Assembly (NCBI GenBank): GCA_945861465.1
Contig: CAMAVB010000034.1
Span: 1-44,587 of the forward strand
Length of the DNA: 44,587 nt
Reading direction: 5' to 3'
Source of the DNA: Candidatus Kuenenia stuttgartensis
Lineage (GTDB): Bacteria > Planctomycetota > Planctomycetia > Planctomycetales > Planctomycetaceae
The notes below the pieces were generated by a model. It ran no database searches. It was given only the letters and a program-made list of their open reading frames with translations, and had not been told where the DNA came from. Each line of letters starts with the position of its first letter. The stretch's first letter is position 1. This document shows, in pieces, positions 1 to 44,587 of this stretch. The position numbers were made by a program, and so were the translations under genes.

Positions 1-232
1 CGCGACAGGCGGGGGTTCTAACGGGCTGGCACTCATACTTCGTGACCGACGCTCCGCAAAACCCCCGCCTGTCGCGGCTCAGACTATCGTCGAGCCCGCG
101 ACGCTCGCCCGCACCACTCAGGCCCTACGGCCTGCGCGACCGCGGAGCGGAACGACACCACGGCTATTCGCCGTGGACGAGCATTTTCTACTCTCAACTC
201 CAGTCCCGTGCGTTCGTGCCGGAGGCACGACA
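1..232. repeat. Cluster of palindromes (structured non-coding DNA)
   Basis: Four inverted repeats lie close together. A perfect 17-bp pair (1-17 with 60-76, CGCGACAGGCGGGGGTT and its complement) encloses 42 nt. CAGGCC/GGCCTG at 119-124 and 129-134 has a 4-nt loop. CCACGGC/GCCGTGG at 158-164 and 170-176 has a 5-nt loop. GTGCC/GGCAC at 216-220 and 224-228 has a 3-nt loop. Such GC-rich palindromes resemble REP-like intergenic repeats; that they are a dispersed family is my inference. No convincing reading frame crosses them. The first arm begins at base 1, so the element may continue outside the window. Confidence 0.6.
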
Positions 233-1336
233 AATATGGAACGACTCTCGTCCACTTCCGCCGACTCCGACCGAATCGCTATGTCCAACGGGCCCTGTTA
301 TTTGTTCGGAGGGCGACCGCCGCTGCTTAACAATTGTCGTTCAATGCGAATGTCGTGATATCGAATCGACCATTTTCCGCCACGCAGTTACTGACTCAGG
401 ACGATTAGTCCTCGGTCAATAATGACGTTGCAGTATCTGCCAGCGGATTGGCCGAATAAGCTGAATTCCGGCCCTTGCGTATCCGGCTAGAAAACGTTCC
501 CAAGCCGCCGTCAATTTGACTACACCTGCGAAATTGTCGCCACAACGTTCGCTGCGTCGGTCGATGTGACCGGAGCAGTTTGCTGCGAGGCAAAATCGCG
601 CTCCGATCGGTCTCACCAAAGCGGATCGGCGCAAGAGGTTGCAGTCGTCGGCGTGCCGGATCGAACCATGGACGGTTCCAACAAATCAGACTCAGGATAC
701 GCCCTCCTGTGCTGTTTCGAATGGAACCGTCGCAGGCTCAGGATACGATTACCTCCGCTGTCATCGACATCGCGACCGTTGTCGGTTTGACTACGCAACT
801 TGATGCCGTTTCGCCAAGCTTACGAATCAAATTGATCTCGCGTCGGTGGGTCGGACTGGAGGAGCCAACAACTCGACTCGTCCGTAAGTGGCACTCTGAA
901 CGAACTGCGGGGCCTTAAGTAATACGCCATCGTGGCGGAACATCGCCTTGATTACGTTTGCCGGGCGATCTTCGTGTTCTCTGTTTCCACTCCACCTGGT
1001 TTCCCGGCGGTGCCACAATATCTCGGCCATTATTACGTTGGAGTTCATACTCGGGCTCGCGCCCAAGAACTCGCCTGCAGGCCAGGATTGCTGCATAATT
1101 GATGCTGGCTCTACGCTGTCTGAGACCCCGGGGCTCAGAATCCACTCTCCAGAACCGCTAAATTCCGCATGGCTTGCTCGTTGGGTCAAAGAGATCTGCG
1201 TTCACCCAAACTTTCCCGTTCTCCGGGCTGAGTTTTCAGATTCACGGCATAAATCCTTCACCTCGCCAGATCCCACTGCAAAGGCAACGGTACCGTGCGG
1301 CTGGATCGACCTCACCCGGGAATGCCTCGAAAATGC
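233..1336. other. Gene-poor stretch, no recognisable gene
   Basis: I found no open frame with recognisable protein similarity, a ribosome-binding site or plausible composition on either strand. Short frames exist, the longest about 170 codons, but their translations are rich in Arg, Ser and Cys and look like noise. A short imperfect duplication built around GACTCAGGATACG / GGCTCAGGATACG occurs near 690-750. The stretch may be decayed coding sequence beyond recognition. Confidence 0.5.
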
Positions 1337-2422
1337 TCAGGGTTCGGGCATCTTCATCCGCTTCGATGATGGCTCAGGGGCCTGGTTAATCGACCATAAA
1401 GGCGGTTGGCGATCAAACAGGAGATGCCAGCCCAGCACGGAGGCGAATGCCGACCCGGAATAGAAATGACTGAACCAATGCCAGGGAATGATTCGCAGGG
1501 TAAAACAGATCCCCTTCTTGTGGCGGAACCAGTTGAGTACCTGGAAATCGAGCACCAGAAGGGCCACGACGAGTCCGGCGAGAACCATAAGCGCCGGCGG
1601 CCAAAAGCAGGCGATCAGCCCGCACAACACGATCATTCCACTGACCGCCACGCGGGCGCGCGCCTGATGATCGATGTTCAAACCGTTTTCGATACGGCGG
1701 CTCTGTACGATCAGCTTGCTCCACGGGATAGCGCGCCGGAAGACGTCGGTATGGAACAAAGAGACTGGCCCCCATCGCTTCAGATGTTTGACCTGCAATT
1801 CATGGCAAACGCGAATTTTTCGCTGAGCCGCTCGAAGCCGATATCCGAATTCAACGTCTTCGATGCTCGGCCAGTCAAAACGTTCGTCGAAACCGCCCAG
1901 TTCCAGAAAGACAGTGCGTCGGATCACTCCACAGGCACTCCAAAACGTAAATCCCTCTGCCGATGATTTCTGATGAACATAGTGGTGCAGAAGATTCTTG
2001 TACTGAGAAAGCAGGTTGGAAGCGGCGGGCTCATCGTCGTAGGAACCAATCACCGCATCAACATCGGGTTCGTTGTGAAAGATGGCTACGACCGTGGCGA
2101 GCGCATGAGTCGGAATCGTGACGTCTGCATCGACGAAGAAGATCAAGTCTCCGGTGGCGGCCCCCACACCCAGATTACGAGCCACAGCCGGCCCCTTGCG
2201 GCTGTCCGTATGGAGCAGCTTCCCACCCAGACGCAGCGCAATACAGTCTGAACCGTCCGAGCTGCCGTCATCGACCACAATCACCTCGTGTGGGGGCGGA
2301 TCAGCCGCCAGCAGACTTTCGATACATCGTTCGAATGCCTGACCACCGTTGAACACCGGGACAATCAGCGAAACGGTGGGAACTGGATCATTTGAAGGCA
2401 GACCGCTCATCATGAATTTCAT
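1337..2422 (-). CDS. GT2 family glycosyltransferase with C-terminal membrane segments
   Basis: An inverting GT-A glycosyltransferase that would transfer a sugar from a nucleotide-sugar donor, probably during surface glycan assembly at the inner face of the membrane. The N-terminus has the GT2 nucleotide-binding start (VSLIVPVFNGG), the acidic VVDDGSSDG motif and FFVDADV as DXD. A later EDVEFGYRL segment matches the usual acceptor-side ED motif. After about residue 265, two or three hydrophobic segments suggest membrane anchoring, followed by a basic tail. The ATG at 2422 is chosen; a TTG two codons upstream (2428) and ATGs at 2413 and 2410 are alternatives, and none has a clear Shine-Dalgarno sequence. 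It is the most downstream intact gene of the glycan locus, separated from the GT4 genes by two gene remnants. Donor and acceptor cannot be told from sequence. Confidence 0.85.
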   Translation of the reverse strand: MKFMMSGLPSNDPVPTVSLIVPVFNGGQAFERCIESLLAADPPPHEVIVVDDGSSDGSDCIALRLGGKLLHTDSRKGPAVARNLGVGAATGDLIFFVDADVTIPTHALATVVAIFHNEPDVDAVIGSYDDEPAASNLLSQYKNLLHHYVHQKSSAEGFTFWSACGVIRRTVFLELGGFDERFDWPSIEDVEFGYRLRAAQRKIRVCHELQVKHLKRWGPVSLFHTDVFRRAIPWSKLIVQSRRIENGLNIDHQARARVAVSGMIVLCGLIACFWPPALMVLAGLVVALLVLDFQVLNWFRHKKGICFTLRIIPWHWFSHFYSGSAFASVLGWHLLFDRQPPLWSINQAPEPSSKRMKMPEP

Positions 2423-2521
2423 CTGCAACGGAAGACAAAGAAAGGTGTTAACAACGCCTCACAACGCGCACCGGCCAGGGAATTCCTCCATGATTTCCAT
2501 GCGAAAACCCGAAAAACCGAA

Positions 2522-2809
2522 TACTCCCAGGCGATCGCCGACAGGATCGTGGCGTCTCGTTGCCGGTGGCTGATCCTGGAAGTTCCCACAGGCCCACGCC
2601 GATCACCCCTGTGGGCGAAAATGCGCGACGTTGTCCGTCGTGGAGAGTTCGAACTGGTGCCGAACTTCTCCATCGCTGACGGATTCCTGCATCGAGTGGA
2701 AGTCTGCCGGATCCGCAATCCAGCGAATGACGTCCCCGATGAATCCCCGTTCACCTTCGACATGCCGCAGGATGTCGGCGGACGCATCGTCAACCCAATC
2801 CATCGATAA
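2522..2809 (+). pseudogene. C-terminal remnant of a GT39/ArnT-like glycosyltransferase
   Basis: This plus-strand frame, open from about 2435, encodes roughly 95 residues that align end to end with the C-terminus of the intact glycosyltransferase at 29218-30909. Shared blocks include SQAI, CRWL, a DV(V/I)RR-EFELV stretch, RVEV-RIR, FD(M/L)PQ(D/E)V and a shared ending (NPIHR versus DPIRR) followed directly by a stop. The large N-terminal membrane domain is absent; upstream lies the oppositely oriented GT2 gene. It is therefore a truncated paralogue, not a small gene. A GTG at 2549 could start a short frame but has no convincing ribosome-binding site. It indicates that a second copy of this gene once lay at this end of the locus. 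Confidence 0.75.
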
Positions 2810-2879
2810 CGGATCCGATGAGCCAGGAGCACGACGGCTCAGTCTGCGGAGGCGTGCGAGCGACCGACAGCAGATTACG

Positions 2880-3550
2880 GCTCGGAGCTGCCTGGGAGAC
2901 GGACGTCGCCAAAGAACCAGGCGGCTGCTCCACCCGGACACGCCGAACACCACGCTCAGGCCTGACACGGCGGCTGCAGGGGTCGCGGGTAGTGACAGGA
3001 TCAGAACCGCGGCTCCGGTCGTGATCAGCCCAACGCGCAACATTGCGGCGGTCGGTAGTCGGACGCCGTGACGGATCACAAGGAGTGACCATGCAATCGT
3101 AAGTGAAACGGTTAGCCCAAGCGTGGTGGCAATCGGATCACCGGTGGCGTCCCGGACGGGAATCAGGAAGGTATATCCGGAGAAGGGCAGCGGGTAAACC
3201 GATCCATGAGATCAGGCAGGATGTGCTTGAGCGTCCGGCCCCGGCAATCAGGCCAGTCGCCATCATGACAGCCATCCGGCCCGGCCCTGCGACAAGCATG
3301 ATGTTAATCAAGGCACCCGCCAGGCCGGGAATGATAGAGACCTGCAAGGCCACTGCGAAATCACCCACTGCGATGCTATGGGGTGGATGTACCTGGAGCA
3401 GCACCAGGTCGCTTCCTTCGGGGGCACGAATCGCCATGACCGAGCCAAAGAGCGGGAGAACCTCGCGCCAGGCCCATTGGCGAACCAAATAGAGTGAGCC
3501 GCCACGCCGACAGACCGGAAGGGGGCAAAAGATCCAGGCGGCCATAACAC
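2880..3550 (-). pseudogene. Degraded polytopic membrane protein, probably a Wzx-like flippase
   Basis: Two minus-strand frames carry hydrophobic segments that join into one membrane protein only if frameshifts are allowed. The upstream frame (about 3545-3180) reads like the middle of a polysaccharide flippase, with stretches such as VGDFAVALQVSIIPGLAG and GSDLVLLQV. The downstream frame (about 3190-2880) continues with LPFSGYTFLIPV, then LGLTVSLTIAWSLLVI and GLITTGAAVLILSLP. At least one shift is needed near 3190, possibly two. A functional Wzx would have about 12 helices and over 400 residues, so this is partial as well as broken. Assignment to the MOP/Wzx superfamily is by pattern only. If correct, an earlier Wzx-type export route in this locus was lost while the ABC exporter at 13.3-15.5 kb was kept. 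Confidence 0.4.
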
Positions 3551-3590
3551 TCCAGCGACTCGGGGAAATGGGAGAAGTTGTTATGTCCGA

Positions 3591-4826
3591 TCAGGCCATT
3601 GCCTGAGTTCGGCAGGCAATGACATTTTCATAATGCTCCAGCAATTGCCGGTTAAGGCGACGACTGTCGTGATGGCATTCCACGAAGGCTCGACCGGCGT
3701 CTCCCATCGCCTGCCGCAGCATGGGTTCAGTCAGTTCCAGGAGTGCATCTTTCATCGCTGACCAGTCGTGCTCTTCGACCAGCCTCGCGCTTTCGCCATC
3801 GGCCACAATCTCCGGAATACCTGCATGGCAAGTCGCGACGACGGGAATCCCGGCTGCCTGAGCCTCCAGAATGACCACTGGAGTACCCTCCGAATCCCCA
3901 TCAGGCGCTTTGACACTCGGCAACAGCAGTACATCCGCCTGATGCAGGCGGGCCACCACTTCCGTGTTGAGACGCCATCCGAGAAACGTGACGATGTCGG
4001 CAATCCCCAGCGATTTGGCCAGGGCTTCTAATTCTAAGCGACACGGTCCGTCGCCCAGAATGGTATAATGCACACTCGTGTGACGACTTACTGCAGCAAT
4101 GGCTCTCAGACCATCGGCGATTCCTTTCTTCGGCACAAGACGTGCAATCGAAACGACCTGCAGCACTGGGCGGGCTGCGTGGCGGCACGGCCTGAATAGG
4201 GTCAGGTCGACCCCCAGGGGATGTACGGCGACTCGATCCACGGGCGCGCCTATTTGCAGCAGGCGGTGCCGCATGGCTTCACTCAGCACCAGATGCAGCT
4301 CCCCCGTGCGGAACAGTTCGCGATAAGCCCAGGCCGATGTACTGAGAAGTGTTTTCGAGACATCGTATCCGTAATAAGTCGTGATCAAAGGTGCATTCAC
4401 AATTCCCGCCTGGCGCAGAGCGGCGACCATCGCGCCTGTCGTTCCGAAATGAGCGTGCATGAGATCCGGCGGCCGGCAACGGCTCACAGCGGCCGCTTTG
4501 AAGGGCAGTCGCAGAGTGACCGCTTCCGTACCTCCAATCCAGGGACTGAACAGGGTCAGGCGACGGAGAAAACCTGCTGGCGGACCGGACATCAACAATC
4601 GAAGTGCTGCTCGCACTCGGCGGAGACCTGCCGGCGGAATATTGTGATACCGAACGAGTTCCAGAATTTCGGTATTGGCGATCTCTGAATTCATTAGCCC
4701 ATCTCCGTACGGACCATCGGCCAGAATTGTCAGCGACACGCCGAGAGCACGGAGACCGGCACATTGTTGTTGAACAAATCCCTCCGACAGAATTGGAAAA
4801 TGACGGGCAAAGGCCAACACCTCCAT
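3591..4826 (-). CDS. GT4 family glycosyltransferase
   Basis: A retaining GT-B glycosyltransferase of 411 residues, of the kind that adds hexoses to a lipid-linked or surface polysaccharide in the cytoplasm. The N-terminal acceptor domain begins MEVLAFARHFPI. The C-terminal donor domain contains VSIARLVPKKG, a GDGP turn and the EGTPVVILEAQAAGIPVV segment that holds the GT4 EX7E motif. The ATG at 4826 is chosen over a frame-opening codon at 4856: AGGAG lies 8 nt upstream, and the preceding gene stops only 1 nt before this ATG, so the ribosome-binding site is inside that gene's last codons. This indicates translational coupling. It is the last of three consecutive GT4 genes. Substrate unknown. 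Confidence 0.9.
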   Translation of the reverse strand: MEVLAFARHFPILSEGFVQQQCAGLRALGVSLTILADGPYGDGLMNSEIANTEILELVRYHNIPPAGLRRVRAALRLLMSGPPAGFLRRLTLFSPWIGGTEAVTLRLPFKAAAVSRCRPPDLMHAHFGTTGAMVAALRQAGIVNAPLITTYYGYDVSKTLLSTSAWAYRELFRTGELHLVLSEAMRHRLLQIGAPVDRVAVHPLGVDLTLFRPCRHAARPVLQVVSIARLVPKKGIADGLRAIAAVSRHTSVHYTILGDGPCRLELEALAKSLGIADIVTFLGWRLNTEVVARLHQADVLLLPSVKAPDGDSEGTPVVILEAQAAGIPVVATCHAGIPEIVADGESARLVEEHDWSAMKDALLELTEPMLRQAMGDAGRAFVECHHDSRRLNRQLLEHYENVIACRTQAMA

Positions 4827-4827
4827 G

Positions 4828-6042
4828 TCAGTTTCTCCTGTGAAGCCATCGGGCAAAAGGAGCCCGAAGCCGGTGCCGCAATGTCAACTCGCCGGGAGCA
4901 ACCAGCATACCGGCCGGTCGCTTATAGCTGCCATCAATCAGTTCTTTCCAGATCTCCTGGCAGAGGGCCGCGTAACGCTGGACCATCGCATTCAGGGTGT
5001 AGTCGCCCGAAATCGTGGCCCTTGCGGAGGCTGCAATTGCTTCCCGGCATCCGGTATTCCTGGCCAGAAAATCCAATCGCTCAGCAAACATCTGGTGAGC
5101 ACCGATCGGTACGCAGAAGCCATTTTTGCCATCTTCAATCAGTTCAGGAATGCCGCTGGCGATGGCACTGACCACAGGGATACAACCATGCGCCATTGCT
5201 TCGACGACGACAAGGGGAAGTCCTTCGTAGGCGGAGGGGAGCAACAGAACGGGATGCGAGCGATAGAGCTGCGGCATCGCCGACGGAGCAACCGTACCCA
5301 GCCAGCGGACATGGTCAGCGAGTCCGAGAGCGTCCATCGCCTTGCGCAACGCATTGCGCTCGGAGCCTTCCCCCGCCACGGTAAGCCGGGCCGGGACACC
5401 ACGCTGGTGCAGTGCGTGCAGGATCAGAGCCAGATCACCCACGCGTTTCTGCTGCTGTTCAAGTCGGCCGGCATACAAAACGTTGAAGACTCCGGCAGGT
5501 TCCAACCCGTCGCCCGAAGTCACCGAGTCGGCACCAGCTGCTCTCTCATCGGCCACACTGACTCCATACGGAATATGAAAAGTCGGGATACCGTTGAGTT
5601 CCGGCATGGTCCTGAGCCGTTTCGTGATCACAGAACTGACGCCGACGACCGCGTTGCACCAGGGGCCGAGACGACGAAGATGCTCGTAATGCTGCGGATC
5701 GTCGCTGTGGGCGAGGCCAATCACTCCGACCGAGGAACACAGGATCGGCGTGATTGCCGAATACAGCACGTCGTGATTCGGAACGTAGATACAGGGAGCC
5801 CTCGCTTCGAGATAATGTTTCAGGGCTCTCCAGCGGGCCGAGAATGTGGCCACTGGCGGCAAGAGCAGTCGCTCCGCCCGCATATCGTTCGACCAGGGCA
5901 GCGGCTTTGGATCGCGCCAGAGGCTGCCAGTGATCAGAAGCGTGGCATCAAAACCCTCGCTACACAGTCCCCGGATCAGGTTCGCGCTGAAGGTGTTGAC
6001 GCCGTTGAGCGTCCAGTTCGGCGTGCCGACGATAATTCGCAT
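4828..6042 (-). CDS. GT4 family glycosyltransferase
   Basis: A 404-residue GT-B glycosyltransferase closely related in architecture to both halves of the upstream fused enzyme. All three begin with a similar motif (here MRIIVGTPNWTLNGVNTFS). The donor domain shows LYAGRLEQQQKRVGDLAL, a GEGSERNALR stretch and YEGLPLVVVEAMAHG, which carries EX7E. CIYVPNHDVLYSA recurs in the neighbours as a C(V/I)(W/Y)(L/I)PN motif, so these enzymes form a local paralogous family. The start ATG sits 6 nt after the stop of the fused GT4 gene, with GGGAAG about 10 nt upstream inside that gene, so coupling is likely. It presumably acts in consecutive steps of the same glycan; donor sugar not predictable. Confidence 0.9.
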   Translation of the reverse strand: MRIIVGTPNWTLNGVNTFSANLIRGLCSEGFDATLLITGSLWRDPKPLPWSNDMRAERLLLPPVATFSARWRALKHYLEARAPCIYVPNHDVLYSAITPILCSSVGVIGLAHSDDPQHYEHLRRLGPWCNAVVGVSSVITKRLRTMPELNGIPTFHIPYGVSVADERAAGADSVTSGDGLEPAGVFNVLYAGRLEQQQKRVGDLALILHALHQRGVPARLTVAGEGSERNALRKAMDALGLADHVRWLGTVAPSAMPQLYRSHPVLLLPSAYEGLPLVVVEAMAHGCIPVVSAIASGIPELIEDGKNGFCVPIGAHQMFAERLDFLARNTGCREAIAASARATISGDYTLNAMVQRYAALCQEIWKELIDGSYKRPAGMLVAPGELTLRHRLRAPFARWLHRRN

Positions 6043-6048
6043 CGGTCG

Positions 6049-8568
6049 TTACTTCCCAATCCGTTTGATCAGCCCACGCACCGTCCTCTGGAGCCGCCTT
6101 TTCAGCCACAAAATGCTCTGGACAGAGTTGGGCAATTCCGGCGGTAGCCATGAACGCAACCCTCGCAGATCATGGGGGGGCAGCATCCTGGTCATCGGGC
6201 GCGAGAACGGCTGCGATGCCACATGTTCCATCATGTCAATATAGGACCTGGCCATACTGTCGAGCGTGAAGCGGCCCGTCTCGATGGTGTGCCGTGCGGC
6301 CTGGCCCATCCGCGCCAACTCGGTGGGTGCCCCGGCCAACCGGGCGATTCGGTTGGCAAATCCATCCATGTCGCCCACGGGAACCAGAAAGCCGCTTTCC
6401 CCCTCCCTGATCACTTCGTCGACTCCACTGCGGCAATGGGCCGCCACGGGCACGAGACCGTGGGCCATCGCTTCCAGGAGCGCCACCGGCAGCCCTTCAA
6501 AAGCAGACGGCAAAACAAACACATCTGAGCGCGACATCAGGTTCCGTACGTGCTCATTGGCAATACCACCCACAAAGCGCATCTGGCCATGGACCAGGGA
6601 TTGAACGGAGGCCTGCAGAAACTCCCGTTCGTCTGGCCCGCTGCCTGCGACCGTCAGTTCAACGGCAACGCCAAGAGCTGCCAACTTTTCCAGGAGGCAA
6701 GGAAGGTCGAGAGAGCGCTTCTGATACCGTATCAGTCGTCCGGCGTAGAGCAACCGCAGTGGTGCCCCGGACGGTCGCGGCGAAAGCTCGCGAGCCCTGG
6801 GAATCTCAATGCCATAGGGGATTACGTGCAGCCGCTCCGCCAGATCGGGCGCCAAGGCTGTTACCTCGCGGGAGATTGCCTGGCTGACTGCTACCACGGC
6901 ATTCCAGGCACCCCCGTTCCGTACACAGTGGGAATAGTGTGCCGGGTCGTCGCTGTGAACAATGCCCACGACCTTCACAGAACCAGGCAAAGTGCCACAG
7001 ATCCCTGAGTGCTGAAAGTCATAGTTCGGAATATAGATACAGGGGCCGTCCTTCGTGAGGGTTTGCCGCAGAACCTTCCACCGTCGGCGCCAACTGTCGC
7101 CCGGCGCTACGTCCAGGCGATGCACTGGAACGCCTTCGGGGATCGGCAGCGGGTCGGGTACTTTCTCGTGCGGGAGCGTGACCAGGATTTCTGCTCGCAG
7201 TCCATGGGCCACAAGCGCCTGAACCAGGTGCATCGAAAAAATATCCACACCGCTGACGCGACCGGTCGTGGCGGCAAGCACGATTCGATGGGCGCGGAGT
7301 GGTGCATAGTGGCTGGAGTGGCGGCGTCGCACTCGCGTCGATGTTTGTGGATCAGGCCAAAATGGCACCTGGTTACTGATCTTCAGGAAATCTTCGTATC
7401 TCCCCGGGAGAATTGATAAGCCTCCGAGAGTGGCAGGCGGTGAGCCCATAAGACTGCGGCGGCGGGGACTGCCAGGAGTTCGTGCTTCCAGGCGATCCAA
7501 TAACGCCTGCCAGCGCTGCACCATCGTGTTCAGATCGTACCCTCGCTCGCGCACACAGGCGGCAGCTTTGCGTGCCATTTCCTCTCGGCGGACAGGATCG
7601 ACGGCCAGACGAGTCACGACCGTGGCAAAGGCCTCCATATCCCCGGGAGGGCAGCGGAACCCTGTGTCGCCATCGTCAATCACTGAGGCCAGAGTCGGAA
7701 TATCCGATACCACCGGCACGCAACCGCGGGCCATGGCTTCCAGCATGGCATTGGGCAGCCCCTCATATTCGGACGCCAGAACATAGACGTCGTGCTCGCC
7801 AAGAGCCGCGAGCGCCTCATCGTGGGGCATCGTTCCCGTCAGCACAAGGCGGCCATCGGCCAGGAAACGGGCCCCCCGGGCTTCGATCTCAGGGCGGGCT
7901 TCTCCATCCCCGATCAACGTCAGCCTTACAGGCACGCTCCGGGATTCGAGGCATTCCAGCAGGGTGACGAGATCCCCCACACGCTTCTGCCGCTGCCGCA
8001 AAACCCCATGATAGACAAGGCGCAACTCATTTGCAGGAGTGCGCTGCGGCAGTTGAACTGGCAGCTGCACACCAATCGGAATCGTAGTCAGTCTGTCAGC
8101 CAGCCACGGCATTTCGGAGGCGGCACGCTGGCTGATAAATGGGTTGACGGCGACCACGGCATCCCAGGCCTTTGCCTGCGATGCGGCGTGCTCGTAATGC
8201 AGAGCAGAGTCATCATGGAGTATGCCCACGACCGTGACTCGGGAAGACAGTCGCGGCGAAATGCAGGTTGCGCGAAAATCATGGTTGGGGAGCCAGACGC
8301 AGGGCGCCTGTTCCTCAAGGTAACGTTCGATCGCTGTCCATGCGTCGCACCAGCGGTCGTGGGCGTTCAGGCGTATCCGATCAACCGGCAGGTCGGCGGG
8401 GAACGGTGCTCCGTGCCGCTCATGGGCGACGAGCGGCGTCTGTTCCTCTGTGAGCAACAGGCGGACATCTTCACCCCGGGCTCGCAGGCCCCTCGCCAGA
8501 TTGGCAGCGAAAATGCAGACGCCGTTGAGGTTCCACTCGGGTAACCCAATGATGATGCGGCGATTCAT
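6049..8568 (-). CDS. Tandem GT4-GT4 fusion glycosyltransferase
   Basis: A protein of about 839 residues with two complete GT4 modules. The first (residues 1-365) starts MNRRIIIGLPEWNLNGV and holds YEGLPNAMLEAMARG, whose EX7E glutamates are near 269 and 277. A linker of about 55 residues follows, ending in a basic RVRRRHSSHYAPL. The second module (about 427-839) starts HRIVLAATTGRVSGVDIFS and holds FEGLPVALLEAMAHG. Both modules keep the expected donor-site residues, so both may be active, giving a bifunctional enzyme. The modules resemble each other and the next gene, so duplication plus fusion is likely. ATG 8568 is chosen because similarity begins there; the 51 codons upstream run into the repeat element at 8640. 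The ribosome-binding site is weak. It is the first gene of the three-gene GT4 operon. Confidence 0.88.
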   Translation of the reverse strand: MNRRIIIGLPEWNLNGVCIFAANLARGLRARGEDVRLLLTEEQTPLVAHERHGAPFPADLPVDRIRLNAHDRWCDAWTAIERYLEEQAPCVWLPNHDFRATCISPRLSSRVTVVGILHDDSALHYEHAASQAKAWDAVVAVNPFISQRAASEMPWLADRLTTIPIGVQLPVQLPQRTPANELRLVYHGVLRQRQKRVGDLVTLLECLESRSVPVRLTLIGDGEARPEIEARGARFLADGRLVLTGTMPHDEALAALGEHDVYVLASEYEGLPNAMLEAMARGCVPVVSDIPTLASVIDDGDTGFRCPPGDMEAFATVVTRLAVDPVRREEMARKAAACVRERGYDLNTMVQRWQALLDRLEARTPGSPRRRSLMGSPPATLGGLSILPGRYEDFLKISNQVPFWPDPQTSTRVRRRHSSHYAPLRAHRIVLAATTGRVSGVDIFSMHLVQALVAHGLRAEILVTLPHEKVPDPLPIPEGVPVHRLDVAPGDSWRRRWKVLRQTLTKDGPCIYIPNYDFQHSGICGTLPGSVKVVGIVHSDDPAHYSHCVRNGGAWNAVVAVSQAISREVTALAPDLAERLHVIPYGIEIPRARELSPRPSGAPLRLLYAGRLIRYQKRSLDLPCLLEKLAALGVAVELTVAGSGPDEREFLQASVQSLVHGQMRFVGGIANEHVRNLMSRSDVFVLPSAFEGLPVALLEAMAHGLVPVAAHCRSGVDEVIREGESGFLVPVGDMDGFANRIARLAGAPTELARMGQAARHTIETGRFTLDSMARSYIDMMEHVASQPFSRPMTRMLPPHDLRGLRSWLPPELPNSVQSILWLKRRLQRTVRGLIKRIGK

Positions 8569-8639
8569 GACGCTTTCTTGATCCCGCAATTCGTCATGGA
8601 TGTTCCGCAAAACGCCTCGGCAGCCGGTGGCCAACTTCG

Positions 8640-8974
8640 GGTTCAACGCCAAATGAAGTGCGCCCCGTAGAAATCCCGCTTCGTCCGATAGGATCCAACG
8701 ACTGGTGGATCTCCGGGTCAACGACTCTAATCCACCAATGCCAAGAGGTTCTTAACCACGAATGGACACGAATGGACACGAATGGACACGAATGGACACG
8801 AATAATTTCATTCAGAAGAATTGAAAACGCTGGAAATGTTCACATCACGACCGCACGGTTCAGAGTGGCTGAGCAGCAATTTGAATCTAACACTTTACCG
8901 GGCACTGCGACCATTCGTGTCAATTCGTGGTTCAATTGCCTTCCGTCTGCGCAGACTTCATTTGTCGTTGAGCC
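8640..8974 (-). repeat. MITE-like inverted-repeat element, copy A
   Basis: A 335-bp non-coding element. Its ends are inverted repeats: GGTTCAACGCCAAATGAAG at 8640-8658 and the complement of GGCTCAACGACAAATGAAG at 8956-8974. A second, inner pair is nested inside: CCACGAATGGACACGAAT from 8756 and ATTCGTGTCAATTCGTGG at 8913-8930. Its reverse complement aligns along its length with the element at 15868-16182, so the two copies are in opposite orientation. It encodes no protein; frames through the tandem part give low-complexity NHEWTRMDTN peptides. The nested arms and lack of genes fit a non-autonomous mobile element, but clear target-site duplications were not seen. Confidence 0.75.
8756..8803. 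repeat. Short tandem repeat, AATGGACACG x4
   Basis: Four perfect consecutive 10-bp units AATGGACACG occupy 8761-8800, preceded by CCACG and followed by AAT. The related element at 15868-16182 has fewer units at the equivalent place, so the array varies between copies. The unit is half of the inner inverted repeat, so the expansion probably arose by slippage inside the element. Confidence 0.85.
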
Positions 8975-8979
8975 AAAAC

Positions 8980-10119
8980 TCACGGGCGGCTCAAACGGTA
9001 ATCAAACTCCGCCGCGGCGCTCTCGCATAACTCACGGCAGGCCCGCTTCAAGTCCTCAGGCCAATCCAGGTCCTCCAGATAAATCTCCTCGGTCTTCTCA
9101 GCATTGCCCGTTTGTTCAACCCGTTGACTGCGAAGGTAGCTCGCCACATTTGCTGCCTCCGACGGCGACAGGTCGAGCAGTTCAGCCAACTTCTGAGCAA
9201 CTTCGTCTGCACGCGGCGTCAGGTCTTCCTGCCGCACCTCGAGGAAATTGTCGGCCGCCAATGTCTGGCGCGCCTAGAACCACGACGTTATCATGTCTGA
9301 CCAGTAGCGGGTCGCGCTCCAGATGGTTTTTTCGCTGAACTTGCGCACGTTCGAGAGCGCGTTCGTCACGGGGTGACGAACCATGAAGATGAATCGCGCC
9401 TTCGGGTAGACATGTCGAAGAAATCCCACCATGAGCACCGCCTCCAGGATAGGCGTCTTATCGACCCAGCGCAGGGCTCCCCTTTCGGAACACCATGCGG
9501 CGTGCGTGTCATCTACGCTCCGCAGCACGCCATTCAGAAGCGAATAGACATCCAGCTGTCCTGCCGCGAAGAGGTGGAGGTCCCACAACTCCGCCAGTGA
9601 TCTCTGCCACCGCTCGTGAAAGAGGGCGAGTGAAGCGACGAGGGCTGGAAACACCTGGCCCTCCTCCCACCCAAACATGCTGGGGCAGGTCCGGAGGGCT
9701 TGGCACATCGCGGTCGTCCCGGAGCGATGAGCGCCCAGAATAAACACCGGGTGACGCTCTGGGAACTGTGCGACCCTGCTCAAATCAAGAGTGGTACCGG
9801 GGCGGATCGAGTCGAGCGGATCGTGTTGGGTGTCTTCTTGTTGGGTGTCGGAACTCTGGGCCTCGGCTGCTTCCTGGAACCAGTCAAACGGCGGGGCTAA
9901 GTATTCCGGCAGATACGAGTAAACCTTTTGTTGCTTCCACCATTGAGCAAATTGCTTTTTTCCAATGGCGAAACCATCTTCCGTCGCGCGGAGTTGTTCC
10001 CTGGCGTCCCGGAGTTGTCCCTCAAATCCCAGATTCTCTTCCTTCAGTTCGCGATACGCACTTTCCAGTTCGGCGAGGCGCTTGTGCTGCTTACCCGGCG
10101 CCAGTAGCCAGTTCATCAT
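8980..10119 (-). pseudogene. Sulfotransferase family protein interrupted by one in-frame TAG
   Basis: A PAPS-dependent sulfotransferase-like protein of 379 sense codons, split by a single amber codon at 9274-9276. Both sides are in the same frame: the upstream part ends ...SDMITSWF, then TAG, then ARQTLAADNFLEVRQEDL. The start is ATG 10119 (or 10116) with AGAGGA a few bases upstream. Residues 10-45 look like a coiled coil. The 5'-phosphosulfate loop is intact (LGAHRSGTTAMCQAL, about 128-142), as is the later FMVRHPVTNALSNVRKF segment. The C-terminal 94 codons hold a DLSPSEAANVASYLR stretch. Without readthrough, the first 281 residues would be made and the fold would be incomplete. A recent nonsense mutation or a sequencing error both fit. 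Its neighbours suggest it once sulfated the exported glycan. Confidence 0.75.
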
Positions 10120-10282
10120 CAGTATTCCTCTTCGTTCGACTGGAATATACTCCGCGCGGCCGGAAATGAGTCCGGCGAGCGGAGCGGCGTGAGCCCTCCG
10201 GTACCTCGTTTTTGTACCGGCAAGCTGACGCATGCCGCTCGCCAATTGTCTCACTCATGGCCGGGCGGAGTCTAAGTGCGCC

Positions 10283-10471
10283 GCGACAAAATAAAGCTCA
10301 ACGAATCGTGTGTGCGCGTCCGCTCGGAATCAGATTTCGCTGTTCGTTGGTTTTCGTGGTGCTTCCTGTGATTCACCGCAGAGCGGTTCAAGAAATCAGC
10401 CGGTGGTCTGGCAAAGCGCCACCAACGGTTCATGCATAAAACCAGGCTCGCATTTCATTTGTCGTTGAACC
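10283..10471. repeat. Degenerate third copy of the MITE-like element
   Basis: The right arm CATTTCATTTGTCGTTGAACC at 10450-10470 matches the terminal repeats of the elements at 8640-8974 and 15868-16182. GCGACAAAATAAAGCTCAAC at 10283-10302 is a decayed form of the other arm. Between them TTCGTGGT survives from the inner repeat, but most of the interior is unrecognisable. It sits between the broken sulfotransferase and the PhyH gene. The stretch 10120-10492 holds no other recognisable gene. Confidence 0.5.
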
Positions 10472-10492
10472 CACTTTTCCCGACCGGAGCGA

Positions 10493-12358
10493 TTAGGCAT
10501 TGCGAGCGCCACCCAGCATTTTCCTCAACCATCCAACCAAGCCGCCCCCTTTGCCGGGTTCTGCTACGGTTGGAGCAGGCATTGCTGGAACCGCCGTCGG
10601 TACATTCTCTGTATTACGCAGGGATTCGTCAGAATGCTTAGACTTTCGACTGACACGTAGATGCTGAATCTGCTCTTCCGTAAGCATGGTCAACTGATAA
10701 TTGATTGTACCAATCCGCGCCAACGTGTCGGCATACGGTTGAGGAATTGGTTTGCCGGGTATGAGTTGAAGATCAGCCGAGTCTTGAACCGACAGGATCT
10801 CCAGGCGATGGGGCTCTGCCGGGTCACATACATAGACTCGCATGGTTTCCGCGACTGGAATATATGCGCTCGCGACCGCAACACGTTTGCCCGGCGTGCT
10901 ATTTTCTCCTGAACCATGCAAAGTCCTCTCGTTATAAATAAGAGCACTGCCAGCAGCCATCGGCAAGCGCACACCGCATTCGCGTTCGAGCACTGGAAGC
11001 ACGGATTGGAAAGGTGAACCATTCCAGGGAATGGCGCTGATATGATTTACCAGGAAATGCGTACCTGGATAGACGGTCAGACACCCGTTGTCCTCGTCTA
11101 CGTCCACAAGGGGGATCCAAACATGGACGCCGGTAACGCGGGATTGATCGACAAAGGAATAATCCTGATGCACGTTGACTCTGCCCTGCTTCGTTGACCC
11201 CCGCTTACTGATAAAAGCAGAAGCAATCCGTTTATATCCGGCCAGGAGCGGCAATACGCGGGGTTGCAGAATCGCATCAATTAACCTCCCTACCTCGCGT
11301 CGATGCTCCCGGTCAGGATGGAAAATTGTGGCATAGTAATCGGCGGGAATATCCCCGGTGAGGGAATCATGAATTTCAAGGAGAGACTGCACTTCTTCCG
11401 CAGTAAGGAGCGGCACAACCACGTAACCATCTTCCTGAAACTTCTCTTCCAACTCTCGGTCGCGGAAAACCGGCGTTGGATGCGGGAAATAAATCTTCCG
11501 GCGGATCTCGTCCCCCTTCTTGAGCAGATCGACGAACTCTTGCTCCGCGATGTAACGGTTATTGTTTTCCACGAACCCAAGGCTTTTCCAGTGGGGCTGA
11601 CGGACGGTCAGGTCGGTTACCGTATGTGACAAAAAGAACTCCGGCCCTGCTTCAATTTTTTCAAAGCGCTCCGGATGATTTTGATCCAGGAAATACAGAA
11701 ACGGCGTGGCGTCCCCCGGAACGCAGAGAATTTGCACCGCAATCCGTGGCTCGTCGGAGTTGTTCGTCGGTGACCAATGAATCAGGGCATCGTCGAAGAT
11801 CAGCCCCTGTCCAGCCTGCATGGGCAGGGGTTTAAGGTACTTCTCAATGAGGGCTTCCTGGAAATCCTTAAAGTAAGGCGGACAAAGGATTCCTTCAACG
11901 TGGTCAATGATCTTATGGCTACCCGGAACAACATGAATTCCCCCATTATGGACATCCACGTCCTGTAACGGACACCAAAGGGTGACCGTCGTATCCTTCA
12001 CGTCCAGAACGGGCCAATTCTGATGGATGGTAAATCGACCGGTGTGGGGAGGCTTAACGTAGAAGTTAGCACTGATGATCTCGAAATCCGGCATGTACCG
12101 CTTGAGATGGGGCTCAAACACCTCTTTCATCAACGCAAAGGCCTGACGTTTGTAAGCCACGTTCTTATCGACGAAAGAGCAGTGATACGTTGCCCGATAG
12201 TTTTCGCCGGACTGCGGGTTGAAGTTATCATCGGGTCGCAAGGTACCAATTTTTGTCAGGAGATAGGATACCTCACTTGCAGAGAGCAGCGGTACCTGCA
12301 CGTATCCAGCAGGCAGGAATTGCTCCTGTAATGCGGGGTCAGTAAACAATTGCCTCAT
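10493..12358 (-). CDS. Double-domain phytanoyl-CoA dioxygenase (PhyH) family protein
   Basis: A 621-residue cytoplasmic protein with two PhyH-type cupin domains, each expected to bind Fe(II) and 2-oxoglutarate and hydroxylate a small substrate. Domain 2 (about 296-500) has the full triad in HQDYSFVD (H397, D399) and LHGSGENSTPGKR (H481), with R492 as the likely co-substrate arginine. Domain 1 (about 1-250) has HQNWPVLD (H112, N114) and IHWSPTNNSDEPR (H194), so the metal-binding Asp is replaced by Asn. The last 70 residues are Pro/Ala-rich and end in GWLRKMLGG, possibly a short amphipathic segment. ATG 12358 has GGGAG about 6 nt upstream. The gene follows the methyltransferase by 25 nt and probably shares its transcript. 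It likely tailors a sugar or cap of the exported glycan; substrate unknown. Confidence 0.85.
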   Translation of the reverse strand: MRQLFTDPALQEQFLPAGYVQVPLLSASEVSYLLTKIGTLRPDDNFNPQSGENYRATYHCSFVDKNVAYKRQAFALMKEVFEPHLKRYMPDFEIISANFYVKPPHTGRFTIHQNWPVLDVKDTTVTLWCPLQDVDVHNGGIHVVPGSHKIIDHVEGILCPPYFKDFQEALIEKYLKPLPMQAGQGLIFDDALIHWSPTNNSDEPRIAVQILCVPGDATPFLYFLDQNHPERFEKIEAGPEFFLSHTVTDLTVRQPHWKSLGFVENNNRYIAEQEFVDLLKKGDEIRRKIYFPHPTPVFRDRELEEKFQEDGYVVVPLLTAEEVQSLLEIHDSLTGDIPADYYATIFHPDREHRREVGRLIDAILQPRVLPLLAGYKRIASAFISKRGSTKQGRVNVHQDYSFVDQSRVTGVHVWIPLVDVDEDNGCLTVYPGTHFLVNHISAIPWNGSPFQSVLPVLERECGVRLPMAAGSALIYNERTLHGSGENSTPGKRVAVASAYIPVAETMRVYVCDPAEPHRLEILSVQDSADLQLIPGKPIPQPYADTLARIGTINYQLTMLTEEQIQHLRVSRKSKHSDESLRNTENVPTAVPAMPAPTVAEPGKGGGLVGWLRKMLGGARNA

Positions 12359-12383
12359 TTGTGTATCTCCCGGTGATAGAAGT

Positions 12384-13283
12384 TCAACGATTCAGAAAGA
12401 CTTCATGAGTCTTGGTACTTATCAGAAACTCGATCGTGTTAATGTCGAGATTCGGGTCCAGTTTCGGAAGCCAGTAAAGCTTCGATTCCTCCATAAACTT
12501 CTCCCACGGCTTCGAAGAATACTCATAAAGGGGTTGACGCAGATAAACTATGTCAAACCCCAGCGCACTGATAGTGTCCACCATGCGCGGGATGTCCGGC
12601 ATCATCAGACAGTAAACCTGGTTCAAATCCCGTAGGTCCTGCGCCTGCATTTCAAGAACTTCCGGACGCGACCTGTTGTCGATCGCATAGAAGTCCTTGA
12701 TGTAAACACAACCTCCTGGCTTCAGCAATTGTTTTGCCTGTTGCAGCACCGTTCTGTAATCCTCGGCATGGCAGAGCGATTCCAGAAACAGAATCCGGTC
12801 GAAATGGGCCGGTGGATAAATCTGTGCAAGTTGTTGGAAATCCCCCTGTCGCACAGTCACACGGTTTTGCAGTCCACGGCGGTTGATGCGTTGTTGGGCC
12901 TCCGCGACCTGAACCTCTGAAATGGTGAGTGCCTCAATAGTCAAATCTCCGTGTTCTGCAAACCACGTGGCAGGTCCACAGACGCCGCAGCCGGCATCTA
13001 ACACCGTTAAGCCGTCCTCCAGGCGAGCAGCACTCTTGATATATTCGAGTAGTTCCTCCGTGGATTCAGGCCTGGCTCCCTGGAAGACCTCCCCGAAGCC
13101 ATTGATGTAATCGGGCGTCCATTCGTTATAGTAACGCGCGACGTCGGCCACCGTATGCCGGCTAATCGGATTGCGCGCATCGCGAACAACGTCGGCTGTC
13201 TGAACAACGGCCGAGCCGTTGTCGGCAGATCGTGGCTTTGTCCCCTCTGAATCATTTGCCGAACTGGCGAACAAACTACTCAT
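12384..13283 (-). CDS. SAM-dependent methyltransferase (class I)
   Basis: A 299-residue Rossmann-fold methyltransferase. Motif I is VLDAGCGVCGPATW (about 94-107), followed by an acidic strand 2 region, VRQGDFQQL, and FDRILFLESLCHAEDY as the post-I/motif II region. LLKPGGCVYIKDFYAID fits motif III. YYNEWTPDYINGFGEVFQ near residue 51 resembles small-molecule methyltransferases of the sterol/mycolic-acid type. ATG 13283 lies 4 nt after the ABC ATPase stop, with AAAGGAG inside that gene's last codons, so it is translationally coupled to the exporter ATPase. In Wzt/Wzm systems a methyl or phosphomethyl group at the non-reducing end can stop chain growth and be read by the Wzt C-terminal domain. 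This enzyme is a candidate for such a cap-forming step; that role is inference. Confidence 0.85.
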   Translation of the reverse strand: MSSLFASSANDSEGTKPRSADNGSAVVQTADVVRDARNPISRHTVADVARYYNEWTPDYINGFGEVFQGARPESTEELLEYIKSAARLEDGLTVLDAGCGVCGPATWFAEHGDLTIEALTISEVQVAEAQQRINRRGLQNRVTVRQGDFQQLAQIYPPAHFDRILFLESLCHAEDYRTVLQQAKQLLKPGGCVYIKDFYAIDNRSRPEVLEMQAQDLRDLNQVYCLMMPDIPRMVDTISALGFDIVYLRQPLYEYSSKPWEKFMEESKLYWLPKLDPNLDINTIEFLISTKTHEVFLNR

Positions 13284-13287
13284 CTAA

Positions 13288-14676
13288 TTAACTCCTTTCA
13301 GAGATCTGCGGAACACTTCTTAAGTCTTCGGCATCCCGCTCTATGGAAACTTCATTGTCGTATTCAGTCTTTGCTGAATCGCCGCTTGCTGCTGTCAATT
13401 TGCTTATACTCAATTGACTGTCCAGTTGAATCTTCGCTGAGATCAAGCGTGCCAGGTTTCCGACCATGGTTGGGTTGCCGGGAATCCGAATCATTCGCGG
13501 CGCATCACCCATCCAACCCTGAGTCCAAACAGGAAAGGGTGCATATCCAGCGATGATGGCAAGCTTCACCAGATAATCACCTGGGCACAACGGCACCGAA
13601 GGTATTTCCATTTTGACGTGATGTACTCCGAGCGGCAAGGACATTGCTTCACTAACGGACAAAGCAATGGCATTAGCGCTGGTGGTAGAAAAAAAAGTAA
13701 TCACGATCTGTGGCACCGGCGCGACTTCGCGCACTTCCACGGTCAGATCGACCACGATCGAACCTTTTGCGCCGCTGTTTTCCGGTTGGTGGTAGTAAAC
13801 CCCGGCTGTATGCACCTCAATTCGACCGCGAGTCTCCTGACCATTGGACGGCAGGAGGGCAGGCAATGGCGACCCCTCCGCGGCCTTCGCGGCCAATGCC
13901 TTGGTGGATTCTTTCTCGGCGGAATTGAAAAGCCGATCGATGGCATCGACCATCGAGCCTTCGAAAGTGATGCGGCCCCGTTCCAGGACGATGCCGCGAT
14001 CGCAGGCTGCCTGCATCTGCACGGGGTTGTGGCCCACAAAAATTACCGAACCCCCGCGTTCTCGAAATTCCTCGACGAAGCGCAAACACTTGTTCTGAAA
14101 GGCCAGATCACCGACTGCCAGCACTTCGTCCACCACTAACAGGTCAGGTTCACAGAGAGCGGCCACCGCGAAACCAAGGCGGGCCCGCATGCCGGTGCTG
14201 TAGTGCCGAACAGGACTGTCGATGAAGTCTCCGATGTCGGCGAATTCCACGATGCGGTCCAGTTGCGCTTGCCGTAAATCCGCGCCATAGCCGTGCATCA
14301 TTGCCTGGGGACGTAGATTCTCTCGGCCCGTTAGATTGGGAGCAAAGGCGGATCCAAGTTCGACGATCGCACCGATCCGGCCCGCCACATGAATTCTTCC
14401 TGCCGTCGGCTTGTAGATGCCGGTAATCAGTTTCAGCAGGGTGCTCTTGCCAGCTCCGTTATTTCCCAGGATGCCAACAGCTTCACCCCTTTTCAGGGAG
14501 AAGCTCACATTGCGAACAGCCCAGAATTCACCCGACCGCAGGGTTTGATCTTCCGGGAGCCCCGGCCGAAGCAGTTGGCGGAAGATGTCGCTCGCGGCAT
14601 ACCGCATGGACTGGCGCAGGCCCCGGGCGAAGCGCCTGCTGACATCCGTGACCTCGAGGAGAAGATTTGAGCTCAT
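13288..14676 (-). CDS. ABC transporter ATPase, Wzt-type, with C-terminal glycan-binding domain
   Basis: The nucleotide-binding subunit of a polysaccharide ABC exporter, 462 residues. Walker A is GNNGAGKST (71-79), the ABC signature region is YSTGMRARLGFA (159-170) and Walker B is LLVVDE (179-184). The sequence is of the KpsT/Wzt class. After a linker, residues about 285-405 form a predicted beta-rich domain (GVYYHQPENSGAKGSIVVDL through APFPVWTQGW), matching the extra Wzt domain that recognises the glycan terminus. A frame-opening codon at 14847 is rejected: the ATG at 14676 overlaps the permease stop as TGATG, and similarity starts there. It pairs with the permease at 14676-15455. The C-terminal domain implies export of a finished, end-capped polymer. 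Confidence 0.9.
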   Translation of the reverse strand: MSSNLLLEVTDVSRRFARGLRQSMRYAASDIFRQLLRPGLPEDQTLRSGEFWAVRNVSFSLKRGEAVGILGNNGAGKSTLLKLITGIYKPTAGRIHVAGRIGAIVELGSAFAPNLTGRENLRPQAMMHGYGADLRQAQLDRIVEFADIGDFIDSPVRHYSTGMRARLGFAVAALCEPDLLVVDEVLAVGDLAFQNKCLRFVEEFRERGGSVIFVGHNPVQMQAACDRGIVLERGRITFEGSMVDAIDRLFNSAEKESTKALAAKAAEGSPLPALLPSNGQETRGRIEVHTAGVYYHQPENSGAKGSIVVDLTVEVREVAPVPQIVITFFSTTSANAIALSVSEAMSLPLGVHHVKMEIPSVPLCPGDYLVKLAIIAGYAPFPVWTQGWMGDAPRMIRIPGNPTMVGNLARLISAKIQLDSQLSISKLTAASGDSAKTEYDNEVSIERDAEDLRSVPQISERS

Positions 14677-15455
14677 CAGTTGGCCGTCACAGCGAGATGT
14701 GGGCGGGCTACCCTCAGAACTGCAAAACCAAGGACCACGACCACGAACCCGAGCACGGTGGCGATCACCCCTTGAAACAAGAAGGTAGTTTCCCCGAGCA
14801 AAAGTTCGTCTCGAGCACCGACCAGCAAAACGGCGACAGGGTTCCACTCCACGATGGCGCGGGTCATTCCACTGGGCGGCAGAGCGTAAACAATAGGAAT
14901 CATAAAGAACATAATCTGGAGGCTTAATGCGAGGGCCCGCCCCACGTCTTCATAGAGCAGACCGAAAGGAGTCAGTACCAACCCTAATCCGCTTGCCAGA
15001 AGCAGAAGGCTTGCGATCCAGGGCAATGAAATCACGAGACCCCATCCACTAACGGATCCGGTGATCACGAGGATAACGACCAGCACCACCATGCTGACGG
15101 CAAATTCAATGATCGTCTCCGCCCATGCAGCAAGCACGAGTGCTTCCCAGGGAAATACATATTTGCTCAAAAGATGCCGGGATGCAGAAAGTTGGTTCAT
15201 GGAACTTTGAACCTGGCGTGTAAACCCTTGCCAGAGAAACATTCCTGTGGTGACATACGCGACATAAGAAGCAGGCCCATCGGCCGTTCCCAGATTACCC
15301 AGGCGTCTGATATAGATCCATGCGCCCGCCATCGCCAAAGGTGACAAAAGCAGCCAAATGTAGCCGAGTTTGCTGCCGCGATAGCGCGAAACCAGGTCGC
15401 GACAGAAGATCTGCCAGCTAAGGCGAGCAATATGCCTGAGTTCATTGGTCTTCAT
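14676..15455 (-). CDS. ABC-2 type permease for polysaccharide export (Wzm-like)
   Basis: The integral membrane subunit of the exporter, 259 residues, close to the family's usual length of about 260. It starts MKTNELRHIARLSWQIFCRDL, an amphipathic N-terminus, followed by SRYRGSKLGYIWLLLSPLAM at the first membrane segment. About six hydrophobic segments can be counted, and GMTRAIVEWNPVAVLL lies in the usual loop before the last helices. It would move a lipid-linked glycan across the inner membrane using the ATPase encoded directly after it (TGATG overlap). GGAG lies about 10 nt before the ATG. The first base of the frame overlaps the end of an unrelated small frame as ATGA. Confidence 0.88.
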   Translation of the reverse strand: MKTNELRHIARLSWQIFCRDLVSRYRGSKLGYIWLLLSPLAMAGAWIYIRRLGNLGTADGPASYVAYVTTGMFLWQGFTRQVQSSMNQLSASRHLLSKYVFPWEALVLAAWAETIIEFAVSMVVLVVILVITGSVSGWGLVISLPWIASLLLLASGLGLVLTPFGLLYEDVGRALALSLQIMFFMIPIVYALPPSGMTRAIVEWNPVAVLLVGARDELLLGETTFLFQGVIATVLGFVVVVLGFAVLRVARPHLAVTAN

Positions 15456-15867
15456 GTCAAATGAATCTCCACCTCTCCGCCGGGTACAACGGGAGCTCCG
15501 CGCGTGTCTAAACGCGAGCGGCGATGATTGGTGGATCGTGAGAGTGTTTTGATTTTTAGAATTCGTCTTGCAAGGATGAATGGTAGACGGCTCGCGTGGG
15601 GAGCATGGCGTGAGGGCCTTCCAGAGTCAAACACTTCCATGCATTCGATGCGATCTTTCACGAGATCGGGGGATACGTCTTCGATCACTCGCGCAACATT
15701 CTCGCAACCGACTACGAGGTTTTCATCGTCATACTTCATGCGGTCGAATTTTGATTCGAAACTGTTGCACCGTATTGATTTCCGCCGGCGTCTTTCCAAT
15801 GTGTTCATTCCGTGTCGCTATCTGTCGAATGCCGCTGCCGGCAATCCAGGTTCAGCGACAAATGAAG
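15456..15867. other. Intergenic stretch with one doubtful 118-codon frame
   Basis: The region upstream of the exporter genes should hold their promoter, but no clear -35/-10 pair stands out. A minus-strand frame (15808-15452) is open for 118 codons and ends in an ATGA overlap with the permease start. Its translation (for example DDENLVVGCENVARVIED) looks protein-like over about 45 residues and then becomes Arg/Ser-rich. I recognise no family and see no good ribosome-binding site, so I do not call it a gene. An extra repeat arm, GGTTCAGCGACAAATGAAG, lies at 15849-15867 next to copy B of the repeat. Confidence 0.4.
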
Positions 15868-16182
15868 GGCTCAACAACAAATGAAGTGCGAGGAGCGGCC
15901 AGGCAATTGAACCACGAATGGACACGAATAGTCGCTGTGCCCGGTAAAGTGTTGGATTCGAATCGCTGCTCGGACACTCATAAGCATGCAATCGTCATGT
16001 GAACATTTCCAGCTTTGTCAATTTTTCTGAACAAAATTATTTGTGTCCATTCGTGTCTATTCGTGGTTACGAACCTCTTTACATTGGTGAATCAGAGTCG
16101 TTGACCTGGAGATCCATCGGTCGTTGGATCTCATCGGATGAAACCAGGATTCTACACCGCGCACTTCGTTTGTCGTTGAACC
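15868..16182 (+). repeat. MITE-like inverted-repeat element, copy B
   Basis: A 315-bp element bounded by GGCTCAACAACAAATGAAGTGCG (15868-15890) and the complement of GGTTCAACGACAAACGAAGTGCG (16160-16182). The nested inner pair is CCACGAATGGACACGAAT near 15911 and ATTCGTGTCTATTCGTGG near 16051. It matches the reverse complement of copy A across the outer arm, the GGCAATTGAACCACGAA block, a GTGCCCGGTAAAGTGTT block, TGTGAACATTTCCAGC, and the GAGTCGTTGACC...GTCGTTGGAT block. It carries no gene. With copy A it flanks the sulfotransferase, PhyH, methyltransferase and exporter genes in inverted orientation. Confidence 0.75.
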
Positions 16183-16431
16183 AGGATTCCTTGAATTCTC
16201 AAAAACACGCCGTTCCCCCCGGACGTTCCGGAACAGACTCGTGGCCCCTCAAAAACCTCCGAAAAACGCCAGCTTTCTGCTGGTGCTCCGTCAGAAATGG
16301 CGCGGTGGATGAGCCGGCAGGCATTAGCGTCCGGCTCCAGACACGCAAATCGGTCTGACGCATTAAACTGATCCATCGCAACACACGGCCTGGGTTCGAC
16401 ACGATTCCAATCTGTCCCGAAACATGCCCTA

Positions 16432-18726
16432 TCATCTCCAGACATCCGGGCCAATGGATGGGGAGTCCGGTTGGTCCTTTCTCCACGGGCGTTTATAAAT
16501 CAATGCGCCCAAGACAATGATTACGATGGACACAATAATATACACATGATCCAGGATGCGTTGATACGCAAGCGCAAGGAATGCCACATCACGTTGCCGG
16601 TTGGCAAGGGCTCGTGCGGGAATATGGTCCGTCGGTCGTTGTTCACGTTCGTCAGAAACTTGTCGCTCGCGGACGGGCTCTGGTTTCAGGGGTTCTTTTT
16701 TGGCGATCATGGGCAGCAGCCTGCCGTCGAAACCGCTGACACCGGCGAGTGGCACCTGCTGGCTCGTCACCGTGAACCACTTAGTGAAGTCCTGTCGATT
16801 CATCACTTCCGCGACCTTGATTCCGCGCTCATCCAGCGTGACTTTCCAGCGGTAGGGGATCTCGGTCAGAGACGTCACGAGATCGTCGCCATTGCAATCG
16901 AGCCGGTTGAAAAGCACGTCGGGAATACTCACAGGATTCCTGACAAGCTCAGCCGAAGCATCGGGGTGCTCCCAGGCAAAAAAAACTCCCCCGATCATCG
17001 TTTCATCCGTGGTTTGCTGGCCGTAGAGCGCCGTCTTGTCGGGAGCGGGATTCCGCAGGTTATAGTGCGAGTTGTCCCAGTGCGCGACCGCATGGATCAT
17101 GGATCCCTTCGGCAATCGAACTGGCTCCTTGAATTGATAAAAGGTTGGCCAACTAAAGTCGAAGCGTGGTATCGAAAGAAGCGTTTCGCGGCGGCCATCA
17201 GGATAAATGGCTTCGTAGGAGTAGTCCTTTCCTCGCAAGCGCATGTACGGAGTGAAACCGATGATGCGTGCATCCGCCGCAAGTCGGAAGGTAGTCTCAG
17301 CCCGATAATGAGGCTCATTGGCCGGCACTCTAATAGAGTCATTCAGAAAATAGTTATAAACGAGTTCGTACCTGGGAGTCTCTTTTGCATAAGTGAACGC
17401 GACCGAGGAGCGATCCTTTGTGATTTTTCCCGTGGGATTGTATTGAATTCCCATGATGAGTTGAGCGCCCTTCGGTAAGCGCATCGCTGTATCGGGAGGC
17501 CATACGAATTCTCCAAGTGCTCCATGGGCCCAGGCGGCGAGCAGAGAATTGTTACTGTCGAGTGACGGCAACGACTGCGTTTTATCCGACTCCGCGAAGA
17601 CGGTAAGACTCTGTACCAGGCTTGGCGACCCTGGCGTGGCATATGCCGCGCGCACCCAGCGATCCTCCGTAAATTCCTTCGCGAGCACAAAGCGTTGAAA
17701 AACAGTGCTGCCATCGGCCGGAACAGTGAATTCCTCCGGCATGGTGAACACCTGGTCCGGCGTCCCGCGCGAAAGACCACTGGGCCATTCGACGGGGCTG
17801 GGGGAGTCTTTGTCGTCGCCGCGGGGCATACCGGCGTCAACCCAGGCCGCCAGAGTTTCAATTTCTGAATTCTCCAGACGGCGATCGTGTATAAATTTCC
17901 CATAGCGGGGATCGGCCTGCCAGGGGGGCATCCGCCTCTGTGTCACGACTTCCTTGATCATCTCGCCTCGCTGTGCCGCGTCCTCATAACTCATCAGTTC
18001 GAATTTACCAATCTGGCCGGGACGGTGACAGGTCTGGCACCGGTCCTGAAAGATACGGGACACATCCTTTGTGTAAGATATCTCAGTCAACCCCGAACGC
18101 TGCGCCGCTCGTTGCACGGGAGAGCCCTCCACGTCAGTCACCGAAACGGCAACCGGCTTGCCAGTCAGCACTTCGTCAATCGCCAACTGCAGGTCCTCAC
18201 GAGTTGCCTGTGACTTGCGGGAAACATCGCCGTATTGATCGTTCATCCGGCCGCGGTAACGAAACACAAAGTCGCCGTCAAGCACCACGAATGTTGGCAC
18301 ACGTGTGACCCCGAGCGCATCCGCAAGTTGCCGGTCGCAGTCCTTGAGCACGAGGAAAGGCACATCATGATCATGCCTGTGCATCGCAATCTGTTCGAGG
18401 TCCTCGTGATCATTCGGAAAAACCCCGATAAAACCAATGCGTTGGTCGCGGTATTGTTTCTCCATCCTGATCAATGCGGGCAGGTTGAGATCGGAGGTGG
18501 GGGATTCGGTTCCGAGAAACGCAAGGACGATGGCGTTAAGTCCCGCAAATTCCTGAAGCGACCGACGGTTCCCGAGTACATCGCGCAGAACATACTGGTC
18601 GGCAATTCTGGTCCCTATTTCCTGTGCTTTTTCCGCAACATCCTCGCCTCGGATGACACAGGCCTGCGAGATCAGTCCCAGAGTGGCTCCGAGGAAGAGT
18701 GCGCACCGCAGACCACTTTGCAACAT
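16432..18726 (-). CDS. Periplasmic cytochrome c protein with degenerate thioredoxin and PHM-like domains
   Basis: A 764-residue exported protein. A signal peptide (MLQSGLRCALFLGATLGLIS) is followed by a thioredoxin/AhpC-TSA-like domain (about 40-190), a c-type haem motif CQTCH (C230, C233, H234), and a region related to the C-terminal half of copper type II ascorbate-dependent monooxygenases (about 330-600). FNRLDCNGDDL resembles an EF-hand loop. A C-terminal helix (VYIIVSIVIIVLGALIY) anchors it. From my recall of related planctomycete proteins, residues usually Cys or copper-binding His are replaced: FLGTES for FLGTEC, LVQSLTVF for an HH motif, GIQYNPTG for MHYTPNG, PYMRLRGK for PHMHLRGK. 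Haem binding looks intact, but disulfide and copper chemistry do not. ATG 18726 has AGGAG 9 nt upstream. Role unknown; the adjacent glycan genes may be coincidental. Confidence 0.8.
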   Translation of the reverse strand: MLQSGLRCALFLGATLGLISQACVIRGEDVAEKAQEIGTRIADQYVLRDVLGNRRSLQEFAGLNAIVLAFLGTESPTSDLNLPALIRMEKQYRDQRIGFIGVFPNDHEDLEQIAMHRHDHDVPFLVLKDCDRQLADALGVTRVPTFVVLDGDFVFRYRGRMNDQYGDVSRKSQATREDLQLAIDEVLTGKPVAVSVTDVEGSPVQRAAQRSGLTEISYTKDVSRIFQDRCQTCHRPGQIGKFELMSYEDAAQRGEMIKEVVTQRRMPPWQADPRYGKFIHDRRLENSEIETLAAWVDAGMPRGDDKDSPSPVEWPSGLSRGTPDQVFTMPEEFTVPADGSTVFQRFVLAKEFTEDRWVRAAYATPGSPSLVQSLTVFAESDKTQSLPSLDSNNSLLAAWAHGALGEFVWPPDTAMRLPKGAQLIMGIQYNPTGKITKDRSSVAFTYAKETPRYELVYNYFLNDSIRVPANEPHYRAETTFRLAADARIIGFTPYMRLRGKDYSYEAIYPDGRRETLLSIPRFDFSWPTFYQFKEPVRLPKGSMIHAVAHWDNSHYNLRNPAPDKTALYGQQTTDETMIGGVFFAWEHPDASAELVRNPVSIPDVLFNRLDCNGDDLVTSLTEIPYRWKVTLDERGIKVAEVMNRQDFTKWFTVTSQQVPLAGVSGFDGRLLPMIAKKEPLKPEPVRERQVSDEREQRPTDHIPARALANRQRDVAFLALAYQRILDHVYIIVSIVIIVLGALIYKRPWRKDQPDSPSIGPDVWR

Positions 18727-18894
18727 TGGTTGTGTCTCCTGCGAAAAACAAGATAAGTACCGTGTATCGGTGCGTGGTACAGAAATCCTGCACGATCCGC
18801 CCATCTCACTGAGCCGTCGTCAACGACGAGGCGATACGGAATGATATGATTGCCGGTGGTTGCCTTCAACCCGTTTCGGCGGTTCAGCGGAGCT

Positions 18895-19785
18895 TCATTC
18901 CGAGACATATCGTATGCGTTGAGAGGGTGAATTTCTGCGTCCCCATCCGTAAATGCAGGCACCTGGTACCAGTAAAAACAGCAGCAGACAAATTTGCCAT
19001 GGATTCAGAATGTGTTCACGGGCCAAGGAAATCACCACGGCAAGACGCTGGCGATTGGAGAGGGGTTTATGGGGCACCTCTCTTGCCAGGCATTCGTTGC
19101 TGCCACCATAAATTGCCTGCTTACGGTAGTAATCCATTGTGGTGGTAATTTCCAGATGATCGACGTGCATCTGTGAATTGAAACGCACTACTGATACGCC
19201 CAGTGAATGCACGACCTGCTGAACATAGATCGTATCCCCTCCGCGAAGCCGTTCCTGAAACAGCCCGAACTGATCAAACACTGATCGGCGAACGGCCATA
19301 TTATTTGTGTAGCCAAACACGTGTGACGGATTTCCTCCGGAAAGCACCCAGCAAATTTTCTTATTCTCATACGCCGCCAGGACGCGGAGCTGCACTTTGT
19401 TCGCAGCGAAGTTCCTGCTTCCGAGCGAGATCATGACTTCCGGGTCGCGCATCGACTCCTTCACCGCAGCAAGCCAGTTCAGCCTTGGACGACAATCCGG
19501 ATCCAGAAAGGCAATGATCTCACCACTGGTATGGCGAATGCCCAGATTGCGTGAGGCGTAAGATCCTCGCTTTGGCTGATGCAGTACACGAATACCCGAA
19601 AACGCCTGAGCAATCTCGACCGAACGATCCGTAGAACCATTGTCAACAACAACAATCTGGTCGTTCTCGGTCAGTCCTTCCTGGGCCAGAAGCGCCCTGA
19701 GAGTGTCCGCCAGAAAATCCTCCATATTGAATACAGGAAGGATCACTGAAACATTTGGTCGCGACTGCAAGATATCAGGACTCAA
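18895..19785 (-). CDS. GT2 family glycosyltransferase
   Basis: A 296-residue GT-A glycosyltransferase. Motifs include VSVILPVFNMEDFL, QIVVVDNGSTDRS and IIAFLDPDCRP, where DPDC replaces the usual DXD spacing. GGDTIYVQQVVHSLG occupies the acceptor/base region, with Asp-Thr where ED is common. A hydrophobic stretch near the C-terminus (PWQICLLLFLLVPGACIYG) suggests membrane association. The frame opens with TTG at 19785; the codons upstream include a stop and the next ATG lies inside the nucleotide-binding motif, so TTG is probably the true start although no Shine-Dalgarno sequence is visible. It lies 68 nt after the GT8-like gene in the same direction and could belong to the 19.8-28.8 kb operon. 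Confidence 0.82.
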   Translation of the reverse strand: MSPDILQSRPNVSVILPVFNMEDFLADTLRALLAQEGLTENDQIVVVDNGSTDRSVEIAQAFSGIRVLHQPKRGSYASRNLGIRHTSGEIIAFLDPDCRPRLNWLAAVKESMRDPEVMISLGSRNFAANKVQLRVLAAYENKKICWVLSGGNPSHVFGYTNNMAVRRSVFDQFGLFQERLRGGDTIYVQQVVHSLGVSVVRFNSQMHVDHLEITTTMDYYRKQAIYGGSNECLAREVPHKPLSNRQRLAVVISLAREHILNPWQICLLLFLLVPGACIYGWGRRNSPSQRIRYVSE

Positions 19786-19853
19786 TGTACGTTAATATTT
19801 CAGTCTACTGAATCCCGAAGGCAATCCGTTCGGGAAGGCGCATGATATCCCGT

Positions 19854-21224
19854 TCAAAAATCGGTCGGATAAGAGGGGACGGTCTGGACCATTTCTTTTT
19901 TTTCCGCCCCCCCCAGAATCGATTCGACCCAGCGCCAGACTTCCCAGTTTCGATCACCCCAGTGGTGGTAGATGTGGACGAAGGCTGGCTCGATGACTGT
20001 CCGAAACTCGTCTACCGAAAATCCTATGCCAGCTTCGAAATCCGCACCCGTTTTGAACTGCAGACGATCCGAATGGTAATCAGCGATCAGATTGAATTTC
20101 GGATGCAGGACCGGATGATTCTGCAAACCGAACTTCCAAGCGGTCGCGATAAGTGTCCCCTGGTCCCGTGTCTGCCAGGCAGGGTCCGAAAACGTTTTGA
20201 TGGTCCAGGCATGCCAAGTGTCCAGAAATGAGTGAGAGGATCTGTCGAACAGAAAGACACCGCCATTCCAATGTTGCCATTGCGCGTCACGGACCGTCGT
20301 TCCAAATTTCACCTTGATTGCCTGACGCAGATGATCGCAGCAACACTTGTATACCAAAGCCCCGCCGGCACCATACCAAGTGTCAGTCACGGGGTCATAT
20401 CGGAATTCCGTATCGTGTTCGATTTGACTGACGACGTCTCGTTGAACTACAAATCCGTCCGAAGCGGTCCATGTCCGCGTGGTGGAGTCAAAGTCATATC
20501 CATGACTTGCGAGGAACTGTGCGTACTGCAGAGTTCTGAACGGCTTGCACTGTGCAAGGAATTGCCCATCTTCGTCAAGCCATTGATTACTCGCGCTATC
20601 GAGATTAAATCCGGTTCTTTTCCTGACAAAATCTGCCAGAGAACTCATCCATTTTCTTACACTGTGCCACTTTCTGATCGTGCGTGACAACAACATCATC
20701 TTCGACTCAAGAATGCGCCACCGTTCCTGAACACAACCAAGTTCCTTCTGCAGCATGTCCATACGCCTTGACGGCGGGATTCTGTATCGATTCAGGACGG
20801 ATTCGAAACGCTCGATTCCTGGACGCGCCTTTTCGCGACAACCACAACGCATGGCATAGGGGCTGAATTCTGGTAATCGGCAATGGTCCGCGACGAACGT
20901 AATGGGAGGGCACATCTGCTCGAAGATCTCATCGACTCCGGGGCGCACTGCAATGACGTCGCTGTCAAGGTAACAATACCGAGTGACGTCCCGTGGCAGG
21001 ATACGGTGCAGGGATGTCTTAAGAAAGATACTCGCCTGATGATCATTCATGTCCGCTGGTGTCCGCACGTCGATAACGACGTCATGCTCTACCGATTCCG
21101 AGGTGCGGGACGTGTCTGTCACAACGACGATTGGCTTGTTTGTAAATTTTCTCAGGTACTGCAGCGACAGATTGAGTGTCGTCACATGCTCAGCAGCACC
21201 ACAAACAACAAAGACATAGCACAT
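19854..21224 (-). CDS. GT8-like glycosyltransferase with an internal repeat insert
   Basis: A 456-residue protein with hallmarks of a retaining GT-A (GT8-like) fold. The N-terminus is CYVFVVCGAAEHVTTLNLSL; YCYLDSDVIAV gives the metal-binding DSD at 87-89; HWNGGVFLFDR (about 318-328) and DQGTLIATAW (about 354-363) match the acceptor and donor loops; HIYHHWGDRNW (about 417-427) matches the C-terminal H-x2-G segment. Between residues about 130 and 300 is an insertion with Lys/Arg-rich helices and three related units: FNLDSASNQWLDEDGQFLAQ, YDFDSTTRTWTASDGFVVQR and FRYDPVTDTWYGAGGALVYK. Each has aromatic-x-aromatic/Leu-Asp, then W, then G. The insert is not part of the normal GT8 core. It could bind glycan or a partner protein. 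The gene lies 105 nt after the asparagine-synthetase fusion. Confidence 0.7.
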   Translation of the reverse strand: MCYVFVVCGAAEHVTTLNLSLQYLRKFTNKPIVVVTDTSRTSESVEHDVVIDVRTPADMNDHQASIFLKTSLHRILPRDVTRYCYLDSDVIAVRPGVDEIFEQMCPPITFVADHCRLPEFSPYAMRCGCREKARPGIERFESVLNRYRIPPSRRMDMLQKELGCVQERWRILESKMMLLSRTIRKWHSVRKWMSSLADFVRKRTGFNLDSASNQWLDEDGQFLAQCKPFRTLQYAQFLASHGYDFDSTTRTWTASDGFVVQRDVVSQIEHDTEFRYDPVTDTWYGAGGALVYKCCCDHLRQAIKVKFGTTVRDAQWQHWNGGVFLFDRSSHSFLDTWHAWTIKTFSDPAWQTRDQGTLIATAWKFGLQNHPVLHPKFNLIADYHSDRLQFKTGADFEAGIGFSVDEFRTVIEPAFVHIYHHWGDRNWEVWRWVESILGGAEKKEMVQTVPSYPTDF

Positions 21225-21329
21225 CCAGACAGTTTCCCAAGAATCCCGGCCAGCCTGCTGTTTTCAGGCTGTCAGTCAGTAGTTATCGTGCGTCGAAAAT
21301 ACTCTTCAGCCGGTGGCGTAATCACCGAA

Positions 21330-24023
21330 TTACTGTGGATTCAGCTCGCGATAACGCTCTGCCCATTCGGCCTCCATGCAACTTCCCACAGGTTGGGGCA
21401 CAAATCGTTCAAGTGCCGCCGATTCGACGCTGACCCCTACAAAATCCACCGCCTGCCGCAAAGTCGCCTGGAAATCTCCGACAAGATCTTCGTAGGTGAA
21501 TTCGAGTGGACAAACACCGCTCCGATCGAAAAACGAACGCCAGCCTTCCTGTGCTTCCACGACTTTGTCGTAATAGAATTTGAGATTGTCGGACTTGAAT
21601 TCCGCGGTCTGTGTATCGCGCTGATCCGTGGCGTCTTCCGACCAGATTCCTGTCTGGGAAGCGCGTGACCACGCGGCGGCCTGTTGCAACGGGTCGCGAC
21701 GCGCCAACCAGATAAAACATGGATTTCCGAACGCGGCGTCGAGAATTTCCTTTTCGGACTTGCCTCTGAACTCGCGCAATCGTCGGAGGTTGGTGATAAC
21801 CTGAGTGAAATAAGTCCACATGAGTACCAGCCCAAAAGTCTCTCCACGTGTGCCAACAGCCCGCACGAGATCCAGGAACTGGTTAATCGTCCGCGGGGGC
21901 TGGCCTCCATGCATCTCGGGAACATTCTCATTTTCCAGCCACAACGGGCGTGAAGAATTCCAATTGTCACGGCCTCTGCATTGCAGGAACTCCTGTGGAT
22001 TTCCTGCCAGTCCGGTTTCGGCCAGTCCTCTGCTCAGCAGGCTCGCCCCCGCGCACTGTGCGCCGCAAATGATGTACGACTTCGCATGAACTTTTGTTTC
22101 CTCTTTGACGCCGGCACAAGACCGCGCGCCAGTCATGCTCCGGAAAACGGTCGTCAGTGAGAACCCATCCGTGCCATTCCAGATTGCTGCAGGGGATGGG
22201 CTACTGGTTCGGATTCGCATGGTTTCAATCTGTGGCTCGGACAGCGTCAGGCCCGGCTGCATCCAGCGTTGATACCAGAATTCGAGAACCATGATTTTCC
22301 ACAGTCGCCAGTGATCATTTGCGCGAATCAACTCATCCACATACTCCCGCCGAATGACATGGTCCTGCAGCAATCGCCCTTCTTTGATCACATTCGTGTA
22401 AAAGCCCGTATTCATATAGTAACGATTCGGTCCGACAAACCCCTGCTTCGGTCGGTCGATAATCGTCTTCGGAAGCACAGGCTCAAGAATGTGACGCAGT
22501 AGAACCTTGGTTTTCCCTGGATCGAAATACACCTGATCCTGCAATGAGATCACATACTCGAATAACTCGTGATCCAGAAACGGCACACGCACTTCGAGCG
22601 AATTTGCCATGCTCGCTCGATCAACTTTCGTCAGCACGAGCTCCGCCATGAAGGACTTAATGTCCAGATATTGCATTGATTTGACTGGAGAACTCTGCCC
22701 CTGGGAAAGTGATCGATACCACCAGTCGGAGTCCGTGCCGTCAGCCGGTGCAAGGTCAGGGTGCAGTAGCCTCCGGATTTCCGTATTCCGAAACCGGCCC
22801 ATTGCCATGTATTCGGCGTACTTATCGGCCGCCTGATTTGCAGCGTCCGCAGCATGTCCATTGCGAGGTCTCTGTGCCTGATCCAATGCGAATGCGCGTT
22901 GCCACCCGTATCCGCAAAACATTTCGTCGGCACCTTCCCCGGAAAGCACGGCCTTGACGGATTGGGAAGCGACCTGGCTGACGAGATAGGTGGGGATGAT
23001 GGAAATATCCGCAATCGGCTCGTCGTAGAAATACATGAGTTTCTCGACGAGGTTCAGGCTGCACTGATCAACAATATGATTTGTGTGCTCCGACTGAAGC
23101 GTCTGGGCTACCTGACTGGCATACTTATGTTCGCTGTCATCCCACCCTTCGAAGCCGATCGCAAACGTACGCCTTGGATATTCAAGCCGCTTCATGTACT
23201 GGACAAGAGCACTGGAATCGTATCCACCGCTGAGGAATGCACCAACGCGCACATCGCTGCGAAGATGCTCACAGACCGACTTTTCCAGCAGTTCGTCCAC
23301 ACGCTCTACTGCGATCCGTCGATCGACATCGACACCGGCATCGATTGGAAGACTCCAGTATTCGCGCACCGAAATCGTACCATCGTGCCGATGCAGCAGG
23401 TAGTTTGCAGGTGGCACTTTGAATACGTTGCGCCAGATCGTCCACGGGGTCGGAACAAAGCGATAGGCGAGATAGTCATGAATGGATTCGTACCTCAGCG
23501 ACCTCCGCATGCGTTTACTGGCGACGAGGGCTTTGATTTCTGAGGCAAACATGAACGTTGACGCATCGCGATAATAGTAGAGTGGCTTGATTCCGAATCG
23601 ATCCCTTGCCAGAAATAACTCCCGCCGGGATGTATCATAGATACCGATGGCGAACATCCCCTTCAGATGTGAAAGCACATCCGGACCCCATTCCTCGTAA
23701 CCGTGCAGGATCGTCTCAGTGTCCGAAGTTGAGCGAAACCGGTGCCCCTTTGCTTCGAGCCTGCTTCGCAACTCAACATAGTTGTAGATCTCCCCATTGA
23801 ACGTCAGCCAAAGAGTTCCATCTTCGTTCGGCATCGGCTGCTGCCCGGATTCCGAGAGGTCCAGAAACGATAGTCGCCGGTGGCCGAGGGCAACTTGTTC
23901 CGAGTCATCGAAGAAATTCCCGGCACCATCCGGTCCACGATGGCTAAGGGTGTCCCGCATGCGAACGAACTCTTCGCGGTCAATGATGCCACGGTAGCAG
24001 ATTTGGCCAATAATCCCACACAT
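21330..24023 (-). CDS. Asparagine synthetase (AsnB-type amidotransferase) fused to an Stf0-like sulfotransferase domain
   Basis: An 897-residue fusion. Residues 1-610 are a complete glutamine-hydrolysing asparagine synthetase: Cys2 as N-terminal nucleophile (MCGIIG), GHRRLSFLDLSESGQQPM, FNGEIYNY, FASEIKAL, the ATP-pyrophosphatase motif SGGYDSS (265-271) and SGEGADEMFCGYGW (361 onwards). ATG 24023 is required because Cys must follow Met; the frame opens nine codons earlier. Residues about 649-897 match the Stf0 family (trehalose 2-sulfotransferase type): SYIICGAQCAGASLLSRGL at the phosphosulfate loop, WLARRDPLQQAAAWSRA, TGIW and FTYEDLVGDF. The usual loop PRSGST is replaced by AQCAGAS, so PAPS binding is doubtful. 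AsnB-like enzymes in glycan loci often amidate uronic acids. This one may couple amidation with sulfation, or use the C-terminal domain only for binding. Confidence 0.88.
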   Translation of the reverse strand: MCGIIGQICYRGIIDREEFVRMRDTLSHRGPDGAGNFFDDSEQVALGHRRLSFLDLSESGQQPMPNEDGTLWLTFNGEIYNYVELRSRLEAKGHRFRSTSDTETILHGYEEWGPDVLSHLKGMFAIGIYDTSRRELFLARDRFGIKPLYYYRDASTFMFASEIKALVASKRMRRSLRYESIHDYLAYRFVPTPWTIWRNVFKVPPANYLLHRHDGTISVREYWSLPIDAGVDVDRRIAVERVDELLEKSVCEHLRSDVRVGAFLSGGYDSSALVQYMKRLEYPRRTFAIGFEGWDDSEHKYASQVAQTLQSEHTNHIVDQCSLNLVEKLMYFYDEPIADISIIPTYLVSQVASQSVKAVLSGEGADEMFCGYGWQRAFALDQAQRPRNGHAADAANQAADKYAEYMAMGRFRNTEIRRLLHPDLAPADGTDSDWWYRSLSQGQSSPVKSMQYLDIKSFMAELVLTKVDRASMANSLEVRVPFLDHELFEYVISLQDQVYFDPGKTKVLLRHILEPVLPKTIIDRPKQGFVGPNRYYMNTGFYTNVIKEGRLLQDHVIRREYVDELIRANDHWRLWKIMVLEFWYQRWMQPGLTLSEPQIETMRIRTSSPSPAAIWNGTDGFSLTTVFRSMTGARSCAGVKEETKVHAKSYIICGAQCAGASLLSRGLAETGLAGNPQEFLQCRGRDNWNSSRPLWLENENVPEMHGGQPPRTINQFLDLVRAVGTRGETFGLVLMWTYFTQVITNLRRLREFRGKSEKEILDAAFGNPCFIWLARRDPLQQAAAWSRASQTGIWSEDATDQRDTQTAEFKSDNLKFYYDKVVEAQEGWRSFFDRSGVCPLEFTYEDLVGDFQATLRQAVDFVGVSVESAALERFVPQPVGSCMEAEWAERYRELNPQ

Positions 24024-24077
24024 GGACGGCACCAGGATTCTTACGAGCACTTAGGAATCAGCGTAGCGCTGAATTCT

Positions 24078-25136
24078 TCAAGGGATGGATCGATCGGTTG
24101 CCCCGAAAGTCAGCCAGTGGGTTCTGGTCGGCATGACGTTGGTGCGAATAACCACAAGATCACGTCTGAATTTTGCGATCAGCCACGGAAACATGCAGAA
24201 ATGTGCGGCAATCAGGACAAGTGATTCAGGCCGCGCCATCGCGAGGACAACGAGTGCCGTGAGCGGCAGCCACTCCTCATAAAAATCGTTCATGAAATAA
24301 AGGAACTTGAACCATCGCTTCCGAATCGAAAGTGAAGGTACTCTCCAGATGCTGAATTTCAGACAGGTGAATATGAGAAATCCGATGAATCCTGCGTAAA
24401 GTGGCAGGTGATAGGTGGCGAGAAGTACGAGCAGCGCTGAGAGACTCAGAATTTCGAGTGGAAGAATCACATAATTGATCGCCTTGATTGTTCTCAGCGG
24501 CCCCATCTTGAGCACAAGAGTTCTGACTCCGGCTTTGCGGTCTTTGGATCGGTCGTTGACCTGATGCGTTGCAATATTTCTGAGCCCTTTGCATACCAGC
24601 CAGGGCAGCAGGAAGGCGTAAAAGGTCCAGGACTGCAGGCGGGAATGGTCGTCGTTAAATGTAGCGACGGTCACCACGATTGGGATCAGATGTCCATACA
24701 ACATGTCGCAGATAAGGCCCCACTGACTTCGCTCCTTGAGCCGAAAGGGCGGACACGAGTAAGAGACGAATGCCACATACTGCAACACCATGAAGGTCAT
24801 GTTGGTGGAATTACGGGGTAACGCAATCCACGGAGCCCAGGAACAAACCAGCAGCAGGAAAGCAATTCCGACTCGTTGCTGAGGCGACAAACCCGCAACC
24901 CGGTTCGGCTTTCCTGCTTCTGCATCCTGTTCAATGTCGCTCCAGTCGTTCAGAAAATAGCCGAACGCAGCGGTCGCGATGATTGTCAGTGTGAACCAAA
25001 CCAGTCGAATCACCGCTGTTTTCAGGGGGGCTGTCGACGCGCAGATCGACAAATAGACAAACCCATACATGGGCGGAATAATATATCGCCACCACATCGC
25101 GAACCGCGGTAAGAATGAATGGACAGTGACAGCCAA
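24078..25136 (-). CDS. UbiA-superfamily prenyltransferase
   Basis: A polytopic membrane prenyltransferase of 352 residues with about eight or nine hydrophobic helices. Both Asp-rich motifs that bind the Mg-diphosphate of the prenyl donor are present: NDWSDIEQDAEAGKPNR (N63, D64, D67, D71) and HQVNDRSKDRKAGVR (D195, D199). It would transfer a polyprenyl chain to an aromatic, sugar-phosphate or other acceptor within the membrane. Its loops look closer to uncharacterised UbiA proteins and DPPR-synthase-like members than to menaquinone or haem enzymes, but that is impression only. The frame opens with TTG at 25136; ATG 25097 is an alternative, and neither has a clear ribosome-binding site. The polyprenyl-synthetase homologue in the same run (27831-28811) is a natural source of its donor. 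Confidence 0.85.
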   Translation of the reverse strand: MAVTVHSFLPRFAMWWRYIIPPMYGFVYLSICASTAPLKTAVIRLVWFTLTIIATAAFGYFLNDWSDIEQDAEAGKPNRVAGLSPQQRVGIAFLLLVCSWAPWIALPRNSTNMTFMVLQYVAFVSYSCPPFRLKERSQWGLICDMLYGHLIPIVVTVATFNDDHSRLQSWTFYAFLLPWLVCKGLRNIATHQVNDRSKDRKAGVRTLVLKMGPLRTIKAINYVILPLEILSLSALLVLLATYHLPLYAGFIGFLIFTCLKFSIWRVPSLSIRKRWFKFLYFMNDFYEEWLPLTALVVLAMARPESLVLIAAHFCMFPWLIAKFRRDLVVIRTNVMPTRTHWLTFGATDRSIP

Positions 25137-25273
25137 GGGAAGGCCCCCGAAAAAAAGTTGGCAGCAATGAACCGACTGTTGCTCCGGTGGCTGTTCGTTT
25201 TCGAATCTCTTTTGCGGCGAGGGTGAATCGGCGAGATTCGTGCAATTCGCTCACGTGGTGGAGCGATCCAGCT

Positions 25274-26887
25274 TCAGACCAGCCGATCCAAAACAGCCTC
25301 GATCTCTTCTGCCAGGGTCTCAACCGGCATGGCAGCCAACCAGCGCATTGTTCCCGATACACCTCGGACAAGCTGGGTCTCTACAACTTTCTCATTGGCA
25401 CTGTGCTGGCTTGCCACCGCAGCGGCGATTTTGACTTTGGTGGTAAAATCAAGACGATCTGCTTCTGTGGACTGGCGCTGCGTGGTCAGGTAGGCTGTCC
25501 CCAGGGCATCAAAGTAGGCCCCGATAAAAGTGACGGCATCCAGTTTTTCAGCCACCTCGACCAAATACGGACCTAAGTCCGCGTCCAGATTGTGGGCATT
25601 GGCATTTGGCGGCAAGTCTCCGGACTCCGGCAGCTCAAGAAATATTGTGAAAACGCGTTTCAGATGCGCTGTCGCCGCTTCAGAAATGTTGTCAGCTTCC
25701 AGGAGACTCTTCCGAGAGTCTTCCAAAGAGGCAGCCATGTCGGTCATCACACGTTTCAGTTGACACGAACGATGCTCCCTCTCTGCCGCTTCCTTCTGCC
25801 ATTGAACGACCTGATTGATCACATTGCGAAACCTCGAAACGTTCTGCCTTTCCAGAGCATCCGCCGAAGGGATGGTTTTCGATTCCCATCTTGCAATAAT
25901 CCTGTCCAGCTCCGCAGCACTCAGGGCCGAAAGTGAACAGGTGTCCGGATAGTACACGGTATTGAAATAGATGCCGATTCTGTTCTGGTTACAGTACGCG
26001 ACAATGTCAGGCATTTCCTGCCAGTTCTGCTGCATAGGACAAACGGCAAAGCTCATCGTACGAGAGTTCTGTCTTGAGTACTCCTGCAGAGTCGCCAGAT
26101 TCGCCATCACCGTCTCAAAAACCGCGTTCGGACGAATCGACTCAAACGTTGCACGCTGCATGCTGTCAATCGAAATGATCGGAAACACCTGGAGCGAATC
26201 CAGAAGCTCCCGGGCCCAGTGCGTCAATGTTGTCCCGTTTGTTGTTACGTAGACCTTGATGTCCGGATTAATCACGCGGATACGTTCCCAGATCTCGTGA
26301 TACATTCGAATCAGGAACGGCTCACCGCCAAAGAACTTTGCGACACGCAGGTGAGGCAGGAACTCGTCTAATTGGTCAACGAACCCGCTGTCATACGGGG
26401 AATGCAGGGGAGCCAGCATTTCACGGTTGCGTCGTATCGCCGAAGACCAATAGCCTCCACACATGATGCACTCAAGATTGCAGGTGTTCGTCAACGAGAA
26501 CTCGAACTGTAGCGGCATTGGCACGTCACCTTGATTGGAGGCACCCTTTCCGCTGTCGGCCAATGAGTCAAAGACACTCATCTGGCCTGTAAAATTTCCG
26601 CTCTGCAACTGGTGGGCGCAGGACTGGCACCCGCCACCCAGGTCATTTTCCCGGATGTATTGCCGCAACGCCCGCGCTTTATCGCCAAACCACATTGAGC
26701 GAATAGAGTCCTGAGGCCAGGTACCCAGCACATGAGTGGTATTATAGCAGCACGCGACGGCGTTTCCGCTTTGGTTAAAATAGATGTTACGAAACGGAGC
26801 ATGGCAGAGGATGCCTGTATCGGCCGTCTGTCGTACCGCGTTGTATTTATCGACCACGGGTTGCGAAATAATGTGACTGCTTACCAT
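25274..26887 (-). CDS. Radical SAM protein with N-terminal SPASM/twitch-like cysteine domain
   Basis: A 537-residue radical SAM enzyme. The core cluster motif is CNLECIMC (C136, C140, C143), followed by FFGGEPF as the glycine-rich SAM motif and KVYVTTNGTTL. Upstream is a Cys-rich region: C28 in HAPF context, C46-C47 in AVACCYN, and C87/C90 in GGCQSCAHQ, as in SPASM/twitch modules that hold an auxiliary [4Fe-4S] cluster. SPASM usually follows the radical SAM core; here the Cys-rich part comes first. The last 200 residues are helical and unrecognised. ATG 26887 has AAGGA 5-6 nt upstream and is preferred over the longer frame starting at 26956, which overlaps the sulfotransferase gene. The substrate could be a peptide or a sugar; no candidate precursor peptide gene was found nearby. 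Confidence 0.85.
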   Translation of the reverse strand: MVSSHIISQPVVDKYNAVRQTADTGILCHAPFRNIYFNQSGNAVACCYNTTHVLGTWPQDSIRSMWFGDKARALRQYIRENDLGGGCQSCAHQLQSGNFTGQMSVFDSLADSGKGASNQGDVPMPLQFEFSLTNTCNLECIMCGGYWSSAIRRNREMLAPLHSPYDSGFVDQLDEFLPHLRVAKFFGGEPFLIRMYHEIWERIRVINPDIKVYVTTNGTTLTHWARELLDSLQVFPIISIDSMQRATFESIRPNAVFETVMANLATLQEYSRQNSRTMSFAVCPMQQNWQEMPDIVAYCNQNRIGIYFNTVYYPDTCSLSALSAAELDRIIARWESKTIPSADALERQNVSRFRNVINQVVQWQKEAAEREHRSCQLKRVMTDMAASLEDSRKSLLEADNISEAATAHLKRVFTIFLELPESGDLPPNANAHNLDADLGPYLVEVAEKLDAVTFIGAYFDALGTAYLTTQRQSTEADRLDFTTKVKIAAAVASQHSANEKVVETQLVRGVSGTMRWLAAMPVETLAEEIEAVLDRLV

Positions 26888-26943
26888 TGTGTTCCTTTTT
26901 CGAGCGTCCTGGTTCAATCGGTCGGATGGCCGGTCGGCAGGTA

Positions 26944-27792
26944 TCAAAGACTCCACTTCTCAAACCGATTGCCCGTCAAAGTGCGCAGCCGATCGACGTC
27001 GTCTTTGAGGCAATCGACAAGGCGCTGCCTCAATACAGGAGTCAAACAAGGCTTCACCACCGGGTAGGAAAAATACGGGTAGAACATTGGGCACAGGCCG
27101 TCGCACAGAAACCGTGGCAGCGACTCCCTGCGGCCCCACGCCCAATTGCCGAGAGCACGTTTCAGGAGTCGCACCATCCAGATGGGGCGGCGATAGACGC
27201 TGGACGGATGATGAATCCTTGAAAAACCGGGACTGACAAAGAATTCATCGACTCCAAGGAAACGAAAAATCTTTCCCAGAGTTTGCTGTGGGTCTGCCTG
27301 TAAGTCATCGAGGCTCACAATGCAGATATTCTGCTCTTTGAAAATCGAAAGGTATTGCTGAATCTGCAGGTAGTATTTGCTTCGGCAGACAAGAACGTTG
27401 GTCTCATCCAGGTTGTGCAGGGCGTCTGTAATGTCTCGATCTTCCATCCCACGACCATAGTCCATGACGTAGTGCGAGATGATCCGCTGGATGGGGTCCC
27501 GTACCAAATACAGTAACTTTGCATCCGGAACGACTGCGTGCATTCGTTCCGGTACGCCGGCATGCTCAGGCCAACTGGCGTAGAGAGGTGAGGCTTCACC
27601 GCGCTGCGGGGCGGAAGAGCCGAAGTTCGACTCGTACCAATCGATTCCCCGCAACCAGTTTTTTTCCTGAATGAAGAAATTCAGCTCCTTCTCACGCGAC
27701 ATGAAGATCTGCGGATGGAGCATCAGATAATTATATAAACTGGTCGTCCCGGCCTTCTGGGCACCAACGACGATGAAATTGGGCAGTGCCAT
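26944..27792 (-). CDS. Sulfotransferase (PAPS-dependent, Sulfotransfer_1-like)
   Basis: A 282-residue cytoplasmic sulfotransferase. The 5'-phosphosulfate loop GAQKAGTTSLYNYL (about 10-23) is intact, as are KELNFF, LLYLVRDPIQRIISHY (the 3'-phosphate region) and VSLDDLQADPQQTLGKIFRF near residue 160. The type resembles heparan-sulfate N-deacetylase/sulfotransferase-like and bacterial carbohydrate sulfotransferases. It would transfer sulfate from PAPS to a sugar or lipid hydroxyl or amine. The ATG at 27792 has only a weak GGAA upstream. It lies 38 nt after the polyprenyl-synthetase homologue and 56 nt before the radical SAM start, in one direction, so the three are probably co-transcribed. Unlike the sulfotransferase at 8980-10119 and the domain at 21330-24023, this one keeps all expected motifs. 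Confidence 0.9.
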   Translation of the reverse strand: MALPNFIVVGAQKAGTTSLYNYLMLHPQIFMSREKELNFFIQEKNWLRGIDWYESNFGSSAPQRGEASPLYASWPEHAGVPERMHAVVPDAKLLYLVRDPIQRIISHYVMDYGRGMEDRDITDALHNLDETNVLVCRSKYYLQIQQYLSIFKEQNICIVSLDDLQADPQQTLGKIFRFLGVDEFFVSPGFSRIHHPSSVYRRPIWMVRLLKRALGNWAWGRRESLPRFLCDGLCPMFYPYFSYPVVKPCLTPVLRQRLVDCLKDDVDRLRTLTGNRFEKWSL

Positions 27793-27830
27793 GCAGTGAT
27801 TCCGCTTTCGATGTGCCGGCGCGTGGCACC

Positions 27831-28811
27831 TCAGTATCGAAGTTTGCTTAGAACTCTTCCCAGCGACTCAGGCAATTCGAGGCACGCACCGAGCCTGGCA
27901 AGTTCTCTGTCAAGCCTCGATTCGATGCGTGCCTGTCCCCGATCACCAACGACAGAAATGAGCTGGACTGCGATTTTTCGCAGCGGGAGTGTTTCGCCGG
28001 TGGACTGACCAAGCTGTTGCTGAAGTGCAGACAACTCCGTCCCTGAGATGATCTTTGTCGCCCATGCCCACGGCCAGGTCACGCGCAGGTTTCGCAGGTC
28101 GTCCGATCTTTCGTCGCCGTTTGCAAATCTTCTCAGTTCGAGCAGATCGTTAAACATCTGAAGGCACATCCCGACCCCCGCCCCGAATCGGGAAAGCGCG
28201 CGACGAGTTTCACGCGGGGCGTTTGCAGCGGTTGCTCCCAGCCAGGCGGCCAGTTCCGTTATTCCGCCAGTCTTGAGGCGACTGATCGCCTGAGCCGTGG
28301 GATAGATCTCTTCCGGAGACAGCAAGTCAATTCGCGCTGACAAATCAAGTGCCTGGCCTTCATGGCAACGAAGAATCGTACGTGTCGTCACCTCCAGAAT
28401 TCGATGCCGCGTCCGGGAGTTGAAAGGTGACGTCGCCAACTTGTCGAAAGCCTGAAAATACATCCAGTTGCCCGTGTTCAGGGCCAAAGGAATCCCAATT
28501 TCACGATGAAGTGTGGGTTTGCCGCGCCGCTCGTTCGAGTCATCTTCGATGTCATCAATGATCAGGGAACCGGCATGAAGAAGCTCTATCGCCTCCGAGA
28601 TGGCACGCGGTGCATCCCCCGAGCCGCCGGAAACTCGGAACAACTCATTGACCAATTCCGCTCGAATCCCTTTCCCACTGCGAGACAGGAATTGCTTTAC
28701 AGGATCGTTGAGTCCCTGATCCCACAAGCGTTGTGGCACGGAGTGATGTAAACGCTCATGTGGCGTGGAATTCTGGGCATCTGTTGCTAAAAACAAATGG
28801 TCACTCATCAT
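27831..28811 (-). CDS. Polyprenyl synthetase family protein
   Basis: A 326-residue all-helical trans-prenyltransferase homologue, near the family's usual 320-350. The first Asp-rich motif is intact (LIIDDIEDDSNERRGKP, DDIEDD at 86-91). The usual GGKRxRP start is SGKGIRA (45-51). The second Asp-rich motif, normally DDxxD, reads NDLLE (221-225), so two of its metal-binding acids are altered. The protein may extend a prenyl chain with changed kinetics or stop at a short product; loss of activity is also possible. ATG 28811 is given; the adjacent ATG 28808 has better spacing to GAGGAG. It is the first gene of the 19.8-28.8 kb minus-strand run and faces a divergent gene across about 400 nt. Confidence 0.88.
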   Translation of the reverse strand: MMSDHLFLATDAQNSTPHERLHHSVPQRLWDQGLNDPVKQFLSRSGKGIRAELVNELFRVSGGSGDAPRAISEAIELLHAGSLIIDDIEDDSNERRGKPTLHREIGIPLALNTGNWMYFQAFDKLATSPFNSRTRHRILEVTTRTILRCHEGQALDLSARIDLLSPEEIYPTAQAISRLKTGGITELAAWLGATAANAPRETRRALSRFGAGVGMCLQMFNDLLELRRFANGDERSDDLRNLRVTWPWAWATKIISGTELSALQQQLGQSTGETLPLRKIAVQLISVVGDRGQARIESRLDRELARLGACLELPESLGRVLSKLRY

Positions 28812-29217
28812 TGACTCCTCACAAACGCAGACGACTCAAAAGAATCTCGCACCGCTCCGTTGCGGGAAGTTGCCGAATACACGCCGACTCGGAGACTCTG
28901 TGGCGAACAGATGGTTCCTCTTTGACGGCAAAGCCGGGGCTCTCTGCCTTTCGAAGCCATCGGTAACAGAATTTCATACTGGTGGAAGGTCGGGGAATGA
29001 CGAAGAGAGGATTGGATTTGCCTTGATAGAGGTGAGGTCCTTGAGGTTTGTTCGAACACCTCTTGACCGATGCGCTTGGCCGCATGTTGCTTGTGCCGTT
29101 CATTGTGAGCTGTCTAGAATTCATGGACCGCAAGTTCGCATGGTGAGATTACTTCTTTAATCACAGGATTTTTGGCAACGAATCAGCGGCACATTTAAAA
29201 CAAGCGATCCATGAGCG
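28812..29217. other. Divergent intergenic region
   Basis: About 400 nt separate the first gene of the prenyl/sulfo cluster (minus) from the GT39-like gene (plus), so promoters for both should lie here. Short frames on both strands have noise-like translations. Apart from one weak plus-strand promoter-like pair near 29172-29200, I see no operator-like repeat or riboswitch-like structure. Confidence 0.5.
29172..29200 (+). promoter_or_regulatory. Possible sigma70-like promoter for the GT39-like gene
   Basis: TTGGCA at 29172-29177 and TTAAAA at 29195-29200 are separated by 17 nt, the preferred spacing. The -35 is a good match, but the -10 matches the consensus at only about three positions. The start codon at 29218 would lie very close to the transcription start, giving almost no leader, consistent with the absence of a Shine-Dalgarno sequence. 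Confidence 0.25.
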
Positions 29218-30909
29218 ATGACAATTAGACAGAGTCCCGGTTCAAAAAAAAAACCTGAGCTGGCTGCCAATTCCGGCGAGATATTCAGCGTGCCGTCAGG
29301 AGTGTTTTCGGGAGTCTGGGGGCAGGTTTGTCTGCTTTTCGCGGCTTGGGGAATTCTGTGCAGCCTGAACTGGACGAACGACGGCCTCTGGTTCCAGGGA
29401 GACGCCCCACGGCACGCAATTAACGGGTTATTCTGGAAGGATCTGCTGCACGAGGGGTGGCAGCAGCCAGACGACTATGCCCGGCGTTATTATGCCCGGT
29501 ATCCCACAATCTGCCCGACCGCTTATCCACCTGTCTTCTATTTGGTGGAGGCTGCGGGCTTCTCGATGTTCGGGCCTTCACCTTTCGTCGCCAAGTGGCT
29601 GGTGCTGGCATTCGCGCTGTTTGCCGGAATTTATACTCTGTTATGGTTGAGACGGTGGATCGAGCCGGCTGCGGGCGTCGTCGCCGGACTACTGCTGCTG
29701 ATGCCAGGCATAAGAGACTGGTCACATGCTGTGATGTTGAATGTTCCGGCGATGGCGTTCGGCGTGGGAGCCCTTTACCACAGCCGACGGGGGTTGGAAT
29801 TGCCGTACGACGGAGGCAGTTCGCGGCATTTAGCGATCGGCGTGGCGCTGGCTACGCTCGGAATCCTGACACATCCGACGCTGTGTACAGCAGTATTCAT
29901 AGGCTTGGCATGGATGTTGGCCCTTGGACGTTGGCGAATTCTGACAAGACCGAATATTCTGTGGCTTGCAGTTGCCTGCTCGGTCGTTCTGATACCTGCT
30001 TTCTTTGCAATTTATCACTTTGCACCACGACAGTTTGCACAGTTGTCTCCTCCGGCGGGACGCGAGATCGGGCTGTGGAGTTCAATGAAATATGTCGGAG
30101 CGCATTGCGTGCTGCCCATGGCGGGTTCTGTTGTTCTGGTTTCCGCAGCCGTCGGTCTGCTGGCGGGGCTTGCCCGCCCCCGCTGGCGTCGAGAGTCGGT
30201 CGTGGCTCTGCTCTGGATCGGGGTTCCCAGCTTTCTCTTGTCCTGCATTTGGGCCAAAGATGTTCGTTACTTGCTCATCGCCTGCCCAGCCCTCGTGTGT
30301 CTGATCGCCATTGCAGCGCTTTCGGCTTCCAGGTGGCTGTCGCATTGGGGTTGGCCGCGCCTCGCGCGGCTTGCTTTTGCCAGTCTGTTGGGAGGCCTCG
30401 CCCTGGCCAGCACCATTTCCGCACACCGCGCACCGCCGCCATCGATCAGCGGTTTTGTCGAGGTTGTAAGGTACATGGAGCAGGTCGCCCCGTCGGAACC
30501 CGTTTTTTACGAAGGACTTCTGGATGGCGTCTACACATTCCATCTGCGGGCCGATGACTCCAAATTCCAGCGACAAGTGGTTTTGGTTCGAAAATGGATT
30601 GTCGATGGTGCCAGGAAACCAATGACTTCCCAAGCGATTGGCGACAAAATCCTTTCATCTGGCTGTCGCTGGCTGGTCATGGAAATTCCCAGACCTATAC
30701 ACGAAACACTCCTGCTGGCGAAGCTGCGCGACGTTATCCGCCGGGAAGAGTTCGAGTTGGTGCGGACATTTCCGATGCCGAAAAGAGTTCTGCAACGCGT
30801 TGAAGTTTACCGAATTCGTAGTCCTTCAAGTAAACGCCTGGTCTCTCCCCCCGTCTTCGACCTGCCGCAGGAAGTTTTCGGTGGAACCGTCGATCCAATT
30901 CGCCGATGA
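29218..30909 (+). CDS. GT39/ArnT-like membrane glycosyltransferase
   Basis: A 563-residue polytopic protein of the GT-C (PMT/ArnT) type, which transfers a sugar from a polyprenyl-phosphate donor on the periplasmic side. After the first helix, GDAPRHAINGLFWKD holds the acidic motif expected in the first periplasmic loop. About ten more hydrophobic segments follow, with THPT and KDVRYLLIACPA near typical positions. The last 140 residues form a soluble domain (PVFYEGLLDGVYTFHLR and onward). An N-terminal Lys-rich stretch precedes the first helix. ATG 29218 has no clear ribosome-binding site. A C-terminal remnant of a paralogue lies at 2522-2809. The prenyl-chain genes across the divergent promoter region could supply a related lipid carrier; this link is inference. 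Confidence 0.82.
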   Translation: MTIRQSPGSKKKPELAANSGEIFSVPSGVFSGVWGQVCLLFAAWGILCSLNWTNDGLWFQGDAPRHAINGLFWKDLLHEGWQQPDDYARRYYARYPTICPTAYPPVFYLVEAAGFSMFGPSPFVAKWLVLAFALFAGIYTLLWLRRWIEPAAGVVAGLLLLMPGIRDWSHAVMLNVPAMAFGVGALYHSRRGLELPYDGGSSRHLAIGVALATLGILTHPTLCTAVFIGLAWMLALGRWRILTRPNILWLAVACSVVLIPAFFAIYHFAPRQFAQLSPPAGREIGLWSSMKYVGAHCVLPMAGSVVLVSAAVGLLAGLARPRWRRESVVALLWIGVPSFLLSCIWAKDVRYLLIACPALVCLIAIAALSASRWLSHWGWPRLARLAFASLLGGLALASTISAHRAPPPSISGFVEVVRYMEQVAPSEPVFYEGLLDGVYTFHLRADDSKFQRQVVLVRKWIVDGARKPMTSQAIGDKILSSGCRWLVMEIPRPIHETLLLAKLRDVIRREEFELVRTFPMPKRVLQRVEVYRIRSPSSKRLVSPPVFDLPQEVFGGTVDPIRR

Positions 30910-31091
30910 CGTCCCTTTCCAATGTGGCTTATTGCTGCTGGTAGACGCCCCGATTCACAAATCGCGATGCCTGGAGAGTTGTCGGAGCAACTGAGTTGGC
31001 CAATGCCAGGCAGGGGGCGAAGCGCGAGATAGCTGCAATAACGCGGGAGTCGCTCCTGCAGTCCGCCACGAAATGCACAATGTCATTAACT

Positions 31092-32717
31092 TCACGCCTG
31101 TGCGGGCAACGTGACTTCTTCAACCAATTGCACGTGTACCGTGTCATCATGGGCGGATGTTGGTCGGCAGGTTTCTCCAACGGAGATCTCGGACTCGATC
31201 TCGACGCCGATCGATCGTTCTGGGCCCACCGCAATGTGCAAACCTGAAAGCACCTTAACTTCAGCAGTCCGATCTTCCTCAGCTTCACCGGCACGGATTT
31301 CCTCGTGATATTCCTGCTCGGTATTGACCGCCCACAGGTCGTGGTTTTCACCCTGCAACAGGTTCCGCACGGCCAGCATGCCAGTGAGCATGGTGTGGTC
31401 CTGGTTGTTGTAACGATGCAGGCCGTTGCGCCCGATCGTCTGCAGGTTCTCCAGCCCCTCCACATACTCGCGCAGGATCGTCAGGTGTTCCCGATAGGCA
31501 GCATCATAAACCGGGTATGACTTTTCCACCCGGAACACGCAGCCGTCCACGATGTCGGCGCAGTTGGCCAGGCCCAGTCGGTCCACCTCGCGCTTTCCCA
31601 GTTCAACCAGTTCCTGGTCCGACATATTCCAAATCTCGTCACCCTGGTTGCAAAAGTACTCCAGCCCCAGACTACTCTGGTCCGGATTTGGCACCATGTC
31701 CGGACTCCAATTCCCATAGTTCTGAATCCGCCCGACTTTGACCTGTGGATCGTGGATGTAGATCCAGTTGTCATCAAAAAGATCAGGATGGTTGACGATC
31801 AGGCAGACCGTGAGGAAGTCCCGGTACTTTAATTCGCCCGCCGCCAGAATGACGTGGTCAGGAGCTGGTGGATCGAGCTTTCTGACCAACTCGGTCAGCG
31901 GCATGCTGGAAATGAAATCCGTGCCCTCGACGGGCAGCTCCCGACCGTGTTCCGTAATGATCACACGATCGATGCGGTTCCCGGTCCGTTCAATGCGCAC
32001 GACGTCAGATTCCATCCTGACCTTGCCGTCGCGGTCCCGGATTCTGGCAGCCACCGCACGCCACATCATGCCCGGTCCCAATCGTGGATAGTGGAATAGC
32101 TCGATCAGTGTCTTGATGTTCTTGTCCGGCCTGCGAAACATATTCAAAACGGCGGTTTTCAGCGATAGCCCCTGGATCCGCTGTGCCGCCCACTCGGCCC
32201 TCAACTCCGTGCAGGGAATGCCCCAGACCTTTTCGGTGTACGTCTTAAAAAACGTCTCGAACAACCGCTTGCCGAAGCGATTGGTCACCCAATGTTCGAA
32301 CGTTTCCTCCACCGGATGGGGGAACGCTTTCCAGCGCAGACAGCTGATTGTGATCAGCAGACTTTCCCACAATCCCAAGCTCAGCAGCGTGTTCAGCGGC
32401 TTGAGCGGATAATCAAAGAACCGCTGCCGATAGTAGATCCTGGACATCCGATCCCGTTCAACAAAATCATCGACGAGTATCTTCTGCCAAAACGCTTCTA
32501 CTGCCTGTGACTTGGTGAAGAATCGATGTCCGCCCATGTCGAAATGGAAGCCGCGATAAGACTCGGTGCGGGACAGTCCACCTACGATCGGCGCTTTCTC
32601 AAGCACCGTGGTGCTGACGCCTTGAACTACCAACTCGTGGGCAGCAGTCAGGCCAGCAGGACCACCCCCGATGACGACGACGTTTCGATGATCGAGGTTA
32701 AAGAAACTATTCAGCAT
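31092..32717 (-). CDS. FAD-dependent oxidoreductase, UDP-galactopyranose-mutase-like
   Basis: A 541-residue flavoprotein. The dinucleotide-binding motif is VVVIGGGPAGLTAAHEL, followed by VLEKAPIVGGLSRTESYRG and FDMGGHRFFTK, as in UDP-galactopyranose mutase and related FAD/NAD(P)-binding amino-oxidase proteins. FFKTYTEKVWGIPCTEL and YPRLGPGMMW are characteristic later segments. Such proteins occur in many polysaccharide loci and may isomerise or oxidise a nucleotide sugar, but the exact reaction is not set by motif. About 65 residues after the normal end (from GEAEEDRTAEVKVL) are acidic and rich in Val and Thr, an unusual tail. ATG 32717 is chosen because it lies just before the FAD motif; the frame opens at 32774. 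It is convergent with the GT39-like gene. Confidence 0.82.
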   Translation of the reverse strand: MLNSFFNLDHRNVVVIGGGPAGLTAAHELVVQGVSTTVLEKAPIVGGLSRTESYRGFHFDMGGHRFFTKSQAVEAFWQKILVDDFVERDRMSRIYYRQRFFDYPLKPLNTLLSLGLWESLLITISCLRWKAFPHPVEETFEHWVTNRFGKRLFETFFKTYTEKVWGIPCTELRAEWAAQRIQGLSLKTAVLNMFRRPDKNIKTLIELFHYPRLGPGMMWRAVAARIRDRDGKVRMESDVVRIERTGNRIDRVIITEHGRELPVEGTDFISSMPLTELVRKLDPPAPDHVILAAGELKYRDFLTVCLIVNHPDLFDDNWIYIHDPQVKVGRIQNYGNWSPDMVPNPDQSSLGLEYFCNQGDEIWNMSDQELVELGKREVDRLGLANCADIVDGCVFRVEKSYPVYDAAYREHLTILREYVEGLENLQTIGRNGLHRYNNQDHTMLTGMLAVRNLLQGENHDLWAVNTEQEYHEEIRAGEAEEDRTAEVKVLSGLHIAVGPERSIGVEIESEISVGETCRPTSAHDDTVHVQLVEEVTLPAQA

Positions 32718-33000
32718 GCAGTCATCACTTTCCGCGGACGCTTCGCTTTCGAGGATCTCGCCAAAGCGGATCAAGCAACCATCAAGGGACGCTGTTTTGG
32801 CCTGTGGCCTTCACTTGCCGCGAAAGGGGGGGCGATGATTTGATGAACTTTCAGCAAGATCATTGCGCACCCTAGGCGCAAACTTCGTTCTTCTGGGTAG
32901 CCACATCGCTCCCAGCAGAATTGTTCGAATTTCCAGGAGGGCCAGAGTAGACACGGCAATTTTGCGTTGCAACACAACTGAACTGTAAAAATGAAAATAG

Positions 33001-33105
33001 CCCTTCTTGCTGCTGGAGGCGAGAGACGAGAATGAACGGACTCGGTTCAAGCGCCAGCTTTCCCAACTGGATGTGTTGATCTTTGATGGACTCGGTCATG
33101 TGCCG
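33001..33105 (+). pseudogene. IS21-family istB fragment
   Basis: Thirty-five codons between a TAG and an unrelated sequence read PFLLLEARDENERTRFKR followed by QLSQLDVLIFDGLGHVP. This matches the Walker-B region of the IstB ATPase of IS21 elements, which typically has ARDEK...L...DLLIIDELGFVP. The Walker A region, the rest of istB, istA and the element's ends are not visible. It is a scar of an old insertion. The sequence changes character at once into the AAC-rich repeat at 33144, so a deletion or recombination joined the two. Confidence 0.65.
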
Positions 33106-33143
33106 ACGACAATGACGGGCGAAGGCCGAGTAGCTGCGTGTAG

Positions 33144-33335
33144 CGCGGGGGGTCGTTCAACAACAACGCAGCCAATGTACGTTTGGCGAACCGCAACAGC
33201 AGTCAGCCGAACAACCGTATCAACAACAACCGTTTCCGGGTGGCGAGCACTTTGTGTCTGGACAATTGTCCCGTCGTGCCGGGATTCACTGGTATTACTG
33301 TTTCGGCAATGCATCAGTGGAGCGTTCCTGAGTGA
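33144..33335 (+). pseudogene. Diversity-generating-retroelement-like variable/template sequence
   Basis: In the frame beginning at 33144, the sequence encodes RGGSFNNNAANVRLANRN, then SSQPNNRINNNRFRVAST, and ends at TGA 33335. This is the form of the C-terminal C-type-lectin/FGE-like variable region of DGR target proteins: a GGS(F/W)NNN start, Asn codons nearly all AAC (ten AAC and one AAT), and an R-F-R-V-A end. In DGRs, mutagenic reverse transcription changes template adenines, so variable codons are AAC-rich. A TAG (33141) directly precedes the frame, so it is either a template repeat, which need not be coding, or the end of a dead target gene. No reverse transcriptase or avd gene is present in the window. 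Confidence 0.55.
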
Positions 33336-34058
33336 AAAGTCCAGGTCGTCGTCCCGTGTCGGACTGCTGTTCGTCTCAATGAGAAACGGTCGGTCGAGCA
33401 AAACCGGTCTGGCGAATCTGGCAGACCGCAAAGTTAGAACGCCCCGCCGAATCATTTTTATGCCGTATCCTACTTCGGTTTGCATCGACCGATTTGGCGA
33501 CAAGTTTGGATGATGTCGTCACTTTGATGTCGCTCTGAGCACGTTTTCCGGCCAAGCCCGCGAGTGCGAAAATCCCGTTCAGTCGCCAATTTTGGCGGCA
33601 GAAATTCCGATGACTTTGCTGACTCATGTCTAACCGTCCTGAGTTAGATGCGATTTCGCTTTCACTCTACTCCGGTGATGTCGACTGACCCCGAAGCAGC
33701 ACTTCATACACTGCTCCGGTGGTCAAGACCAGGGCGAGAAACCGGAGTTCACTTCACTGCTCCGGTCCGACACACCGGAGCAGCCAACAATTTGATTTGA
33801 GAGGGCTCGTTTCGCCGTCAAATGGCGCAGTCAAAATGATTACAGTTACCCGCTAACGAAGCGGCGAGGTGATCGCGACCGTGATGTACAACGGCTCCAG
33901 CCCAAACAACTGAGGTTGCCGTGTCGTGAGTGGGCAACCGGTTTCCGGTGGCCCGGAGTTGTCGATGGCACAGATCAGTCTTTCGGTTGCCGAACACTCT
34001 GAACGTGACCCATACAGAATCTCATTCGCTGGCTGGCAACATGCGTGCCGTTTCAGCG
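33336..34058. other. Gene-poor stretch with a hairpin
   Basis: No recognisable gene lies between the DGR-like sequence and the primase remnant. A 69-codon minus frame (34062-33853) overlaps the primase frame's end as ATGA, but its translation resembles nothing I know. A perfect 10-bp palindrome, CTGCTCCGGT and its complement with a 7-nt loop, lies at 33757-33783, and CACTGCTCCGGTG-like motifs recur just upstream (about 33706-33720). These look like local repeat debris. Confidence 0.5.
33757..33783. repeat. Hairpin, 10-bp perfect stem
   Basis: CTGCTCCGGT (33757-33766) pairs with ACCGGAGCAG (33774-33783) across the loop CCGACAC. No T-run follows, so it is not a standard intrinsic terminator. 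Related CTCCGGTG and ACCGGAG strings occur within the preceding 110 nt. Confidence 0.6.
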
Positions 34059-34697
34059 TCATCGCGTGAGTAGGGTTTCAACATTCGACTGAGACAACGC
34101 CTCCGGTTGTGACCCTTTGAATTCGCCGTCGTGCATCGCTGGAGACCATACGAGACGCACGTCGAGTTGGCGTTCGGCGAAGAACCACAAGGCTTCTTTG
34201 GCTCCTTCGGTTCCGGCCTCGTCGCAGTCGAACATCAGGTTTATGCGATTGACGCCAAGTTGCTTTGCGAAGCGGGTGATCTTTTCGCCTTGATGCCCTG
34301 TCATTCGGTTGGACATGATGCCGAGGGTGGGGATGCCATGATTGTCGAGGCCGATGACATCGTTGAAGCCCTCCACGATGATGAGGCCGTGTTTGGTGAT
34401 GAATTCACGGTAGCCGGGTTCCTGCAGGCGGCTTGCTTGTTGGCCGAAGAGTTCGATGCCTCGATGAAAACCCTTTGGGAACCGATGTTTGGCGGGTGGT
34501 TCTTTTCCGGAGCGCTCGGCAGCGGAGAGTTGCTGGTATTCCTTTTCTTTCTGTTCGAACTGAACATCACGTCCGGCCCACGCCAAGACTTTGCCCTGCT
34601 CGGAGAGCACGGGGTAAAGGATGCTGCCGCGGAGTGACCAGCCGCGTTTGTCGCCTCCTCCGTCGTTGGGTAGATAGCCGCAGCGCCATTTGATCAT
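34059..34697 (-). pseudogene. Toprim/DnaG-like primase, N-terminally truncated
   Basis: The remaining 212 codons match the C-terminal half of a DnaG-type primase from a plasmid, phage or integrated element. The frame starts at IKWRCGYLP, runs through GSILYPVLSEQGKVLAWAGRD and PKGFHRGIELFGQ, then the Toprim motifs IIVEGFNDVIGLDNHGI (catalytic Glu) and INLMFDCDEAGTEGAKEA (DxD). The zinc-binding CHC2 domain and the first part of the primase core are missing. The frame is open a little upstream of the nominal ATG 34697, then runs into palindromic repeat sequence at 34731, which probably replaced the 5' part of the gene. The surviving Toprim could fold, but a working primase is unlikely. It fits the mobile-element debris around it. 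Confidence 0.7.
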
Positions 34698-34730
34698 CGA
34701 CTCAGAAGAAAGGGCGGCGTGGAGCGTCGA

Positions 34731-34833
34731 AAGTCCCGAAGGGACGACAGGAATTGCGACTGGGTTGTCTCATGTCGTCCTTTCAGGACTTAGAATCACC
34801 TGTATTTCGCTAACCACGGGCTCGCGCCCGTGG
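34731..34833. repeat. Palindromic repeat pair
   Basis: An imperfect 19-bp inverted repeat (AAGTCCCGAAGGGACGACA at 34731-34749, partner at 34773-34791, 17 of 19 paired) is followed by a perfect 8-bp stem, CCACGGGC/GCCCGTGG, with loop TCGC at 34814-34833. The style matches the palindromes at 119-232. I associate this kind of repeat with planctomycete intergenic DNA, from memory only. It abuts the truncated end of the primase gene. Confidence 0.6.
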
Positions 34834-34949
34834 CTACAACCTGCCGCCACATTCGTGGCTCAAACGCAGGAGCGATTCGCCGCGATGCCTTTCACATTTC
34901 ATCGTGTCAGAATCCTGAAGGTCGAACAGGTGAGCGGAAATGAATCCTG

Positions 34950-35665
34950 CTAATATCGGAGTTCAATCCCGAGTGTCGGCCCCATGAAAGCAAGGTTGGA
35001 ACCGATGCCATAGAAGTCATCTTCCAGCACATTGTTTCTCCAGTACTGAGTTTCCCAGGCAGTCCGCACTTCCAGAAGCATGTGATAGGGCATGTGATAA
35101 TTCCATGCCACTCCCAACTGGTTTTCAAAGACCGTCATGACTTCATCTTCAATCGGGCTAGCTGGAATGTTCAACAGCAATGATCCGGTCTGAATATCGC
35201 CGATCATCAGCGAACCTCGCACATTGCCAAACAGCGAGAATCCACTGTTTCCAAGACATCGTCGGCCCTGGAGCGATGCGGTTGGGCCGACTCCTTCGAA
35301 TGTCACAGTCCCCGGGCCGTAGAGTGTCAGGGGCGCATTGGTGTACTCCAGTTTCCCATATCGCATGCCTCCGGAAACGTCCAGATTCCAGTGTCGCATT
35401 CGCTGTGTCAGCGTGACTTCCGCATCCGCAGCCTGCACGTGGATTCCGAACACAGTCGTTGAATCCGCTGCTCAGGCTCTTCGTTCTTCTGTGTTATCGC
35501 TGATTCAAACAGCGAAGGCTCTGCCGCAGTGGGCATGGATGTGAGGAATGCGGGGGCACTCGCAGTGGGGCTGGAATCGTCCCGAGAGGACTGCTCCGCC
35601 ACAGTTGAGGATGTGGCCAATGCCACGGCAAGTCCCAACAGAACTGGTATTCGGAATTTCTTCAT
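34950..35665 (-). pseudogene. Outer-membrane beta-barrel protein (BBP7/Lpg1974-like), frameshifted
   Basis: The 5' part (from ATG 35665, with a strong AGGAGG upstream) encodes a clear signal peptide, MKKFRIPVLLGLAVALATSS, and about 50 further residues. Near 35465 the reading must shift to reach the second frame, ending at 34950, which encodes about 165 residues of an outer-membrane barrel: RHWNLDVSGGMRYGKLEY, GVGPTASLQGRRCLG, GFSLFGNVRGSLMIG and the ending GPTLGIELRY with C-terminal Tyr. This is typical of the last strands of planctomycete BBP7/Lpg1974-type porins, which are usually much longer. Most of the N-terminal barrel is therefore deleted as well as the frame shifted. The intact ribosome-binding site and signal suggest recent inactivation. 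Confidence 0.65.
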
Positions 35666-36065
35666 GGTCTATCCCTCCTGGGATATCCTGACTTCCATCA
35701 AAACAAACGCGGCGATTCAGGAAACAGCCGTTGCACTCGTTACATCCTGCAGACTCATCTCACGAGGTTTCAGCAATACCGCACACTGGAGTTCATCCGA
35801 ATTCAGGACGCTGTGACAATTTCCGCAACTGCAACCCGCCTGTAATTCCGGCTGACCGAAGTCCAGCAATCCCAACCATCCGAAAATGCAGCAAGACCGG
35901 AACTTTGGGATGAATGCACATTCCCATAACTGTCGAGGAGATCCCGCAGGCCACAGAAGCCCGACATCAGAGTTGCTTATTCCCTTTTTCGCACGTCGCG
36001 CTTGATAAACTCCATCTGAAAAATGACTGAAAGGTAGTGCCATCACACCTGCAGGCGCTTCGCTT
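35666..36065. other. Intergenic stretch, nothing recognised
   Basis: It lies between the broken barrel gene and tag. A minus frame of 131 codons (36112-35717) overlaps the 3' end of tag and has a Cys/Ser-rich translation without recognisable motifs, so it is not called. The promoter for the barrel gene should be near 35670-35750; no clear elements were identified. Confidence 0.4.
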
Positions 36066-36653
36066 TTACGACTGCAGTTCGGCATGCCGGAAGCATTCGA
36101 CCAAATGGTCATTCACCATCCCGACCGCCTGCATGTAGGCGTAACAGGTCGTGCTGCCAAAGAACCGGAACCCGCGCTTCTTCATGTCCTTGCTCATCGC
36201 ATCTGACTCCGTGGAGCTGGCTGGCACGTCCTTCATCGACTGTCGAGTGTTCTGCCTTTGCACTCCGCCGACGAATCCCCAGATGTACGCATCGAAGCTG
36301 CCAAACTCCTGCTGCACTGCGAGAAATGCTTTGGCATTGTCAATCGCGGACTGAATTTTGAGTTGATTGCGCACGATGCCTGCGTTGGCCATCAGGACAG
36401 CTTGCCTGTCTGTGTCGTACATGGCAACCGCCGAGGCATCAAAGTTATCGAATGCTTCCCGATAGTTGTCCCGCTTTTTGAGGATTGTGGCCCAACTCAA
36501 GCCAGCCTGTGCCCCTTCCAGGATCAGAAACTCAAAGTGCAGGCGGTCATCGTGAACTGGAACTCCCCATTCAACATCGTGATACTCGATGTACTGGTCT
36601 CCGATTGCCCAGGGGCAGCGGATGCGTTCGGCAGACGATTTTTGTTTTCTCAT
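36066..36653 (-). CDS. tag: DNA-3-methyladenine glycosylase I
   Basis: A base-excision repair enzyme that removes 3-methyladenine from alkylated DNA. The 195-residue length is close to E. coli Tag (187). RCPWAIGDQYIEYHDVEWG matches the N-terminal signature, with C13 and H25 as zinc ligands. EGAQAGLSWATILKKR contains the base-recognition Glu and the conserved Trp. The C-terminal segment DHLVECFRH supplies H183 and C187. SSTESDAMSKDMKKRGFRFFGS precedes TCYAYMQAVGMVNDH, as in the family. ATG 36653 fits the usual N-terminus. It is divergent from the DUF1501 gene with about 98 nt between them, so both promoters must be in that gap. A single-gene housekeeping function. Confidence 0.95.
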   Translation of the reverse strand: MRKQKSSAERIRCPWAIGDQYIEYHDVEWGVPVHDDRLHFEFLILEGAQAGLSWATILKKRDNYREAFDNFDASAVAMYDTDRQAVLMANAGIVRNQLKIQSAIDNAKAFLAVQQEFGSFDAYIWGFVGGVQRQNTRQSMKDVPASSTESDAMSKDMKKRGFRFFGSTTCYAYMQAVGMVNDHLVECFRHAELQS

Positions 36654-36751
36654 TCGATTGATACTCTTCAGGATCTTGCCGGATTTTGCAGGTTTGCAGA
36701 CTACAGATCAGGATCGTAGGAAGCAGGTCACATCAAGCAGAGAGTTCACAC

Positions 36752-38215
36752 ATGCCTCCGTTGAGTTTATCCCCTGTGCAGACACAAGATGCACTGAATC
36801 GCCGGTTGTTTTTGAAACATGGTTCAACAGTGATCGGGGCCACTGCGCTGGCGACGTTGATGAATTCCGGCAATATCGCACACGCTGCACCGAAATTCAA
36901 GCTGCCGCAGTTTCCAAATCACGCGCCGGCGGCGAGGCGAATTATTTATCTGTTTCAGTCAGGTGCGCCGTCTCAGATGGACTTGTTTGATCCCAAGCCA
37001 ATGCTGACGGAACGGCGCGGCGAAGATCTGCCGGCGTCAATCCGACAGGGACAACGACTGACAACGATGACAAGCGGTCAGGCAACGTTTCCGGTGGCGC
37101 CTTCCATCTTCAAATTCGCTCAGCATGGTGAATGCGGCATGTGGATGAGCGACGCACTGACTCACATGCCGAAGCTGGCCGACAAGTGGTGCATGATTCG
37201 TTCGATGCACACAGAAGCCATCAATCACGATCCGGCAATTACGTTCTGTCAGACAGGCTCGCAACTGGCAGGGAGACCGAGTATCGGGGCGTGGGCGAGT
37301 TATGGACTTGGCAGCGAAAACGAAAACCTGCCGTCGTATGTCGTACTGACATCATTTGGCAGCGGGCGTCCGGACGACCAGCCATTGTACGATCGCTTGT
37401 GGGGTTCTGGTTTTCTGCCTTCCCGACATCAGGGCGTGAAGTTTCGAAATTCGGGCGACGCCGTGCTGTACCTGAGCAACCCGCAGGGCATGTCGGCCCA
37501 GATGCGTCGCAGCACGCTCGATCGACTGTCCGCGCTGAATCAGCAGCACTTTGAAACGGTTGGCGATCCGGAAATCCAGACACGAATTGCGCAGTATGAA
37601 ATGTCGTTCCGGATGCAGACCAGCGTGCCGGATCTGATCGACATTTCCAAAGAGCCGAAACATGTGCTCGACAGTTACGGCCCGGACGTACATCGGACTG
37701 GCAGTTATGCATCAAACTGTCTGCTGGCACGGCGTTTGGCTGAACGGGATGTTCGATTTGTGCAGTTGTTCCACATGGGCTGGGATCATCATGGTGGGTT
37801 GCCGAATGCCGTTCGAGGACAAGTGCGAGACACCGATCAGGCCACGACAGCATTGATTAACGATCTGGACCAGCGTGGTCTCATGAAGGACACGCTCGTT
37901 GTCTGGGGTGGTGAGTTCGGCCGAACCGTCTATTCACAAGGCGGCCTGTCTGCTGACGACTATGGTCGTGATCATCATCCTCGCTGCTATACGATTTTGA
38001 TGGCTGGTGCAGGCGTCAAGGGCGGCATGACTCTCGGGGAAACAGACGACTACTGCTACAACATCGTCCGGGATCCAGTCCATGTGCATGATCTGAACGC
38101 CACAATCCTGCATTTGCTGGGGGTCGATCACAAGCAACTGACCTACAAGTATCAGGGCCGCGATTTCCGGCTGACTGACATTCATGGCGAACTTGTCAAA
38201 CCGGTACTTTCGTAA
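36752..38215 (+). CDS. DUF1501 family protein (Tat-exported, sulfatase-like fold)
   Basis: A 487-residue protein of the DUF1501 family, abundant in planctomycetes and of unknown biochemical function, related in fold to sulfatase/alkaline-phosphatase enzymes. The N-terminus has a twin-arginine leader, NRRLFLKHGSTVIGATALATL, predicting folded export. Family motifs include IYLFQSGAPSQMDLFDPK, MIRSMHTEAINHDPA, FVQLFHMGWDHHG, VVWGGEFGRT and DHHPRCYTILMAGAG, where His and Asp residues could bind metal. ATG 36752 is chosen because it precedes the leader; the frame is open for 22 more codons upstream. DUF1501 genes usually follow a DUF1549/DUF1553 cytochrome gene, but here that partner is absent and the gene stands alone. 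Confidence 0.9.
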   Translation: MPPLSLSPVQTQDALNRRLFLKHGSTVIGATALATLMNSGNIAHAAPKFKLPQFPNHAPAARRIIYLFQSGAPSQMDLFDPKPMLTERRGEDLPASIRQGQRLTTMTSGQATFPVAPSIFKFAQHGECGMWMSDALTHMPKLADKWCMIRSMHTEAINHDPAITFCQTGSQLAGRPSIGAWASYGLGSENENLPSYVVLTSFGSGRPDDQPLYDRLWGSGFLPSRHQGVKFRNSGDAVLYLSNPQGMSAQMRRSTLDRLSALNQQHFETVGDPEIQTRIAQYEMSFRMQTSVPDLIDISKEPKHVLDSYGPDVHRTGSYASNCLLARRLAERDVRFVQLFHMGWDHHGGLPNAVRGQVRDTDQATTALINDLDQRGLMKDTLVVWGGEFGRTVYSQGGLSADDYGRDHHPRCYTILMAGAGVKGGMTLGETDDYCYNIVRDPVHVHDLNATILHLLGVDHKQLTYKYQGRDFRLTDIHGELVKPVLS

Positions 38216-38315
38216 CGATCAGTCTGATTCTTCGTCGGACGGTGCCCGGAAAATGCCATGAGTGACGAACGGGGCGACATCGTGTCGAATCGCATGGCTT
38301 CATGCACATTTTGAG

Positions 38316-39446
38316 TCATTTGCCGACCACTTTTTCCAGAAACTGTGGCAGGTAGTCTCGCCACAGCTTCCATTCATGACCGCCCTCGGTCTTGACGTAA
38401 TCATGCTTCACACCGGCGATTCGTAACTGTTCGACGAACTTGTCGTTGCGTTCCAGCAGAAAATCCTTGTCGCCGATCGGAATCCATAGATTTTTCAAGG
38501 GGTTTGCGGCGGGCTCTGAGCCAGACAAGGACGGATACAGTTGCAGCAACGCTGACGTGTCGAGTTGAGGCGTTGCGGCACTGAATGCTCCGATGGACGA
38601 AAATTTGTCGATATGCTTTAGTCCCGTGTCCAGAGCGTGACCACCTCCCATAGACAATCCGACGATCGAACGTCCGGCGGAGTCGGTTCGGACATGGAAT
38701 CCCTGTTCAATAAACGGCAGCAAATCTTTCGTGATGTCTTTTTCGTACAGATCGTTGTTGCGCTGGAAATAATTGTCGGGGCGCTCGCTGAGCTGAATCG
38801 GTTCGGGGTGACCGTAAGGCATCACGACAACCACGGGCTCAATTCGGTCGGCCGCGATCAGGTTGTCAGCAATCAGGTGCGCCCGACCGACGTCGGTCCA
38901 TGCCGTTTCATCGTCACCATAACCGTGTAACAACAAGACGAGTGGATACATCTTGTCAGTTGAAGATTCATATCCCGGTGGCGTGTAGATCATCACTGGG
39001 CGAGAATGACCAACGCTCACGGAAGGATAGATCATACGCCGGACCGTGCCATGGAGCACATCCGCAAACTCGGTCAGACGCGGTGGCGTTCCCGGAACTT
39101 CCACCATGCTCACCAGTGTCAGCCACTTCTTGACCCAGCGATTGCACGGATCAATCATGGCAGTGCCATCGACCTTGAACGTATAGTCGTAGATCTGCGG
39201 CGGCAGAGGCTCGCTGGTTCCCTCCCAGACTCCTTTGTCATTCTTCGTCATCGGCAGTTTTGAACCACCCAGCGACACTTCGACCGCGGCTGCTTTTTCT
39301 GCCCGCAGCCGCAGTGTAACCCGACCATCGTGGTGAACTTCCGGAGACAAAAGACTCTGTGCGATGGCATCTGACATCAGGCAACCTGTGGTCAAAAGAA
39401 GACTGGCAATGGGAAATACGATTCGACGAAGTTGATGGAACAGCAT
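38316..39446 (-). CDS. Secreted esterase, CE1/esterase-D-like, with N-terminal E-set domain
   Basis: A 376-residue alpha/beta-hydrolase likely to remove acyl or feruloyl groups from plant or algal polysaccharides. A signal region (FPIASLLLTTGC) ends in a lipobox-like Cys, so it may be a lipoprotein. Residues 32-110 form an immunoglobulin-like E-set/CBM48-type domain. The catalytic domain shows the oxyanion HGYGDDETAW segment, nucleophile elbow GLSMGGG (S265), a probable Asp in IGDKDF (326 or 328) and His in EGGHEWKLW (H357). It matches two-domain enterochelin-esterase-like/CE1 enzymes. It is convergent with DUF1501. The CE15 esterase gene just upstream on the same strand suggests a shared hemicellulose-deacylation role, though 178 nt separate them. 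Confidence 0.88.
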   Translation of the reverse strand: MLFHQLRRIVFPIASLLLTTGCLMSDAIAQSLLSPEVHHDGRVTLRLRAEKAAAVEVSLGGSKLPMTKNDKGVWEGTSEPLPPQIYDYTFKVDGTAMIDPCNRWVKKWLTLVSMVEVPGTPPRLTEFADVLHGTVRRMIYPSVSVGHSRPVMIYTPPGYESSTDKMYPLVLLLHGYGDDETAWTDVGRAHLIADNLIAADRIEPVVVVMPYGHPEPIQLSERPDNYFQRNNDLYEKDITKDLLPFIEQGFHVRTDSAGRSIVGLSMGGGHALDTGLKHIDKFSSIGAFSAATPQLDTSALLQLYPSLSGSEPAANPLKNLWIPIGDKDFLLERNDKFVEQLRIAGVKHDYVKTEGGHEWKLWRDYLPQFLEKVVGK

Positions 39447-39624
39447 GGTGGGTACACTCCAGAAACTCAGGCTGGTGGCATTGACTTGACAGACATGCGC
39501 GTCGCGGAACGGCGTCGCCTCCGAATCTTTATCGCTCCGCGACTAAGATTCAGTGGAGCAACTGAGGTTTTCCGGAAACCCGGCGATCCCTATTTTCATC
39601 ACCGACAATGCGGACTGCACCGGT

Positions 39625-40935
39625 CTACCGCAGATGCGTGTCGGCAAATTTCAGATACTGTTCCCAGTCGTAGTCCGTCACATCGTGTTTTCCGGTTCGC
39701 ATGTGGTAAGCCACATCAACCTGCATGGGTGTATCGACTGCTGGCATCTTATCAGATTCAAAGACACTTTTGCCAAACAATTTGAACACCGGACCAGCGT
39801 GATACAGACCCAGGTATTCTCCATAGGGATCTGCCCAGGTATCTTCCTGGGCGCTCGCCACATACACAGGCCGCGGTCCGCTGAGTGCAATCAGCATGTG
39901 ATTGTCCACCGGCATGGCGGCTTCGTGATTGTTGTACTTGCGATGGTTGATGCAGAACCAGTGAGGGAACGACGTGTTGATCCGACTGACAGTCTCACCG
40001 AAGATTCGTTTATCCAGCGCCGCGCCGCCGCAGCCGGATTCGTTGGCGATCACCATGGCAAATCGCTGATCCGTCGCGCCAGCCCAGAGCGATGTCTTGC
40101 CCAGTCGCGAATGCCCGAAGACGGCCACCTTCCGGGCATCGATCGCCTTGTCTGATTCGAGCACATCCAGCGCGCGACTCAGGCCCCAGGCCCAGGCGCT
40201 GATCGAGCCGCCCGCATCGCCCGCGCGCGGTGAATCGCCTTTTTCAAACAGGGAATGGATGCCGTTCTTAAATCCATCATCGACATCCGGATCGACATCG
40301 CCGTAGTAGATCGTGACCAGTCCGTAACCGCGATTGATGATCGTCGAAACTGCCCAGCGACTGGCTTCTGAGCCACGTGAAGCCTCGGTCGCCTTATTGT
40401 CTTCGATGCCAATATCCTTATTGTTTCGCATCCATGAATCTGTGAGATGTATGCGAGGATCTTTCTCAACCGCGTGATTACCGTTAAAATTGTATCCCAG
40501 AAATGCGGGGACCGGCTTTGTGGCATTGACGGGAGTGTAGATCAGCAGATCCATGTGTGGCCCGTTGTCGTCGTCCGCAAAGAACACCGTCACTTCGCGG
40601 CGGAGCGCCTTGCCGTCCAGAGCATCCGGCACGGACGAACGAACTCTCGTGCGGAGCGGAATCTTTCCGGCGGGCAGAGTTCCAAACACATGCTCTTCGA
40701 ACATTTGTAGCAGCTCCGGGCGGCGTTTCGTATTCCAGACATCTGCAGAATCGACCACCGTGCCGTCTTCACACTTCAACAGGTCGGGCAGCGTATACGG
40801 AGGCACTTTCGATTCGTCGTAATTGAATTCTTCCGCGTGCAGCATCAATGAACTCCGGAAGTTGAGCAGAAGGAGGCAGACTGCGAAGACGAGTCCTGAA
40901 CGAATGCGGCTTTGTGGATTCATCATACCAAACAT
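39625..40935 (-). CDS. Glucuronoyl esterase (CE15 family)
   Basis: A 436-residue secreted alpha/beta-hydrolase of carbohydrate esterase family 15, whose members cleave esters between glucuronoxylan 4-O-methyl-glucuronate and lignin alcohols. A signal peptide (LVFAVCLLLLNF) is followed by the catalytic domain: nucleophile elbow GHSRLGKTSLWAGA (S276), ANESGCGGAA (E299 as likely acid), FPHWFC, PVDNHMLIALSGPRPVYVASA with a later DTWADPYGEYL, and HDVTDYDW (H417). The bacterial form GHSRLGK replaces the fungal GCSRNGK. ATG 40935 has GGAG 9 nt upstream; ATGs at 40926 and 40923 are alternatives. It is divergent from the Rpn gene. With the neighbouring esterase it suggests degradation of plant-type hemicellulose. 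Confidence 0.9.
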   Translation of the reverse strand: MFGMMNPQSRIRSGLVFAVCLLLLNFRSSLMLHAEEFNYDESKVPPYTLPDLLKCEDGTVVDSADVWNTKRRPELLQMFEEHVFGTLPAGKIPLRTRVRSSVPDALDGKALRREVTVFFADDDNGPHMDLLIYTPVNATKPVPAFLGYNFNGNHAVEKDPRIHLTDSWMRNNKDIGIEDNKATEASRGSEASRWAVSTIINRGYGLVTIYYGDVDPDVDDGFKNGIHSLFEKGDSPRAGDAGGSISAWAWGLSRALDVLESDKAIDARKVAVFGHSRLGKTSLWAGATDQRFAMVIANESGCGGAALDKRIFGETVSRINTSFPHWFCINHRKYNNHEAAMPVDNHMLIALSGPRPVYVASAQEDTWADPYGEYLGLYHAGPVFKLFGKSVFESDKMPAVDTPMQVDVAYHMRTGKHDVTDYDWEQYLKFADTHLR

Positions 40936-41046
40936 ATGAGATTTCTCCGGCGGGAACAGTCAGTTCGAGTGTGGGGATAGAATCACTGGACTGCATCATG
41001 GCGAAATTCCGACAGAACTCAATCAATACGGAGTCCCGGACTTTCT

Positions 41047-41814
41047 GTGTCTGCGGGTCACGAAAGCGAAAACGCGATGCACGCATTCCATTGCGTCATC
41101 CGGAGGCTGAACATCGAGATGCAGACATCGTTGCCATCCGGGGTGTCGCAGCGATTGGCGTACTACAACTCCAATTTGTACGTTGGCCAGTTGCACGAGG
41201 GCAATCGATACACGGAACTCCGCCCAGCAATCAGCATCTGCGTGCTGACACAGCCCATGTTTCCCGAGTCTCCGGCTCTGCATCTGGACTTTCGGTTGCG
41301 AGAATCGTCATCAGGCCTGATTCTGACAGACGACATGCAAATTCATCTTTTACAATTAAATAATCTTCGCGTGACAGCGGAGAATGTGTACCATGCGTTG
41401 CCCGCGGAACGTTGGGCATATTTCCTGCAGAATGCAGACAAACTGACGCCAGAAGAAATTTCCCGGATGTTCCCAGATGAGGAAATGGCTGAAGCCGCTG
41501 GAGTTTTAGAAATGATCTCACAAACCCCCGAACAATTGATGCTTTACAACGCCCGCTTGAAGTTCCAGCGAGACGAAGAGGGCCGATTAGAGCTGGCGCG
41601 TCAGGAAGGCGAGGCGCGAGGACGTCAGAAGGGCGAAGAGATAGGTGAAGCAAGAGGTGAAGCTCGGGGGCTGAAGCTCGGTCGTATCACGCTGCTGCAG
41701 GAACTGCTCGGTATCCGTCCATCGACGGTGGAAGATTTCGCAGGATACGACGAGGCTCAACTGAATGACATAGCGGAACAGTTGCAGCAGCAGCTTCGTT
41801 CGCGCAGAGGTTAA
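41047..41814 (+). CDS. Rpn family PD-(D/E)XK nuclease, N-terminally truncated
   Basis: A member of the recombination-promoting nuclease/putative transposase family (Rpn, RmuC-unrelated PDDEXK type). The conserved LNIEMQT motif, with its E-x-Q catalytic element, is at about residues 21-27, followed by RLAYYNSNLYVGQL and ELRPAISICVL. The usual first 70-80 residues (an FKK(L/I)FG segment and the preceding catalytic Asp) are missing, and I cannot find them intact upstream. The frame starts with GTG 41047 after a stretch that only vaguely resembles the lost part. The C-terminus has the family's usual charged low-complexity run, EGEARGRQKGEEIGEARGEA. Its stop is 2 nt before the mnmG ATG. Probably inactive as a nuclease. 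Confidence 0.7.
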   Translation: MSAGHESENAMHAFHCVIRRLNIEMQTSLPSGVSQRLAYYNSNLYVGQLHEGNRYTELRPAISICVLTQPMFPESPALHLDFRLRESSSGLILTDDMQIHLLQLNNLRVTAENVYHALPAERWAYFLQNADKLTPEEISRMFPDEEMAEAAGVLEMISQTPEQLMLYNARLKFQRDEEGRLELARQEGEARGRQKGEEIGEARGEARGLKLGRITLLQELLGIRPSTVEDFAGYDEAQLNDIAEQLQQQLRSRRG

Positions 41815-41816
41815 GC

Positions 41817-43640
41817 ATGTCATTTAAGTGTGTTTATGATTTCGATGTGGTCGTGGTTGGTGCCGGTCATGCGGGGACCGAAGCCGCCCTCGCATCGGCG
41901 CGGCTCGGGGCGAAAACGGCACTGCTGACGATGAATTGCGACACCGTCGCACAGATGAGCTGCAATCCGGCCATCGGGGGAATCGCCAAGGGACAGATTG
42001 TCCGCGAAATCGATGCGCTCGGCGGCGAAATGGGTCGTGTGATCGACGCCACCGGGATTCATTTCCGGATGCTGAACAGCGGCAAAGGGCCAGCCATGCA
42101 CAGCCCCCGCGCGCAGGCCGACAAAAAGGCATATCAGTTCGAAATGAAGAATCGGGTCGAACTGCAGGAGAATCTGACACTCGGTCAGGAAACTGTCGAA
42201 TCGATCGAAACAGACGGCGACAAGATCACCGGCATCCGCGTCACCGGTGATGCGTTCTACCGAGCCCGTGCCGTGATCCTGACGACCGGTACGTTTCTCA
42301 AAGCCATCATGCATACGGGCGAATCGAAAGCAGAAGGCGGACGTGCCGGCGACAAAGCCTCTCATGGTGTCTCAGGAGCATTGACGTCCCTGGGCTTTGA
42401 ACTGCGACGTTTCAAAACTGGCACGCCCGCACGACTGAATGGGCGGACAATCGATTTCTCACGTTGCGAACCTCAACCCGGCGATGAAAACCCCGAGCCG
42501 TTTTCGTTCATGAATGATCGGATTGAACAGTCCCAGATTCATTGCTACCTGACAAGCACGACTCACGAAATCCACGAAATCATCCGAGCCAACCTGCATC
42601 GCGCGCCGATGTATTCGGGACAGATTCAGTCCACAGGACCGCGCTACTGTCCATCGATCGAAGATAAAGTCGTGCGGTTTGCTGACAAGACATCGCACCA
42701 GATTTTTCTGGAACCGGAAGGCCGCAACACTCAGGAAGTTTATTGCAACGGCATCTCCACGAGTTTGCCTCGCGATGTGCAGGATGAGATCGTGCGTCGG
42801 ATTCCGGGTTGTGAAAAAGCCCAGATCATGCGGTATGGATACGCTGTCGAATACGACTTTGCACCGCCCACACAACTTTATCCGACAATGGAAACCCGAC
42901 TTGTCGAAGGACTGTACTTCGCCGGCCAGATCAACGGCACTACGGGCTATGAGGAAGCGGCCGGACAGGGATTGCTGGCCGGTCTGAACGCGGCGTTGAA
43001 GATTCAGGGCAAGGGGCCGTTCGTCCTGGATCGCAGCCAGGCGTATCTCGGCGTGCTGATTGATGATCTCGTGACCAAAGGCGTCGATGAACCCTATCGG
43101 ATGTTTACGTCACGTGCCGAATACCGCCTGTTGTTGCGACAGGACAATGCGGATCGACGATTGACGCCCCTCGGAATTCAGATCGGCAGCGTTTGCCCTG
43201 CACGTACAGATCGCTTCCGGCGCTACGAAGAAAATCTGCAACAGGGATTTGCCTCGATGACGAAGCTGCGTTCGCTGGGTGCGACTCTGGAGGAATGGCT
43301 ACGACGCAACACGATCACATGGGACGAAGTCGATCAGCAGTTTCCACAACTGGCTGAGTTAAACCTGTCGGCGAACACTCGGCGACAAATGATGATCGAA
43401 GCGCAGTATGCTGGCTACGTCCGGCGTCAGGAGGCCGACATCGCTCGACTGCAAAAAGTCGATTCCGTGCGGATACCGGACATCTTCGACTATCTGGCCG
43501 TGCCACAACTGCGTCACGAAGCAAAGGAAAAACTCAACCGCCTGCGGCCCGTCACCGTCGGCCAGGCGAGTCGAGTGAGCGGCATTACACCGGCAGATAT
43601 CGCGATCCTGATGTTTTACCTGAAGCCCTCCAGCAGTTGA
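41817..43640 (+). CDS. mnmG: tRNA uridine-5-carboxymethylaminomethyl modification enzyme MnmG (GidA)
   Basis: A FAD-binding protein that, with the GTPase MnmE, installs the carboxymethylaminomethyl group on U34 of certain tRNAs. The 607 residues compare with about 629 in E. coli. The FAD motif VVVVGAGHAGTEAALASARLG is near the N-terminus, followed by the family signatures CNPAIGGIAKGQIVREIDAL and FRMLNSGKGPAMHSPRAQAD. TGTFLKAIMHTG, GQINGTTGYEEAAGQGLLAG and FTSRAEYRLLLRQDNAD are further hallmarks. The C-terminal RPVTVGQASRVSGITPADI matches the MnmE-interacting helices. ATG 41817 has AGAGG 6 nt upstream, inside the end of the Rpn gene, so translation may be coupled. No mnmE is in the window. 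Essentially certain. Confidence 0.97.
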   Translation: MSFKCVYDFDVVVVGAGHAGTEAALASARLGAKTALLTMNCDTVAQMSCNPAIGGIAKGQIVREIDALGGEMGRVIDATGIHFRMLNSGKGPAMHSPRAQADKKAYQFEMKNRVELQENLTLGQETVESIETDGDKITGIRVTGDAFYRARAVILTTGTFLKAIMHTGESKAEGGRAGDKASHGVSGALTSLGFELRRFKTGTPARLNGRTIDFSRCEPQPGDENPEPFSFMNDRIEQSQIHCYLTSTTHEIHEIIRANLHRAPMYSGQIQSTGPRYCPSIEDKVVRFADKTSHQIFLEPEGRNTQEVYCNGISTSLPRDVQDEIVRRIPGCEKAQIMRYGYAVEYDFAPPTQLYPTMETRLVEGLYFAGQINGTTGYEEAAGQGLLAGLNAALKIQGKGPFVLDRSQAYLGVLIDDLVTKGVDEPYRMFTSRAEYRLLLRQDNADRRLTPLGIQIGSVCPARTDRFRRYEENLQQGFASMTKLRSLGATLEEWLRRNTITWDEVDQQFPQLAELNLSANTRRQMMIEAQYAGYVRRQEADIARLQKVDSVRIPDIFDYLAVPQLRHEAKEKLNRLRPVTVGQASRVSGITPADIAILMFYLKPSSS

Positions 43641-43659
43641 TGTCAGCGTTAATGACATC
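43639..43659 (+). terminator. Small hairpin overlapping the mnmG stop codon
   Basis: GATGTCA (43639-43645) pairs with TGACATC (43653-43659) across a 7-nt loop, and the left arm includes the last bases of the mnmG stop. The stem is short and AT-rich and is not followed by a T-run, so termination activity is doubtful. It lies between convergent mnmG and the DUF2867 remnant. Confidence 0.3.
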
Positions 43660-43673
43660 TACAAGCTTCTGGT

Positions 43674-44435
43674 TCATGTCCGGCCTTCTATACGCCGAAC
43701 TTCAACTGAAGACATGACTGTCGGTTCGACCGACCCATCCGACCCATCCGACACAACAGGGACCTCGGCGGCACAAGCGATGTTTCGGAGCATTCCGGCA
43801 AACACGCATTGATGCAGTGGATAAATCCCGTACCAGTACAAAATCCCGAACAGGCCCTGTGGATCAAAGATGGCTGTCTGTCGGATTGCGCTGCCTTCCT
43901 CGCAGGGAGTGACTTCGAATTCGAGCCATGCGCGACCTGGAACTTTCATCTCGGCATGCAGGCGCAGTCGGTGCCCGGGTCCGGACAATTCAACACGCCA
44001 GAAATCGGGAGCGTCTCCCACACGCAGAGTTTCCTCATCGCGCCGTCCACGCCGGACTCCGACACCGCCCAGCAGCAAATCAATGAATCCGCGAACCGTC
44101 CACAGCCAGTTCCCATAGTACCATCCAGTGCGACCTCCAATGCGGCGACATCGACGCAAACGCCTCTGCGGGAGGAACGGAGACGACCACTGTTCGAGAG
44201 TCGATGAGTCTTGAACCGAACCGACTGCCGCCCCAGGATCGGCGTGTACCCGCTGATGACAGAGAGTCCGACCAGCGGGTGGCAGCAAATTCGCAGTCTT
44301 CGTTAATCAACGCGCGAGCAATGGCGTCCCGGAAGGTGCGAGGATGAACGGTAAATGAAGGCGCGGCCAGGTTTTTGGAAATGAGTGTCGGGTTACGCAG
44401 GCTTTCGACGAGATAGTCGACTGCAGAGCTTTTCG
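43674..44435 (-). pseudogene. DUF2867 / SDR-type protein, frameshifted and 5'-truncated
   Basis: Two minus-strand frames join into the C-terminal part of a DUF2867 protein, a domain usually fused to an NAD(P)-binding short-chain-dehydrogenase-like domain. The first frame (about 44435-44150) reads VDYLVESLRNPTLISKNLAA, FRDAIARALINEDCEFAATR and DSRTVVVSVPPAEAFA. The second (about 44150-43674) reads IGGRTGWYYGNWLWTVRGF, APDFWRVELSGPGHRLRL, GRAWLEFEVTPCEEGSAIRQ and LFGILYWYGIYPLHQCVFAG. A single-base shift near 44150 separates them. The Rossmann part expected upstream is not recognisable between 44440 and the window end, so the gene is both shifted and truncated, or its start is further decayed. 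Confidence 0.7.
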
Positions 44436-44587
44436 AAAAGATCTTTACATCCGGTCACCTGCGGCTGTTCCACTTCCGGCTGTGTCCTCACATTTGAACG
44501 AATCGGCTGTATGTGACTGTTTTCTAAGTGAAGGTGTTTGGAAGTTTGTTCGCAGTGTTCGGAGAACGAACGGCCGGAAGACTATCT

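Follow-up and report, generated by a model that had tools for sequence, protein, structure and literature searches.

Six adjacent genes from Candidatus Kuenenia stuttgartensis encode a polyprenyl diphosphate synthase, a sulfotransferase, a radical SAM protein, a UbiA-type prenyltransferase, an AsnB-Stf0 fusion and a GT8-like transferase, which raises the question of what such a combination might make and whether it forms a pathway of its own. Here, the window refers to the whole stretch of DNA analysed, 44,587 nucleotides of contig CAMAVB010000034.1.

The six genes are part of an ABC-exporter glycan locus

The six genes, all on the minus strand, and the GT2 gene that follows them were found among the window's open reading frames (ORFs) at the positions given in the earlier note, and Pfam and NCBIfam scans bore out the families it had assigned (Table 1). 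However, they do not form the free-standing cluster it had envisaged. The minus strand runs on past the module through a second sulfotransferase, a PhyH dioxygenase, a methyltransferase, an ABC pair and GT4 and GT2 genes, and the opposite flank holds genes for a GT-C protein and a PRK07208 FAD enzyme. The six genes thus belong to a larger ABC-exporter glycan locus, extending from about 1.3 to 32.8 kb in the window. Glycosyltransferase genes, an ABC-2 permease and an ATPase, whose co-occurrence in one locus defines ABC-transporter-dependent polysaccharide loci, all occur here; the GT2/GT4 set and the long C-terminal part of the ATPase are likewise shared with such loci, whereas the UbiA/AsnB/radical SAM/GT8 module is an addition. 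The Pfam scan of the window covered 30 ORFs, smaller ORFs lying outside it. At 16432-18804 on the minus strand, separating the ABC pair from the GT2 gene, lies the gene for a large thioredoxin-like protein that also matches a haem-binding family weakly; its role in a glycan locus is not evident.

Table 1. Features of the glycan locus in the window
Feature	Positions	Strand	Matches and remarks
Polyprenyl diphosphate synthase, nearest GGPP synthases	27831..28811	-	PF00348 6.9e-41; best PDB sequence matches GGPP synthases
Sulfotransferase	26944..27792	-	PF13469/PF00685
Radical SAM protein, N-terminal twitch/SPASM domain, CxxxCxxC present	25274..26956	-	PF04055, PF13186; alternative start ATG 26887
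UbiA-family intramembrane prenyltransferase, HQxxDxxxD clade	24078..25136	-	
AsnB-type glutamine amidotransferase/synthetase fused to Stf0 sulfotransferase domain	21330..24050	-	PF13537, PF00733, PF09037; likely start ATG 24023 (MCGI)
GT8-fold glycosyltransferase, YLDxD motif	19854..21224	-	No Pfam family
GT2 glycosyltransferase	18895..19785	-	PF00535 2.2e-29
GT-C type membrane protein (PMT_2)	29218..30909	+	PF13231 28.1 bits
FAD oxidoreductase, PRK07208 family	31092..32774	-	NF005548 675 bits
ABC-2 type permease	14676..15455	-	PF01061; HMM match to permeases of related loci
ABC ATPase, long C-terminal part, start probably internal	13288..14847	-	PF00005
SAM methyltransferase	12384..13283	-	PF08241; HMM: same family as methyltransferase beside UbiA in L030-L033 and L036
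Tandem PhyH (Fe/2-oxoglutarate) dioxygenase	10493..12358	-	PF05721, two stretches
Second sulfotransferase	9274..10254	-	PF13469 1.4e-17
Double GT4 glycosyltransferase	6049..8721	-	
GT4 glycosyltransferase	4828..6042	-	
GT4 glycosyltransferase	3591..4856	-	
GT2 glycosyltransferase	1337..2428	-	

The GT8-like protein matched no Pfam or NCBIfam family; its predicted model has the GT8-type GT-A fold with a DxD motif, in a comparison where absence from the listed matches does not exclude a family. The window's radical SAM protein scored 156.9 bits against NF033640, under the curated cut-off of 170, and its Methylomagnum homologue 174.4, over that cut-off. AsnB and Stf0 are joined in a single unbroken frame, and the AsnB part carries both hallmarks of its type, the catalytic Cys2 (MCGI) and an SGGxDS synthetase loop (SGGYDSS). 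AsnB-type proteins make uronamides in O-antigens. The SGGYDSS loop also occurs in six of the nine Bacteroidota AsnB genes compared, with SGGVDSS in Methylomagnum; proteins with the former are possibly a substrate-specific subfamily.

The association recurs outside the phylum of the window

Recurrence of at least four of the six genes across Planctomycetota had been put forward as support for the cluster. Counting the window's own genome, UbiA relatives were found in 3 of 170 genomes of its family and 2 of 392 of its phylum, and the GT8-like gene in its own genome only, both among the 170 family genomes and, by profile, among 384 phylum genomes; in this phylum, the module is therefore an accessory trait, and the expected recurrence did not hold there, but it did in Bacteroidota and one gammaproteobacterium. 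The phylum searches for GT8 and radical SAM scored the best few first-look candidates per genome, and on this basis the module was absent around the six nearest radical SAM relatives elsewhere in the phylum sample. In viral contigs, 49 stretches fitted the GT8 pattern and none was confirmed, and a phage search with the radical SAM protein gave two weak Vibrio phage matches (24% identity).

A plasmid search yielded four UbiA relatives. On a Methylomagnum ishizawai plasmid (L010), five of the six genes lie together, in the order prenyl synthase, twitch radical SAM, AsnB, UbiA and a GT8-GT4 fusion, followed by an ABC permease, an ATPase, a methyltransferase and PhyH, with a sulfotransferase beyond two transposases. 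An upstream FAD enzyme is 52% identical to that of the window, and the window's GT-C protein matches the GT39 gene product of this plasmid locally (40% over 73 residues).

A scan of species genomes with two GT8 peptide patterns gave 25 further loci, all Bacteroidota by title; this sampling was not exhaustive, as the Methylomagnum locus came from the plasmid search. AsnB was in view at 12 of these, twitch radical SAM at 17, UbiA at 9 and UbiA with AsnB at 7. Some contigs are short (L029, L035 and L041) and others are cut, and absences here mean "not in view". The set also includes near copies, namely L031/L032 (tree branches of 0.11) and L043, L045-L048 and L050, which have near-equal GT8 genes and layout. 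Fourteen of these genomes, home to 10 of the 12 AsnB loci, have two to five Asn_synthase copies each; spread evenly, these would fall at a given locus with a probability of about 2%. AsnB was seen beside GT8 12 times against about 0.5 expected in 25 loci (at this mean rate, from genomes picked after the neighbourhoods had been seen). This excess is overstated, since the null spreads copies evenly and AsnB genes often sit in polysaccharide loci; nevertheless, with near copies and this clustering allowed for, 12 of 25 is well above chance. Overall, the gene association recurs beyond chance, with five of the six genes in Methylomagnum and four (UbiA, AsnB and radical SAM with GT8) in 5 of the 25 Bacteroidota loci (L031, L032, L034, L037 and L051). 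Rows of five and six PhyH dioxygenase genes were observed beside UbiA, GT8 and radical SAM in L033 (67-6477) and L036 (450-7916), respectively.

The association is modular

Pairwise identities of UbiA, AsnB and GT8 over eight loci (radical SAM over six) showed no significant positive correlation, and those of AsnB and GT8 were negatively correlated (rho -0.61), a pattern that suggests swapping of genes rather than their descent as a single unit. Joint inheritance is rejected or weakened by these eight loci, and the module is probably not one inherited unit. Partial sets were also found: AsnB-radical SAM-GT8 in L039, L041, L042 and L044, none of which has UbiA in view (L039, L041 and L044 being cut at AsnB), and GT8-radical SAM with no AsnB in view in L028, L033, L036, L040, L043, L045, L046 and L050. 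A UbiA-profile search of 345 genomes of the phylum of L034, with the best few candidates per genome scored, gave six matches, one of them that of L034 itself; at the five new UbiA loci, neither GT8 nor AsnB nor radical SAM was in view, which counts against a fixed module.

The prenyl synthase lies outside the recurrent core. It was found at none of the 25 Bacteroidota GT8 loci with a model built from two sequences, while Pfam located one elsewhere in 13 of 14 Bacteroidota genomes. In the window synthase, the first Asp motif is intact (DDIED) and the second degenerate (NDLLE). The Methylomagnum synthase differs in type, with DDLPVMD as first motif and a partial match of 28%, so the two look like separate recruitments. 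Together with the partial gene sets and the uncorrelated identities, these apparently separate recruitments indicate a modular association. The glycan is the probable target of GT8, radical SAM and AsnB, with UbiA as an added step.

The sulfotransferase, likewise counted as a cluster component by the earlier note, also lies outside the recurrent core, being found at 1 of the 25 Bacteroidota loci in a search with nine seed sequences. No Stf0 domain was present on the 12 AsnB genes beside Bacteroidota GT8 (two of which are C-terminal fragments) or on the Methylomagnum AsnB. The usual Stf0 nucleotide loop is RSGSTLL; the window has CAGASLL in its place, suggesting that the domain may be altered or inactive.

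A proposed route to a prenylated glycan

We regard it as evenly balanced that the six genes are a tailoring module of the ABC-exporter glycan locus, yielding a prenylated, amidated, radical-SAM-modified, sulfated and exported glycan or glycoside. In the route that we infer, whose acceptor, step order, chain length, export and sulfation are predicted from the gene families, motifs, genomic recurrence and UbiA class, UbiA would take its prenyl chain from a prenyl diphosphate that the linked synthase probably makes, and attach it to an acceptor specific to this locus, with a glycan or glycoside intermediate as the likeliest candidate. GT8 would then add a sugar from a nucleotide donor, and the AsnB domain would use glutamine to convert a carboxylate, most simply that of a uronic acid, to the amide. 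The twitch radical SAM enzyme might oxidise, epimerise or otherwise alter a sugar, after which sulfotransferases would add sulfate and the ABC transporter would export the product; this order is the most likely one. On our best reading, the product would be a sulfated glycan or glycolipid with a prenyl or terpenoid group and an amidated, radical-SAM-modified sugar. The degenerate second motif of the synthase, the odd Stf0 loop, the absence of the synthase and scarcity of the sulfotransferase at the Bacteroidota loci and the lack of a cyclase in the window count against this explanation. So do the swapped look of the genes, the UbiA loci and radical SAM relatives that stand apart from the module, the 16 of 25 GT8 loci with no UbiA in view, and a UbiA fold that does not set the classes sharply apart.

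Related UbiA genes lie near terpene-cyclase-like genes

A neighbouring UbiA clade comprises eight loci (L005, L006, L012 and L068-L072), five of which (L006, L012, L068, L069 and L071) carry a gene for a class II terpene-cyclase-like protein of about 340-380 residues. These proteins have DxDD, the class II cyclase motif (DxDN in L071), and their profile matches include drimenol synthase, AstC and squalene-hopene cyclase. In L072, a Pyr4-like cyclase gene adjoins UbiA, and no cyclase was seen in L005, where UbiA lies at the contig end, or in L070. P450 genes occur in L006 and L068, sulfotransferase genes adjoin the cyclase in L006, L012 and L068, and in every locus but L072 (seven of eight), UbiA has a conserved GT4 gene no more than about 5 kb away. 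The same cyclase-like family occurs in L027, which holds both the GT8/AsnB set and a cyclase, and, on a Nostoc plasmid, in a PhyH-UbiA-class II cyclase-like-TPR fusion (L011, 14137-17793). A methyltransferase-UbiA-PhyH fusion was observed on an Oscillatoria plasmid (L009, 14257-17583). That UbiA and a terpene-cyclase-like domain share a single polypeptide gives the strongest hint that these UbiAs attach chains later handled as terpenes. A class II cyclase of this family is absent from the window. It is conceivable, if rather doubtful, that terpenylated glycans occur in several phyla, with an HQ-motif UbiA prenylating an exported polysaccharide or glycolipid, a class II cyclase cyclising the chain in some lineages, and an amidated, radical-SAM-modified sugar and sulfate completing the product; the window would then hold an uncyclised version.

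The same neighbours bear on a different reading, namely that the locus makes a natural product in free form, a glycosylated meroterpenoid or phosphoglycolipid-like compound, exported by the ABC transporter, instead of a modified polysaccharide. Merosterolic acid, with MstE, reportedly exemplifies a bacterial meroterpenoid pathway. Related UbiAs with cyclase, P450 and sulfotransferase genes as neighbours fit this reading, as does the combination of UbiA, polyprenyl synthase and cyclase in bacterial meroterpenoid clusters such as those for zigralone and other Pyr4-like cyclase pathways (PMC13307353), which have UbiA, polyprenyl synthase and methyltransferase in common with the window; class II or Pyr4-like cyclases and P450s are likewise found in related UbiA loci. 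In contrast, the window has neither such cyclases nor aromatic or indole core genes and is dominated by glycosyltransferases, AsnB, sulfotransferases and the ABC exporter. A meroterpenoid cluster combines UbiA with a terpene cyclase and a non-terpenoid core pathway; UbiA is present here, but no cyclase of the family described above was found in the window and no core pathway among the 30 ORFs.

The moenomycin pathway includes an AsnB-type enzyme and a radical SAM step, and its prenyl-phosphoglycerate synthase, MoeO5, is PcrB-like. A prenyl chain, glycosyltransferases and an amidotransferase acting on a uronate are shared with the window, the amidotransferase of moenomycin working on the galacturonate of a prenyl-bearing oligosaccharide in a parallel role (PMC13096315). 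However, the likeness is drawn from roles: the window has UbiA instead of a MoeO5 gene, plus sulfotransferases and an ABC-2 exporter, and membership of a moenomycin-type pathway is rejected or weakened by the lack of a PcrB match among the 30 window ORFs. Since a defining feature of each pathway was not found, we file the locus under neither. Aromatic- or polyketide-forming genes were not found among these ORFs either, and several glycosyltransferase genes with an ABC-2/ATPase pair suit a long glycan better, which leaves a free natural product improbable, though a serious competitor to the exported glycan preferred here.

The window UbiA resembles a prenyl-diphosphate enzyme

A UbiA gene in a polysaccharide locus might serve another purpose, and we considered whether this is an ordinary variable polysaccharide locus in which UbiA, as a polyprenyl-phosphate phosphoribose synthase, feeds a pentofuranose side chain via the GT-C protein encoded at 29218, while AsnB, sulfotransferase and radical SAM decorate sugars and no prenylated product arises. 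UbiA with GT-C systems exist in O-antigen loci and have three components, a phosphoribose-lipid synthase of the UbiA family, a flippase and a GT-C enzyme (PMC11127046); UbiA-family and GT-C genes in an ABC-exporter glycan locus are common to these and the window, where the GT-C gene flanks the module. In that synthase, R-x-x-E stands where the second Asp motif would otherwise be (R366 and E369; PMC11127046). However, the window UbiA has DxxxD there, of the prenyl-diphosphate type, while a UbiA linked to a HAD hydrolase in L070 (PRK12324 matches to 2.6e-16) has KRFAEYR. No PRK12324 match was obtained for the window UbiA at E 0.1, and one of nine clade members matched weakly (0.0014). Moreover, no HAD phosphatase or MATE flippase was found by Pfam among the 30 window ORFs, and another UbiA of the same genome (L054) has a motif I resembling that of the HAD-linked protein. 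Pentofuranose donor synthesis by the window UbiA is rejected or weakened by motif II, making this explanation very unlikely. In L070 (14199-15934), the HAD hydrolase gene adjoins the PRK12324-like UbiA near an HQ-motif UbiA, an arrangement that resembles a phosphoribose-lipid donor pair.

The window UbiA carries an NDxxDxxxD motif and a second DxxxD motif, and N63, D64, D67, D71, D195 and D199 are invariant in nine clade members; the HQxxDxxxD signature is present in all 21 UbiA sequences. Its nearest relative, in L027, is 39% identical. Comparison of its predicted structure with the PDB gave the UbiA fold, which is common to all UbiA structures and separates the classes poorly, and families absent from the listed matches are not excluded by this. 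By its motifs, the protein looks like a prenyl-diphosphate enzyme with predicted prenyl transfer, and the earlier call of a UbiA-type prenyltransferase appears sound.

Least probable of all is that the six genes make a lipid carrier or anchor reserved for assembly of the locus's own glycan, a role suggested by the linkage, seen in two bacteria, of a prenyl synthase gene to UbiA within an exporter locus, but rejected or weakened by the absence of the synthase from all 25 GT8 loci, of which 16 have no UbiA in view, by the lack of a priming sugar-phosphate transferase among the 30 window ORFs and by the cyclases beside related UbiAs, ill-suited to a linear carrier. The carrier lipid suggested previously thus gains no specific support, and what is seen at related UbiA loci speaks for an acceptor that is prenylated, with the prenyl part cyclised in some.

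Significance

In the open-licence literature searched, we found no description of this gene combination, consistent with the earlier statement that no described pathway contains it, nor of an exported bacterial glycan with a covalently attached prenyl or terpenoid group. A UbiA gene in a polysaccharide locus need not signal pentofuranose donor synthesis. The signature of the HQ-clade UbiAs, together with their linkage to class II cyclases, yields a concrete prediction that is testable in many genomes, and the UbiA/AsnB pair provides a handle for finding products. The locus may be a pointer to terpenylated, amidated and sulfated glycans, the product being predicted from sequence.
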